Under the pieces are notes generated by a model. The model ran no database searches. It was not told the DNA's origin and saw only the letters and a list, made by a program, of their open reading frames with translations. A stretch of DNA of 64,000 bases from NCBI GenBank assembly GCA_012845835.1, contig JABAKD010000021.1, forward strand, positions 6,169,386-6,233,385, read 5' to 3'. The translations under genes were made by a program, and so were the position numbers. Positions 1 to 64,000 of this stretch are shown here, piece after piece. Source of the stretch: Undaria pinnatifida. Its lineage: Eukaryota; Sar; Phaeophyceae; Laminariales; Alariaceae. How positions within the stretch are numbered: the first letter of the stretch is position 1; each line of letters begins with the position of its first letter.

Positions 1-290
1 AGGCGACACGTCCAGGTGCGACCGCGCATGATCCACACTCACATATGCCCCTGGTTTACGTGTTTTTGCCACAAGTGTCGATGGGCATGCCAATTGACAC
101 TTGGCTCGACTGTATCTGCAACTGTGGCCCACAGCCTTGTAGCTATGCACAGGTGGGGGTGCAGCGGAAGTGGCAGGGCTCCTGAGAACGGTCGCGCAAA
201 CACAATCTTAGGCGCCGAAACAGGACTTGGAACGCATTCATTCGCTCTCTCTGGCCAACGCGGCTATGCTCCCGATACCCAGGGGCAAAG
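1..290. other. unique sequence, no gene recognised
   Basis: Short frames here are not supported by any motif, splice pattern or repeat. Nothing recognisable was found. Confidence 0.4.
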
Positions 291-562
291 GTGCCATAAT
301 GGACCCCCTTTTGGGGTGCCGGTGTTTGAAGTGGCTCGGGGTCACTCGCGCGAGTAACCGCTCTGTTTCGTTTTGCGACCATATGTTTTCACGATGGTAT
401 CAATTGACGATATCAAGATCCGCAACATGGAATCATATTCTACGCTGAGCCGTACAATCACTTGAAGCATTTGTGTGCCCGTCAGGTATATAGTTGCTCG
501 CGCGAGTGGCTCAAGCCCGGCAGTGAAAACCGTAGACATGGCTGCCCCCTTCCCGTACTAAT
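291..562 (-). mobile_element. MITE copy 1 (CTCGCGCGAG-palindrome family), decayed
   Basis: The left part carries the palindromic stretch GTCACTCGCGCGAGTAACC and the right part GCTCGCGCGAGTGGCTC, in the same arrangement as the intact copies at 1592-1848 and 43001-43256 but reverse-complemented. The outer ends (GGACCCCCTTTTGGGG on the left, GCCCCCTTCCCGTA on the right) are eroded versions of the family terminal inverted repeat. It has no coding capacity. Boundaries are approximate. Confidence 0.6.
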
Positions 563-1591
563 GATACTCGTAAAAGATCAGTCTACCCGGTGCATCGTCT
601 GTTGAGTAGGTGAAGGGGTCTAAACGTAACCCCGCCCAAGAATAGAATCCCCTGCCTTACGAACCTAAGGGTGTGCAGAGCAGATTATAATGATATTCCG
701 AGCTCTTAACACCAGGTTATCAACGTTCGCACAATCCTACCAGGCTTGTGTGCCTTAGCCTTGAGAGAAATGGAGTATATATTCGTGAAATTTCTTGACA
801 AATGACTAACAGCTGGTTCCTCGCTTGAGGAACTCCAATCAAACAAGTACATGGTTATTCGATCCCACAACTTCAACCCTTACCGCACTATATTATGTGG
901 GGTGACTCGTAGGTTAAAGTTCGAGGTCTCATCCTGCAGGCCTATACCTGATAGAACCTGTGCGTTCATTGGGAGTATGGTGTCGCCATGACCCCGACAA
1001 ACAGCATTTTTAAGCTCGCTTGTGTCAACGCAATAGGGGGAGCTCAAACAGGTAAACGCTGAAGTGTTTTGCGCTGCAGCTCATTGTAGCCCATCCGACA
1101 TGGAACGTCATTCATTTTCAGTCTGAATGACAGGTTGTTGAACCTGTTTGAACCTCCGCGTAGGTTGTCGGTGTTCGGATAATTCGGTGGTTGGAGTAAG
1201 AGCCATATATCTCGCGATCGACGTGACCCGATCCATAGCATATGGTGTGATATACCTATTGGTAAGCGAATATGTATATATATCGCAGACGGCATTGTGT
1301 TTGGCATCGTCCTTGTGATCGCCTCTCTTTGGTTTATTTGTATCTGGAAAGCCATTTTCGCCCTCCGCACGCCTCGCCTCGAAACCAAACACTCAAGTTG
1401 TTGGTCACATAGCTTGTCCCAGACATCCATACAGTTGCGCGAACAACGTAGTACACATCCAGCATACACAACTGTTACAGAATGGCTCTTGGCCACACTC
1501 GAAAACACCGAAACCGCAAGAAGATGTTATAAAAACGGTGTCAAGGGTTGTGAAGCAACACCGTCACAACCGCCTGCCCATGGTAGACCAA
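563..1591. other. intergenic, nothing recognised
   Basis: About 1 kb of ordinary-composition sequence. Frames of 94-154 codons exist on the minus strand, but they lack recognisable motifs and I treat them as chance. Confidence 0.4.
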
Positions 1592-1848
1592 GGCTACGGT
1601 AGGGGGGGTACCCCCGTTTTTACTGGTGTGTTTGAGCCACTCGCACGAGTGACTCTGTACCTCACGGATGAAAATGGTTTGGACAAATGATTTGGAGCAG
1701 CTTAAATTACCTTTGCATTGCGGGTCGATTTCGTCAATATAAAACATGAAAAAAACGTAAAATCGCAAAATAACAAAGGGGTTACTCGCGCGAGTGACCC
1801 CTAGCCACTGAAATTCAAGGCCCAAAGAGGGACCCCCCTACCGTAGCC
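1592..1848 (+). mobile_element. MITE copy 2, well preserved (257 bp)
   Basis: Begins GGCTACGGTAGGGGGGGTAC and ends with the near-complement ACCCCCCTACCGTAGCC. Internal to each end lies a near-perfect palindrome: GAGCCACTCGCACGAGTGAC on the left and TTACTCGCGCGAGTGACCCC on the right. The centre is AT-rich and non-coding. The copy at 43001-43256 aligns end to end with it, which fixes both boundaries. Size and structure fit a non-autonomous DNA transposon; the superfamily is not determined. Confidence 0.8.
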
Positions 1849-1973
1849 CGGGGGAGTCCCCGGTCAAAATCTATCACCATTTTTAGTTTTGTCCGAAGAA
1901 ATTCTTTATCGTATTCCGGAGACCTCTCAGCGTCAAGGGCGTTCTTCGTGTGCTTTCTCTCCCCAATATCAAA

Positions 1974-2473
1974 NNNNNNNNNNNNNNNNNNNNNNNNNNN
2001 NNNNNNNNNNNNNNNNNNNNNNNNNNNNNNNNNNNNNNNNNNNNNNNNNNNNNNNNNNNNNNNNNNNNNNNNNNNNNNNNNNNNNNNNNNNNNNNNNNNN
2101 NNNNNNNNNNNNNNNNNNNNNNNNNNNNNNNNNNNNNNNNNNNNNNNNNNNNNNNNNNNNNNNNNNNNNNNNNNNNNNNNNNNNNNNNNNNNNNNNNNNN
2201 NNNNNNNNNNNNNNNNNNNNNNNNNNNNNNNNNNNNNNNNNNNNNNNNNNNNNNNNNNNNNNNNNNNNNNNNNNNNNNNNNNNNNNNNNNNNNNNNNNNN
2301 NNNNNNNNNNNNNNNNNNNNNNNNNNNNNNNNNNNNNNNNNNNNNNNNNNNNNNNNNNNNNNNNNNNNNNNNNNNNNNNNNNNNNNNNNNNNNNNNNNNN
2401 NNNNNNNNNNNNNNNNNNNNNNNNNNNNNNNNNNNNNNNNNNNNNNNNNNNNNNNNNNNNNNNNNNNNNNNNN
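1974..2473. other. assembly gap (500 N)
   Basis: Exactly 500 undetermined bases, placed directly against the C-rich satellite. This is a scaffold gap of conventional size, so the true length is unknown. The assembler probably failed on the low-complexity tract. Confidence 0.98.
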
Positions 2474-2520
2474 CCCCCCCCCCCCTCCCCCACCCCTCCC
2501 CCCCCCTTCCCCCCAGGCCC

Positions 2521-2562
<42 letters not shown>

Positions 2563-3444
2563 CCCTCCCCCCCCGCTCCCCCCCCCCTTCCCCCCCCCCT
2601 CTCCTTCCCCCCCCCCTCGCCTTCGCCCCTCGCCCTCCCCCCCCCTCCCTCCCCCCCTCTCTCCCCCGCCCTCCCCTCCCCCCCCTGCCCCCCCCCCCCC
2701 CCTACACCCTTCCCCCTCCCCCCCCACATCCTCCCCCCCTCCGCATTCCCCTTTCCTCCCTCCCCCCCCCCCTTCACCCCCCCCTTCCCCCCTCCGCCCT
2801 CCCCTCCCCCCCTCCTCCCCCCCCCCCCTCCCCCTCCCCCTCCCCTTCTTTCCCCTGCCCTCCCCCCCTGCCCTCCCCCCCTGCCTTCCCCCCCCCGCCC
2901 TTCCCCCCCTCCCCCGCTGCCTTCCCTTCTCTGCCCTCCCAACCCCCCCCCCTCCCCGCTCCCCCCGTCCCCCCCCCCCCCCCCTCCCCTTCTCCTCCCT
3001 CCCCTCCCCCGTCTCCTCCCCCTCCCCGTCCCCTCCCTCCCCTCCCCCCGCTTCCCCCTCCCTCCCTCCCCCCTTATCCGCCCCCCCCCTCCTCCCCCCC
3101 CACCTTCTTCCTCCCCCCCTTCCCCTCCCCCCCCCCTCCCTCCCCCCGCATTCCCCCCTTTCCCCTCCCCCCCCTCGCCCCCCCCCCCCCCCCCCGCCCC
3201 CCCCCTCCCCCCGCCCCCCCCCTCCCCCCGCCCCCCCCCCCCACCCCCCCCCGCCCCCCCCCCCCCCCCCCCCTCCCCCCCACACCACCCCCCTCCCCCC
3301 CTCGCGCTCCCCCCGCCGCCCTCTCCCCCCCCCCCCCCCCCCCCCCCCCTCCCCCCCCTAACCTTTCCCCCAGCCCCCCCCTCCCCCTCGCCCTCCCCCC
3401 CCCATCCTCCTCCCCCCCCCATCCTCCTCCCCCCCCCTCCCCCT
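2474..3444. repeat. C-rich pyrimidine satellite, left block
   Basis: Almost pure C/T on the plus strand with very rare A or G. C runs of 5-20 are separated by single T, CT or TT. It continues across the retrotransposon at 3445-9828 as the right block (9829-11270), so both were one tract before insertion. The long Pro-rich and Gly-rich frames it produces on the two strands are composition artefacts. Confidence 0.92.
3440..3444 (+). repeat. target-site duplication CCCCT (left copy)
   Basis: The five bases before the 5' LTR are CCCCT and the five after the 3' LTR (9829-9833) are also CCCCT. A 5-bp duplication is usual for Ty1/copia integration. Because the target is C-rich, chance identity cannot be excluded. 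Confidence 0.55.
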
Positions 3445-3983
3445 TGTTCGTGGTAGCGGCATGTATGTTTTAACTGTACTGCGGTGAAACTCTGTTTGGT
3501 TGGTTTGAATAGCAGAACTGTTGATTGTATGTTGTTGAACCAGAATACTCTTGTTGTGGTGCTACGGTACTTCGGTAGATCGTACATGTGCACGACTTAT
3601 ACATCGGACCGTAGTGGTGTGTACGGTACGTTGGTATGTCGGTACGTTGGACGCGTTGACGAGTAGGAACATTCCTGTAGTGTTGCTAACACGATATAGC
3701 TTGTCTCAACGAACAGCCTAGCAATAAGTTACAGTTACATATGTTGTGTCACGGAGGTAAGTTACAGGGATCGTCTCGTGGTATCAAATATCACCCACGA
3801 GCAGTCCCACGCGTATGTACGAGTAGGCACTATGCGAGGAGGTTGAGGTATTCGACTACGAGCGGTTGTTACTGGGCTGTGAAGAGTTGGCCCACATGAC
3901 CCACTCCACTTTCTGACCTGTCTCTCCAGACATTGGTCTCTCTAATACAAGACCTTTCTCCAGAAGCTACTGATTCACCAACA
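3445..3983 (+). repeat. 5' LTR of copia element
   Basis: Starts TGTTCGTGGTAGCGGCATG and ends CACCAACA. It aligns with 9297-9828 throughout. It carries an extra 7-base AAATATC inside a short duplicated stretch near 3787-3795 that the 3' LTR lacks. Confidence 0.95.
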
Positions 3984-4071
3984 CGCTATAGCGCTATTGG
4001 TCGACTGCTGTACGTCCCCCTGGACTGTGTTCGACGAGACTGTGAGGGCGGCTTGATCAAACGGCATCGTC

Positions 4072-5331
4072 ATGGCTGAACAGGAGGGAGGTGACCCTGC
4101 GGCAAACCAACAGGGTGACCCGCAGGTCCTTGGTGAGAGCATGGATTCCTTAGAGTCTCGAGTGTCTCAAATGCTGGATATGTTTTCTGAACAGCAGCAG
4201 ATGCTCCAGACAGTTGTTGAGACACACCAGAGGGAGAATGTGGAGTCCTCTAGTTCGCGTGCTGCGCCGCGAGGCATCGAGCTAGAGTCTGGTGTGCACC
4301 AATCGGGTGCTGCCTGTAGGACCGCGGGGAGTACGGGAGGCGATACCCTAGGCTTTGGCGTGTCCGGCATGAGGGTTGGGAGTAGGGGTGTTGTAGACCC
4401 AGGCTTGAACCCGCGTGTTTCTGTTGAGAATCGTTCCTCTGTTCCTGCAGTAAACTTTGGTTCGGTTGACGGGACTGTTGGTGGGGCTTTAGGTAGCCAG
4501 TCTTCTGTTCCGCCCACTACCTTAGCAAGTGAGGGGTGAGGAAAAGTCGCTAGTGGGAACACACTGATCCCAGCGGCTGTCAGTAGTTCGGGGGAGAGCT
4601 TGGGTGGGGGTCTTTTCAAGAAAGTTCCCAAGACTCCAGAATTTATTGGTACTGATGTATCGTATCCTTCATGGTCGCAGAATTTTCTGCTCAAAGCTCG
4701 TCACTACAATCTGAGCGAGCCGTTCACCTGTGATATCGACATTAAAATCGCCGACGTTAATTTCGACTTGACCCCTTGGATAGAGAAGGGATACAGCGTT
4801 GGTGTACTGCGTCAGCATGAGATTGCTTGGTGGTTTCTGTTCGACTGCTTGAAGAAAGACAGCCACAAAAACATGGCAGGGCAAGCTGGTTCCCCGTATA
4901 AGGCTTTTCGCGCGCCCAAGGATCACTTTCTACCGTTGAGTCAGAGTCAAATTCGAGTGCAGGAAGAAAAGCTGAAGTCTCTGCGCATGCGTTCCCACGA
5001 GAATCCCACAACTTTCTTTTCATCCATCAGAGAGACGCTTGGTGTGTTGACCATGCTTGAAGTAACGAAGGATGATCGTGAAGTGTGCAATCTCATGCTG
5101 GAAGGACTGTCCCCCGAGTACAAGACTTTACGTGAGACTCTTGTGGTGTTCTGTTCGAATGACCCCTCTTTCATCGATAATAAAGTGCGTGAGCGGTACC
5201 TAGACTTGCAAGCACAGGGTGGTTCTAAGATGCAGAATAGTGTTGCTCTGGTGTCTAGGCCTGCGAAGAAGAAGAGTAACTTCAAGAAGCACAACAAGCA
5301 GAAGTCTAACTCTGAGTCTGATTCCTCATAG
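4072..5331 (+). pseudogene. copia gag remnant
   Basis: The frame opens at an ATG (MAEQEGG...) 88 bases after the LTR and keeps one register to 5331, broken by a TGA at 4537-4539. The N-terminal part is Gln-rich and may be coiled-coil (SRVSQMLDMFSEQQQML). The second half shows the copia capsid-type helical pattern around RETLGVLTMLEV and GLSPEYKTLRETL, followed by a basic Lys-rich tail. The zinc knuckle appears only in the next frame (VGHMKLHC, near 5355-5385) and has lost its first cysteines. I infer a once-fused Gag-Pol reading frame. Confidence 0.85.
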
Positions 5332-6658
5332 AAGTCTTTTCAGGGGAGGTGAGGAGGTGGGTCACATGAAGCTCCACTGCAAGGCTCGCATCATCCCTCA
5401 TCCTTCCCAGACTGGAAAGCCCGAGGCCGACGAGAATGAGAGCGGTGAGCAGCGTGCTATTCCTGATTCGGATCTGGTGTGCAGAAATGGTAGTTACCGC
5501 ATGAGTGATGACTGCCAAAAGGTGTTGCTTGCAGCATGTCGTAAGGAAGTGGTCTTGAAGGCGTGTGATGATTTGAGTAGAATGTGGTATGATGTCTCTG
5601 GTCTGAAGTGTCCGATGACGTCCCGTGATGGTCTGATTATGAGCGCCGTCAGTAATGATATGATCCTGAAATCTGTCAACAAGGCTAGATATGTCGAGGA
5701 TTGGTATGCTGACACAGGCACTTCATATCACATGACTGATTCCCTGTCTTGCATGAGAGACTTGAAGCCTTGCGACAGAAGTGTGAATGGAATTGGTGGC
5801 GTGTCTTGTGAAGTAGCTTACTCCGGAACGCTAGACTTGGTATTTGTGACTGCTGACAGTGAGTTCTCCGTGGAGTTGAAGAACGTATTGTACTCTCCCA
5901 ACTTGGGGTATACTCTCTTTTCTCCGAGTGCAGAGTTTGATGGTGAGTCATGGAATGGTCTTGGTGGTCCTAATAGTGTCATGACTGCATTCAATGGACA
6001 AGTAACTTTACAGAACTTCGATGGCATGCTGATAACGTCTGCGTATCGCCTAGGAGAAGCCTCTGTTGGTACGGTGTTGGCTGCTCTCACTCCCGCCAAC
6101 CCCAAGCATGAAACTATCAACGATTTCCACATCATTTTTGCACATTCGCACGAGGGTCTTCTTCGCACTACTGCAAAGCGATTAGGTACCAAGTTGGTTG
6201 GTGACATGCATGCTTGTTCAGGGTGTTCGATGTCGAAGGCTATTCGGAAAGGAATCGTTCGGGAAACTAAAACTCGATCGGATAAAAAGTTGGGCAGAGT
6301 TTTCGTTGACCTTGGAGGAAGAAAGGACATTGCGTCCGTAAGGGGAAAACATTACCCCAATATTGTGAAGGATGATTTCACGAGACGTGCATGGCTGTAT
6401 TTCCTGAAAAATAAATCAGACGCTGGCAGTGCTTTCCGGAGTTTTCTTGCGAGTGTGCGTGCTGATGGTGTCCCGTCATTGGTTGAAATTGTTAGGTCTG
6501 ACAATGGTGGGGAGTTTTTCGGGGGGGAGTTTGCATCTGTGTGCAACGAGCTTTTAATCAAACAAGAGTTCACACCGGCATATATTCCGCAATATAATGG
6601 TGTTGCAGAGCGTGGGCTGGGATTGATAGAGGAGGCCGCGATGGCGGCTCGTATTTAA
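5332..6658 (+). pseudogene. copia protease-integrase remnant
   Basis: Frame 2 relative to the window. The aspartic protease motif is DTG at 5711-5719 (WYADTGTSYHMT). The GAG-pre-integrase zinc-binding region lies near 6120-6225 (IIFAHSHEG ... HACSGC). The integrase catalytic triad is visible: Asp at 6308-6310 (FVDLGG), Asp at 6500-6502 (RSDNGGEF) and Glu at 6608-6610 (NGVAERG). The frame ends at a TAA (6656-6658) inside integrase, and homologous sequence continues in another frame from about 6700. Confidence 0.92.
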
Positions 6659-6699
6659 GCTAAAGTTCTTGTTGGGCATGTACAGTTACCTAAGACTGA

Positions 6700-7671
6700 T
6701 AACTCTGGGCTGAGGCTATGCACTGGGCTTGCGAAGCGATGAACCACACTGCGTGTTCTGCTAACCCTGAATCCAAATCGCCGTATGAAATGTGGTATGG
6801 TGAACCTCGTCCCGCTAGACCGTATCCGTTTTTAAAGCCCGCCTACTGTAGGTGGCAGCGACCGTCAAAGCTGCTGCCGAAGGGTGAGAGTTGTTTCTAT
6901 GTCGGTCCTTCGAGAGACCACCCGCGTAATTGTCATAGAGTACTTACTAGGGCTGGTACTATTCAAGAAACGAGGGATGTGACGTGGGAGGTGCTGCCGT
7001 CACAGCTCCTTCCGCTGCAACCTTCTTTGCCGATAGAGGTAGCAGAGGAGGGAGGGGAGGATAGTGACGACGATGTTGAAACCGAGATATGGCCGCTTCT
7101 GGGAAGAGGAGTTGCTCACACACTTTTGAAACGTGATGCCGTGCCCTCTGGTGCTGGAGTCAAAGGGGTTGAGAGTGTTGGCGCAGGTAGTATAGGCCCG
7201 TCCTTTTCTGTTCCATCTTCCCCTCCTGAACCGTCCGCCCCCGTAAATATTTCTTCCGGTAGTGTAGCTCCTTCTGTGTCTTCGCCTGTGAATGACGGGG
7301 AGGGCCAGGGAGGGCAGGAATCAGGAGAGGTAGAGATGGGGGATCTGGGAGGGGATGATGAGGTAGAGTCGATGGGGCAGGGAAGGCATGATGATGAAGA
7401 GTCGATTGGGTCGGGAGGACTTGTAGAGGCGGAGGCATCCCCTCCAGCCGCTCGTCGTCCGCGGCATGTGGCCGAGCTTGCTGACTTTAATACTTCCGCA
7501 CGTGAAAATGATGATGTAAGAGAAGGTAGGACTCGCGCGCAAACTCGTGCAGTCAACCAGCAGAGTGTACCCGGCCTCATGGCCACCCTAGGACCCATCT
7601 TCGCGACAGAGGTCGTGTACTCAATGTTGTCGGAGCAGAGAGCAGGTGATGAGACGGAATTGCCGAAATAA
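6700..7671 (+). pseudogene. copia integrase C-terminal region and linker
   Basis: After a one-base frameshift near 6690 the integrase continues with AMHWACEAMNHTACSANPES and SPYEMWYGEPR, the usual copia integrase tail. This is followed by a Pro/Ser/Glu/Asp-rich linker of about 200 residues with low complexity. The frame ends at TAA 7669-7671, but the same register resumes into reverse transcriptase after a second TAA at 7705-7707. Confidence 0.88.
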
Positions 7672-9221
7672 CTGATTCAGGATGTAGAATCGGAGCCTGG
7701 TAGTTAACAGGAAGCCCAGCGTTCGAAGTACGCTAAGATTTGGGAAGGAGCCAGGTCTGCCGAAATTGAAGGCTTGATAAGAGCAGGAACGTTCACGTTG
7801 GCAGTAAAAGTCCCGATAGGCTGTAATGTGATTGATGCTAGGTGGGTTTTCAAGTGGAAAGCAGACAAAACAGGAAAGATAGTGAAGGCCAAGGCTAGGA
7901 TTGTAGCGAAGGGCTTCAAGCAGAGGTATGATGTGGATTATCTTGAGACATTCTCGCCTACCGCAAATGCTGCATCTTTACGATTGCTGATAGTGTTGGC
8001 GTGTTTGTACAATTTTGAATTACTCCACTGGGATATTGAGCAAGCATTTGTTCAGTCGGAATTGGATCACGAGGTGTTCATGAAGTTGCCTCCTGGCTGC
8101 GGGTCGATGTCAGGAAAGGTTGTCCGTTTGAACAAGAGTTTGTACGGATTGAAGCAGGCTTCTAGGACATTTTACAAGAGGCTGGTGTCGGAACTGAAGA
8201 GGATTGGTTTTGAGCAGTCGATGTCTGACCCCTGTGTCCTGCGTTTCATGGTGGGAGACGATGTATTGGGGATGGTCGCGATCCACGTGGATGACATTCT
8301 GTATGCAGGAAGTAAGAGCGTTGCCAAGGTGGTTGTGGCAGCACTAGGTGACTCTCTTCCTACGAAGGACTTGGGGGAGGTCAAGTTCTTTCTAGGTTGC
8401 GAATATATTCGCGACCGTGAGGCTCGTACGATTGAGATTTATCAGGAAAGTTATATCAGGAGTGTTCTCGAGAGATTCAATATCTGTCGCACCAGCTCGA
8501 TCCCTGCTTCCCTTGCCAATGATAACAGGTCCGTGATGGAGGATGAGGGGGCAGGAGATGTGCCGTTCCGAGAGGTGGTGGGGAGCCTGATGTGGATCGC
8601 CAGCCAGAAAAGGCCCAACATCGCGAATGCTGTGCGGGCGGTGGCGAGGCACTCTCACGAACCAAAGAGGAGCCACTGGAAGGCAGCTCAGAAGAATCTC
8701 AATTATCTTCTGGAAACGGCGCATCTGACTTTGAAGTTCATACAGGATAGTTCGGTGGACGAAGGCACGTTGGTGTATGTAGATGCTGACTTTGCAAGTA
8801 GGGCCACTGACCGTAGATCAGTTTCGTGGCGTGGATGCTTGTAGAATGGATTTCTAGGACGCAGAAATGCGTTTCACAGTCAACTTCAGAAGCAGAGTAT
8901 CTTGCGATGGGAGATGGTGTAAAGGAGGCTCTGTTTGTAAACGGAATGCTTCAGTTCCTGAGGCCTAGTGCGAAGCCTCGTAAGATAGATGTCCTTGAAG
9001 ACAACGAGGGGGCGATTGCGCTCGCAGAGAACCCGCTGAGCTCGAGTAGGAGTAAGCACATCGATGTGAGGCACCACTTTCTTGGGAATCTGACCGAGGA
9101 GGGTGTGATCGAAGTCACCCACGTCCCCAGCGGGAAACAACACGCGGACATCCTCACGAAAGCGTTGCCGAGAGATCTTTTTGAAGTTCACCGCGACTTT
9201 GCACTTGGTATCAAGAAGTAG
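7672..9221 (+). pseudogene. copia reverse transcriptase-RNase H remnant
   Basis: The register is the same as the preceding linker. Reverse transcriptase begins near 7730 (KYAKIWEGARSAEIEGL). Conserved copia stretches include DARWVFKWK, IVAKGFKQRYDVDYLETFSP, EQAFVQSELD, KSLYGLKQASR and the active site HVDDILYAG, whose two Asp codons are 8290-8295. RNase H starts with Asp at 8782 (VDADFAS). A frameshift near 8830 moves to frame 3, which carries STSEAEYLA, LEDNEGAIAL and SKHIDVRHHF and ends at TAG 9219-9221. Catalytic residues are largely kept, so loss is through stops and shifts. Confidence 0.93.
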
Positions 9222-9285
9222 AGGTTTGAGTCGTTTTGTTTTTGTTTTTGTTTGATATGTATTTAATCTGGTAGATACAACAGCC

Positions 9286-9296
9286 CCTAGGGAGGG
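9286..9296 (+). promoter_or_regulatory. polypurine tract of copia element
   Basis: The run TAGGGAGGG lies directly against the TG of the 3' LTR, where plus-strand priming occurs in LTR retrotransposons. Position is the main evidence. No clear tRNA primer-binding site was recognised after the 5' LTR. Confidence 0.6.
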
Positions 9297-9828
9297 TGTT
9301 CGTGATAGCGGCATGTATGTACCAACTGTACTGCGGTGAAACTCTGATTGGTTGGTTTGAATAGCAGAACTGTGGATTGTATGTTGTTGTACCAGAATAA
9401 TCTTCTTGTGGTGCTACGGTACTTCGGTAGATCGTACATGTGCACGACTTTTACATCGGACCGTAGTGGTGTGTACGGTACGTTGGTACGTCAGTACGTT
9501 GGACACATTGACGAGTAGAAACATTCCTGTAGTGTTGCTAACACGATATAGCTTGTCTCAACGAACAGCCTAGCAATAAGTTACAGTTACATATGTTGTG
9601 TTACGGAGGTATATTACAGGGATCGTCTCGTGGTATCACCCACGAGCAGTCGCACGCGTATGTACGAGTAGGCACTATGGGAGGAGGTTTAGGTATTCGA
9701 CTACGAGCGGTTGTTACTGGGCTGTGAAGAGTTGGCCCACATGACCCACTCCACTTTCAGACCTGTCTCTCCGGACATTGGTCTCTCTAGTACAAGACCT
9801 TTCTCCAGAAGCCACTGATTTACCAACA
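9297..9828 (+). repeat. 3' LTR of copia element
   Basis: Starts TGTTCGTGATAGCGGCATG and ends TACCAACA. It is the full-length partner of 3445-3983, 7 bases shorter and about 5% diverged. Confidence 0.95.
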
Positions 9829-11270
9829 CCCCTCCCATCCCTCCCCCCGCCTCCCCCCCCCCGCCCTCCCCCCCCCGCCCTCCCCCCGCCCTCCCCCCCC
9901 CCTCCCCCCCCCCTCCCCCCCCCCTCCCCCCCCCTCCCCTCCCCCTCCCCCCCCCCTCCCCCCCCCCCCCCCCCCGCCCTCCCCCCCCCGCCCGCCCCCC
10001 GCCCTCCCCCCCCCCTCCCCCCCCCCTCCCCCCCCCTCCCCTCCCCCTCCCCCCCCCCCTTCCCCCCCCCCCTCCCCCCCCCCTCCCCCCCCCTTCCCCC
10101 CCCCCTCCCCCCCCCCTCCCCCCCCCCTCCCCCCCCCCTCCCCCCCCCCCTCCCCCCCCCATCCCCCCCCCCTCCCCCCCCCCTCCCCCCCCCCCTTCCC
10201 CCCCCCCTCCCCCCCCTCTCCCCCCCCCTTCCCCCCCCCCTCCCCCCCCCCTCCCCCCCCCTTCCCCCCCCCCTCCCCCCCCCCTCCCCCCCCCTTCCCC
10301 CCCCCCTCCCCCCCCCCTCCCCCCCCCCTTCCCCCCCCCCTCCCCCCCCCCTCCCCCCCCCCCCCCCCCCCCCCCCTCCCCCCCCCATCCCCCCCCCCTC
10401 CCCCCCCCCTCCCCCCCCCTTCCCCCCCCCCCCTCTTCTCCCCGAACCCTCCCCCCCCCCCTTTCCCCCCCCCGCCCCCCGCCTCCCCCCCCCCGCCCTC
10501 CCCCCCCCCCCCTCCCCCCCCCCCTCCCCCCCTCCCCCCCCCCCCTCCCCCCCTCTCCCCCCCCCCTCCCCCCCCCCCCTCCCCCCCGCCCCCCTCCCTC
10601 CCCCCCCCCCTCCCCCCCCCCCCCCCCTCCCCCCCCCCCCTCCCCCCCCCCCCCCCCCCACCCCCCCCACCCTCCCTCCCCCCCCTCCCCTCGCCTTCCC
10701 CCCTCGCCTTCCCCCCCCCCCCCTCTCTCCCCCCCTCCCTTCCCCGCCCTCTCCTCCCCCCCTCCCCCCCCCCCCCTTCACCTTCCCCCCCCCCCCCCCC
10801 CCCATCCTCCCCCCCTCCCCCTCCCCCTTCCCTCCCTCTCCTCCCCTCCCTCCCCTCCCCCGTCCCCTCCCCCTCCCCCTCCCCTCCCTCCCCCCAACCC
10901 CCCCTACCCCCCCTCTCCGTCCCCCCTCACCCCCCCTCCCCCCCCCTCCCCCCCCCTCCCCCCCCCTCCCCCCCCCCCCCCCCCCCCTCCCTCATCCTCC
11001 CCCCCTTCCCCTTCCCCCCCCTTCCCTCCCCCCGCATTCCCCCCCCCGCCCTCCCCGCCCCGCCCTCCCCCCCCCCCCCACCTCCCGCCCCCAACCTTCC
11101 CCCCCAGCCCCCCCCCTCCCCCTCCCCCCCCCCCCCCCCCCCCTCATCCTCCCCCCCTTCTCCTCCCCCTCCCCTCCCTCCTCTCGCATTCCCCCCCCCC
11201 GCCCTCCCCCCCCCCCCCCCCCTTCCACCTTCCCCACCCCCCCCCCCATCCTCCCCCCCTCCCCCTCCCC
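9829..11270. repeat. C-rich pyrimidine satellite, right block
   Basis: Same composition as 2474-3444: C runs broken by T, CT or TT, with a locally regular period around CCCCCCCCTT/CCCCCCCCCT in 10060-10360. The reverse strand is G-rich with many runs of eight or more G, so quadruplex formation is chemically plausible. The 514-codon Pro frame across it is an artefact. Confidence 0.93.
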
Positions 11271-11553
11271 GCAAACCGACAGCTTCAAAGCAAGAATAAA
11301 GTTGAATATATTATTTTATTGAAGTACATTCGTTTGTGACCCGCTGAACCAAGTTGACTCGACTACACGAAGTGTAGGTCTCACGGGTTCACGCAAACCT
11401 AATCCCCACAACCCTACTTGTTGCACATGACTTACTGTCTGTTGCCCGTGGCGGGTATTGTCGTTTGTTCTGCGCAATAGAGTTTCAAGGCCTCCGCCGT
11501 GAAAGAGTTCACCGGGTCATTCTCTGGCAGGGTGTCCCGAGAACGTCTCCTGC
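11271..11553. other. flank of satellite, nothing recognised
   Basis: Mixed-composition sequence between the C-rich tract and the zinc-finger pseudogene. A short plus-strand frame at 11465 may belong to the same remnant, but no motif supports it. Confidence 0.3.
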
Positions 11554-13144
11554 GTGCGCGGGATACACGCCATCAACAGGCGGACAAGTAGGGAGTGGCG
11601 CTACCATCGAGAACTTCGGCAAAGCGTTGCAGATCGGCTCTCCGTATGCGACGCTGTTGTAACTTCGCGCAGACGGTATCCAACCCATGAAGTACTGTGT
11701 TGGCGTTCTAGTCGTAACTGCCCCACCGGTAGAGGGACAGGCGGCAAGTTGTCAGGTGGTCAAGGGGCAACTACTAACGATAAGGCTGGTCGACGAGGGC
11801 GATGGTTCGACGATTGAGTGGGAGAGCCGGAAGCTGCACACGGCTACTACGTACACCTGCTCTCTTGCCCTTGTCGTGGACCTGGACCCAACACTGGACA
11901 TGAGCAAGAAGACGTACGTGTTCAGCATGGCCGAGTTGATCACTACACAGCACGTGCTCCAAGAAACCGCGGAAAACGTGCAAGGATGGGAGGCGGTTCC
12001 TGATGTGTGACCACCTCCACGCGGCAACGTCGCCTCTCTTCCGTTGTGATGCCCTTACTTGCAAGGCGGGCGGGGCGCTCGGAGAGGAGAACGTTCCGTT
12101 AGCTTCTGTCGACGAAAGAGTGGAGTGTCCGCTCTGCTTCGCCCAGGTGGTGCCGAAGATAATCTTGGAGCACATGAGGGGGCACATCCTGGAGGATGAC
12201 GTGAGGCGCTCGTACGACAATAAATTTTGTTTGTCCCGTTTTTCAAAGCTTGGTGTGTTGAAAAATCTACCGAATTTGACGCCTAAGCTTGCTGCACCCA
12301 ATGGACTGCCTGGCATGCCTGAAGCTGAAAGTAACTATATTAATTTCCGGTGATGGTGCTACCGCTCCTGCAGGCCCTGCGGCAGTGCAACATGTGCTGC
12401 TTTTGTGGCGGGGAGATCGGGGACTAGTGCAAAACCTGGGTTGTACAAGCCAGTAAGCAAAACGCGGAATCTAAGATGCACTCCACCTGTCCTCTCGCGC
12501 TCAAATTGGACTCGCAAAGAAGTGCCGTTGCGTTAGGCCTCAAGGAGGCTTCCACTTTTACCGCTTCTACACCATGCACCCACGTACCGTTGTTGTGCAT
12601 ATGTTTGCACGCCTGAAGTGTGGGTGTGGAAGTACTCTATGTTGTACCACGTAGCCCAGAAGCACACCTCTGCGTTGGCTCTGAGCAAGTCAGATCTCAA
12701 CACAGCGAGATTTGAAGACAGCTACAACGTAGCCAAGAAGCAAACGGACGTGCTGGCGGGAAAGTTGTTAGAGTGAAAGGGAAGAGGGAAGGGTAGGATT
12801 GCTGAAGCCCCCCACCACGCCGAAAGGTCGCACCTAGGAAGAAGAGTGTCCCAAACCCCATCGCACGCATCGAAATCTCGCAGGTGAAGGGCGGCTCAGG
12901 TGATTCAGATGAGTCACACGGCTCGGAGGAGGGGAGCTCGGGCGCGGAGTAGGACTCCGATAAGGAGGACTCGGACGATGGAGTGAACTCCGAGGATGAG
13001 GATGTGGATTATATCGAAGATGGGGTTGAAGGGGGGGAGGAGGGGGATGAAAAGGAAGAGGAGGAAGAGGAGGAAGAGGAAGAGAAAGAAGAGAAGGAAG
13101 ACATCAGCTCGAAAGGGCGTTCTCGGACGAGGGAGAGGCGATTT
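11554..13144 (+). pseudogene. zinc-finger protein with acidic tail, remnant
   Basis: Successive plus-strand frames read as one broken protein. Frame A (11687-12010) holds a 107-codon segment with no recognised motif. Frame B (12003-12353) overlaps it by a shift and carries CPLCFAQVVPKIILEHMRGH, a C-x2-C-x11-H-x3-H zinc finger. Further shifted pieces show NMCCFCGGEIGD near 12390, CTHVPLLC near 12577, and VWVWKYSMLYHVAQKH near 12622-12670 that looks like a second finger-like region. The end (12902-13110) is Asp/Glu/Ser-rich, with a long Glu run, and then basic. There are in-frame stops (TAG near 12425, TGA near 12617, TAG near 12951). I do not recognise the family. A domesticated or transposon-borne DNA-binding protein is possible. 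Confidence 0.5.
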
Positions 13145-13839
13145 GAACTTCTTGATGGCTAAGCAACGGAAAGGTGTCAGCACTTACACGAATATTCCGC
13201 GTTGCACATGGCGAAGTTCATGCCGCCGCCGTAGGCTCATCGCGAGCACGCCCTTCCGGTATTTCTTTTTCCCCTGACCTTTCGGGCAAGTTTGGACTGA
13301 TGATATGATGTCTCCAAGCAGACCAAACTATTTTGTTGTCTAATTTGAATTTTTCGCGCTTGTTTCGCGCAATAATGTATCGACGGTGGTCGCAAGAGAA
13401 AGTTGGCAGAAGCAAGCCGACGCGTTCGTAAGACCTGAGACGATGTGGGGGAAAGTTAGAGGGGGTTTTGTGACCAAGCGCGGCGCTTGCTCACCATTGA
13501 TAATTTCTGAGTACATTGACCACCTTGCATTGACGAAAGAATATACATACCTAAACAACCTAAAGTACAGTTTGACATCCCTTGCTTTTGCAATGTTGGC
13601 TTGCTTGCCAAGCCTCTTTGTTAACGCAAGAGTGCGCAGTTAACCATCCATAGCGGCAAAGCCAGAAACGAACCACCAAGCGAGCAAACAAAGCAAAACG
13701 AAATGTGAAAAAAAAAATGAAAACATTTTTTTTGGGCTTCAGCGGGGGGGGGGGGGGGGTAGGTGTGCGGGATAACGTTGCTTGTGCGCCCTCGATACAC
13801 ACGGTACTGCTCTGGACAAAATCGAGTACAGTTCTATGT
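13145..13839. other. intergenic with G18-type homopolymer
   Basis: No gene recognised. It contains a pure G run at about 13744-13759 next to A-rich and T-rich runs (13708-13735). Frames over it are not supported. Confidence 0.4.
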
Positions 13840-14800
13840 GAGCATTCGCCACGCGCCCAGGACGCCACGTGAGTAGCGATGTGGATCGGTTCTAGGTCTG
13901 TTATTTCTCGTACACACATATCATACACACATACATTCCAAAGCACACATTCGTCGAGAAGGCTGGCGGGTTGAGGCGGGAACACTCTCGATCTTTCTCT
14001 ACTTTGTACCGGGGATAAACCGGAAGTAAATCAAGGTTTGGGTTTACCTTTAACACAATAGTACCAAAGCGTTAAACCCTACCTCCAACTCATGGACAAT
14101 CTTACCACGTACGCCACACAAACTGAAATTGTTGACGCCAACCCGATTTGTTTTTTAAACGTCCAAGAGCGACTTCCATTGGCTCGTCATCCTTATCCAT
14201 TACCACCACGTGCAAACACATGTTTGTGACGTACTATATAGCAAAGAACACTTTCCACGTACGGCACACAGCATCTCTGGACCACTAAAAAAAATTGTTT
14301 GCGCCAACATCAGTACAACGTGCATCCACCGCTATCACACTCTTCCCGCTGAGTACTATTCTTTCTTCGGAGCAATGCACTAGCTCATGCCTCACATTTC
14401 CTCGGCAAAGAGCCGCGGGGTTTGCCTATGTGAGTACGCGTAACACCATTATAGGTGGAAACATATATATATATACGTGTTACGGTTTTTCGCCTTGGGA
14501 CCCCAACGCGATTTCACGTTTCCCGCAACCCGAAGGGGAGTCTTGTAGTGTATAAACATGCATGTGGCCTTAGCCTTGAGTATTGGGGAACAGGCTGGGT
14601 CTACCCGACCGCTTCTACTTCCGAGCTCGGCCAAGGTCATGTTTGTTTTGGCGGGTTGGAGCCTTGAACACGTGTTCCATGAACCGTCGGCGATCTATCG
14701 AAAGGAGCTTTTCTACTTTCTGTTCGTCACATGTACAGTATTTTAGTTTGTTTCAGATAGGTTTTGTTTTCGCGTTTTAAGGCAAGCAGGTTTTATCAGA
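13840..14800 (+). repeat. dispersed repeat D1, copy 1 (inverted partner at 34250-35010)
   Basis: Reading 34440-35010 as reverse complement reproduces this segment at roughly 70% identity. Shared landmarks include ACGTACGCCACACAAACTGAAATTGTTG, written here as two parts ACGTACGCCACACAA and ACTGAAATTGTTG, the ACTATATAG stretch near 14232 and the CACTAGCTCATGCC stretch near 14378. The right part (CCACCTATAATG, and GGGACCCC with GCAAGGC-like flanks) matches 34290-34400, and a shorter copy lies at 23620-23720. No coding frame is shared. Probably an old transposon. Confidence 0.6.
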
Positions 14801-15129
14801 AGGTATTGAAATCCAACAACTACCGATTTTCAACAAAACCGTACAGAAGCAACGTGCGAAGGTTCAGGATCGACGTCACTAAAAGGACGTCAACGTTGGG
14901 ACTGCCTAACTAAAAGCAATCATAGGTTATGGCTTAGGTCGTTGATATTGGCCTGGTATTGCAGTAGATTGATTTTGAACGAAACGTCCTACTTCAATTT
15001 AACACAACTGCATCAAATTCTCGAAAAGGTGAGCGGAACGTCCTATAGCTATAGAGTGGAGTGCTTGGCGCCGACTGGTGATGTCAAGGAACAGTGGATG
15101 ACCAGTGCGTCTCGAGGAAACTACGGTGG
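14801..15129. other. intergenic, nothing recognised
   Basis: A transition zone between repeat D1 and the 31-bp satellite. No motif or repeat was identified. Confidence 0.35.
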
Positions 15130-16606
15130 CATCCTATCGGCGTTCGTCATGGGTATTTCGTGGTCATCCACGAGCGCGATGGATGCTCATAGGGCGACCA
15201 TGGGCCCTTACGTGTCTATCATTTGCCCCTATTGGTCTGGCATCGGTGCATAATAGACTCCTTGACCAGTGGATATCCGTTGGCGTACATGAACGCCCAT
15301 TCGTCAGCCGTGCTTCCCTGTTCGGTTGTCTACGGGTCCCCTGTGGGCGTCCATGAGTCCCGCAAGGGACTCCTATAGGGCCTCTCATAGATCTCCAACG
15401 ATCCGCACATGAGCGCCCATGGGTCGCTCATGGGTCGTCCGTGTATGCCAATGGGTGTCTATGGATTCTCCAATGTCGTGCACGAGCGTCCACGGGCGTC
15501 CGTTGGTCTCCGATGGGCCCTCAAGGGCCTCCCACCGGTCTCACCTGGACGCCCTTGCACGTGAGGACCCATCGGCAAATAGTGAGATTCTATGGGAGCC
15601 CATGAGCCTTGTGTGAGCGTCCATTCATGGTCTTCCCTTATTGACTCGTGGGCGCCCATGGGTCTATCAAAGGACTCCATGGGCGTTAATGGATGTGTAT
15701 GGGCGCCCATGAGCCTTGTGTGGTCGTTCATGAGCCTAACACAGATTCATTGTCGACGTATCTGGTCGTCAACAGTTGTCCATGTCTATCCCATGTGATA
15801 AACAGCGTGTCCACGGGCCTCTCGTGGGCGAGCATGGGCGTTATTTGGTCTCCCGTGGTCGGCCATGGGTATCCATTCCCGCTCATGGGTTTATCGTCGG
15901 CGTCCATGAACCTCCATGGTTCTCTTGTGTAGCCGACAGTTGTCCACGGGGCTCCTATATACCCATGGGCATCCATGATCGGCTCGTGGTGCGCCATACG
16001 TCCCCTGTCTGTCGAGTATTGGTCGAACCAAGGTCTCCTTTGGTGGGTACGAGAATGATTGCCGTGGTCGTTAGAAGTCGTACGGTGTAGCCCATCGGTC
16101 TCCCAGGAGCCATTATGGGTGACGCACGGGTCTCCTCCCATGGGCACCCTATGTCGTGAGTGCCCGTGCGTCCATCATACACACGGGGATGTCGCGGTCG
16201 ATAAAGGAGAATTTCCCGTTATCTTTGGAGGTCGACCAGGGTTGCCCAAGGGTCTGGCATGAGGTATCATGCATCACGTACGGGTCTCTTCCAACGTGAA
16301 CCTGAACTGGTACGGCACATGGGTTAACCATGGGACTCGATCGGCGTCGGTGTGTATTCCGTGGAAGTTTATCGACGTCCAAGGATGCAAATGGGTCACT
16401 CGACGACGCCCATTGGACGACCGACCGATTCCATTGGCGCCGTAGATCTTTGCGTTACGGCCATGGGCTTTCATGGGCCCGTGGGTCGCCCATGGCTCTC
16501 CTGTGCCTGGTCCATCGCTTCCCCATTGTCTTCCTATGGGTGTCCATGGGTGACGCTTGGGCGTCCGTGGGCCTCTGGGGTGTCGACAATTAGTCACTTT
16601 TGTGTT

Positions 16607-16650
16607 TTGGCCTTGACGTCACCAGACGTCACAGACGTCACCAGACGTCT
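16607..16650 (+). repeat. GACGTCACCA short tandem inside the satellite
   Basis: Four to five copies of a GACGTCAC(C)A unit in a row, unlike the surrounding 31-bp units. GACGTCA is a palindromic bZIP/CRE-type core, but a regulatory role here is not supported by anything else. Confidence 0.55.
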
Positions 16651-19600
16651 GTACTCGCCAATGAATCTTCCAACAAGCGTCCATGGGTCGGCCAAAGGTT
16701 CCTCAGGTGGCGCGCTATCCCGTGGCCGCCCATAGGTCTAGCGTGGGACATCATGGGCGCCCATTGGTTATAGTTTGGACTCGGTGTGTGTCTACGCACC
16801 CCCATTGGTGACTCGAGAACACCGATCGGTCTACCGTGAGATTGAAATGTCGCCCATGTGTTTTCCGTGTGATTAAATTATCGTCCATGGGCACATTGGG
16901 GCTACAGTGGGCTCCCGTGCGTCTGCCATTGACTCCCGCTTGTCGCCCGTAGGCTCCCATGGGCGCCATCGGACTCCAGTGGGCGCTCCGTTGTCTCCAA
17001 TGGCGTTCGCCTGAGATGCCATCATAAGGCTCCCACGGGTCTCCCGCGAGCGTACATGGGCGTATATCGGCGTTCATAGGGACCTTCTGGGTATCAATGA
17101 GTGTTTCACGGTGTTTCGTGGACGACCGTGGGCGTCCATGGATCGCCCATCAGGTGGGCTTTCATGGCTATCACCCTCGGTGGTCGTCCATTGTTCTCGC
17201 GTTGGCATCTATCGTTGTTGAGGAGTATCCCGTGAGAGTCGGAGGGCCTGCATGGACCTCTCTTGGGCGTAGGTGGTGGTTCATTTGTCTGCGCGGGTGC
17301 CCGTGGGCCCTCTATTGGTTTCTCTTGCGCGTCCATTGGCGAAAGCGGTCGACAACTGGTCTGCCGTGATCGTCCATGGTCGTTTTTGAATTATTCGTGG
17401 TCCTTCGTGAGCGTCCAAGGGCCTATGCGAGCGTCCGTGTTAACTGATCAGCCGCCCCTAGACGCTTACGGGCGCTTGTATTCATCCATTGATCTGCCGT
17501 GGTCTTACGTTGTCGCAGATCGATCGCCCGTAGTCGTCCTTGAGCCTGAATGCATCTGCCACGACTGTCTATTGCCGTCTATCGTTCCCCCGTGGCCGTC
17601 GGTAGTCGTCCAAGGAGATATGTAGGCGTCCGTTGATTTTCGTCGTCGCCAGCCTGGTTATCGTCGTTTGAAATTGGTTTTCCATAGGTTTCCCGTCAGC
17701 ATCAACAGGTTTCCAAAGGGTCTTCCGTAAGTGTCGCATTGGTGTCCCATTAAGCGTCAATTGCCTGCACATGGGCGGCCATGGGCATCTCGGGGGCGTC
17801 AATTGACGGATGTGTTCGCTCATCGGGCTTCGACGAGCGCTCAAGAGTCACCCATGTGTCTACCTTAAGCGCTCTGTGCCGTCGATGCCCATGTATCTGC
17901 CGTCGAATTCCTTGGGCGCCCATGGGTGTCCCGTGTGAGCATACGTTAAACAAAGTTGCTCCTTTGGAGCTTCCATGAACTCCCATTTTCGCTCCTCTTG
18001 GTCTGCAGTGAACGTCCATGGCCAACCGCGGGCGTTCTAAAGCTTGCATTGCAAGCCTTGGGCGTCCACGGGCCTCCCAATGCACTCTATGGGCGCCCAA
18101 GGTTTTGTCGTGTTCGTTCATGGGCGTCTGTGTGTTATGTGGCCTTACCGTGGTTGCCCGGGAGCGTGTCAAGAGTGTGTTGTGGGCTACCACGGTCTCC
18201 AGCTGTCGCTCATATTCGTCAATTGATATCTCATGCATCTCGGGTGGGCATCGATGCGTCTCGCTCGATGGACCATGACCGCCCATGGGTCTTCCATTGA
18301 GATCGGTGGTGGTCCGTGGGTCTCAAGTGCGCGTCCATGGACTCCCCATTTGTGTTGTATGGGCGTCGATGGTCATCCGTGGGAGGAAATAGGTATCTCG
18401 TGACATTCAATCAGCGTGCATGTATCGCCTTTGAACTTTAGTCGGCGTCTCCAGGTATGTTGGGGGTGGGTTGGACTCTCTCGGGGTTCATGGGTATTGC
18501 ATGGTCGTTCAGCGGTGTCCATGGTTCTCCTTTCGGCGTCCACTGGCTCCCATGGGACTCCCGTGTCCTATATGGATGGTAATTGGTCTTCCATTGGCGT
18601 CAGCCGGCGTGAGTTAGCTTCAAGTAGTAATCCGCGGGCATCCATGACTTACTGTTGTGGGTCCATGGACGTCCATAGGGGTCCGTGGGCGCCCCGCGGA
18701 TGTCCATTGGTCTATACGCACATGGATCTGCCGTAGCTTTCCATGGGTGCCAATTGATTATACGTGGCCTTCTATGAGCTTCCTGAAGCCCCCAATAGAT
18801 TTCGTCGTCGTTCATTAGTCCCCGGTGGGTATCGAAACTGCCTGTGATGTCTTCTATGGGAGGTCCATAGGTCTTCCGTGAGAATCTATGGATCTTATTT
18901 GGGCGTTTATGGAATCCCGCCTCGTCCAAACGCGTCGACTTTCTCGATGTTGAAGCTGATGGTGTCCATGGTACTCCCGTCGGCCCCCATGGGCGCCCTC
19001 GAGTCGTTCATGGACGCCTATGGCAATACACGGGACTCGCGTATATTGTGCGCCTCCATTAGCGTCATTGGGGTGGCATGGATATCCCGTTGTCGGGAAT
19101 GTGTGGCTATTTGTCTCTCCTCAACGTCCATTATCGTACATGCGCTGCATGAGTCTGCCATGGGTCTCCCGTGGTCGTTCAAGGGTATCCATACGCGTCC
19201 TTGGGTTTGCCGTGTTCGGTATGTTCGTCAAAGGGCCTCGGGTGTGCAGCCGGTGCGCTTTCATGTGCTTCACTATGGGATTTCGTGTCCTTGCTGGGTG
19301 TCAATATGTCAACCGTGGTCGTTCATTGTCCAACATGGGTCTCCGGTGCTTCTGTATTGTCGTCCATGGATATCCCGTGGTGCCCTTGGGCGTACATGGG
19401 CCTACCACGGTCACCTGTGAGCGCGCATGGGTCTCCTGTTAGCAGAAAAGCACATGGGTATCACGTGAAAGGTAATGGATCTCCCGCTGTAAGCCATCGG
19501 GGTCCACGGTACTCGTGTGTTGGTCTCTGGGCGTCCACGGGTCTCTCGTGGCCGCCCGTGGGCTTCCATAATTCTCCCGTTAGCGTCGACAGGCACCCAT

Positions 19601-21659
19601 GAGCTTCTTGTAGCTTCCCATTTGTCTCCCATGGGGATGCCATGGGCTGTCATGGATTTCCAGTGCGTCTCGTATGCGGTGTCCGAGGCCCTCAAATGAT
19701 TGACCAACAAGTATCGCATTATGGGTCTTCAAATAGTGCTCATTCGTCTCCTATCGGCGTCCGGTGACCTCCACCAGCGCAGTTGAGTCTCCCACCGCTC
19801 TCCCATTGGCGTCAGTTTGGTCCGTGGGTCATTTATGGGTGCCCAATGGGTTGTCAATGTGTCTGTAGCGGCCACTCGCCACCGTCCATGGGTATCGTGG
19901 GCGTCAGAAGGCGCCCATGGGTCTCCTGTGGCCTTACCGTAGATGTCCCATGGGTCTCCCACGGGTCTCTTGCGGGCCCTCATGGTATTTCGTGGAACGC
20001 TATGGCGTGGTCGTGGGCGTCTATGGTTGATTGCGGGAGTTCATGTGCTTCCATTTTTATCCCATGGGTCTCTCGCGTTCGTCTGTGGTCGTCCGTGATC
20101 GATCGTCCATGGGTCTCCCGTGTTCGTCTATAGGCGTCTACGGGTATCCCGTGGACCCACATCGGCGCACAGTAGTCTCCTATGGGGGTTTTGGTGATGG
20201 ATGGGTCTCCTGCTGGCATTAACAAGTTCCCCATGGGTCTCCTGTCGGCGCTCGTGGGCGTTCCGGGCGTCAACAGTTCTCTGGTGGGCAGCCATGAGTG
20301 TGCACTGGTCTCTAACGGCCATCCATATTCGTCCATTTATAACCGATGGGACTCCCGTGGGCGACTTTGGGCGTCAGTTGGCGTCCATAAGCATCTATTG
20401 GGCGTTCATTGGTGTTCTGGGGGTTCATGCGTCTCTCGTGCTAGTCGATTTTCATCCATGTTTTCTCCGTGAGTGTCCATTGGCGTCATAGAACCATCGT
20501 GGTCAACTAGGGGTGTCCATGGTTTGCACCAGACCTTCGTCCGCGTGCATGGGTATTCCGTGCGCACCCGTTCGCGTCCATGAGTTTCACGAGTGTAGTC
20601 CATCAATGTCCATAGACGCCCATGGATGATTCGTGCGGGGGCGTGGGGCTATACGTTCATGGGTGTGCTGTTGATATCAATGGGCGCCCACGGGCTATCG
20701 ATGACCCTTCGTGGACAACCGTGAATGCCCATTGATCTTCTTCGATGTCCATGAGTATCTCTTGGGTGTCGTATGGGAGTCTGCGTTCGACCGTGTGCGT
20801 CCACGGATCTTCTGTCGGCGTCCATGGGTCTGACATGGTTGTTCATGGACGTACTTCATCCACACGCGCCCTTGGGTCTTTTGGTCTAGACAGTGGAAGT
20901 CCCTCGCTTTCCCGTCCGTCACCATGGGGGCCCACGGCTCTCCCGGTGACGCCAATTGGCGTATAAGGATATATCATCGGCGTCCGCTGGGGGTCCATGA
21001 CTCCCTGCGGGCGTCAGTGAGCGTCTTTCATGGTTGACCGTGAGTCTCCTGGTTGCTGCCATGGCCATCGATAGGAGTCCATGAGTCTACCTAAGCGCTT
21101 GTAGCGGTTCATCGATCACTTGCGTGCGTCCACTGGTATCCAGTCGTCCCTAGCTGACGCCAATATGCGGCCGTTAACCTCGGATGAATCTCCCGTTGAC
21201 CGACGCCCTTGGATGCCTGTTGCCGTCCATTGGTCTCCTGTGGGTGGCCATGGACGCCCATGGGCTACCCGTTGAAGTCTTTGATAGTCCATGGTTCTCC
21301 TATGAGCCATCGTTGGCCCCCCTACAAGCATCGACTGTGGATATCCATGGGTTTTCTGTGCGTCCTCGATGGGCGTCCATGGGTCTCCCTGGACGTCTGT
21401 GGCCGACAATAAACCTCTCATTGGCGTGTAATTGCGTCCGTTGGGGCCCATTGGTGTTCCGTGGTCGTCTATGGGCGACCATTGGCCACTCACGGGCCTT
21501 AATTTGAGTGAATGGGTCACCAGTGGGCGTCCATGCGCATATCATGTATCCCTGATGGTCGTTTGTGGGCGATCGTGGGCTTCGGTGAGTTGTCCGTGGT
21601 CGTTCATGGGCGTCGGTGGGTCACCTTTGCATGTGTCCACAGACGGGTGTTGCTATTCA

Positions 21660-21870
21660 TCGCCCCCCCCCCTATTTATGGAATCCCTCCTGCAATATCC
21701 GAACCCCGCCTCGATATATCATCCCCCCCTGAAATATCTGATCACCCCCTAAAATATCTACTCCCTCCCTGAAATATCTGATCCCCCCCTAAAATACATG
21801 ATCCCCCTTTGAAATATATGCCCCCCCCCCGGAAATATATGCCCCCCCCGTGAAATATATCACCCCCCCC
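21660..21870 (+). repeat. C-rich/GAAATATCTGAT minisatellite
   Basis: About ten units of roughly 20-21 bp combining a C run with TGAAATATCTGAT or close variants (AAAATATC, GGAAATATATG). It sits inside the 31-bp array, which resumes near 22005. It differs in sequence from the host array and must be a separate expansion. Confidence 0.85.
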
Positions 21871-22935
21871 TCCACTTCAAACAACCGGATAATTACCTAC
21901 GAACAAGGGTGAATTATTGCCCCCTTGTATTTTATCAAAGAGCGTGGTGATATGTTGAAGTGGGAAATCGCCACACCCTGCGCCCCTTGATACACTGTGT
22001 CAGGGAACGTGCATGGGTGTCCCTATGGGGGCCAATTCGCGACCGTTGGGGTCAATAGATCACCTTTTGTTTTATATGGGAGTCAACAGTCTCTCGTGGA
22101 CGCCCATGGGCTTGTCTTGATCGTACGTTACCGTCCACGAGTGTTCCGTCAGTGGGTGTGGTAGGTCCACAAGTCTCATGTGGGTGCTGATGGGCGCCCA
22201 TGGGTTTTACGCTCCAATCCGTTGCCGTCCATGAGTCTCCCGTACGCGTATCTTAGCGTCCGTGGGTCTCCTCTCGGTGCCCGTGAGCGACCGTGGGTAT
22301 ACGATGGGCTTTGATGAGCGCCCATGGGTGTTGCCCAAGCGTCATTTGGCGTCTAGGGTCTCCTGTGAGCGTCCGTGGGCGTTCGTGTGTCCCTCGTGGT
22401 CGACAACTGTTCTCTCATGGCCGTTTCAATGGGTCACCCGTGGGCTCTCGTGGGCTATCGTGGGCGTCCACGGTCCTCCTATGTGCGCCAAAACATGTGC
22501 CACATTGACTGCCCATAGGGATCCCACGGGTCACCATCTGGTCCCCTATGGGTTTCCCATGGGCCTCCATTTGGCGTCCAAAGACCCCGATATGTAGCCC
22601 ATAGGCCTATCATGGGCGGCCGTGAACGTCCATGGGTCTCTCGTGAGTCACCAATAGGTTGCGAATGGGACTCCTGTGATCGGCCAATGGCGTCAGAGAT
22701 TGTCCATCCATGGATTTCCAATGGTTTTCCAACCATGAACGCCCACGGGTCTCCCGTGGGTCGCCAATGGGTTGCCCATGGGTTGCCCAATGGTCCTCCC
22801 ATGGGCGTCCATGGACCGTCCATTGCTGCCCATGGGGGTTCCGTCGGTCGGCCGTTTTGTTCTCCACGTGCTGCCCATAGGTTATCGTGGTCGACTCTCG
22901 AGCTCCTATGGTGTTCACATGGGAGCCTTTCGAGA

Positions 22936-23600
22936 TCCTTAACAATGCCCCAAATTTTTTTCCCCGGGAAAATGACAATTTTGTACATCACCCAGACACA
23001 CGTACAAGTGACAGACAAGATATTTTCATTACAGTTGATGTATATATGAAATACTTATATGATGACGTTTACGGTCTACATCACCCAGTAACGGTCCACC
23101 GCACCCAGTAACAGGGTTTATCCATAGCGATCTTCTGCGCAAGTCGTGGGAACAGGTGTATTCCCTACCTCCCCTCAGTACAAACGCCTTCACGTCGATC
23201 GCGTATAGAGTTCAGTGTTTCCAGGTTCATAGGTTGATGCTCGTCCATTTTATATGAATTATGGGACCCGAATGTTAGTAACTAACTCTCCTTCGCTTTC
23301 TGCCGGTCAACGTTACTCATTACAACAATCCTACAAGGATGAGTATAACAAGTATGAACTCGATGACTAATGAACCCACTATCTTCATGCCAGTAGTGAG
23401 GAGGGTCACCTACTATGCCACCGGGGAGGTTACACCGTAGTGTACAGCAGCGGGTATACACATTGGAATATGACTTTGCTGAGACACCGAGATGTGCGCC
23501 CGGCCAATACGCTCCTCCACTGCTCACCCGCTTTGTCTCGTTTGCGTATGTTGTCAAGCGTGGCGATGCACTCTTATGTTCCAACGCATGTTCAAAGGTG
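22936..23600. other. intergenic, nothing recognised
   Basis: Ordinary composition. Two short direct repeats of CATCACCCAG occur near 22988 and 23081. No gene motif. Confidence 0.35.
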
Positions 23601-23730
23601 TCACTATCGGGATTCGGCAATCGGCACCACATTTAAATATCATACAAGGTTCCCCTTCGGGATGTGTGCCACTCGAAATCATGGGGGCATCGCAAGGCAA
23701 GGAGGTATGTCACGGGTAACGAACGCAACA
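23600..23730 (+). repeat. dispersed repeat D1, partial copy
   Basis: The stretch ATACAAGGTTCCCCTTCGGG with CATGGGGGCATCGCAAGGC matches 34295-34365, which reads ACAAGGTTACTGTTCGGG with CGGGGGCGTCGCAAGGC. Both are followed by a GTAACGAACG or GTAACACACG run. It is a diverged partial copy in the same orientation as the 34-kb copy. Confidence 0.55.
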
Positions 23731-24289
23731 TGTTAGTCGTGAAACGAAGAACTAGACGAGTCATACACATATACTACACACAAAATGCAACGATCGAGTG
23801 AGCGAGCTGGCGGACGATTGACGTCGCACGGCTTGTAACTGACCGCTCATAATCACGTCGCATACACACCACAAATGTCACACACATACTTACACGCTAT
23901 ACACACATAAACAACAGCACACGGACGGACTCCAAGCGGCCCTTATAAGCCGTCCTCGGTCCTGGGGCGAGAACAATCTTTGTGGACACGAAAAAAAGAT
24001 CAATTGATACGTGTCTTGTGTTCTAAGAGGCCATTAAAGTTCTGTCTGATCTCGGTCTCTTCCAGCAGCACCCCGAGTTTGTTTGGTATTCATAGAGGCA
24101 CCAGGTGCCCTATCCCCTTCTCTCGGCCGGTGACGGGCAAGTCACGACGGAAATTTGCAGCCTCGACCCCTCAAAGTCGAAGAGACCTGGCACCCGTCGC
24201 GCGTTTACCACGCGCACACGATTGCAGGCAGCTATTGTGGTGCCCGAGGAAGCCAACCAAACAGCGGATCTGTCCACAGTTACTTGCTG

Positions 24290-24535
24290 GGACTGATTCC
24301 ACGATAGCCCCCCGAAAACGATTGAATTTCTTTAACGAACGTTTCATGGCTGCTCGACTAGAGGCAGGACGCTACGAAACACTCTATTCCTGTAAGTTCT
24401 TGTTTGCAAAGGGCTATCGAACGATGACGAGGGCATAGCAAGGGGCGCCGTACTTCAGAAGGTACGGCTGGGAGCTGGTTTCAAAATCGGCGATTTCGTT
24501 AAAGGAAAGTTGGGGGAGCTTTCTTAGAACCACTC
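24290..24535 (+). repeat. dispersed repeat D2, copy 1 (partner 62335-62560)
   Basis: TTTCTTTAACGAACGTTTCATGGCTG and GGCGATTTCGTTAAAGGAAAG recur at 62335-62560 with small changes (segments compared in parts). Spacing is conserved across about 230 bases. A short frame GDFVKGKLGEL is visible in this copy but is not clearly kept in the other, so coding is doubtful. Confidence 0.65.
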
Positions 24536-24719
24536 CTGGGTGGAAATATAGTAGATAGTGACTATGGGATATGATTGTGCGTTTGTTTTTTATATAACGG
24601 TCGGAAACGGTATACTAAGCGATGGAAGAGGTTGCATTTCGGCACACGATGAACCCCAGCCTGCACGTTGCTCGCCGGCGCGAGAGATATAGCGCTCGGC
24701 AGGTGTGTACTTCTACTTG

Positions 24720-25170
24720 TGTTTTGTACTGTTCCTGCCACTGCTATTGTGCTTCTGCTACTGCTGCGGCTACTGCTGCTTCTACTGCTCTAACTGCTGA
24801 GAGGCTGTGATTATAACAGAGCAGGCGACTCAAGACTGGCGATTACAAAATGTGCGAAGGTAGCGGGTCATTTTGTTTTTAAACCACAACAAGAAATTGT
24901 AAAAGTTGATAAAAAATGTCAAAAAAATAAATGCGGTGTTCCAAGCGAACTGCTTGACCCAGGGAGGCAGAATGCAACCCCTTGCCTAGTAGAACCAGGT
25001 CGGCGATCTTTAATGCGCCGAGCACCGCGGCGGAGCTCAGACGAGCCCGGGGCATGCCTTATCATGTACCCATGGCAGCCTTGCTTGCCCCGTAGCCGAA
25101 AGTGCGAGAAGATGCCCCCGGCCGCCGGAGAGCAGCGAGCCCAAAACTAACAACGATCATATTTTACATA
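24720..25170 (+). repeat. dispersed repeat D3, copy 1 (partner 35670-36120), with CTGCTA microsatellite
   Basis: Begins with a CTGCTACTGCTG-type imperfect trinucleotide tract (24737-24805). About 320 bases follow that align with 35800-36120, for example AATGCGCCGAGCACCGC, ATGTACCCATGGCAGC, GCCGGAGAGCAGCGAGCC and ATTTTACATA. Same orientation as the partner. No shared frame was recognised. Confidence 0.7.
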
Positions 25171-25620
25171 GATCAAAATCAGCCCAGGTCCTCCAAACGT
25201 CCGCCCTTCCGTCACCGGTTACTCGACTTACAGGATCCCCCCCCCCCCCCCCCTCCCCGCCCCCCCCCCGTTTGATCAAAATCAGCCCCCCAGGTCCTTA
25301 AAATCTCCGCCCTCCCCTCACACGTTTTTCGACTTACAGGATTCACTTGATATTAAACTGGTGCATTTTCTTCCACAGCTGTCAGATTTTGTCCCCCTCA
25401 GAAGCAGGTTTTTTAGTTTCCACGGGCAGACTGACTAACATCACCCTGTTAACCCTGATAGCTACACTGCGTTTGCAACAGTGGAGGCTATGACCTATAT
25501 CCTTAATGAGGACACACAACCCGAAATACGCGCGATCGGACATCACACACAGCTTGCAAATACGATTTTCGACAAAAAAAATGATCTCGCAGCTGGAGTG
25601 TGTTTTAGTTTATATATTAT
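25171..25620 (+). repeat. dispersed repeat D4, copy 1 (C-rich head, MSFD-type tail)
   Basis: Members at 47060-47420 and 49990-50345 align along about 350 bases: TTGATCAAAATCAGCCC, the C-rich head, CTTCCACAGCTGTCAGATTTTG, ACATCACCCTGTTAACCCT, ATCCTTAATGAGGACACACA and a tail near ACACACAGCTTGCAAATA. The tail encodes a diverged version of MSFDEIFDLTAGVYF seen in the other copies; here its frame is damaged. Truncated copies consisting only of the tail occur elsewhere in the window. Confidence 0.75.
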
Positions 25621-25879
25621 ATATTCAAGTCTCCCCTCCGTGGAGTAGGGTGTTCCCCGCGGGGTGACGCATGCTGGCATGTCGTAGGGAGGCATGGGTT
25701 GAAACCTAAAGCCGTACAAAGGGACGGTAGAGGTCTCAGGGTTTCGGGTGATATCTACTACAGTCCACTGACGAAGGAGTAGCGACCGAGCGACAGGGGG
25801 CCTGCGCCCGACCGATCGGGTGATGGCTTGGGGCGAGTGACCAAGGTTCCCCGCCTCTGTGGGCTCAATGTCGACCACG

Positions 25880-26295
25880 TTCCTCTTCGCGAATGTCAGT
25901 TGCCGGTGTATACAAGGCCAGTGGAACGTGCATAGACGTGTACTCCTGGTTCAACAGGGGAATAAATAGCTGAAGATACGTCAACCAAACCCATGAATGA
26001 GTCTCATCGTGTCCGAGCAACACAAAAAAACCAGCAGCAGCACACCAAGCAGCATGTATTTCATATTGTACCGCCTTATACTGCTAGTAGTGCTGCCGTG
26101 CGCTTGAATGATACCTGCAGGTCAGAGATACGTACGTAGTACATTGATTGGTGCAACCGCAACTACGCATATGAACGCACACGCGTGTACGTATTATCCC
26201 TGGTACGTGCGTGTTGCCCGGCGCAAGAATGTGGTAGTTCTAGGTGAATGTGAAATGCTTTCGTGAACAAACATGGGCAAAATGGGAAATAAAAA
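25880..26295. other. intergenic, nothing recognised
   Basis: Contains a short CAGCAGCAGCA stretch near 26032. No gene or repeat partner was identified. Confidence 0.35.
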
Positions 26296-26299
26296 AAGA

Positions 26300-27566
26300 A
26301 GGGGCAATGGCCGAACTCGGGTACACCCGATCGACCGATAGCCGTTATCGGGTACCCCTTTAACACACAGTCCCACAACGACTCAGGACGACATCTCATG
26401 GGTCAAAACCACACCGCATCCGAAAGCAGCCGCATGTCCATCAGGTGCACCCGGTTATGGCTGAACAAGTCCTCGAAATGTACCCGACTGGCATACAAGC
26501 CTCACGATTATGGCAGGACTATTCGACCACCAGCCCACACGCACACACGCACGCGCAGCGGGCGCGAACTCGCGCCACGGCACGGGGCGGGGCATTGTTT
26601 GTTCTTTCGTCTCGGAGTTCTTTCTTCGCAGCTCTTTTTTGTGGCTTGTGAGACCCCGCTCCACTCACGCCCGCGCCCTCAACCACAGCCACAGGAGTAT
26701 TGATGTGCGACAACGGCCCCCAGAAACAGCCGAGTACACAAAAAATTGGCAACACAACGCAACATGTGCGCGAATATACATGAGACTCCACACATAACAT
26801 ACATGAAGCACTGCTGTCTACAGGACTGCTGGATTTTGGCCATCGCAAAACTAATTCCCCTGTAAGAGAGGTACAATCACGAGCTGCAGAGCTATTTTCC
26901 TGAAAACGGCGTCCCTGCAGGACACCTGTTAGTGAGACCTAGGAAATCAGTTGACTCAAATAATATTATCCTCATTGATCGGGGTGTGATGTGACAGGGG
27001 GCGGCAATACATTTCTCGGGCCCGCCACTCCACGAACATATCTCCCTGTGCCATTTGCAAAAGAGCATCTGAATCATCAGCCCTTCTCGTGCCGTGTCCG
27101 TGCCCAGGTAGTCTGTGATCTATGTCTAAACCGTCTGCACAGATGCGCTTCTGTGCCTTGTGAGTAGGGGTGCTAACTGCGATTTCATGGTCCACAAAAA
27201 ACAGTTCCGGAAAAAGATTGATAAACTGCTCAGCAAAAGAGCTCCGAGACGAAAGAACAAACAATGCCCCGCATCGTGACGTTGCGCGAGTTCGCGCCCG
27301 CTGCGCGTGCGTGTGTGCGTGTGGGCTGGTGGTCGAGTAGTCCGGCCATAATCGGGTGGCTTGAATGCGAGTCGGGTACATTTCGAGGACTTGTTCAGCC
27401 ATAATCGAGTGCACCTGATGGACATTCGGCTGCATTCGGATGCGGTGTGGTTTTGACCAATGATATGTCGTCCTGAGTCGTTGTGGGACTGTGTGCTAAA
27501 GGGGTACCCGATAACGGCTATCGGTCGATCGCGTGTACCCGATTTCGGCCATTGCTCAAAAACTGT
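26300..27566. mobile_element. foldback element with ~330-bp inverted arms
   Basis: The left arm (26300-26640) and right arm (27240-27566) are reverse complements at high identity. The outer ends read GCAATGGCCGAACTCGGGTA on the left and, complemented, GCAATGGCCGAAATCGGGTA on the right. Shared inner landmarks are ATAGCCGTTATCGGGTACCC and GTCCTCGAAATGTACCCGAC. The unique middle is about 600 bp and has no recognised domain. Long arms and a non-coding centre fit a non-autonomous foldback or Mutator-like element; the superfamily is unknown. No target duplication was resolved. Confidence 0.8.
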
Positions 27567-27970
27567 TTCAAAAGCGAGCGTAGGCAAAACCTGATGCATC
27601 ACACGTACGTATCGTATTAAAGTATTTTCGGAACGAAAAACATAAATAAAATATAGAACGAACTTTGAAAAAAAACGCAATATCGCCACAACCAATGCGA
27701 AGCCTTTATTAATTACAAGCAATTGAATGTGCATCTATACACAGCACAGGAGTAGCCATATCGCCCATCAACAATGACTATGACTTCACGTCAGCGCTAG
27801 AGATTTGGTAACACACACAGGGAAAACCAACATGCCCCCCATGAGAAGCCCTTGTAAACCAACAACACACGTACGTATCGAAATGTTGTGCGTCTAGTCT
27901 AGTTATTTTTGGCGAAAATACATCAGCATCCACCAGCAGTACAATCAGAGAATTACCAAAATATATAAAT
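27567..27970. other. intergenic, nothing recognised
   Basis: AT-rich sequence between the foldback element and the tyrosine-recombinase element. No motif was found. Confidence 0.35.
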
Positions 27971-28156
27971 TTGTATTTTGCTTGGGAGTTGTATCATACT
28001 ATTGCGCACCCCCCGCTCGGAGCACGGCGGGCGGAGAGAGGGGCAGGTCTCCGGGGGTTGCTCCAACAGCAGCCCCACGCTATCGTCCATAATCCTGATT
28101 CAAGTTCCATCCTAACTGGCAATGTACAGCTTTCGACGCCAGCCAGCCCCCACCTG
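27971..28156 (-). repeat. split direct repeat b2
   Basis: Matches 29687-29862 at about 88% by eye: the two share GTATCATA, TTGCGCACCCCCCGCTCGGA, AGCCCCACGCTATCGTCC and AGCTTTCGACGCCAGCC. It marks the putative 3' end of the recombinase element. Confidence 0.8.
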
Positions 28157-28809
28157 AAAGACTAAAAAATAAATAAACACATATTAATGCACCATGGTAC
28201 TCGGCACAAGCACACACATGACACATGTAACGCAAATATCGTGTACTAGAGGAGTACCCATAATATACACACGATGCCAGTATACATATATATATACTTC
28301 GCGGCCAAGCCGCACTATTCCGGACAACTCTCTCTCCTGCAGTTTCAGATTAGGCTCTAATACCGAGCTAATTGTGAGACCAAACCACTGTGCCTGCTCA
28401 TTAGCATCCGTCATCACAAAACATTTGCACAGAATAGTGCAAATTCTAAACGAGGAAGAATGGACGCACCTCCACCGTGGAGACATGCGTGCATGTTCGC
28501 GACGCACGGTAAGCAAACCGACACGGCACCAACGCCTGCATCGCACAATGCAGCTTCCCGACGAAGAAAAAAAGCGCACCTCCAGCTTGGAGACGTGCGC
28601 GCGCTACTTTGATGACACGAACAGGAATCCTGATCACCGCACATGAAAAAAAAAAAAAAAAAAACGCGCAACCTACGACACCCGGGCGGCTGCATACCGC
28701 CCCCTAGGTACGTGGAGCTAACAGCAACGAACACTCTCCCGCGTTGCTGTGACCGCCTCATTCCCCCGCCACTGACACCCTCAAAACCCCGAGCGGGTGG
28801 GTGGGAAAT
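28157..28809. other. sequence between b2 and a2, with short GCACCTCC repeats
   Basis: Contains two related stretches, GACGCACCTCCACCGTGGAG (about 28462) and GCGCACCTCCAGCTTGGAG (about 28576). Each can form a short hairpin. There is also an A18 run near 28645. No gene was recognised. Confidence 0.4.
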
Positions 28810-28985
28810 CAGCTCAGCCAGTCCATCACACCTTGACCTTATCCCGCTGACGATGCTTCTTTCATCTCTGCGCGCTTCGCTTGATAGCCAGCAAAATGAC
28901 AGACTGATCTAAGGTTCCCTTTGCTATACCAGGACACGTACAAGTAACCACCCGAGTTATCTCATGGGTCAAAGTGCAGCAACCC
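28810..28985 (-). repeat. split direct repeat a2, part 1
   Basis: Aligns with 33322-33515: TCAGCCAGTCCATCACACCT, GCTGACGATGCTTCT, CAGACTGATCTAAGGTTCC and AGGACACGTACAAGTAACCA recur there with few changes. In the 33-kb copy it runs without a break into the part that is found here at 29624-29690. Confidence 0.8.
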
Positions 28986-28989
28986 CCTT

Positions 28990-29623
28990 TCTTTTGTTTT
29001 CTTTTCTAGGGTTAATTTTTACGAGGCCGTAGGACAACATGTTACTTACGTCACTGATTTTGGTAGAGTTTGTACAAGAGTTCTATACCCTTCACAGGGA
29101 ACGACCCGCCGCAATTTTCTATTTTCAGGCACGGGCGTCGCAGCTGCGCTTCAACCTGTCAAATAACTCGGGAAGGAGGGGCGATCACTGATATATGTAC
29201 TGTGGTTTTTGTTCCATTGCTCTTGTTTCACTGCATGCCCGCGGGTCGTCACTGTGACATCACTCCAGACAGCAGGCGCGTTCGTCTATACTCACGATTA
29301 CCGTGCGGTGCGTACGGTGCAGGCAGCCCAACCGCTGTAGGCCGTAGCCGCGAGTTGGTTAGTTGTGGGAACGAGGGAACTCTATGCTGTAGTTGAGTGG
29401 ATACTTGCGGCCATGTGAGTTCAGTTTGCACATTGGACCTTTTCACTTGTGCGCCTTTTTCCGTATCGTGCGTTTTTAGGCAGGAAAGCGTAGTATTTCC
29501 CGGACTAATTTTGATTTCATTTGGTTTTTCGGAACTTCCCAGGGCTCCAGCACCTTTGTGTGACCACGGACCTTATAGTTTTGACAAGGGTAAATGTGAG
29601 AAAACAACAGCAACAACAACAAC
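28990..29623 (+). mobile_element. ~630-bp insertion with (CAA)n tail inside repeat a2
   Basis: Repeat a is continuous at 33322-33580 but is split here after GCAGCAACCCC and resumes at CAACCCCAAACTT. The inserted segment ends in a CAACAACAACAAC tract and is bounded by CAACCCC on both sides. A simple-repeat tail plus a short duplication suggests a short retroposon (SINE or truncated LINE) in plus orientation. No Pol III A/B boxes were confidently seen. Confidence 0.5.
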
Positions 29624-29690
29624 AACCCCAAACTTATTCCGTACATACAAGAACCTTTTTTTCTCGTGCTTCGATAATAATGCGCTTTGT
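29624..29690 (-). repeat. split direct repeat a2, part 2
   Basis: CCCCAAACTTATTCCGTACA and GCTTCGATAATAATGCG match 33515-33580 (CCCCAAACTTCTTCCGTACA, GCCTCGATAATAATACG). Confidence 0.75.
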
Positions 29691-29862
29691 ATTTTGTTTT
29701 CGAAGTTGTATCATATTATTGCGCACCCCCCGCTCGGAGCACGGGGGGCGGAGAGAGGGGTAGGCGCCCGGGGCTACTCCAACAACAGCCCCACGCTATC
29801 GTCCGTAACCCTGAGTCAAGTTCCATCCCAACTGGCAATGTCGAGCTTTCGACGCCAGCCTC
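29687..29862 (-). repeat. split direct repeat b1
   Basis: Partner of 27971-28156, immediately next to a2 part 2. The b1/a2 adjacency is the diagnostic junction of split direct repeat elements. Confidence 0.8.
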
Positions 29863-30039
29863 CAATGATGGTATTTGTCTCAGCTTACGGACGTAGTGCG
29901 TCCATGCCCTACCCCCTTTGCTGTACCTCTAGGATGCGCACGTCAAGATACAACTTCGTTCTATCTGCTTGGCACGTACCAACTTGATAAGGTTGCGTAC
30001 CAGCTGAAGTAGTTACGTCGACTTCTATCCCTCCAGCTT

Positions 30040-31182
30040 CGGAATGGGGTTAACTTGCCCCCAATCTGTACCCTGCTCCGGCTGGATCCCGTTACCCATC
30101 CCCTCCTGGGCCGTTACATCTGCTACTCGGCTGGCATCCTTTCAGTGGCTACGAACGTACGCCTTATAGGCATCAGACGCCCACCGGCCCTCCCGTTGCA
30201 ACAACTCCGGGGAGCCACTTCCTGCTGATAAGTGCGTTGCGCCCCCATTCCTAAGGGAGTGCAGGGCGTACCCATCCGCCTGGACGCCCGCCAACGCAAC
30301 CACTTCTCGCAGGGCTACCGTCGCTAGTTACTTCGTCTACATGGACCATCTGCCACCACCTCTTCCATACGCCACAAGGGGAGCCTACGAGGGCTAAAAC
30401 AAATAACAAGACATCAATTCGAGCATAAGATCTACATCACCGCCACCAGCCCCCACAGGCCTCACTGAACCCGCCCGAACGCGCGAAATAACCACCCCTT
30501 TGCGCAACTTGTTGCCCTTAGACCCACAAAATCGAACATCGACGCGGTCGGCTCTCAACCGTTGCGCCACCCCCAACTGTACCCGACCGCAAAAGAAAGC
30601 CACCTCTGCCCGCCGTAAACAATACGTTTCGTGGATGCGCGACCGGGTTTCCGCGATCATTTCGGACGCGCGGGTCAAAAATCATAACGACGCATACAAC
30701 GCAAGCCACAACACGCGCCCCCTGTTCCGCCAAGCAGGGATCAAAGGTTCGCCAGCAAGCAACATAGCTCACGACACGCGCCGACGCACGGTCGCCTTAT
30801 TACCCACTTTGGCATGCGAGCGCGCCGCACCTTTGAGGTCGCTCGCGATGACGGGGTGAGTTGTGTCGAGCTCGAAACCGTGTGTAATGCAATGAAAAAA
30901 CTTGATGGCCGACCAATGGCTTTTGATGGTCGCCGACCGCAGTTTCTTGGTAGCAAACGAGTATGCTACGTGTTCGAACAAATGCCACATGTTGGTCATA
31001 TCGTCAATGCCGCGATCAAGAAAGACGGGAACACCACAAAGTACCCGAAAGTCTACCCATGCTCCGAAATGACCCAAAGAAACTCGTTCAGTCGAGGCCG
31101 CAACGGCGTGTCGCATGAGTCCGACGCCAACACTGAAGAACATAGAGAAATGCCGATGGGGCCCAGTTCCCAAACCTGCCAC
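30040..31182 (-). pseudogene. tyrosine recombinase of DIRS-like element, remnant
   Basis: The N-terminal core-binding part is in the frame ending near 30769: LFEHVAYSFATKKLRSATIK, SAIKFFHCITHGFELDTTHP, LKGAARSHAKVG. After shifts, YCLRRAEVAFFCGRVQLG and VDVRFCGSKGNKLRKG follow near 30440-30620. The catalytic C-terminal part contains HSLRNGGATHLSAG, whose HxxR codons are 30250-30261, then LQREGRWASDAY and the Tyr in YKAYVRS near 30158-30160. A TGA at 30142-30144 and several shifts interrupt it. Family members excise or integrate circular DNA; this copy cannot be active as it stands. Assignment to the DIRS-type rather than the Crypton-type rests on the flanking repeats. Confidence 0.78.
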
Positions 31183-31861
31183 GGGATATGACGAACGATG
31201 TGAGGATGAATATGTGGGGCAATGCGATCGGATACGACAGCGGACGTAAACAATTTAACACTGCCGGCACAGGCACGCAAACGAGACGACCCCGCGCTGG
31301 CAACCACATCGAGATTCGCGGAACCTGTTGATGATACCGACCGCATTACGCCTCAACCACCGAATGCAACTGTGCGTGCGCGCGCTTGCCGTCGGTCGAG
31401 CCGTGTCCGCACCCCCAGTCAACCTCTGAACGTCGCAAACGTTCGCTATGGCTGACTGTGTCTCCGCGCGCGACCGATGAGCCTGTTCCTACAATGCGCG
31501 CCGAATCTAACGTACACGCACGTGCGCGCTCCCCATGGTCACCTCTATTCCCGAATATGACGGATCCCGGAGCAACCGGTAGACGCTCTCGCCCAACGCC
31601 GCCTTCGCTCGCCAGCGCCTCCAACGCACGCCCCCACAACTTGCCCGTGACTCTGCCGGCTGCTGGTACGGTCGGCGTTCCGCCAACGCCGACCGTCGAC
31701 GCAACCCCCCCACCAACCGCCAACGCCGCCGCCGCGCCCCCCGAGGCTGGACCCAACACGCGGCCGCCACTCTCAATTGTTGACGCAGCCGCTACCTCCA
31801 TCGCCGGCGCCGCAGCTGCGCCCGCAAAGGCTGGCCCCACCTGGCGGCAGGGTCCGTGTCT

Positions 31862-33205
31862 TCATCCAGACCCAGAACAAGCGCTTCTACCCCCCTCGCC
31901 CCCCCTGTTGGCCCCCGCGGGGAGGACCGGCCGCACCGATAACGCCCGCGACCCTTCGCCCGCCGCCGCCACGCTTCCATCGCCTTCCACCCTGAGTGTG
32001 GGTGGAGATGGCGATGATGCCGAGGACGCGGGGGCCTCGTTCCGGAACTTACACGGAGACCAGTTGAATTTACCGGTGCGCGCGAACATCGGGCAAGCCT
32101 GGGGGAGACTCGAATTGGCCTTTCCCTTGGACCCGGGCGACCCAGCGGGGGGACCGGTTGCCTTCCGCTTGGTGCGCCTGTCTGCGCCGGAACCGATGCT
32201 GCTGAGTACGAGCCGGATAACCTCCCCCCGGCCGCGGCAAAATTCGAGATTGCGTACGAAGGCGAGCATGGGTCGGGGGTCGAACGTCGTGCCAGCTGGG
32301 GGAGGGAAAATAGCAGGGGAAGGCCGTTGCACAGCACGCATGAGCTCACTCACCCACAAAGCGATGTTGCGGTTAACCATATCACATACCACTGTATGCG
32401 CGTCTGGGACGGACAGCATACTGTAGTTGCTAAAGGTGTGCGCACGCAAGCCCATGACCGCCACCATGAACGGGTCGCCGAGGGCGTTGACGCGAGCCAG
32501 ACAGGGGAGATCGTCTGCGTCCGCGGGCTAGACACCCACAGGAAGATTCGAAACGACGGCCAATCTCAACATGTCGAGACGGTCGGCGACCATAAGGGAG
32601 CGCCGGATGGGCCCGTCTACGCGGGGCCCATAAGCCCCGACGTCAAATGAACTGAACGACCAAAGCTGGGACGCAACGTTAGCGGTCATGTGCATAGACT
32701 CCCCCACAAACAACTGCAGGTCAGCGGGAGAGTCCCCGAGTATCGGGGGGATACACCCACCAAATATCCACAGCTTCCTGGCTGTGTTGACCTTGTTCCA
32801 AGTGGTCATTGCAGTAGCGAGTTTTGCTTTTTGGCGCTGCCGTTCCTGAGCGTCGCCGTCGGACCGGGAGGCTACCCGACAAGAGTTGTTTTCCATGAAC
32901 TGTCGAACCATGATGTCTAGATTAGCTACCTGATCAGTACAGGCAGCCGCAGGTTCGCGGGAGGCAGAGGCGATTGCCGATAACTCATCAAAATTGTCGT
33001 CGAGGCGCTTATGGACCCGCGCGAATTCAACTTCAACCTGTCGGGCCCACGTGGCCCAGTCATCCGAAGGCAAGGCCGCACCGACCGCTGGCGCCGCGGA
33101 AAAGGACCCCGAGCCCGCGAGAGCTGCGGCGGCCCGGGCACCCAGAGTATCCTCCGCCTCAGCGCTGGCGGCAAGAGGGGCCGCGGCACCCGGCGAATCA
33201 CCCAT
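31862..33205 (-). pseudogene. gag-like ORF of DIRS-like element, remnant
   Basis: It starts at an ATG (MGDSPGAAAPLAASAEAE) with an Ala/Ser-rich head. An amphipathic helical stretch follows (WARQVEVEFARVHKRLDDNF) and then LWIFGGCIPPILGDSPADLQ, in a frame that stops at 32528-32530. A second frame (32467-31862) continues with MVAVMGLRAHTFSNYSML and then CPMFARTGKFNWSPCKF, which resembles a degenerate CCCH zinc finger like those in some DIRS and TOC-type Gag proteins, before a Pro/Ala-rich end. Two frames imply one frameshift. Role inferred from position only. Confidence 0.5.
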
Positions 33206-33321
33206 TGTCAAAGAGACAGCCCGCAGCGCTCCCCACAGCAGTAGTCCCAGCAAATTATCACCACGGCAGTCACCACGGCAGTCCCAGCGGATTCTCGCAC
33301 AGGAGCAGTCGCAGCAAAGCA

Positions 33322-33580
33322 AATCAGCCAGTCTACCACACCTTGAATCAGCCAGTGTATCACACATTGACCTTGTCTCGCTGACGATGCTTCTCTCTTC
33401 TGTGCGTGCTTCGCTTGCTAGTCAGCAAGAAGACAGACTGATCCAAGGTTCACTTCGCCATACTAGGACAAGTACAAGCAACCACCCGCGTTGATCTCAT
33501 TGGTCAACATGCAGTAACCCCAAACTTCTTCCGTACACACAAAACCCTTATTTGCTCGTGCCTCGATAATAATACGCGAA
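33322..33580 (-). repeat. split direct repeat a1
   Basis: Uninterrupted version of a2. It includes a small internal duplication of AATCAGCCAGTSTAYCACAC (33321-33370). It marks the putative 5' end of the recombinase element on the minus strand. Confidence 0.8.
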
Positions 33581-33790
33581 TTGTTACCGTTTTCCATTTT
33601 TTTTTTCAAGACCGTATGTCTACAGCCATGAATATCAACAGTTCATTATACTTCTGCGCAACGAGAAGAGTTGCAGTATTCAAATTTCGTTTCTCGTGCA
33701 GCTTCTAAATACATGGAAAAATAAAGACCGTTGGCTTATTACCGCGAGTAAATAACCGTCAGTATACATCTAGACAGAGAGGTGCATAAT

Positions 33791-33967
33791 CCTCGTGCTC
33801 GTGCTCGTATGCTCGTGCTCGTATGCTCGTGCTCGTGAGCACGAGCACTTGAGCACGATGAGAACGCCGAGCGCTCGAGCAATCTAGCACGTGCTCGAGC
33901 GCGACTAGCACGTGAACACGAGCAATCGAGCACGGTGAACACTGGAGCACTCGAGCAATGGAGCACT
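33791..33967. repeat. palindromic GAGCAC/GTGCTC minisatellite
   Basis: The left half is tandem GTGCTCGTATGCTC-type units and the right half is their complement, GAGCACGAG-type units, diverging rightward. The switch lies near 33838 (CTCGTGAGCACGAG). The block could fold into a long imperfect hairpin. Confidence 0.8.
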
Positions 33968-34250
33968 CACCAACACTCCAGATCTTCACATGTACGTGAT
34001 TATATAGACCGCTTAGATATTGAAATGAATACCAAACCATAAAATACTTCCGGTACAAGTGTTCTTTGTTGTGCTCAAAGCAACAGTTAGGTCCCCAGCT
34101 CGCTCCGCCCTCGTTCGGCCGATACGCGCCAAACCTCGACGAACCTCGGCAGTCCCGACCTCTCTGACGCGAGGAGGCTCATCCCCTCCTGGGTGTTTGA
34201 CCTAGGCCGAGGCCACCAGAACTGTGGTCACGGCTTCGGGGAAGCTGCAC
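33968..34250. other. short unique segment
   Basis: GC-rich part near 34095-34245 without tRNA-like folding or a recognised motif. Confidence 0.3.
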
Positions 34251-35010
34251 CTATTAAAAAAAATACGATTCAAACTTTCTACAATATACCTGGTACAAGG
34301 TTACTGTTCGGGATGCGGTAAACATTATATCCCGGGGGCGTCGCAAGGCGAAAAGAGAGACACCGGTAACACACGTATGCATATTTTTCCACCTATAATG
34401 CTCCTTGGCGTATTCACATATATAAACCCCACTGCTCTCTTTTTACAGGAAACTTGTGGCATGAGCTAGTGCATGGCTACAAAGAAGATGTAGTACTCAG
34501 CGGGAACAGTGTGATGGTGGGTGCACGTTGTACTGAGTTACCTGCAAACGAATTATTAGTGGTCAGGGGAATCATGCTGTGTACCGTACGTGGAATAGTG
34601 GTCGTTGCTATATAGTATGCCACATGTGTTTGCACTTGGTGATAATAATAATGGATGGGGTTGACCAGTCAATGACAGTCGCTCTAGGAAGTGATGAAAT
34701 ATTTTCTAATTGATTGGCGGCAACAATTTCGGTTGTGCGGCGTACGTAGTGGTATCTTCCATGAGTTGGAGGTAGAGTTCAACGCGTTGGAACTGTTGTG
34801 TTTAAGGGTAACCAAAACTTTGATGTATTCCTCGTTTATCCCCGTAGAAAATAGAGCGAGATAGACAGCGTTCCCGCCTGAACCCGCCACTGCTTGGTGC
34901 ATGTCGTCGGAATGTATGTGTGTAGTCTATGATATGTGTGTACGATAAGAGCAATAGACATAGATAGGAACGATCCACCCAGCCAATCGGATGACGTCCT
35001 GGGCGCGTGG
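34250..35010 (-). repeat. dispersed repeat D1, copy 2
   Basis: Reverse-complement partner of 13840-14800. Read on the minus strand it gives ATGGAAGATACCACTACGTA, GAAATTGTTGCCGCCAA, CTATATAGCAACGACCAC and GCACTAGCTCATGCCAC in the same order as that copy. Confidence 0.6.
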
Positions 35011-35669
35011 CGAACGCTGAAGAAGAACTTAAAAGTAGCCGATTTTGGCCGCTACAGCACCGTGTACATACCTGTGTTTGGCTTCGCTAATAAGGAGTTA
35101 TATATCCTTGAACCCTGCCCATGGTTGCACTCTGTCCCAAAAAGATATTTGGCCTGGTCTAGACTCGCGTGAATGCTGCGCTCGCGATGCCTGCCTCCTC
35201 CGCTGCGCTCGGCGCCATTTTCCGAGTTTCTCCGTTCAATGTTCTAGGGAGCCCCGTCTCCCGCGCTGGTTGATGCAAATCGTGCCCTGTGGCTCTCGTT
35301 CCAGCACTTTGTTGCTCCCGGCCTCTACCTCCCAGCCTCTTCCTGTTGGCATCCGCTCTATCCGGGAAAATAATACCGCGACATGTCATTTTGCTCAAGA
35401 ACAAACGTTGCATACATTCGGACCCGTCTAGTTGAACCGCACGAGAAAAATAAAAACGCAACGGGTCAACCACGCTCGAGAACAATATACACACCGGGTA
35501 AGCCACGCCCACAGACGCTTTCGCTTCTGCGTCGATAAGCGGCCGCTGCCGCGGCAGGAGCGAGAATGACGGTTTACACTTGCCTGCACTCATGCTCACG
35601 CACCTACGTAGACATCGGGGGCCGAAACGGCCGAGGGCGGCGCGCCCCTAAACCCCACACTATTCCGAT
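35011..35669. other. intergenic, nothing recognised
   Basis: Overlapping frames of 128 and 146 codons exist on opposite strands, but neither has a motif or splice support. Confidence 0.35.
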
Positions 35670-36120
35670 CCACATACTTGTACTGCTGCTACTACTGTAT
35701 TTTGCTGCTACTGACTCTGTTGTGCTGCTGCGGCTGAGGTTAATTTAGTCCAGGGGGTTGCTGCTACTGCTGCTGTGCTGCTGCTGAGATTGGTTGAGTA
35801 GCGGCATATTCTTTTACGAACAAAAAAACAAAGAAAAAACATTTTTAAACGTTCATCGAAATATCATAATTTGAAACAATATGTGGTTTTCCAAGTGACC
35901 TGGGCGTCTCAGGGAGACGGAACGCAATCCTTTGCCAAATAGACCCAGGTAAACGATGTATAATGCGCCGAGCGCCGCCACGGTGCTCGGGCGAGATCCA
36001 GACATGCTTCACATTGTACCCATCGCGAGCTAGCTTGCCCAGCAGCCGAAATTGTGAGAAGAATCACTGGGGCGCCGGAGAGCCGCTAGCCAAACAAAAA
36101 CGAAGATCACATTTTACATA
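35670..36120 (+). repeat. dispersed repeat D3, copy 2
   Basis: CTG/CTA trinucleotide head (35672-35800), then the same body as 24840-25170, at perhaps 75% identity. Confidence 0.7.
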
Positions 36121-36359
36121 TACCCTAGTAGTACGCTGAACAATGCCAGCGAAGCAGATACGCCCGCGGGACAGAAATGACAAAGGCTGTGGGATCGATG
36201 GAGGAATACACGACGCACTCAAGGAAACAAACGACCGAAATAAACGTCAACAACCCGGCCGATCGTGCACAATTTCGATTGTTCCGCACGATTTCTGCAG
36301 TGTTATTTTCAGGAGAGATTGCACACGAACACTGTTGCACCAGGCACAAGGAAGGACGT

Positions 36360-36520
36360 GCAAGGTGTTTAGAGAAAAACAACCCAACCGAACGCAACCG
36401 AACCAACCCCAGCTCATCCTAACCCAACCATATCCCATCCAACTGAACGGAAGCGAATCCGAAAGATTGGAACCAACTCAACCCCTCCTAATACAATACA
36501 ACACAACGCAAAAACACTAA
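36360..36520 (+). repeat. degenerate AACC-rich tract
   Basis: Imperfect AACCN-type units (AACCCAACCGAACGCAACCG, AACCCAACC and so on) fading into ACAATACAACACAACGC. It is the complement in composition of the TTTGG tract at 46229-46590, but not a clean satellite. Confidence 0.5.
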
Positions 36521-36611
36521 AATGTGGGACGAAACGCGGGTGAAGTCCTTGGTCGTCGTCGCCTTGAGCCCTTCAGTACCTCTTCGTAGACGGCCTCTGT
36601 AGTGCAAATTC

Positions 36612-37775
36612 TTAGGGAACCGTCCGGTAGGGTGGACCCGCCCCCAATGACCATGAACCGCGTTTCTGTCGCGATGTGAGTCTAGCCACAGCCACTTCGA
36701 GCTGCCCATGTGAAAACACAGGGCGCCGAAGGAAAATGCCGACCCTGTCAAACGCTTGACCCAGCGCTTTGTTTGTGGCCATGGTAAAGCACGGTGAAAC
36801 GGGAAATAGCCGCCGTGTGAGGACGAAGGAAAGCTCGCCCTCGGTCAAAGTGAGTTTACACCGTGGCGCGAATGTTTCCTGGCCAATGTTTTGCCCTGTC
36901 GCGATTTCAAGGTAAAGTACCCACTGTGAAACGGCGATGAGTAGGCAGCGGGTACCGGTGAACAGCCCCGTCGATGTGTTTATCATCCGTAGCAAAATGA
37001 ATGGCGCGCCGATCTTGAGAACCACGCGATGGGTGGGCATCCCGCCGGTGTCAGCGTCTGCAAGAAACTCCCCGGCTGTCCATGTCCGCGGTGCCATCGA
37101 CGCTGAGGAACTCGAATTCTTAGGCCGGAACACGCTTCATGACGTCTTCGTTGAGGTTTCGCCAGTCGTCGTTTCGAGGCGCGTACACACATCACCTGGT
37201 GAAGGTCGGTCTTGCTTCGTGGTCACCGTCGAGCCCGAAGGCGTCCAAGTTGGGGAAGATGGCGTTGATGAGGTTGCCCGGGTCTTTGCTGGGGACGATG
37301 AGGTCGCCCGAAATTGGCACCGGCCTTTCGGCGAAGGGGTCGACGGAATCCCATCGATTGTCCTCTTAAGCGCCGTTGCCAACTCTCATGTGCCATGAAC
37401 AGAACTCCCGGATGCTGGGTTCATTTTGCCCTGCACGCAACATTCGCATGTTGGTCGCCAGTTGAAGCAGTCGCACCCCTCTCCAGAGTGCAGACTGGTT
37501 ATAGCAGGCGCTCACGACCTGAGCCCGTGTGCTTCTCCGAACATCTGGATAGATCTACCTGAAGTCACCCCCCATGACGACAATCTTCCCACCCCATGGG
37601 ATGTCGTCGCCCATGACATCCCGGAGGCAGCCCTGAACGGCTTCATGACAGTGAGGGTGGGCCATGGACGCTGGGCCCGCGAGCTCTGCTTCTCCATGAA
37701 GCATGAGGAGTTGGTCGTGATGTTTGTGGGGATCATGAAGAGGGAGTGGGCGGTGCGAGCAGTGATGTTAATATG
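36612..37775 (-). pseudogene. Helitron-type PIF1 helicase, C-terminal relic
   Basis: Minus-strand reading gives the ordered motifs of PIF1-like helicases from Helitrons. ARTAHSLFMIP lies near 37740-37775. MGDDIPWGGKIVVMGGDFR follows, then a TAG (37555-37557) where Gln is expected, and IYPDV. Next come LLQLATNMRM near 37440, GDLIVPSKDPGNLI and NAIFPNLDAFGL near 37225-37300, TPRN-like APRNDDWRNLNEDVM, and EFLSVDGTADMDS. After a frameshift, GGMPTHRVVLKIGAPFILLR and NTSTGLFTGTRCLL appear, then FTMATNKALGQAFDRVGIFL and PVFSHGQLEVAVARL. The Walker A region and the Rep domain are absent. At least three stops and one frameshift show decay. Confidence 0.88.
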
Positions 37776-38860
37776 CACATAATGCAATGATAACACGTAC
37801 AGCATTGGAAAACAACGTAAAGCGCTGCTGCAAGGACGTAAACAGCAAAGAGGACAAAAAAGAGGTATAATACGTACAGCAAGTACCGGTATAAAACAAC
37901 GGAGAGAAAGTATATGCGCACCAGGAACACCAGCAGTGTGAGACAACGTAACGTACCGCTATAAGGACGTACAAAATATGAGTAGCCAACGTGGAGTACT
38001 ACAGAGTAGTACTACTAAAGTAATAGTCTAATAAGTAAGTATACCATCACCGGTACGTTGTACTGCTGCTGTATGGGTGAAACGTGCCGGCACGGCGAGG
38101 CCGTGGGAGGCCGAGTGGAGCTCGGGAGTCGCCGCAACGTGGAGCACTGCAGGTACGTACTAACTAAATTTAGAAGAAGTAAGTCTTACGTAAAACAATG
38201 ATACTACGTACATACAACAGTGTAAGACAACGTAAAGCACCGCTGAAAGGTCTTGAACAATAATAGGGCAAACAATTGGGGTAATACGTACAGCGATACG
38301 ATCAATAAGAGTATTCAAGTAAGTATGCACGTAAATCAATGATAATACGTACAGCAGTGTAAGACAATGTGAAGCGCTCATACGTACAACAGCAGTGTGA
38401 GACAACGTAAGGTACTGCTGTAAGGACCTAAATGATATGAGTAGCCAACGTGGAGTACAGCAGAGGAGTACTACTGAAAATAGTAAGTACTGAAGCACGT
38501 ATATGAATCAACGATAATACGTGCATCAGTGTAGGCCAATAGAGAGAAGTACGGGGTTCCTCTGTAAGTATTTACGAAGTCTTACCTGGACCTTCCCAGT
38601 CAAGAGCTTAGCAGGAAGGGCACTCGGTCCACGCAGGGTGGACGAGTAGCCAACGTGCAGTACTGCGGAGAAGTACTACTGAGAATAATAAGTGTTGAAG
38701 TACGCATATGAAGAAATGATAATATGTACAGCAGTGAAAGAAAACGGAGAGAAGTACGGGGTTGCTCTGTAAGTGTGTACAAAGTATTACCTGGACTTGC
38801 CCAGAGAAGAGCGTAGCACGAAGGGCACTCGGCCGGCGTAGGGAAGATGTGCAGGGGCCA
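37776..38860 (+). repeat. degenerate tandem array, ACGTACAGCAGTG type
   Basis: Recurring blocks of about 190-250 bases share GATAATACGTACAGCAGTG, GAGTAGCCAACGTGGAGTAC and AGTACTACTGAAAATA. The cleanest pair is 38490-38660 and 38690-38835, with GAGAGAAGTACGGGGTT, AGTATTACCTGGACTTGCCC and GAAGGGCACTCGG. It starts exactly where helicase homology ends, so it could be part of the Helitron relic. Confidence 0.65.
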
Positions 38861-39212
38861 TCCTCCCTCGAAGATGTCCTCGAATATAAGAGCACACATC
38901 ATGGAGAAGCGTGAGGCAGGCACCCTATTTCTTCGCCGGGCGTTGTAGATGTGCCGGTTCGGTCGATGCTGCGAACGCCTGGCCTGGTTTTGGCGTTCCC
39001 TATTTTGCTGACGGTGAGAGCGCCTGGTGTCGGCTATTCTCCCTCGAAGATGTTATCGAGCGGGTGAGCACACATGGAGAAGCGTGAGGTAGGTGCCCTA
39101 TTTCTGGGCCGGGCGTTGTAGAGTTGCCGGTTCTGTCGTTTGCTGCGAGCGCCTGGCCAGCTTTTCGCGGTCCCTATTTTGCTGACGGTGAGAGCGCCTG
39201 TTGTCGTTTTCG
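38861..39212 (+). repeat. two-copy 176-bp tandem repeat
   Basis: TCCTCCCTCGAAGATGT starts at 38861 and TTCTCCCTCGAAGATGT at 39037, a step of 176. Both copies contain GGAGAAGCGTGAGG, CCGGGCGTTGTAGA and TATTTTGCTGACGGTGAGAG. Confidence 0.8.
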
Positions 39213-39424
39213 CATTCTCGTTGCTGCTGATAGCGGGAGCGCCGGGCCTCTTTGTCGCGTTGCCGACTCTGCGCACGGCGAGAGCGCAGCGCTGGGCAAA
39301 GGCGACGGCTCGACGCCGCCGTGATTGCTCCCGGTGTTGTTGTGCTTGCTGTTGACGCAAGCGCCTTTTTCGTCTCGTGTCCATGTCTCAAGTCTAGTGG
39401 CAAAAAATAAATTCGAAAGTTTAA

Positions 39425-39665
39425 TACAGTTAGAGTTCGAAGAAAAAAAAAGAGGGCAGCGACGAAGAGAAAGGGCGGGGGGGGGGGGGGAAGCGAGCCG
39501 TCCCCGGAAGGGCGATTTCCACTCTCCCCTCTCGCCGAGGTGGTGCACCGACAGCCGTTCTTTCGCCGGCACGTCGCAGGGCTGCTGTGTGGGTGGAACG
39601 TGGCCGCACGGCAAGGCCGCGGGAGGAAGAGTGAAGCTCGGGAGTCGCAGCTTTTGTGTGGGGGT
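39425..39665 (+). repeat. GC-rich repeat D5, copy 1
   Basis: AAGCGAGCCGTCCCCGG, GGCGATTTCCACTCTCCC, CGCCGGCACGTCG and GTGAAGCTCGGGAGTCGC recur in order at 39905-40140 with few changes. A fragment (GGCCGAGTGGAGCTCGGGAG) also lies near 38110. A G15 run is at 39478-39490. Confidence 0.8.
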
Positions 39666-39904
39666 GTCGTGTCCGAGATGTTTTCCAAAGTTTCATTTAG
39701 ACGTCACTACTACGACGTTAATGTATTGTATGTTGACGAGCCACATCGCATCTGTCTCGTGTTTCCCCTGCCCTCAACCATTTGTTGCAGGGACACTAAT
39801 AAATGTTAATTGTCCTTGATCGCGAGCCACCGTACTGACATCACGAACACCAGCAACCAGCATTCATCAGCATCAGCGAAGGAGTCAACGAATACTCCTC
39901 CTTT

Positions 39905-40140
39905 CGTCATATAGTTGGAGATAAAAAAAACGAGAAGCAGGCAGCGACTAAAAAAAAGCCGGGGGGGGTGGGAAGCGAGCCGTCCCCGAGGCGGCGATTT
40001 CCACGCTCCCTCCTCGCCGAGGTGGGGCTCCGACGCCCGCTCTTTCACCGGCACGTCGTTGTGCTGCTGTACGGATGGGACGAGGCGGCGCCGCGAGGCC
40101 GCCGGAGGCCGAGTGGAGCTCGGGAGTCGCCGCTTTTTGG
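39905..40140 (+). repeat. GC-rich repeat D5, copy 2
   Basis: Partner of 39425-39665, about 485 bases downstream in direct orientation. The intervening 240 bases are unrelated. Confidence 0.8.
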
Positions 40141-42084
40141 GGGGGAGGTGTTATAATCAATAAATTCAAAAATTATCCGAAAAAACGTCCCGACCACATC
40201 AGCGTATATTATAATAAGGATGTATGGACGGGAATGTGAGGGTGCGTGCTCTGCATTATATCATTGTATGCCTTACCTTGTGTGGGAACCTAAGCTGCGT
40301 TTGTTAGCGATAAGACTCTTCCTGCAACATGGTCCCCACCTTCAGCTCGGGAAAGTAGGTACGTCCGCGCGAAGGCTGCGCGAAAGACAACAACAGTGCT
40401 CCTGGGCTCGAGAACGCGAGTTGCTCTCGCTGCTCGGAACCATGCTCGATGCTGTGCATGGACCCGCGTGCGGGTGCTAGGGTGTGGCATGGTTCGGTCG
40501 CATGATCTCGTGCTCGTGAGCGGCGGGGTGTTTTTCTTTCAAGTGGGCTGAACCGAGCTTTCGAATAAACGTCTTGGACACACAGAACGGGAGTTCGGGT
40601 GACTGGGCCCGGGGCGGCGCCGCGACACATACTTTCCGCTTCGAGAGATCGTTGCGCGGCCACGGGGCGAAAGCGGGGGCGAGGTCCCGGGAGCGCACCC
40701 CCGGAGGTAGAAGACATCGTCCGGGGTCAGCAGATTCGGGGTCCGCACGGTCGGGCCGGTGCAAAAATGCCCTACCGGTCGACACAGACAGGATCTTACT
40801 ACGTTATATGACGTAGCAAGCATACTTGGTATCATTCTACCACATCCTCACCGTTCTGCTGTGAAACTTTACACGCCACAAACACCGAAGAAAGAGCAGC
40901 ACACCTGCCGGCCCCAACAGTGGAGACAAACGTTCCAGTCCAGTACACTGCAGTGCTTAGTGGTATTTTCGGTACAAGCAGGTCTTGCTGGGATAATGCG
41001 CCGTTGGTTATGCTATTGTACGAACTGTTCCCGTTCCATATACGCGCCTCTCCTGCTCTTCACCCGGCATGCTCCCTTTACACATCGGAAAGTCAGGCGG
41101 TGCGGTCCAAAACTGATATGATTTTTCGATAGTGCCCGAATCGGGATTTACGAGAACATTTTAGCTCGGGCTACACAGCCAAATCCGCTTGTGGCACGTT
41201 CCGAGCACATATGGCGTCGTGACGCGGTGGTCAGTCCGATACCGTTCTGATTGCCTGGTGATGGGTTCTCTTCTTGCTTCGTTTCTCGCTGTTTATGTGT
41301 TGTTTTCTTTTAGAAGATATTGGAGCGGAATCGTACACGCTGGTTTATGTTTAATTCATCGTCGTGTAAATGCTTTAGTGTAGTGGTGCACGCTCGCCCT
41401 CTACTCTTCGATGAGTACACAGTAGCTGTTGCTGCTGTCATGGATAGCCAAGCTCATGCCGTTGCTTTGCATCTGGCTGCTAATTTGCTGCTGCTGACGT
41501 AATGAACGCCGCGGGGGGTGCACATGTGAAGTGGTTGCATACCACTGTTATAGCGTGGGACGACTCCGAAGGCAAGCACTGCGTGCAGTATTGGCATCGG
41601 CCTCGGCGTGGAATACCGTGCCTTCATGTGTGACTCGCTCGCCATGCGCGGATCAGCGCCGGGCGTCAGCCCCCTGCGGTAAATACCCTCTCGTGCCTCA
41701 TATGACACCTCAAGCGGAACAAAATTTATACTTTTTTTCAATACCAAGGATATTCAAGGCAATCTAGAACGCACACTCAATCTCCCAACCCCCATGCTTC
41801 TAGTCATATCTCGAACTGAATCACCCGCATCGCATCACAACAAACACCCGATGATTTCGATTCTCACAATACACATGTTGACCAATACTATCCCATAATC
41901 TATCTTAAGGAAAGTTGAGCCTATCCCTTTAGCTACACCGGTTCATTCCGGCTGCGCGCAACACAGCCTAGGCACGAGCGAATAAAGAATGACACCGACG
42001 TGAATTTTATCCGATAGCAGCTTGCTTTTTCTCCAGTCTAGTTAGTTCTTGGGAGAGGTCCCAAAGCTCCCAAAATGAACAATA
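40141..42084. other. intergenic, no gene recognised
   Basis: A GC-rich island lies at about 40480-40770 with frames of up to 137 codons on both strands, but no motif and no intron support. The rest is AT-neutral sequence without repeat partners. An unrecognised exon in the GC-rich island cannot be excluded. Confidence 0.35.
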
Positions 42085-42287
42085 AAATATCAAAAGTGGT
42101 GCACGTCTTCCCCTTGCGGTATTTTCGAATCATCTGGTATAGCCCTACTCAGCCAATAATCGAACTATAAGCAGCCGCACCAGCATATTTTCATGCATAT
42201 GCCGCCATAAAGGACCAAACAACACATACATCGAAGGCAAACCATACGTGGCATACATAATATAAAGAAAAAAAAAAACACCCCAGC

Positions 42288-42340
42288 TGTGAGATCGAAT
42301 ATGTTGTCGAAGCTCATCTTTGCAAGCTGTGTATATATAT
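42288..42340 (-). repeat. D4 tail copy (MSFD motif)
   Basis: Minus strand encodes MSFDNIFDLTAGVF followed by a T-rich run, with the upstream landmark ACACAGCTTGCAAAGATGAG in slightly changed form. Confidence 0.7.
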
Positions 42341-42502
42341 AAAAAAAATCTGCACGACCCCCCACGTGCTCACTTCTTCTTTTCCAATGCTCTTCCACTC
42401 TTTTTTGCGCTGACATCAGTCTATCTGATCGCGCATCACATACGGTAACGTAATCATTAACGCTACTCTGCAGGTACTAAAGGACGGAGCTGCCCTTGAA
42501 GC

Positions 42503-42676
42503 ATGTCTGTCACATACCAGTACATGCCGCACCCCAGCCCACCCAATGACCCTTCCTCGTCCTCCCACGCGTCACATGACCCATCGCGCACACTCTGTCA
42601 ACCTTACATCTACCGCAACAGCAAAGCATGTCAAAGGCCTCAGTATACCGTACCCCGGGCGAAACCATTAAGCTAA
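42503..42676 (+). CDS. small conserved frame in duplication, copy 1 (57 aa)
   Basis: The frame opens MSVTYQYMPHPSPP and continues with DPSSSSHASHDPS and LCQPYIYRNSK before TAA. The second copy (44021-44227) keeps the frame and adds a 30-base in-frame insertion. A second overlapping frame is also kept between the copies (VLKDGAALEACLSH and following), so conservation may only reflect recent duplication. Not recognised. Tyr/Pro/Ser-rich with no signal peptide or membrane segment. Confidence 0.25.
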   Translation: MSVTYQYMPHPSPPNDPSSSSHASHDPSRTLCQPYIYRNSKACQRPQYTVPRAKPLS

Positions 42677-43000
42677 CCACATTTGCTCTGAACTGGGCCC
42701 GCCTTCGACACTGGCAGGGACTACCAGCATAAAACACACCCCCAGCTCCGTATCCAACCCTTTTCCACATGATTCGTTTTCACGATGAAGCCACGTTATG
42801 TGCAGGCACGATCGCGGCGGCGACCACACGACAGGACAGCGACAACTCTTTTTCCCATACATAATGTAGAAGTGGCATCGGTATTTCCACAAAACGGGGC
42901 AGCAGCGGAGTGAAGGAAAATTTTGCCAACGTCTCTTCACGTAAGATCTGAACCTGACGACGAAACAGGAGTCACCAAGGCTACCATCATATTGGATCAA

Positions 43001-43256
43001 GGCTACGGTAGGGGGGGTACCCACATTTTCACTGGTGTTTTTCAGCCACTCGCACGAGTAGCTCTGTACCCCACGTATAAAAATTTTTAGGCACTTGTTT
43101 TGGCGCAGCTTAGATCACCTTTGCTTTGCGGATTGATTTCGTCAATGCAAAACAAGAAGAAAACGTAAGATCGCATAGTAACAAAGGGGTTACTCGCGCG
43201 AGTGACCCCCATTCACTGAAATAAAAGGCCGAAAAGGAGACCCCCCTAACGTAGCC
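43001..43256 (+). mobile_element. MITE copy 3, well preserved (256 bp), with empty site
   Basis: Starts GGCTACGGTAGGGGGGGTAC and ends CCCCCCTAACGTAGCC. Internal palindromes GCCACTCGCACGAGTAG and TTACTCGCGCGAGTGACCCC match copy 2. The duplicate segment at 44515-44530 reads ACCATCATATGGCGTGATAG without it, showing that the MITE entered after the segment was duplicated or was lost from one copy. Confidence 0.88.
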
Positions 43257-43621
43257 TGGGTCTTTGCGTGATAGCTTCTGTCCCAGGCATAAATCCGTAG
43301 ACGGCCGTCGTTGCGAGGGCGTACTACGGCACAAGTTTGCACGGCCTTAAACGTGTTGCAGTTGAACTATCTTGCCGACACATCAACTTTCGTTTGTTGT
43401 AATCACTACAATATATGTAAACGATGCTTATGCCCCCCCCCCCCCACCTCCCCCCCGTAACACCGGGTAAAAACTGCCTCATTGAAAAAACAAGTCAACC
43501 ACGAAAAGAAGTAATGCAGCACTTTCCCGTGAGGATTTTCTTGAATCATCTGGTGTCCCCCCAATCAGCCAATATTCGTCTCTAAGCAGTCTCACCGGCA
43601 TATATTTCTTCGAAAAAAAAA

Positions 43622-43680
43622 ACACTCCAGCTGTGAGATCGAACATTTTGTCGAAACTCATCTTTGCAAGCTGTGTGTGG
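43622..43680 (-). repeat. D4 tail copy (MSFD motif)
   Basis: Minus strand reads MSFDKMFDLTAGVFFF. Confidence 0.7.
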
Positions 43681-43799
43681 TACTCCGATCGCGCATATTT
43701 TAGAAAAAATATTTTAAGGATGTCAGACGCCACACACGACCAAACAACACATCGAAGGTAAACCATACGTGGTCTATATAATATAAAAATAAAAAATCA

Positions 43800-43858
43800 C
43801 TACAGCTGTGAGATCGAATATGTTGTCGAAACTCATCTTTGCAAGCTGTGTGTATAGA
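43800..43858 (-). repeat. D4 tail copy (MSFD motif)
   Basis: Minus strand reads MSFDNIFDLTAV-like sequence with GCTGTAGTG in place of GCTGGAGTG, then an AT-rich run. Confidence 0.65.
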
Positions 43859-44020
43859 TAACATAATCTGCACGACCCCCCACGTGTCTGCTTTCTCTCT
43901 TCCCATGCCCTTCTGCTCTCTTTTGCGCTGACACCCGTCTATCTGATCGCGCATCACATACGGCAACGTAATCATTAACGCTACTCCGCAGGTACTAAAG
44001 GACGGAGCTGCCCTCAAAAC

Positions 44021-44227
44021 ATGTCTGTCACATACCAGTACATGCCGCACCCCAGCCCACCTTATGACCTATCCTCACCCTATGACCCTTCCTCTTCCTC
44101 CCACGTGTCACATGACCCATCGCACACACTTTGTCAACCTTACATCTACCGCAACAGCAAAGAGAGTCAAAGACCTCAGTATACCGTACGCCGGCCGAAA
44201 CCATTGAGCTCACCACATTTGCTCTGA
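44021..44227 (+). CDS. small conserved frame in duplication, copy 2 (68 aa)
   Basis: Same start as 42503-42676 (MSVTYQYMPHPSPP), with an inserted duplicated block around YDLSSPYDPSSSS, and ending KPLSSPHLL. See the partner entry for why coding is doubtful. Confidence 0.25.
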   Translation: MSVTYQYMPHPSPPYDLSSPYDPSSSSHVSHDPSHTLCQPYIYRNSKESQRPQYTVRRPKPLSSPHLL

Positions 44228-44757
44228 ACTGGGCCCGCCTTGGACCCTGGCAGGGACAACCAGCGTATAACACACCCCCAGCTCCGTATCCAACCCTTTT
44301 TCACACGACTTATTTCAACGGTAAAGCCACGTCATGTGCAAGCACAATAGCGGCGACGACCACACGACAGGACAGCGACAACTCTTTTGCCCATACATGA
44401 TGCAGAAGTTCCACCGTTATTCCCACAAAGCGGGGCAGCACCGAAGTGAAGGAAAATCATGCCAACGTCTCTTCACGTAAGATCTGAACCTAATGATAAA
44501 ACAGGAGGCACCAAGGCTACCATCATATGGCGTGATAGCTTCAATCCCAGGTATATGTATCCGTAAACGGCCGTCGTTGCGAGGGCGTGCTATCGCACAA
44601 GTTTACACGGCCTTAAACATGTTGCAGTTTAACAATCTTGACGACACATCTACGATCGTTTGTGGTAAGCACTACAGTAGATATGTACGATGCTCATATA
44701 CCCCCCCCCCCCCCGTAACACCGGGTAAAAACTACCCCATCGAAAGAAAAGTCACCA

Positions 44758-46015
44758 AAAAAAATGTACCATGTAAAAATCTAAGAGGCATGGGAGCACT
44801 TGAAAATGTAGTGTCCACTTTTTTTGTCTTTTGAAGTTCGTTGCCATTGTCGTTTGAAAGTCGTGGGTAAGTTAGAGAGGCTCATCTCCTTTGGCCAGGT
44901 ACATTCATCGCAGCTTCCTGCAAAATACGATTCATCTCGCCCACGCACATACCGTCTCCCTCCTTAGAAGGATGCCCGCCGGGTTGGTAACATACAACGC
45001 CGACAGTCGTCTCTGCTCCCCAAGCCTCCGAATAGTACCGTACCGTCCGACTACTCCGATTCAACTCAAACCTGCTAAAACCTGACCCGACGAATATGAA
45101 TAAACGTACCGAATCCCGGTACCCGTACCCCATCCCCAGTCGTGACGGAAAGCAGGCGCAGGCGGGTGGGAAAAAATATCGTAAAATGCACAGCTCGTCT
45201 GGGCAATCGAGGGACTACCTCATGCCTGCCCACGTTATCCACAACAGCCCCAACTTGCTTGCGCTCGCCGTGCTCTTGCTAGCCTTCGCGTGATGGGATG
45301 TACCCGAGACTGGCCCAGGGGGGCTCATATATATTTTAACAACCCCTTGCGCCCCCGATTACCTTCACAGACATGCTTCACACTCACTATCAAGCATAAT
45401 ACCATCGCACCGTCTGTTGCTTTCATGCTCACTGTTTGTAGACAAAGCAATGCTAGTGTAGGTGTCGGAATGCGCACCACAAAGAAACAGCCTGCAATAT
45501 TTTCCCCGCTAGGGGCTACACCCACTGGTACATGAATCTTTGAAGCAGGGAGGTTGGCCCAAGCTGCTCCCTGGGCTCGTAGTTGCCATGTCTGGTATGA
45601 ACATGGACAAGATTGCAGGGGGTGAGGTGCGACGGGAGGGGACGTCGGGAACTTAGTTGGACCAACACGTCATTTTCTGCCGAAAACAACGAACCGTTCA
45701 CCAAGAGAACAACAAATATAGGATAGTTACCACATCGACAACATGAAAAAGATGTAATTTTTCCGCCGTATAAATTATTTCTCCCGTCGTTGATCGTTTT
45801 TCATTTTTTGGTGGTGGCCCCGGATCTGTAGCAACGTCGTGTTACGAACATAAACAGAGTTAACGTTACAGTGCAGTGATATTGGTGCTGGCGCTGGTAT
45901 AGAGAGTAAGCACTGCCTCCGCGTAGTATGGGCTAGACGAAGCTTGTGGGGCTCATATCAAATTCCGCGTTCGGTCGTCCTTACCTGTCTTTTTTTACGC
46001 CTGGCCACCGCTGCT
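44758..46015. other. intergenic, nothing recognised
   Basis: Frames of 60-83 codons without motifs. No repeat partner noticed. Confidence 0.35.
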
Positions 46016-46198
46016 CTAGCCAAATAACTCCGGTACGGCGGATCGGTCCTGCCACGACGGAAGCTCCTCCTCATCTTCAGACTTGGCATCGAGTTTGAGG
46101 TTGGAACGCCCGTCATCCTTGTCTTTCGTCTCGTTTTCGGAGCCTAATATCCTGTCGGCGTTCTCCTCGTCGACGAGGTCAACACCGAGGACAATGCC
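46016..46198 (-). CDS. candidate terminal exon, acidic C-terminus (60 aa)
   Basis: On the minus strand an acceptor-like TATTTTTTGCCAG precedes GGC ATT GTC. The frame then runs GIVLGVDLVDEENADRILG, followed by a Glu/Asp/Lys-rich stretch and PSWQDRSAVPELFG before TAG. A paralogous piece at about 47510-47590 reads GITLGVDLKDEEDEDRL. Matching residues in two places argue for a coding origin. It could be the last exon of the membrane protein gene to the right, since phase 0 is compatible with a GC donor at 50538, but this is not shown. Confidence 0.35.
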   Translation of the reverse strand, partial: GIVLGVDLVDEENADRILGSENETKDKDDGRSNLKLDAKSEDEEELPSWQDRSAVPELFG

Positions 46199-46228
46199 CT
46201 GGCAAAAAATACGTTTGTTATCGTTTGG

Positions 46229-46590
46229 TATTGGAGTATGGTTTGGTTTGGTTTGGTTTGGTTTGGTTTGGTTTGGTTTGGTTTGGTTTGGTTTGGTTTG
46301 GTTTGGTTTGGTCTGGTTTGGTTTGGTTTGGTTTGGTCTGGTTTGGTTTGTTTTGGTTTGTTTTGGTTTGGTTTGGTTTGGTTCGGTTTGGTTTGGTTTG
46401 GTCTGGTTTGGTTTGGTTTGGTTTGGTTTGGTCTGGTTTGGTTTGGTTTGGTTTGGTTTGGTTTGGTTTGGTTTGGTTTGGATTGTTTTGGTTTGGCTTG
46501 GCTAGGCTCGGCTTGGTTTGATTGTTTTTTGTTGGTTTGGTTTGCTTGGATTGGGTTGGGTTGGTTGGGTTGGGTTGGGTTGGATTAGGT
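46229..46590 (+). repeat. TTTGG pentanucleotide satellite
   Basis: About 55 near-perfect GGTTT units to about 46490 with sporadic C or T substitutions (GGTCTGG, GTTTTGG), grading into GGTTGGGTTG variants. The repeating FGLVW frame is an artefact of the 5-bp period. Confidence 0.95.
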
Positions 46591-46939
46591 TGGAGTTCGA
46601 AAACAAAAATTGGGCAGGCGAGTGGGTGAGTGGGTGTGTGCGTGGGTAGCTGTGTTGGCTCAGCTATCGACACGACGAGAGCAAAATATCGACGAATATA
46701 TATATATATATGTTCCTCCTCGCTTTGTCTTGTATAAACGCCCCACCAAATATCGAAATCCGCCAGAGCAATAAACACTTCCACGCCCTGGGTATCGCCT
46801 CGTTATCGTTTTAGAGCCGTCCATGCCGTTGCTGCAATTCCCACCCACCCCGGCCCCTAACGCCCCCTCCGTCCCTACCACCCGCACCACCGTCTAGATC
46901 TAGCACCACGCGTATAGCAAACCCCTACATCTATGCGAC

Positions 46940-47420
46940 CTAAAGCCCCCCCCCCCCCCCGCCTCCCCCCGGCAAATTTCCCCCCCCCTCCCCCACAAGA
47001 AGGACTTATAGTTTCCACGCACAAATTGACCTGCCCCACTTGTCCCCTCCCCCCTCTTCCCCCCCTCCCACCCCCCGTTTGATCAAAACCAGGCCCCCAC
47101 GTCCTTACAACCTCCGCCCTTCCTTCACCGGTTATTCGACTTACAGTGTTCACTTGATAAACTGATGCATTTCCTTCCACAGCTGTCAGATTTTGTCCCC
47201 TTCAGAAACGGTTTTTATATTTTCCGCGCACAGATTGCCTAACATCACCCTGTTCACCCTAATAGCTACACTGCAGTTGCAAGGGGAGTCGCCGACCTAT
47301 ATCCTTACTTAGGACACACAACCCGTAATAGGCGCGATCGCAGTATCACACACAGCTTGAAAATATGAGTTTCGACGAAATTTTCGATCTCACAGCTGGA
47401 GTGTATTTGAATTTGTATAG
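46940..47420 (+). repeat. dispersed repeat D4, copy 2
   Basis: C-rich head (46948-47070), body TTTGATCAAAACCAGGCCCC to GGACACACAACCCGTAATAG, and tail whose plus strand encodes MSFDEIFDLTAGVYL-like residues at 47367-47410. It is the cleanest full-length member with 49790-50345. Confidence 0.8.
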
Positions 47421-47430
47421 TAAATAATTA

Positions 47431-48218
47431 CTATTCGAAACGACGCATGCCTCGTCTTGAGGGAACCATACGATGGGCCGTGAACGCCTCATTTGTTCTA
47501 GTAATGTTGCTCGTTCCTCGGCAATCGGAGGCGGTCCTCGTCTTCCTCATCCTTGAGGTCAACACCAAGTGTGATACCCCGACATCTTTTGGATGATCAA
47601 AATTGTTGATCAACGACCACTAGAAATGTTCAAAAATATTGATGCAAAACTTGTTCAAAACACGCCAAGAGGATGCCCTTCCTTGCTCGTTTCTTGTGTC
47701 ATATCAACTGCGGAACGAATGGTGTTCTGTCATCGTTACCGCTCCTTCTGAAAACAGCAACAGGGACATTTCCGACATTACGCATTGGCGTTGATGAGTC
47801 ATGAATGCAAGCCCAAACATGGCTGACTTCTGTCGACGTTTCGGTTTCGTCACCCGGCCAGGAGGAAACAGAATACCCACGCATATCTGCTACTCGAGGT
47901 ACCAAACGTGACCCTGCTTGATGGAGGAAGGCATGGATTTTCGAAGACAAACAACAAGCTCGCTGTACAACCCTTTTTCAAACGTGGATAACGTAATGGT
48001 ACCGTAGTGTGCTTTCTTGCTGGTGTAGTCTATATCAACAGCTCATTTGGTATGGTGAGCGTCGCAACTCTCGCTCTGGAAAATCGACATTGGGAAACAC
48101 AAGACAAGTGATTAGAATGCCACAATGACACCATGGGCCATGACCGGCTAGACACAAAGAAGATTAACATAAGATTGAAACACATAGCTTGAGAGACAAA
48201 AGCAAACCACGGACCAGA
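47431..48218. other. intergenic with a paralogous exon-like piece
   Basis: Minus strand 47510-47590 reads GITLGVDLKDEEDEDRLRL and then a stop, related to the candidate exon at 46016-46198. No convincing acceptor in the right phase was found. The remainder is unremarkable. Confidence 0.3.
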
Positions 48219-48488
48219 GCTATATATAGTAAGGGGGCGACATCTGGTGCCGTTTTTTGCCGTGGGCTGGGGTCACTCGCCCGAGTGATTATTCTGTTTT
48301 TCGCGGTCTAGGGTTTCGACATGATGTATATATTCTGCGATATGCGCTCGCACTGGAATGTTTAGCGACGGTGGACCAAACCGTCGCCTGAAAAAAGGTT
48401 TCTGCCAGTGAAATATGGAGTCATTTGTATGAGTGGCTCAAACCCGGCCATGACAAGAGTTCTTCCACCCTCTACCGATACCGTAGCC
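48219..48488 (-). mobile_element. MITE copy 4, decayed
   Basis: Contains GGGTCACTCGCCCGAGTGAT and TGAGTGGCTCAAACC, ending TACCGATACCGTAGCC. Reverse-oriented relative to copies 2 and 3, with eroded left terminus. Confidence 0.65.
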
Positions 48489-49789
48489 GTGGCGTACACG
48501 AGATAGAAATTGGGGATACCTGTCCCCCAGAAACGTTAGGGCCCAGGACACTGCCTTGTCACGTGACAGGCGTGAGCGACGCTACCATGTTTTGGTAGCT
48601 ATAATCAACGACACGCGCGGGAGAAACAGCAAGGAGCAGGTTGAACACAACGGCACCGAACACCAGGCGGCATTGTTGGAGTCAAGGGGTCTTGAATATC
48701 TATATATCGTACTGATGATGGATGTCCCAGTCAATAAATCATGTAAGTCCAACGCGTCTTAAGACCTTGGTGCGGGTAATACCAGAACTGGCTGCTTAGT
48801 TAAAAGTCCAAAAACAGAAATCCTGCGTTTAATGGAGGATTGGCATGCATTGGCTAGGGCTGAGACATTGTTGTACATTAATGAATGCATGATGTTCTAT
48901 TCAAGAGCATTGCAGACCAAACGCAATTTGCGCGCTTGGTCTGGACAAACCCCGAACGCGACTGCTTAGGCAGTAGGGGTGCTTGTTATGGAATGATAAG
49001 TAATGTTTTCACCCTCATACTTCCAATGAAAAACATCTTTGATAGAAACGTGGGCTGAACTGTGCCTTTGCTCCCAACATTTCCCTACGAATACGATCTT
49101 GATCTTCATTTCAATATTGAGGATTGACAGGTGGAAGATTGTTTAGTAATCCGTACGAAGCGTGGAGGGCTTACCTGTTGAGCGAACAGTAGTGGGGGAG
49201 TGAAGTCACCGGTATGAAGACAAGTAAAACACGTGAAAATGCAGTTTTTTTTATTAAGAAAATACGACCCCTAAATTTACCCACGTCACCATATTACAAG
49301 TACCAACAAGCTGCTTGAAAGCATGAGTATTGACCTTCGTCGAATTCACTGCTCACGTTCTGATTTTTTTTTTTTAATGTTCGAGTGACAGCGTATCAAT
49401 TTGGAACCGTGGGTTCGTGTCCCACAGAGTTATTCTTTATTCTTTTTGGGGGGGGGGAGTCAGCCTACTTTATGCTCGAATGCCTTATAAATATTGACAT
49501 ATTAAAAAACTTGTCATTCACTATATTTCTACTTTTACGATAATAAAGCGAAACAAAAACAGTATATACCACCTACCATGCATATGATAGAGCAGCATAG
49601 TCGAAACTACAGCAATTACGTTTTAAAATATATATGATGTTAGATCTAGCGCCAAATTCCCCACCTAAACTAAAAATACCAAAATCAACCATTAGACTAT
49701 ATATAGTGGAGATGAAACAAAACATTTATGTAGGATATACATGATTAACTGATACAATCTTTCCAAAACCTTCACATTTTCCCCCTTAA
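48489..49789. other. intergenic, nothing recognised
   Basis: AT-rich with T runs (49361-49376) and a G run (49448-49457). A T-arm-like GTGGGTTCGTGTCCCAC at about 49409-49425 does not extend to a tRNA fold. Confidence 0.35.
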
Positions 49790-50345
49790 ATAAATGTATA
49801 GCTTCCTCGCAAAGATTGAGCTGCCCCACCCGCCCCCCCGCCCCCGCCCCCCCCCATGATAAACTGGTGCATTTTTTTTTTTTTTTTTCCAAAATCGTCA
49901 GATTTATCCCCTTAATAGGATTTATAGCCTCCACGCACGAATTTCCCGCCCCCCCGCCCCCCCCCCCCTGCCCCTCCCTTCCACCCCCTTCAACCTCGTT
50001 CCTTTTTATCGAAACCAGGCCCCCACGTCCTTCAAAACTCCGCCCTCCCCTCGACGGTTATTCGACGCGTACAGTATCCACTTGATAAACTGATGCATTT
50101 CCTTCCACAGCTGCCAGATTTTGCCCCCCTCAGAAACGGGTTTCATAGTTTCCGCGCACAAACTGACTAACATCCCCCTGTTGACCCTGGTAGCTACACT
50201 GTAGTTGCAAGGGGAGTCGCCGACCTGTATCCTTAATTAGGACACACAACCCGTAATACGAGCGATCGGAGTATCACACATAGCTTGCAACTATGAGTTT
50301 CGACAAAATCTTCGATCTCACAGCTGGAGTGAATTTTCATTTTTT
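49790..50345 (+). repeat. dispersed repeat D4, copy 3
   Basis: The C-rich head is duplicated (49823-49856 and 49948-49990). The body matches 25171-25610 and 47060-47420. The tail at 50290-50340 encodes MSFDKIFDLTAGVNF. It ends about 50 bases before the stop codon of the minus-strand gene. Confidence 0.8.
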
Positions 50346-50390
50346 CTAACGATATATTCAGTAATGTTGGCGAATGTTAAAGTTTAGTCA

Positions 50391-50726
50391 TCAAGCTCTA
50401 TGCGGTTTGGTTGGCCACATTGCGAAAACCTCGTACCTTTCGCATGTACTTTGGCAGCACACGGTATACAAAAACATGTGATAAGTACACCGGGTGCAAA
50501 ACGGGGGCATGACGGGGGGAAAGGGAAGTGGACATGCCTGAACGTGTCTCCTGCTGAACGTCGCCTTCATCGTGGCCCAGCTGTTCCAACATATGGACAG
50601 GCCGAAAACCACTTGTACCACTATCAGCAACACCGCATAGACAGCGCTGCCGTCAGAGTTTTTGTCGGTCAGGTTGGTTTCGATTATCAGCGCCAAGAAG
50701 TTGCTGAAGAAGATGACGAGGCACCC
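50391..50726 (-). CDS. membrane protein gene, exon 11 (3' end uncertain)
   Basis: Acceptor CTGCGACCGAATAG. Encodes GCLVIFFSNFLALIIETNLT, a helix, then DKNSDGSAVYAVLLIVVQVV, then FGLSICWNSWATMKATFSRR. The frame stays open to TGA at 50391-50393. The last 50 codons are Cys/Pro-rich and unlike the family, so the exon may end at CACGTTCAG with a GC donor (50538/50537) and continue in an exon further left. Confidence 0.75.
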   Translation of the reverse strand, partial: GCLVIFFSNFLALIIETNLTDKNSDGSAVYAVLLIVVQVVFGLSICWNSWATMKATFSRRHVQACPLPFPPVMPPFCTRCTYHMFLYTVCCQSTCERYEVFAMWPTKPHRA

Positions 50727-53700
50727 CTATTCGGTCGCAGACAGAGGGAGGTCGCAAAACGGCACCAGTAGCGGGATCGAAAGTTCAGGAGTTTGCCGTT
50801 CGCGTGCGAATTTTGATCGAAGGGGATAGCCAGAAGAGTGCTTGGTTCCTCTGGATGAGGTAAGATGCAATCATCTTCAGAAGCACATACAAAACTGGTG
50901 CTTTGACTGGGTTCAGCCGCCGATTTACATGTGAATACGTAAGCACAGCCGTTCCTTTCGCTAAAGATTGACTACGACCCTATGTTCCGCGGAAATTATA
51001 AACTTCGAGCCATCACAACAGTGCGATGTCACGGACAAGCCTGTTCAAACGCTTTTTTGTTATCAGCTCCATAGGGAGGTATTTGCCACGGACGCTTCCC
51101 AAGGTGTAATCATTGCTACAATAAATAGCTGGGCGGTGTCGCCGGCCTCGTTCGGCCGCAACACCAGTAGGCGATATTCAACGGTGCAACACTCACTAGG
51201 CCCCCTTCATTGGCCGTATTTCTCACCGACAGCCGTTCTTTTAGGCAGGCACTGACGACGACCATATGTCCCGCGGAAACTATAAACGTTGAGCCATCAC
51301 AAACCGTGCTATATCAAAGACAAGGGAGCCTGGAAAAATGCATTGTTGTTCTCAGCTCTAGACTATAGGGAAGATTTAGTGACTGACGCATCTCAAGATG
51401 GAATCGTTGCGACTATGAAGAACTGGGCAGTGTCGCAGGCCTCGTTCGGCCGCAACAACAGTGGGCGAAATCTTCGGTGCAACACTGATTGGTCTCCCTT
51501 GAATGGCCGTCTCTCTCACCGTGCGGTAAAGCTGAATTTCCAATTCGTCGATGTGTGGCATCTTGATCTCGAACGCTACAAGGCTTTCCAACCCAGACAT
51601 ATAATATGTGGAAGACGAGGAAGTGGCGGCCGCAGACGACAGGACAGCGTTACGTGGGAACATGATAAGCAATGCATGAGGCGTCACTATACGATCCCTA
51701 TACTTATTAAAATGTTTGATTAAACGTTTGACTCAGGTGTCATAGTTGTCTCATGGATAAGCCTCGGCTGGTGTGTGTTTCGCCATCTTTTCGTTTTCGG
51801 TCGGCGCTGTTGTCATAGCCTAATCTTTAGGACCCGGCCTTTTGGTCGACGAGACCAAGTAGTGCCCCCGGCAACAAATACCACGTGGGTCTCTTCACTT
51901 CGATATGACAAAAATTTGACGACAAGCTGAAAGCAAGTTCCCCACCAAAATCTACGTCTTCTATGCGTCACATTGATCACCACCTGTGACCATCGCCCTT
52001 GGTCTAAATGTCCACGAGTGGTTACGGCCCTTAGGTGATCAGAACGATCCCACAAAAAACCAAAGACGACGATGGCCATTAGATCGGTAATCTTTTTAGA
52101 GCGCGTCTAGCAGTACGAGCATTGTTGTGCTACAGCGTGTGTTGCAAAAGTCCATCTATTACTGCTCGGTGCCATTTCCTACCCTATAAGCCCATATCAA
52201 CAGGTGTGGTCGATGACCTCATCGTCGGCCACGTATCGACAGAATTTTCAGCGACATCAAAATTGGGGTCAACTTGGCAATAAGTGCACGGGCGTCACAA
52301 GCCTGACAAAAAGGTGTTGAGGTGCTTTGGTGCAAACGCCAAACTGCGTCGCGTCGGCGTGATGTCCAATGGGCGACGGACCTTTGCGTGCAGACTAGTA
52401 CTTTCGCTGTTCAACTCTCGCCGCCGCCGTGGTTGTCTCGTTTAGAATGTGTCGTTTAAATCTCTCCATTTCAAAATCGCCGCATGTTTCTTAAGCGCGC
52501 AGCCAAAAAATAACGATGGATGAAAATATCAGGATGGACGCCCTACTCACTCACCCTCCAACGGTCGACCGCGACAACCATTGCTGTTGTCCAGATGATG
52601 CAAGGTCTAGTCACGTCATCACCCCCGATTTTGTTTTTGTTTTTGGCGTAATTAGTTGTTTTAGTCGCGCGTCATGAAGATATTCAAAAATGTGATTGGT
52701 ACGTATAACAAGAGCACGACCGCTTGCCAAAGCAAAAGTAATTGTAAAAAAAAAACTCCGGTCAGAGCGAGCCAGAAATTGTCGGGAAGGGACTCCAACT
52801 CTGTTTGTCTTGACGTTTTAGGCCTTTTTGTCGGTGCCGTTTCCAGCTGTCGTGAGCATCGTACCTGATAAAAGCGAATATGCAGCCGTACGCCACCTGT
52901 CCCGACGTGTCCGGCACAAACACTAACAAACCGGTTAGCAGCAGGCGTCTCATACACTCGAACACCTTTCGCGAGGAATGAATGAAAACCAAACAAAACG
53001 GAAATCGGAAACAGCACGAAAGATTTCGAAGCGCACAGCAGAGTAAATACCACAGTAGTTGCCGTTTTTCGAGTCACCGCGTACTATTGTTTAATGGTAC
53101 TTTGTTTTTGACATGGTGAGAGCAATGCATATGAAGATGATTTTCTATCTGGGCCAAGACACGGGTCTCGGGTTTATCGGTTCCATCATGCAGTGGCTGA
53201 CTGGAACACAGGAGTTGCCACATACAGCTTGCAAAGATGAGTTTCGACGAAATCTTCGATCTCACAGCTGGAGTGTATTTTCATTTTTTATAATAATAAT
53301 TGTCCACCATTATTTTTGCATCAGTATGTACGCTCGAAAATGGGATGTTTGATGCCGTGACACGCATGAGCCACGCTTCAGACTGCCAAACGTTTTCCCA
53401 CAACAACTTATGATACTTATCGACGTATGGACTACGTATCGTTCCACAGAACGTTTTGACCTCGCGTAACTATAACGTCGATTTTCAACCTATCTGTCCC
53501 GGCCATCTGCTGCCAAAAATCAGATATTACATGCCCGGCAGGTTTTTACCTTTCTTTCTGGTGTGGTGCCGGTATCAACTAGACCATTCAGAAAGCGTGC
53601 TGCAACGCTCCCGGTCAAGCATTTTGTGTTGTGCTCCGCCATGCGCGGAAAAAACATCAACATCATGGTGAATACCGCGAGTCGTACCTCGAAGTAGTAG

Positions 53701-56700
53701 CAGGTGGGGTAGTAAGCGCCCCAGAGGAAGGATGTCGGCGCAACGCTTTTATCATTCGCTCGCTTGGTGATCGCCTCTTTCTGGAACACAGTACCGGAGG
53801 GAGGCAAGTTCGAGTAAGGGCAGAAGTAACGCTTTCTGCGGGAACCGAAACAGGAAACGAAACGATTGCACACTAGACCATACCTACAGTACTATGTATC
53901 GCGAGTATCTCGATGGCTGTACGGCCATGTGTATCACGAGATCAAACTTGATATTTGAGGTGCTGTGTTTTTGCGATATCGATGCGGAGTTTGAGGTAAC
54001 ATCAATTATGGGTGTGAAAATGGCCAAACGCACTTAACTGTTGGTCAACGAGTGGCCTATATTCATACACGCTCGACAAGTTTTATGTACTCGCCCTCCG
54101 TCCAACAGGGCAAGACCATTGTGAGAACACAGGCGCCTTCTTCGAACCGGTGAAACTTTTGCACCTATTGCATAGATCATTAGATGGGTGTCCTATGTCT
54201 CATATATATATATATTTACAGTGTGTTATTCAGGGTCTACGTGGCACTGAAGAAACGGAGTTGGAACAGGTGCCAGGCCGTTTAGATCATTCGACGTTCA
54301 CCCGTCGACACGGGATGCGTTGCAAGATGCAGACAACACAAACCAAGCAGTTGTCCGTCCGCCTCCAAGACATACACCATCATCAATAATTTGACGTGTC
54401 CGATGCCTGGGTCTTTGTCGGTTAACGGGTTCCAGATATTGTAGATGACACCTCAAAACGTCGCCTTCAATTGGTCGGCATCCGGACAATCACGGCTTGT
54501 GGGATGCACCCTTTGATATGCGTTCATAATGGGCAATACGTTTAGACGTCTCAAGGTGAGGACCGAAGGTTGGACCAGGTGCGTACATACATTACGTTTT
54601 GCTAGCTTAGCTCATGTTATGCAGGCTCAAGAGGGAGACACCGTTGTACTAAACCATCAGGAGAATAGCATATCGATTGAGGAATTTGTACTCACCATTG
54701 TAACGTGCAGGTTTGCAGAGATTGCTGGGCTTTTTCACCAAACGGATTGGATACGCATTGTGAACTCGAGATAATATATGCTGAGGGAAAGTGCTTCCTT
54801 CTGCGTACTTCACCCCTTCCGACACATTATTTGCCCATGCTGTGTACAAGGTAAGGTTCAACGATAATTTCTCTCACCACAACGTACTGCTTCCCCTTTT
54901 CATTTTCCAGGCTCTTGTCGATCGGAGGGTTGATCACAGACCTCTGGCGCAGAAGCATGTACAGGAATGCTGCGGGAATGCCGAACGGGTCTGTGTGCGA
55001 GGGAGAGTGTTCGATAAAGAAATGCGGCGGGCATCCGAGAGTGGCACAAGCCGCAGGTTGCGTTGCTCAATCAGTGAGGATGAAGTGTTCCATATAAAGA
55101 ACGAGATAGCAATTAGACACTTCCACCATTACTAGGACGTTCTTCAAGTTCGTTACGAGGGGGACGTACTGTTATAGGACGATATGGATGAACCAACAAC
55201 TCAAGTTCAATTTTACAATAATTCAGACCAATGCGTTGTGGAAACGGTGCCACAAGCAATCAAAGTCACAATTTTAGGACCAGCCACATGTACGAAAACA
55301 ACACACCAACTGGGTAAAATACACTTCTCGCAGACTCAACGATTGCGTTGCTGCTGTGTGTCATGACAGGTTGGCTTCAACTCTACTCATCAAATCGCAC
55401 TATGAAGAGGAAATCTTATTCCCACCGCGAACACATTCGGAGCCCGCGCCGTTCGGGATCGGCTACGGTAGCATGTTCCTTCCACGGTTACAGCAGTCGC
55501 CGAGGAAGGACGAACGCTATGATGTCTTTTGACCTACGTTCTTGCGGAGGTCTTCAACAACTCCGAAAGGCTAACTGTGAGAGAAAAAACGGAAGAGCTG
55601 CCCGATGAGACGTCCCGTGGCTCGTTCGTGCCCTAAACGTGTATGCGTTGTCAGTCTACAAGATCAGAATTGTTCAAACAAGAATTGGTGGAAATACCTT
55701 TTCAGTCAAGAATGTCTTGAGTAAACATTCCATACGCATCGGGGCATACGTTTTCGCCGGTAGGCAACTGCAACGTCACAAACGTCGAGCAATCTGTGTT
55801 TTGTTTTTATGGATGGTGTACCAGCCCCACATAATGAGGTTCGAGTATCCGGGCGCGGTGCTTCGTTCAAGCGCCAATATCAAGCTTCGGCGATGTAACG
55901 ACTAATGGATGGAGTTCTGTCAGATTTGCTCTTGAGACGCCTTAGAAATGGTGCTGGAAAATGTTCGCGAGAAACAGCGTCGACAAGCGGCAATTATTGC
56001 AAACATGAAACACATAATTTCTACACCGTACTAACCAAACTATAACACGGATCTATTTCTACAAAATCAACGATGTGTGCCATATGTATACCCAGTTGTT
56101 TGGGCCCCACCGCAGCACAGCGAGCACACTACAGTTTTTCTACTAGTACATCGAGTCGAAGTGAGGTTTGCCGGGTAACTAGGGATACGACCGCAATTGC
56201 GACGAAAAATTACTACAGCTATCCGAGCGCCTCTCCAGCAACGAAACGCAGGGTGAGCAGCGCCGTTGCTCCCGGTCCAAAGTTAGAGTATAGAACATGA
56301 GCGACTTGTCGTGATAAGACATTTTATTCCCACAGTCATTTATGACTATTGGAAATCTATATCGCAGAAGTCGTGCAAGGTCAACACCCATCCCACGGTA
56401 GGGGTGCAATGCAGCAGATTCCAAGAATTTTCTGAGCTTTCAACATGACAATATCTGACACTATCTCACGCGAATAATATATTCAAAGGCATTCGTTCGC
56501 GCGCCCCCCGCCAAGCGTCTATGCCCTAGTCCAAAAAAAGTTGTACTCGCAAAGTCGTTAGGCTCTAAATTAACAACCATTAGTTCCTCTCACTGGAGGA
56601 GCTGAACCGGCAATGTATGCCTTTTTTTGGCGAAAACAATACAAGCCCTACCGTGGAATGATTCTATGGTTGGTACTTCGCGTCGTGTTTAGAACCTTTT

Positions 56701-59700
56701 CATTTATACTTTTGAAGCCAGGGGAGCACTCGCACCAACTTGTCGGGAAGGCGTATCTCCATTTTCGACACGGCATTCCAGCCACTCGTCCGAGTAACTC
56801 CGCACCCCATGTACGGCAATGTTTCTAGGCTTTGGTTTGACGCAGCCAAGCTTCAGCGATTTTACGGCGCGAAGGCCGCACCGCTAACAAAACGGCGTGG
56901 GATCTTAAGACGTCAACGGAACGAGAAGGTGACGGTGCCCCCTAGCCACTTCAACTGCTGGTCCAAGCCTTTTGGCCTTGGTCCTCTCCGAGGCTATCCT
57001 ACGTGACCTATCAACATCGATGTTTACGTAATGATTTGAATTGTTGCTACCGTGTGGAGATCGGGAGAAACAGTCGTTGCTCGCCCACGGCAACATGTGT
57101 TTCGTCGTATAATAAGCGGCATCCTGTAGCACTTTATTCGGTCATTTTTTATTACACATCCACCCTTGTACAAGCAAGCACAAAATCACCTAACTGACGT
57201 ATACCGTTCGAGGCGACACATAAACATATAAATATATACCGCCCGATGGAAGAACATAGCTTGCCTACATGGACTCGGAACGAATCTTCGGTCTCGCAGC
57301 AGGCACGATTGTTTTCTCACTACCGAAACTCACAGATGCAGACCATTACGCCGGCGTATACCATGTACGCTTTGTGCGTGGCTGTATCGCACTCGATGTC
57401 GCCATCAGCTCTCAGATGGCGTTTCCCCACCTCTGGATAGTCGTCACATGCGAACGTTTGGAAAATCTGCAGAGAAAACAAACGGTATCGCAACAGTGCA
57501 TTGTTGTCCACATCATCACATGTACGTATTTACCCTGAAGGCGGGTGTTCCTAAACACGCTTTGCGTGATAACCGCGTATTAGCATGCATATCATGGGTA
57601 TCTCTGTATATTCTCTACACGGTATACGCGCATCCTAGGTTCAGGAAGAAGGAGACCGATGTACCTTCGAAGCTCATCGTGTTTACGCCAATGCCTTGTT
57701 GCGTTTTCAGCCCGACGTCAACCCGCGGTAAAAAACCTCAAACGTTAACTTTATCATGAGCACCCACAGAAATGGGTTGTAGACTAAAACCTAACTGAGC
57801 AAAGCCCGTTCACACGTTCGATTTTCATGCACATTTTCATTCTCTCTCTTGCATTCGCTGGACGTAGACCTCCTACTCTTAAAACGCACCACAGTGGAAA
57901 CCTGGCTGTACACCAGATAAAGTACGATTAGGGTCATGGTGGTGTGCCGAGCGAAGAGCGCCCCCAAGGAATCCTGCGCGTGAGCAAAGCAGATTTCACA
58001 GCGAAGACAGGGACAGATGGGAGCAAGCGAGACCGCAAGCACACCAATTTTCAACGAAGAGACCAACTATTACCACCCTCGTGTGCCGGCGCGGATTCTC
58101 ACGCATGTATACGGCGACCAGCAACTTCCGCCCGCTGTTGTCCAACAAGTTTATACTTTGAAAAACCAAGATATATGAAAAAATATTACACGGGATCTGC
58201 AGCAACGTTCAACGAGCACCAAAACAAGAGCGTTTTCACCCCAATACCCTGATAAACCACCCGTCAATCGATGCGTATCATGCGCACCTTGGAAGACAAC
58301 GAAGATTATGCCAGCCCAGCGGGCGGCTACATGATCGCGCCCCAAGCAAAGAACCCTGCTGCTGCGGGCGCGACGATAGAGGTAGCACTTTTCGTCTGTA
58401 ACGGTTTCTAGAAGACGGTGCTCCTTAGCCCATTGCTTTTTGCATGGTTCTAGTTGTTTGCCTAAACCATGAGATTTTTCATCCGGGAGCAGTTCATATT
58501 TTTCTCCGAACCAGGTTTTGGGTCAAGAAGGACATGTCTTGACCGCTCCTAACGTGAGGGGTAGTATTGGAATATAATACTGGTGCACCTCTATTGTAGA
58601 ACGGGTTATCTGGGCACCGTGGCTGCTAGTCACCTGCTCTGCGCCCGCCTTGCCCCCTGGCCCGGCTTTCCAGTCACTTCCGATAGATCTTCTGGATGTC
58701 GCGAACGGTTGAATCACATGACCCGGAGTTTCCGTCGATTGTGAATTCCTCACCTGCGCCCCGCCAAAAGGTGTGATCCAGCTGTTCTGAACACTTGGCG
58801 CCGGGCTAGACTGCGGAGCAGAAGAAGTTTCGCGGTCTGTCATTCTCTCCACCACGGGTTCTTGCCCGTTAGGTACCACTGTTTCGGAATTTGCGTCAGG
58901 CATGTCGGTGCTCGTCGTCGCTGTTCCGAACGCAACAGTCCTTGAGCTGAAGCGGCGTTCAAAAATCTCGATAGACCCTTCAGTCCTCGTCCTTCCGCTC
59001 GTGGCGTCGTGGCCTTCAAAGCGCGATTTTCCTCTGCTCCATCCATAGTAGAAGGTGATCCCCAACAGGCAAAGAAGGACTAAAGGGCCGATTGTTACGA
59101 TCCTGTACGAGGATCGGCGGCCGTATTGAGGTACGTTCGTTTGATCATCCGAAGTATGCCGGAAACGGGTGGGAGGGGTAGGGCGCTAGTATAAATGTTT
59201 ACCTGTTGAAAATACTCCCACTGCTGACGTCCAGGAGAGGGATTAGGTTAGGGTATATGCACACAAAGAGAGTAAGCCCCAGACAAAAATACGCCATACT
59301 AAACAATTCACATTCGCCGGTGAAAATATGCCACACGCACGAAGGCCCGTAGCATCACACGGTCGGCGGTGAAGTCTCTACAAACAGCAAAATCGACGGT
59401 AGAACAGGGAGTACGGTACAGCATTTTATGCCCCAACGGCGTCCGAGCGCAGAACCTCCCTAATACTGCAGTACCTTTCAATATGTCTACTTTTGAGACC
59501 GTAATAACGCATGGTGTGGCCGTCGCTACGCACTACAAACTCCTTAAACGTTAGGTGAACGGCAAGCACAAGCTGCCCAGAAAGACTCTATCGTTCGGTC
59601 CGCGCTTCCATTTGTTTTCGCCTAATGTAGCCACAGGCTACGCAGGACGCGAATGGATTACTCTATCGATTGCCCAACACACGAAAAAAGGCACTTACAA

Positions 59701-62700
59701 TAATTTAGCATGGAAGCCAACGCTCGGGGCCACACAGGTCGCGGAAAGTAGCCAGCCAAGGTCCAGAGAAAAAACACCGATGATCGAAAGGAAATTCTCG
59801 TAAATTGGTGGAAACCCCACATTTGTGACATCAGCAAACTGCACACGCAAAGAAGGAAGCAAAGGGCACGATATGAGGTTTTCTTGAGCCCATCAGAAAG
59901 AAGCCACGAACAAAACGCAATACGTCGGGGGAAATCGTGAAGGGAAGTTGTCGATGGTGCGAAAACAGGCCACAACACAGCTGAAGATCTGCAGCACTGG
60001 TGTCGTGGAACCCTCACGGAACCATCGCGCCCGTCGATACAAAGCAGACTTTAAGTATTTGCGGAACATGTGAATTTATCGACAGCATGCTCAGTTGTCT
60101 GAGTGGGCATCATCTTCGGTTTTTTTCGTCTGTAGGTGACTTTACCCCCATCAGTATCATGACCCCCCTTCGTGTTGGACGCGAGGCCCATGTGTTGAGT
60201 TACTGAGTTGCTGAAAGGTGATACGATCGCGGAGAATTGTTGAAAGAAAACTCGTGTGGTGTATAAAGTCTCTGCTCGGCGTAGGGTACGCGACACACAA
60301 AAACGCCGGTATCACGCTTGTGTTCATCCGAGCCTCAAGCTGTGGGGCCGGCGGTGGGTGTGGAGGGGGCTCAAAAACACATTTTTAATTGGTATACCTC
60401 CTATATGCTGTATTTTTATCCTGAGGACTATACCCATCGATCTACTATGCTTTCATTCGGGCATTATGGCGAATCAAGTTTTTCCCTACCTTTTAGTTCG
60501 TGTGCCTACGAGATACGGTCGGTTTCTCAGTTGTACTATATCCAGTACGCAGTAACAAGCCTGCGGCAATTGTGGATGTAATAGCATACCTCTGTTTTCC
60601 GCTGATGGCTTTGAGCCACTCGCACGAGTGACTCTGTGCCTCACTGTCGAAACGTCTAGAGGTATGTCTGGCTTGCAAGCAGCGTAGCTAACTATGTTGC
60701 ATTGCAAACTTACGTCGCTGGATAGTTTTTACCAACCAGCCGCCAAGGTACACGGGGTCACTCGCGCTAGTGTGGCTCCGATGGAGGTGCTCCACTTTTT
60801 TTCTCCGATGTTGATCGATTTGAGGCACCACAAGACCTCTTCCAAAAACTGATTTCGAGGAAATATGTAACTCGCTACTGAATTCATGAACACTCCTAGG
60901 GTCCCCAGGGGTACAAAATGAAGAATCATATATAACTGAAATGAAAAAATTCTGGCGATACTTTCGGTTTAAAAGGCCGGGTTATAAAACAACAGCTTCA
61001 GAACAAAAGTGATGCCTCGATCGTAACACGCGTAGCATTCGCTCTCGTGACGACCCTTCACCCCGGATGGTTACAATCTATAGCTGGTTTGCTGATTTCG
61101 TCGTTGGAGCTCTGAAAAACGATTCGGTTCGGAGTATGACCAGGTAAGAAACTATATCACCTCACTATTCCGCTGATTTTGAGAACCCGTTGCGGGACTT
61201 GTCCAACGCCCAATCCAACCGCGGCGAGGATGTCTATGGCCAGGAGATTAGCGTGGCTTGGATTGTGACTGGCACATTCTACCAAGGAGGTAGCGGTTTC
61301 ATCTAGGATCGTTTCTGAACGACGTAGAGTCTTGATCCAGAACCGTTGAAAAAAAATCATGTTTTGTTTGTGCATGATTATCGTTGTGCGCCTAGGCCAT
61401 ATGTGATTTTGCATCCGGTACAGGTTTGATTTTCACGAACTCCGTTGTTGGGGGAGGTGCCCAAACGCATGAACGTCAGATGAAAAAGTGGCGAACCTCT
61501 ATAGTAGCACCCGTCACATGTATCAGGTCAAACACCGTGAGACAGCCTATTACTTCGTGGACCCCGTCAACAGGCACAGTTTGGTTTAATGATCCACCTA
61601 TAGCGAGCGGCTCATTCGTTCTCTGGTCCAAGTCTCATTCGTGACGACGCCGGTTGGGCAACCTCCGCTATGCTTCACTAAAAATGTGGCGCAACTAAAG
61701 CGGCGACCCCACGACAACTCCAAGTATCTTGCGGCTACGACAACATTTGCATTGTCATACGGCACGCCTCTATGTCTATTTCTCGGCTTACCGCGGCGGA
61801 AATTTGCCAGACAACTGCCCTCCATGAACACATCAGAAGTGGTGTTGGAGAGCCGCCGACGACAACGCAGTTGCACACGGCGACACGGACAAGAGAACGC
61901 AGGAGGCAGGTTGAGGAACACAGAGAGAGCAACGACGTAGGAAGGTTAATGGTTTGGAATTCCAAGACTCCAACATACTGAAAACAATTTCGTACTCCGT
62001 ATGCAATACCGGAAAGGTGAACGATGAAAGGTGTATATTTTCTGCAAGCTAGCAACTTGTTTAGGTGTCGAGGGTGGGTCGTAGCATAGAGTACTAATCA
62101 AAGCTAACACCACGGTTCCCAGAAGAGAGTGTACGCTCCCAAGCGTAAACGCTGGCTACCTTTTTCTTCCTGACATGGGCTTGACGCCTACACACCCCGA
62201 CGAGTCAGCAATGAGACCGCAATGTGCAAATCTCAAATTGTTTATGAGCAGAAGCTTGTACTTTCCCATGGTGCCGGAACGTTTTCCAGCAGTTATGTAA
62301 CTGTTTGATTGCTGTGATTCCTGACTGATTCTACTTTAGCCCCCCCACGAGCGCGACGAGTTTCTTTAACAAAACGTTTCATGGCTGTTTGACAAAAGGA
62401 AATATGCTACGAAAGATATGTATTCACATATTTCCCTGTTGTAAAAGCGCTATCGGAAGATGACGTCGGGATGGCCGGAGGCGCCGTATACGGCACGGAG
62501 CCGGTTTCGAAAACCGGCGATTTCGTTAAAAGAAAGTTTGGAGGCTGCCATAGAAACGATTCACTTGCAGCGTCAATCGTTTTTACCCAATTTCGCAGAG
62601 GGTGCCTGATTGATTCCCTAAACAGACGATGGGATTAATTCTACAGTTAGAAGTCATCCCCCACGGTAAGTAGGATCCGCACGTTTTGCGCCAAAAACGG

Positions 62701-63534
62701 TACACCGGGTCGGTGGAGCTCCTCAATCGAGAGACTAACGGTTATCAAAAAACATATATAAGTGCACTTTGTTTTTTAAAACTAGGCCATAGACGCTTGG
62801 CCGGTTCGCCTATATCGAATCTCTGTGACAAGGTGGCTGTTTCCAACCATTTCAAGCAAAAGGGTTACTCTACAGTTTCCGGGGATAGCATCTCAAAAGT
62901 GCTTCAAAATATCCGAACTCGAAAGTGTTGTCCGTGCGTAAAGTAACAGGCAGAGAGCTTGTTCGCACACGGTAAACAACAAAATATCTCGCCTATGACA
63001 ATCTTAAGCTTGGACAGCGGCAGCCCCGTAAGGAACGCTCCGACCCTCCAGCCCATCGTCCTTTGGTCTTTTTTTCGCACTTCCGCAGAGGGCTCCTCAG
63101 CATGCTCCTTTGGTTCGTTCTGTACCTGGCCATCTTCCATCACCGATGATCCACCATACGCTCTGCTCACCCCAGACTGGGAGTCGATCGCTCTCTCCGC
63201 ACTCGAACCGGCGCTTGCTTCACCGGTACTACCGTCATTGACGGAATCTAGGTTGACGCCCCCATCGAAGCTACGACCTGTAGATTTTATTCCGACGCGT
63301 CGTCGATCCCATCGGAAACTGGAGAAACCGGTTGGCTTGGAGGTAGCTCGACTGAAGTCGGTTACACCGCCCACTTCCGAGCGAGACAACATAGCGGCAC
63401 CGCGGCGTTGAATCTTCGCCACCGACTGCTTGGTGCTGGCCACGGTGGTGGACACGGCGCCCCCGCCGCCAATCTGAGCGCGTGAGTTCGGGGTGTCGTC
63501 AGCGTTAACAGGGTTCATCGTTTGGTTCGACCAG
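50391..63534 (-). CDS. multi-pass membrane protein, 3' portion of a spliced gene (11 exons)
   Basis: Joining 63534-62993, 61814-61792, 59838-59699, 59102-58634, 57973-57890, 57466-57334, 54990-54878, 53780-53688, 52965-52865, 51583-51520 and 50726-50391 gives about 698 codons in one frame. All ten junction phases agree. The order is a Ser/Gly-rich cytoplasmic linker, then LSKLKIVI, FPPIYENFLS, TIGPLVLLCLLGI, a second Ser/Pro-rich loop, LYLVYSQVSTV, FQTFACDDY, HLRADGDIECD, YPFGIPAAFLY, SFLWGAYYPTCYYFE, RRLLLTGLLVF and LVIFFSNFLALI, with about eight membrane segments. From memory this is the C-terminal membrane domain of very large surface proteins with cysteine-rich (GCC2/GCC3-like) ectodomains, common in brown algae and some other protists. 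Substrate and function are unknown. The 5' exons lie right of 63534, probably outside the window. Intron 1 uses GC-AG; nine others are GT-AG. The 3' end is uncertain. Confidence 0.82.
50967..51519 (+). repeat. two-copy ~285-bp tandem repeat within intron 10
   Basis: Copy A starts ACTACGACCCTATGTTCCGC (about 50971) and copy B ACGACGACCATATGTCCCGC (about 51255). Both contain GGCCTCGTTCGGCCGCAAC and a GTGCAACACTSA stretch. In one plus-strand frame the copies read TDASQGVIIATINSWAVS and TDASQDGIVATMKNWAVS, and most differences there fall on third codon positions. Confidence 0.8.
51520..51583 (-). CDS. membrane protein gene, exon 10
   Basis: Acceptor GGTTGGAAAG, donor CGCACG followed by GTGAGA, 64 nt. 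The first base C completes Ser, then LVAFEIKMPHIDELEIQLYR and Thr. It continues the helix begun in exon 9. Confidence 0.85.
52865..52965 (-). CDS. membrane protein gene, exon 9
   Basis: Acceptor CGCGAAAG, donor ATCAG followed by GTACGA. Encodes VFECMRRLLLTGLLVFV, a helix, then PDTSGQVAYGCIFAFI, and ends with two bases AG of a Ser codon. Confidence 0.9.
53215..53290 (+). repeat. D4 tail copy (MSFD motif) in intron 8
   Basis: ACATACAGCTTGCAAAGATG and the plus-strand frame MSFDEIFDLTAGVYFHFL followed by TAATAATAAT. It is the best-preserved example of the tail. Confidence 0.75.
53688..53780 (-). CDS. membrane protein gene, exon 8
   Basis: Acceptor GTGTTCCAG, donor GAG followed by GTACGA, 93 nt in phase 0. 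Encodes KEAITKRANDKSVAPTS and FLWGAYYPTCYYFE. Confidence 0.9.
54878..54990 (-). CDS. membrane protein gene, exon 7
   Basis: Acceptor TCCCTCGCACACAG, exon start ACCCGTTCGG, donor GTTGTG followed by GTGAGA. The Tyr completed across the junction gives YPFGIPAAFLYMLLRQRSVI then NPPIDKSLENEKGKQYVV. The preceding intron of 2.3 kb is the longest and contains a MITE copy. Confidence 0.88.
56735..57010 (+). mobile_element. MITE copy 5, decayed, in intron 6
   Basis: CCAGCCACTCGTCCGAGTAA, CGCACCCCATGTACGGCAAT and GTTTGACGCAGC align with copies 2 and 3, and the right end CCCCTAGCCACTTCAACTG matches CCCCTAGCCACTGAAATTC. Terminal repeats are eroded. Confidence 0.6.
57246..57312 (+). repeat. possible diverged D4 tail copy in intron 6
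   Basis: ACATAGCTTGCCTACATGGA followed by GAATCTTCGGTCTCGCAGCA parallels the tail of D4. The frame MDSERIFGLAAG keeps the spacing of MSFDEIFDLTAG. Divergence is high. Confidence 0.45.
57334..57466 (-). CDS. membrane protein gene, exon 6
   Basis: Acceptor TTTGTTTTCTCTGCAG, donor ATCT followed by GTGAGT. Encodes IFQTFACDDYPEVGKRHLRA then DGDIECDTATHKAYMVYAGV and MVCI. The Cys pair and the LRAD stretch are family signatures. It ends on one base T of a Tyr codon. Confidence 0.92.
57890..57973 (-). CDS. membrane protein gene, exon 5
   Basis: 84 nt, phase 0 at both ends. Acceptor TGCTCACGCGCAG, donor GTG followed by GTGCGT. Encodes DSLGALFARHTTM and LIVLYLVYSQVSTV, a membrane helix. Confidence 0.88.
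58634..59102 (-). CDS. membrane protein gene, exon 4 with long loop
   Basis: Acceptor CTCGTACAG, donor CAG followed by GTGACT. The exon completes a Leu codon and gives IVTIGPLVLLCLLGITFYY, a membrane helix. A Ser/Thr/Pro/Gln-rich loop of about 130 residues follows (for example SAPQSSPAPSVQNSW) and ends GAEQ. The open frame continues past the donor to 58523, so the exact end is inferred from phase. Confidence 0.8.
59699..59838 (-). CDS. membrane protein gene, exon 3
   Basis: Strong acceptor (CTTCCTTCTTTGCGTGTGCAG, read in two parts CTTCCTTC and TTTGCGTGTGCAG) and perfect donor GTAAGT. It encodes FADVTNVGFPPIYENFLSII followed by GVFSLDLGWLLSATCVAP, and ends with two bases TT, which with the next exon G make Leu. 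Confidence 0.88.
60579..60790 (+). mobile_element. MITE copy 6, decayed, in intron 2
   Basis: TTTGAGCCACTCGCACGAGTGACTC, quoted in parts as TTTGAGCCACTCG and CACGAGTGACTC, is identical to copy 2. The right palindrome is GGGGTCACTCGCGCTAGTGT. The centre and termini have diverged. Confidence 0.65.
61792..61814 (-). CDS. membrane protein gene, 23-nt microexon
   Basis: Acceptor GGAGGGCAG, exon starting TTGTCTGGC and ending GCCGCG, donor GTAAGC. With one base from exon 1 it reads VVWQISAA and leads in phase 0 into FADVTNVGFPP. The Trp-Gln-Ile position after KIVI is typical of the family. The polypyrimidine tract is weak, so this is the least certain exon. Confidence 0.6.
62335..62560 (+). repeat. 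dispersed repeat D2, copy 2, in intron 1
   Basis: Direct partner of 24290-24535: TTTCTTTAACAAAACGTTTC, GGCGCCGTATACGGCACGG and CCGGCGATTTCGTTAAAAGA. Confidence 0.65.
62993..63534 (-). CDS. membrane protein gene, exon 1 of those seen
   Basis: An acceptor-like TTTTTCCACCATAG precedes CTGG at 63534; otherwise the exon could start at the ATG at 63518. It encodes a Ser/Gly/Arg-rich, presumably cytoplasmic linker (MNPVNADDTPNSRAQIGGGG ... SAEVRKKDQRTMGWRVG) ending LPLSKLKIVI. The exon ends ATAG with GCGAG following, a GC-type donor. Choosing this donor is the only way I found to join the next segment in frame. Confidence 0.7.
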
Positions 63535-64000
63535 CTATGGTGGAAAAACTATCTAATAAAAAATTGTGCGTATTTTACAAGTACGAGCGGATTAATTCCT
63601 GTACGGCTCTCTGTATATGCCCGCGAATGTTGTAATTACTGTGTTTGTATTGGTTTTGTAAACTGTCTCTTGCCCTGATGCTTAGGCGACATTCATCTGA
63701 ATGAAATCGTAGAAAATAGAACCAGTATCGGTGGCATTTTTCACGTGCTTAACAATTGTTCGGACGACATCAACAAATGGCGCCACGAAAGCGGAGTAGT
63801 TTGAGCTGTTGGGGTCTAAAAGCTACGGTCGATCCAGAGTATCACACGCGTTGAATGGGTTCATGAGCGAGGCGAAGGCAGGGTTATTCAGCACACCCAA
63901 TTTGCCGCTGGTGCATATATGACACGGGAAAACATTACGATCCTTCTTTACGACGGAAAAATAATCAGCACGTTTGAGAAAAGGTCAGATTGCGCGTTTT
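63535..64000. other. probable intron or 5' region of the membrane protein gene
   Basis: If exon 1 starts at an acceptor (63535), this segment is intronic and the ectodomain exons are outside the window. No exon, promoter or signal peptide was recognised in it. Confidence 0.4.

Follow-up and report, generated by a model that had tools for sequence, protein, structure and literature searches.

The question raised by this locus is whether coding pieces scattered over many kilobases belong to a single gene, where such a gene would begin and end, and what its product might do. The window, meaning the whole stretch of DNA that was analysed, comprises 64,000 nucleotides of Undaria pinnatifida (contig C28:6169386-6233385), and it belongs to a genome of 511 Mb in 68 contigs. 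The locus is best explained as a functional nuclear gene that is read from the minus strand and encodes a very large membrane protein.

A spliced gene that extends beyond the window

The initial annotation had placed a spliced, multi-exon membrane-protein gene of eleven exons on the minus strand, spread over some 13 kb, with limits at 50391 and 63534. Its exons are joinable in frame, and paralogues of the locus (p2-p7) keep both exons and junctions where these are readable. The in-frame core of the eleven-exon structure was retained, but 27 exons are now modelled, 12 of them in the window, and the gene extends from 46016 to a point 25 kb outside the window. Since no exon coordinates had been given, agreement with the initial annotation was judged on span, microexon, split codons and total length alone. 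The gene is evidently real, with the core of the earlier model correct and both of its ends misplaced.

The modelled gene spans 43,147 bp. Its joined coding sequence is 5,781 nt with the stop codon, equivalent to 1,926 aa, and the frame is open over the 27 exons. Introns make up 37.4 of the 43.1 kb (87%) and range from 232 to 4,339 nt (median 1,281 nt). The exons within the window (C1-C12; Table 1) encode the C-terminal part of the protein in 2,073 nt including the stop, and the other 15 (N1, N1b and N2-N14) lie up to 25 kb past the edge, where exons were seen in stretches L009, L010 and L029. The order of domains is a putative signal peptide, an ectodomain with repeats of the POMP/PMP type, a Cys-rich segment and 9-10 membrane segments. 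Several N-terminal splice sites of the model score low, and small exons could still be missing from the N-terminal half.

Table 1. Modelled exons and one partial intron, in window positions unless noted; a slash marks an exon boundary
Feature	Position	Strand	Description
C1	62993..63473	-	Internal, follows TM1; encodes a 160-aa loop ending in ..LSKLKIVI; donor ATAG/GCGAGA (GC)
C2	61792..61814	-	23-nt microexon VWQISAA; 7/7 copies; fused, with no intron, in L030 and L031
C3	59699..59838	-	FADVTNVGFPPIYENF.. exon; 72-89% identity in 6 paralogues; at least 49 genome matches
C4	58634..59102	-	TM and variable loop; ends ..AEQ/GTGACT
C5	57890..57973	-	LFARHTTM.. TM exon; matched in 5 paralogues, not p4
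C6	57334..57466	-	2-Cys loop and start of next TM; phase-1 end, giving split Tyr
C7	54878..54990	-	YPFGIP exon; donor GTG/GTGAGA, position kept in 7/7 copies
C8	53688..53780	-	FLWGAYYPTCYYFE exon; acceptor TTCCAG; paralogue comparison
C9	52865..52965	-	VFECMRRLLLTGLLVFV exon; 82-97% identity in 6 paralogues
C10	51520..51583	-	(S)LVAFEIKMPHID exon, split Ser; paralogue comparison
C11	50538..50726	-	GCLVIFFSNF..SRRHVQ exon; second GC donor CAG/GCATGT
C12	46016..46198	-	Last exon, with the stop; encodes GIVLGVDLVDEENAD..AVPELFG, an acidic tail
Intron before C1, part	63474..64000	-	Whole intron 2,328 nt
N1, N1b, N2-N14	C28:6258547-6235187 (window-equivalent 89162-65802)	-	15 modelled exons beyond the window

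Splice sites and the ends of the gene

All 26 modelled introns have an AG acceptor; 24 have a GT donor and two a GC donor. One GC-AG intron had been proposed, and it was recovered at the C1 donor, which is GC in four copies (the window copy, p2, p3 and p6) and GT in three (p4, p5 and p7). The second GC donor follows C11, where the exon ends CACGTTCAG/GCATGT; among the five copies readable at this site (p4 and p5 are unreadable there), the window copy and p2 carry GC, and p3, p6 and p7 carry GT. The GC/GT split among paralogues at both sites shows that one intron position can carry either donor, depending on the paralogue. An alternative C1 donor, T/GTTGTT, was rejected because it gives the wrong spacing to the WQI motif and because paralogues use ATAG/GY.

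The predicted 23-nt microexon (61814-61792) is flanked by AG and GTAAG, and its peptide, VWQIS[AS][AC], recurs across all seven copies. Of 2000 first-order Markov sequences generated from the same 3,135 nt, one contained a 23-nt window that was bounded as AG..GTRAG and encoded WQ[IV]. The three split codons of the earlier model are likewise all present, as Leu (59699/59102), Tyr (57334/54990) and Ser (52865/51583). At the C7/C8 junction, the sequences are ..QYVV/GTGAGA (54878) and TTCCAG/AAAGAG (53780). A donor for exon 7 at 54888, paired with a longer exon 8, was discarded because p2 and p5 have a stop in this extended form of the exon. The end of C4, ..[EK]Q/GT, is common to all six matching copies (the window copy, p2, p3, p5, p6 and p7), and a shortened C4 ending at 58754 was rejected on these grounds.

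At the C1 acceptor at 63473 (CAG/ATTGGC), conservation begins at most two residues away in 6/6 paralogues. In the intron-poor copies L030 and L031, the preceding TM runs straight into ..VGG.. with no intron at the N14-C1 join. Position 63473 is the most likely start of C1 on this comparison. In the window copy, however, the acceptor at 63473 scores -0.3, compared with 6.1 at 63548 and 5.0 at 63534, and because of these better scores C1 may carry a copy-specific N-terminal extension starting at one of the two upstream positions. C1 is internal whichever of the three starts is taken. An ATG at 63518 was rejected as the start of the gene, given that paralogue conservation and the read-through of the intron-poor copies make this exon internal. 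The stop at 50391 was rejected as the end of the gene, since C11 ends at 50538 and positions 50537-50391 are intron read-through. The last exon, C12, was matched in p2, p3 and p6 (E 1.3e-17 to 2.8e-20); the stretch searched for p7 yielded no counterpart.

For the exons beyond the window, comparison with p7 gave the same Met start and 44% identity for N1 (E 1.7e-55) and 53% identity for N2 (E 4.9e-33). The same paralogue located N1b (50% identity, E 1.3e-13), whose acceptor scores -4.5. N3-N5 are also supported by p7, so that N1, N1b and N2-N5 rest on this copy, to which L030 and L031 add weak matches for N4/N5. N6 is supported by p6 and p7, and for each of N7-N14 support comes from between three and six paralogues.

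A family of paralogues under purifying selection

The initial annotation had assigned the locus to a family of large surface proteins, and paralogues bear this out. With C3 as the query, the whole genome gave at least 49 matches, of which at least 11 are on C28, at least 14 on C32 and at least 24 elsewhere, these counts being lower bounds. The C28 copies, the window copy included, lie between 5.88 and 7.27 Mb, a range of about 1.4 Mb. Among the matches off C28, 34 of 38 lie in open frames of 299-551 aa. Six of the ten other C28 copies, p2-p7, were compared with the window gene in detail, with coverage starting at N14 for p3, at N11 for p4 and p5, at N7 for p2 and at N6 for p6. The order and splice phases of C1 and C3-C11 are preserved in these copies where they are readable. 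In p4, no match to C4 or C5 was found, and that region contains a run of 5,000 N; no C11 was found in the stretch covered for p5, and p3 has a frame change inside C6. Relic duplicate exons were observed in the window copy and in p4.

Additional evidence came from intron-poor copies of the gene (L030, L031 and L032, on C32, C30 and C52). An uninterrupted paralogue ORF in L032 aligned with the spliced core C3-C11 at 34% identity (110 of 322 columns). The E-value of 3e-57 is that of a one-sequence search, and the joined core used for the alignment omitted most of the C4 loop and three C8 residues (YFE); p4 gave no joined core in this comparison. The colinearity of this ORF with the spliced core is evidence for the order over eight junctions, whichever splice sites are chosen. 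L030 and L031 read through C1-C2-C3. The intron-poor copies share with the window gene the order of repeat ectodomain, GYWR Cys-rich segment, TM and core, with the ectodomain pieces being observed in L030 and L031. They differ in that several exons are fused, and their identity to the window gene is 29-55% over the matched pieces (N4-N14). The GYWR Cys-rich segment before TM1 is encoded by N12 and N13, which were matched in p2, p4, p5, p6 and p7 as well as in L030, L031 and, more weakly, L032. Judged by these comparisons, the window gene is a member of a large surface-protein family of this genome (FADVTN.. / YPxGIP / YYFE), which is uncharacterised as far as the databases searched show.

Estimates of dN/dS against the paralogues differed between parts of the protein. 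The ratio was about 0.12 for the core (1,968 codon comparisons; 0.10-0.15 against each of the six paralogues), 0.21 for the tail, 0.31 for the Cys-rich exons, 0.32 for the ectodomain and 0.43 for the two long loops in C1 and C4. On blocks of conserved motifs, it was 0.11-0.21 in 21/21 pairs. All of these values tend to err on the low side because they come from matching stretches or motif-picked blocks only, and for p7 dS has reached saturation or is close to it. Read with this bias in mind, the 1,926-aa coding sequence is conserved and evidently under purifying selection.

Protein architecture and proposed function

The part of the protein before TM1, putative signal peptide included, has 1,213 residues, of which 175 are acidic, 62 basic and 30 Cys. 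Several motifs are enriched in this part relative to 1000 shuffles. It contains 27 N-glycosylation sequons (26 without overlaps; shuffle mean 14, maximum 24); GG[AVIGF][ILVFMY] occurs 18 times (mean 2.3, maximum 9), and FxxN ten times (mean 3.0, maximum 9). The strict form GGA(I,L,V) occurs three times, within the shuffle range (mean 0.3, maximum 3). A 298-aa piece of the repeats scored 32.1 bits against POMP_repeat (cut-off 15) and 23.7 bits against Chlam_PMP (cut-off 20.6), whereas a 1,189-aa piece fell below the Chlam_PMP cut-off (11.7 bits, E 0.37). Given this last result and a count of the strict motif no higher than the shuffle maximum, the likeness to Pmp may be convergent. Passages of one paper describe the chlamydial Pmp proteins as adhesins whose adhesive activity depends on the motifs FxxN and GGA(I,L,V), and as autotransporter-like proteins with a C-terminal beta-barrel (PMC2997323). 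The window protein resembles these proteins (TIGR01376, PF02415) in that its large surface domain carries GG-type and FxxN repeats; it is unlike them in having a helical core with 9-10 membrane segments and a Cys-rich stalk, and Pfam gave no hit to a C-terminal autotransporter beta-barrel in the protein.

This part is followed by ten hydrophobic segments, of which two overlap, and the protein ends in a tail of 77 aa. The motifs of this core are YPFGIP, a form of the YPxGIP motif of the initial annotation, and FLWGxYxPxxYYxE, as described there. By predicted topology, the three long inner loops carry no sequons, one short outer loop carries one and the inner tail carries one; the lack of sequons in the inner loops speaks for the explanation preferred below, and the sequon in a tail that is placed inside counts against it. 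A search of Pfam (limit E 10) matched the core to no family, TRP-like families included, and the sole match of a 120-aa piece was a P5A-ATPase hairpin (E 0.56); these core scans used earlier models, with a longer exon 8 and, in one case, a false C-terminus. A search of PDB with the core gave no meaningful E-value, with one centrin entry at E 2 and 35 entries, glutathione transferases and fusions, at E 0.47 or above; a further PDB search gave no entry. Proteins with GCC2/GCC3 (Ephrin_rec_like) had been suggested for comparison, but this domain was not found in the Cys-rich part: Pfam (limit E 1) returned DUF7630 as the best match (E 0.037 and 0.056), followed by IncE and DUF4714, all below cut-off, when the ectodomain and Cys-rich pieces were scanned with a model without N1b. 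Literature searches gave no match for GCC2 with Ectocarpus or for DUF7630, Rfam gave 0 hits, and viral contigs and phage records held nothing relevant to the locus.

The preferred explanation, with a probability of about 0.6, is that the protein is a surface receptor, sorted to the secretory pathway, in which contact made by the ectodomain is passed inward by the polytopic core. An N-terminal hydrophobic signal would lead to entry into the secretory pathway. The ectodomain of about 1,200 aa, with its GG-type and FxxN repeats and, by analogy, a beta-helical fold, would be exposed outside together with the Cys-rich stalk, and the chain would cross the membrane 9-10 times, leaving the acidic tail inside. 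By analogy with chlamydial Pmp, the ectodomain might bind extracellular-matrix sugars or the surface of a partner cell, and the conserved polytopic core would then relay this contact into the cell as a receptor. As part of the same explanation, and sharing its probability, the ectodomain and the two long loops would have diversified after duplication, with the core remaining nearly fixed.

A core that is more constrained than the ectodomain, combined with a cluster of duplicates, is what would be expected of a set of surface receptors, and an adhesin or a channel would fit it as well. Since the core matched nothing in Pfam or PDB, its function is one that we infer, and these three roles would be indistinguishable at this level. 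In a structural adhesin, the ectodomain would act as a glue for cells or wall polymers, with the membrane region serving solely as its anchor; the ten FxxN and three strict GGA(I,L,V) motifs are of the kinds that, in passages of PMC2997323, chlamydial Pmp adhesins need. An anchor would not require a core of 9-10 segments that is conserved more strongly than any other part of the protein (dN/dS 0.12), and a purely adhesive role is rather unlikely. The ectodomain could instead be the force or ligand sensor of a TRP-like mechano- or ligand-gated channel. Fungal Flc/TRP-like proteins have a signal peptide, an ectodomain, about nine TM segments and an inner tail, a layout like that of the window protein. 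The resemblance is in general layout only, and with no Pfam family, TRP-like included, matching the core in its earlier model, a channel seems quite unlikely. Decay of the window copy into a pseudogene might be suspected from the frame change in its neighbour p3 and from the relic exons of the window copy and p4, but this is very improbable: the 5,781-nt frame is open across the 27 exons, all 26 introns have GT or GC donors and AG acceptors, and the core is constrained against each of the six paralogues.

The surface-receptor explanation can be extended, on speculative and doubtful grounds, to a lineage-specific repertoire of recognition receptors, in which POMP-like ectodomains were set on a new polytopic signalling core, multiplied, and diversified outside the membrane, for self/non-self, gamete or pathogen recognition in a multicellular alga. 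The locus itself illustrates how reading a single window truncates genes of this type, which here combine 87% intron with a microexon and with GT or GC donors that vary by paralogue. If the repertoire reading is true, the family would give a multicellular lineage a large array of surface receptors that are so far uncharacterised, with a core that falls outside the curated families searched.

Repeats and a retrotransposon

The element labelled copia in the table has one open reading frame with both Pol_BBD and rve and another with RVT_2, these being the two that matched among five neighbouring frames scanned; the label itself is our presumption from the type of RVT_2. The interspersed repeat has similar stretches in p3, p4 and p5, three paralogues on the same contig; it is about 77-99% alike among the matches seen, and is intronic across the gene cluster. 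Within the segments repeated in intron 10, the donor of the preceding exon, C10, is the start of one copy.

Coordinates of repeats, exon relics and neighbouring features
Feature	Position	Strand	Remarks
p7 (neighbouring paralogue) exon C11, last codons	window 1-15	+	..RRHVQ, then GTGCG; ends at first bases of window
Long C-rich tracts	window 2474-3444 and 9839-11270
Retrotransposon, presumably copia-type	window 5204-8841	+	domain matches in ORFs
TGGTT array, 69 units	window 46239-46581		within final intron of gene
Relic duplicate of last exon (C12), window gene	window 47578-47510	-	GITLGVDLKDEEDED..
Interspersed repeat	window 50275-50354 and 53219-53298		introns
Repeated segments, spacing 284-294 nt	window 50945-51521		intron 10
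Decayed C8 copies, three or four, paralogue p4	L019 (fetched stretch of p4) about 7022-7660		after intact C8

Exons of paralogues p7 and p3

Exon C12 of p7 was looked for in the window and was not found; the window carries a run of N at 1974-2473. In p3, the frame is altered within exon C6 (about 2206-2073 of its fetched stretch, L015), which reflects either a pseudogene or an assembly error.

Relic exon duplicates

The relic of the last exon retains 61% identity to that exon across 23 amino acids; it starts without an AG acceptor, and a stop comes early. The decayed C8 copies in p4 are relics of tandem exon duplication.
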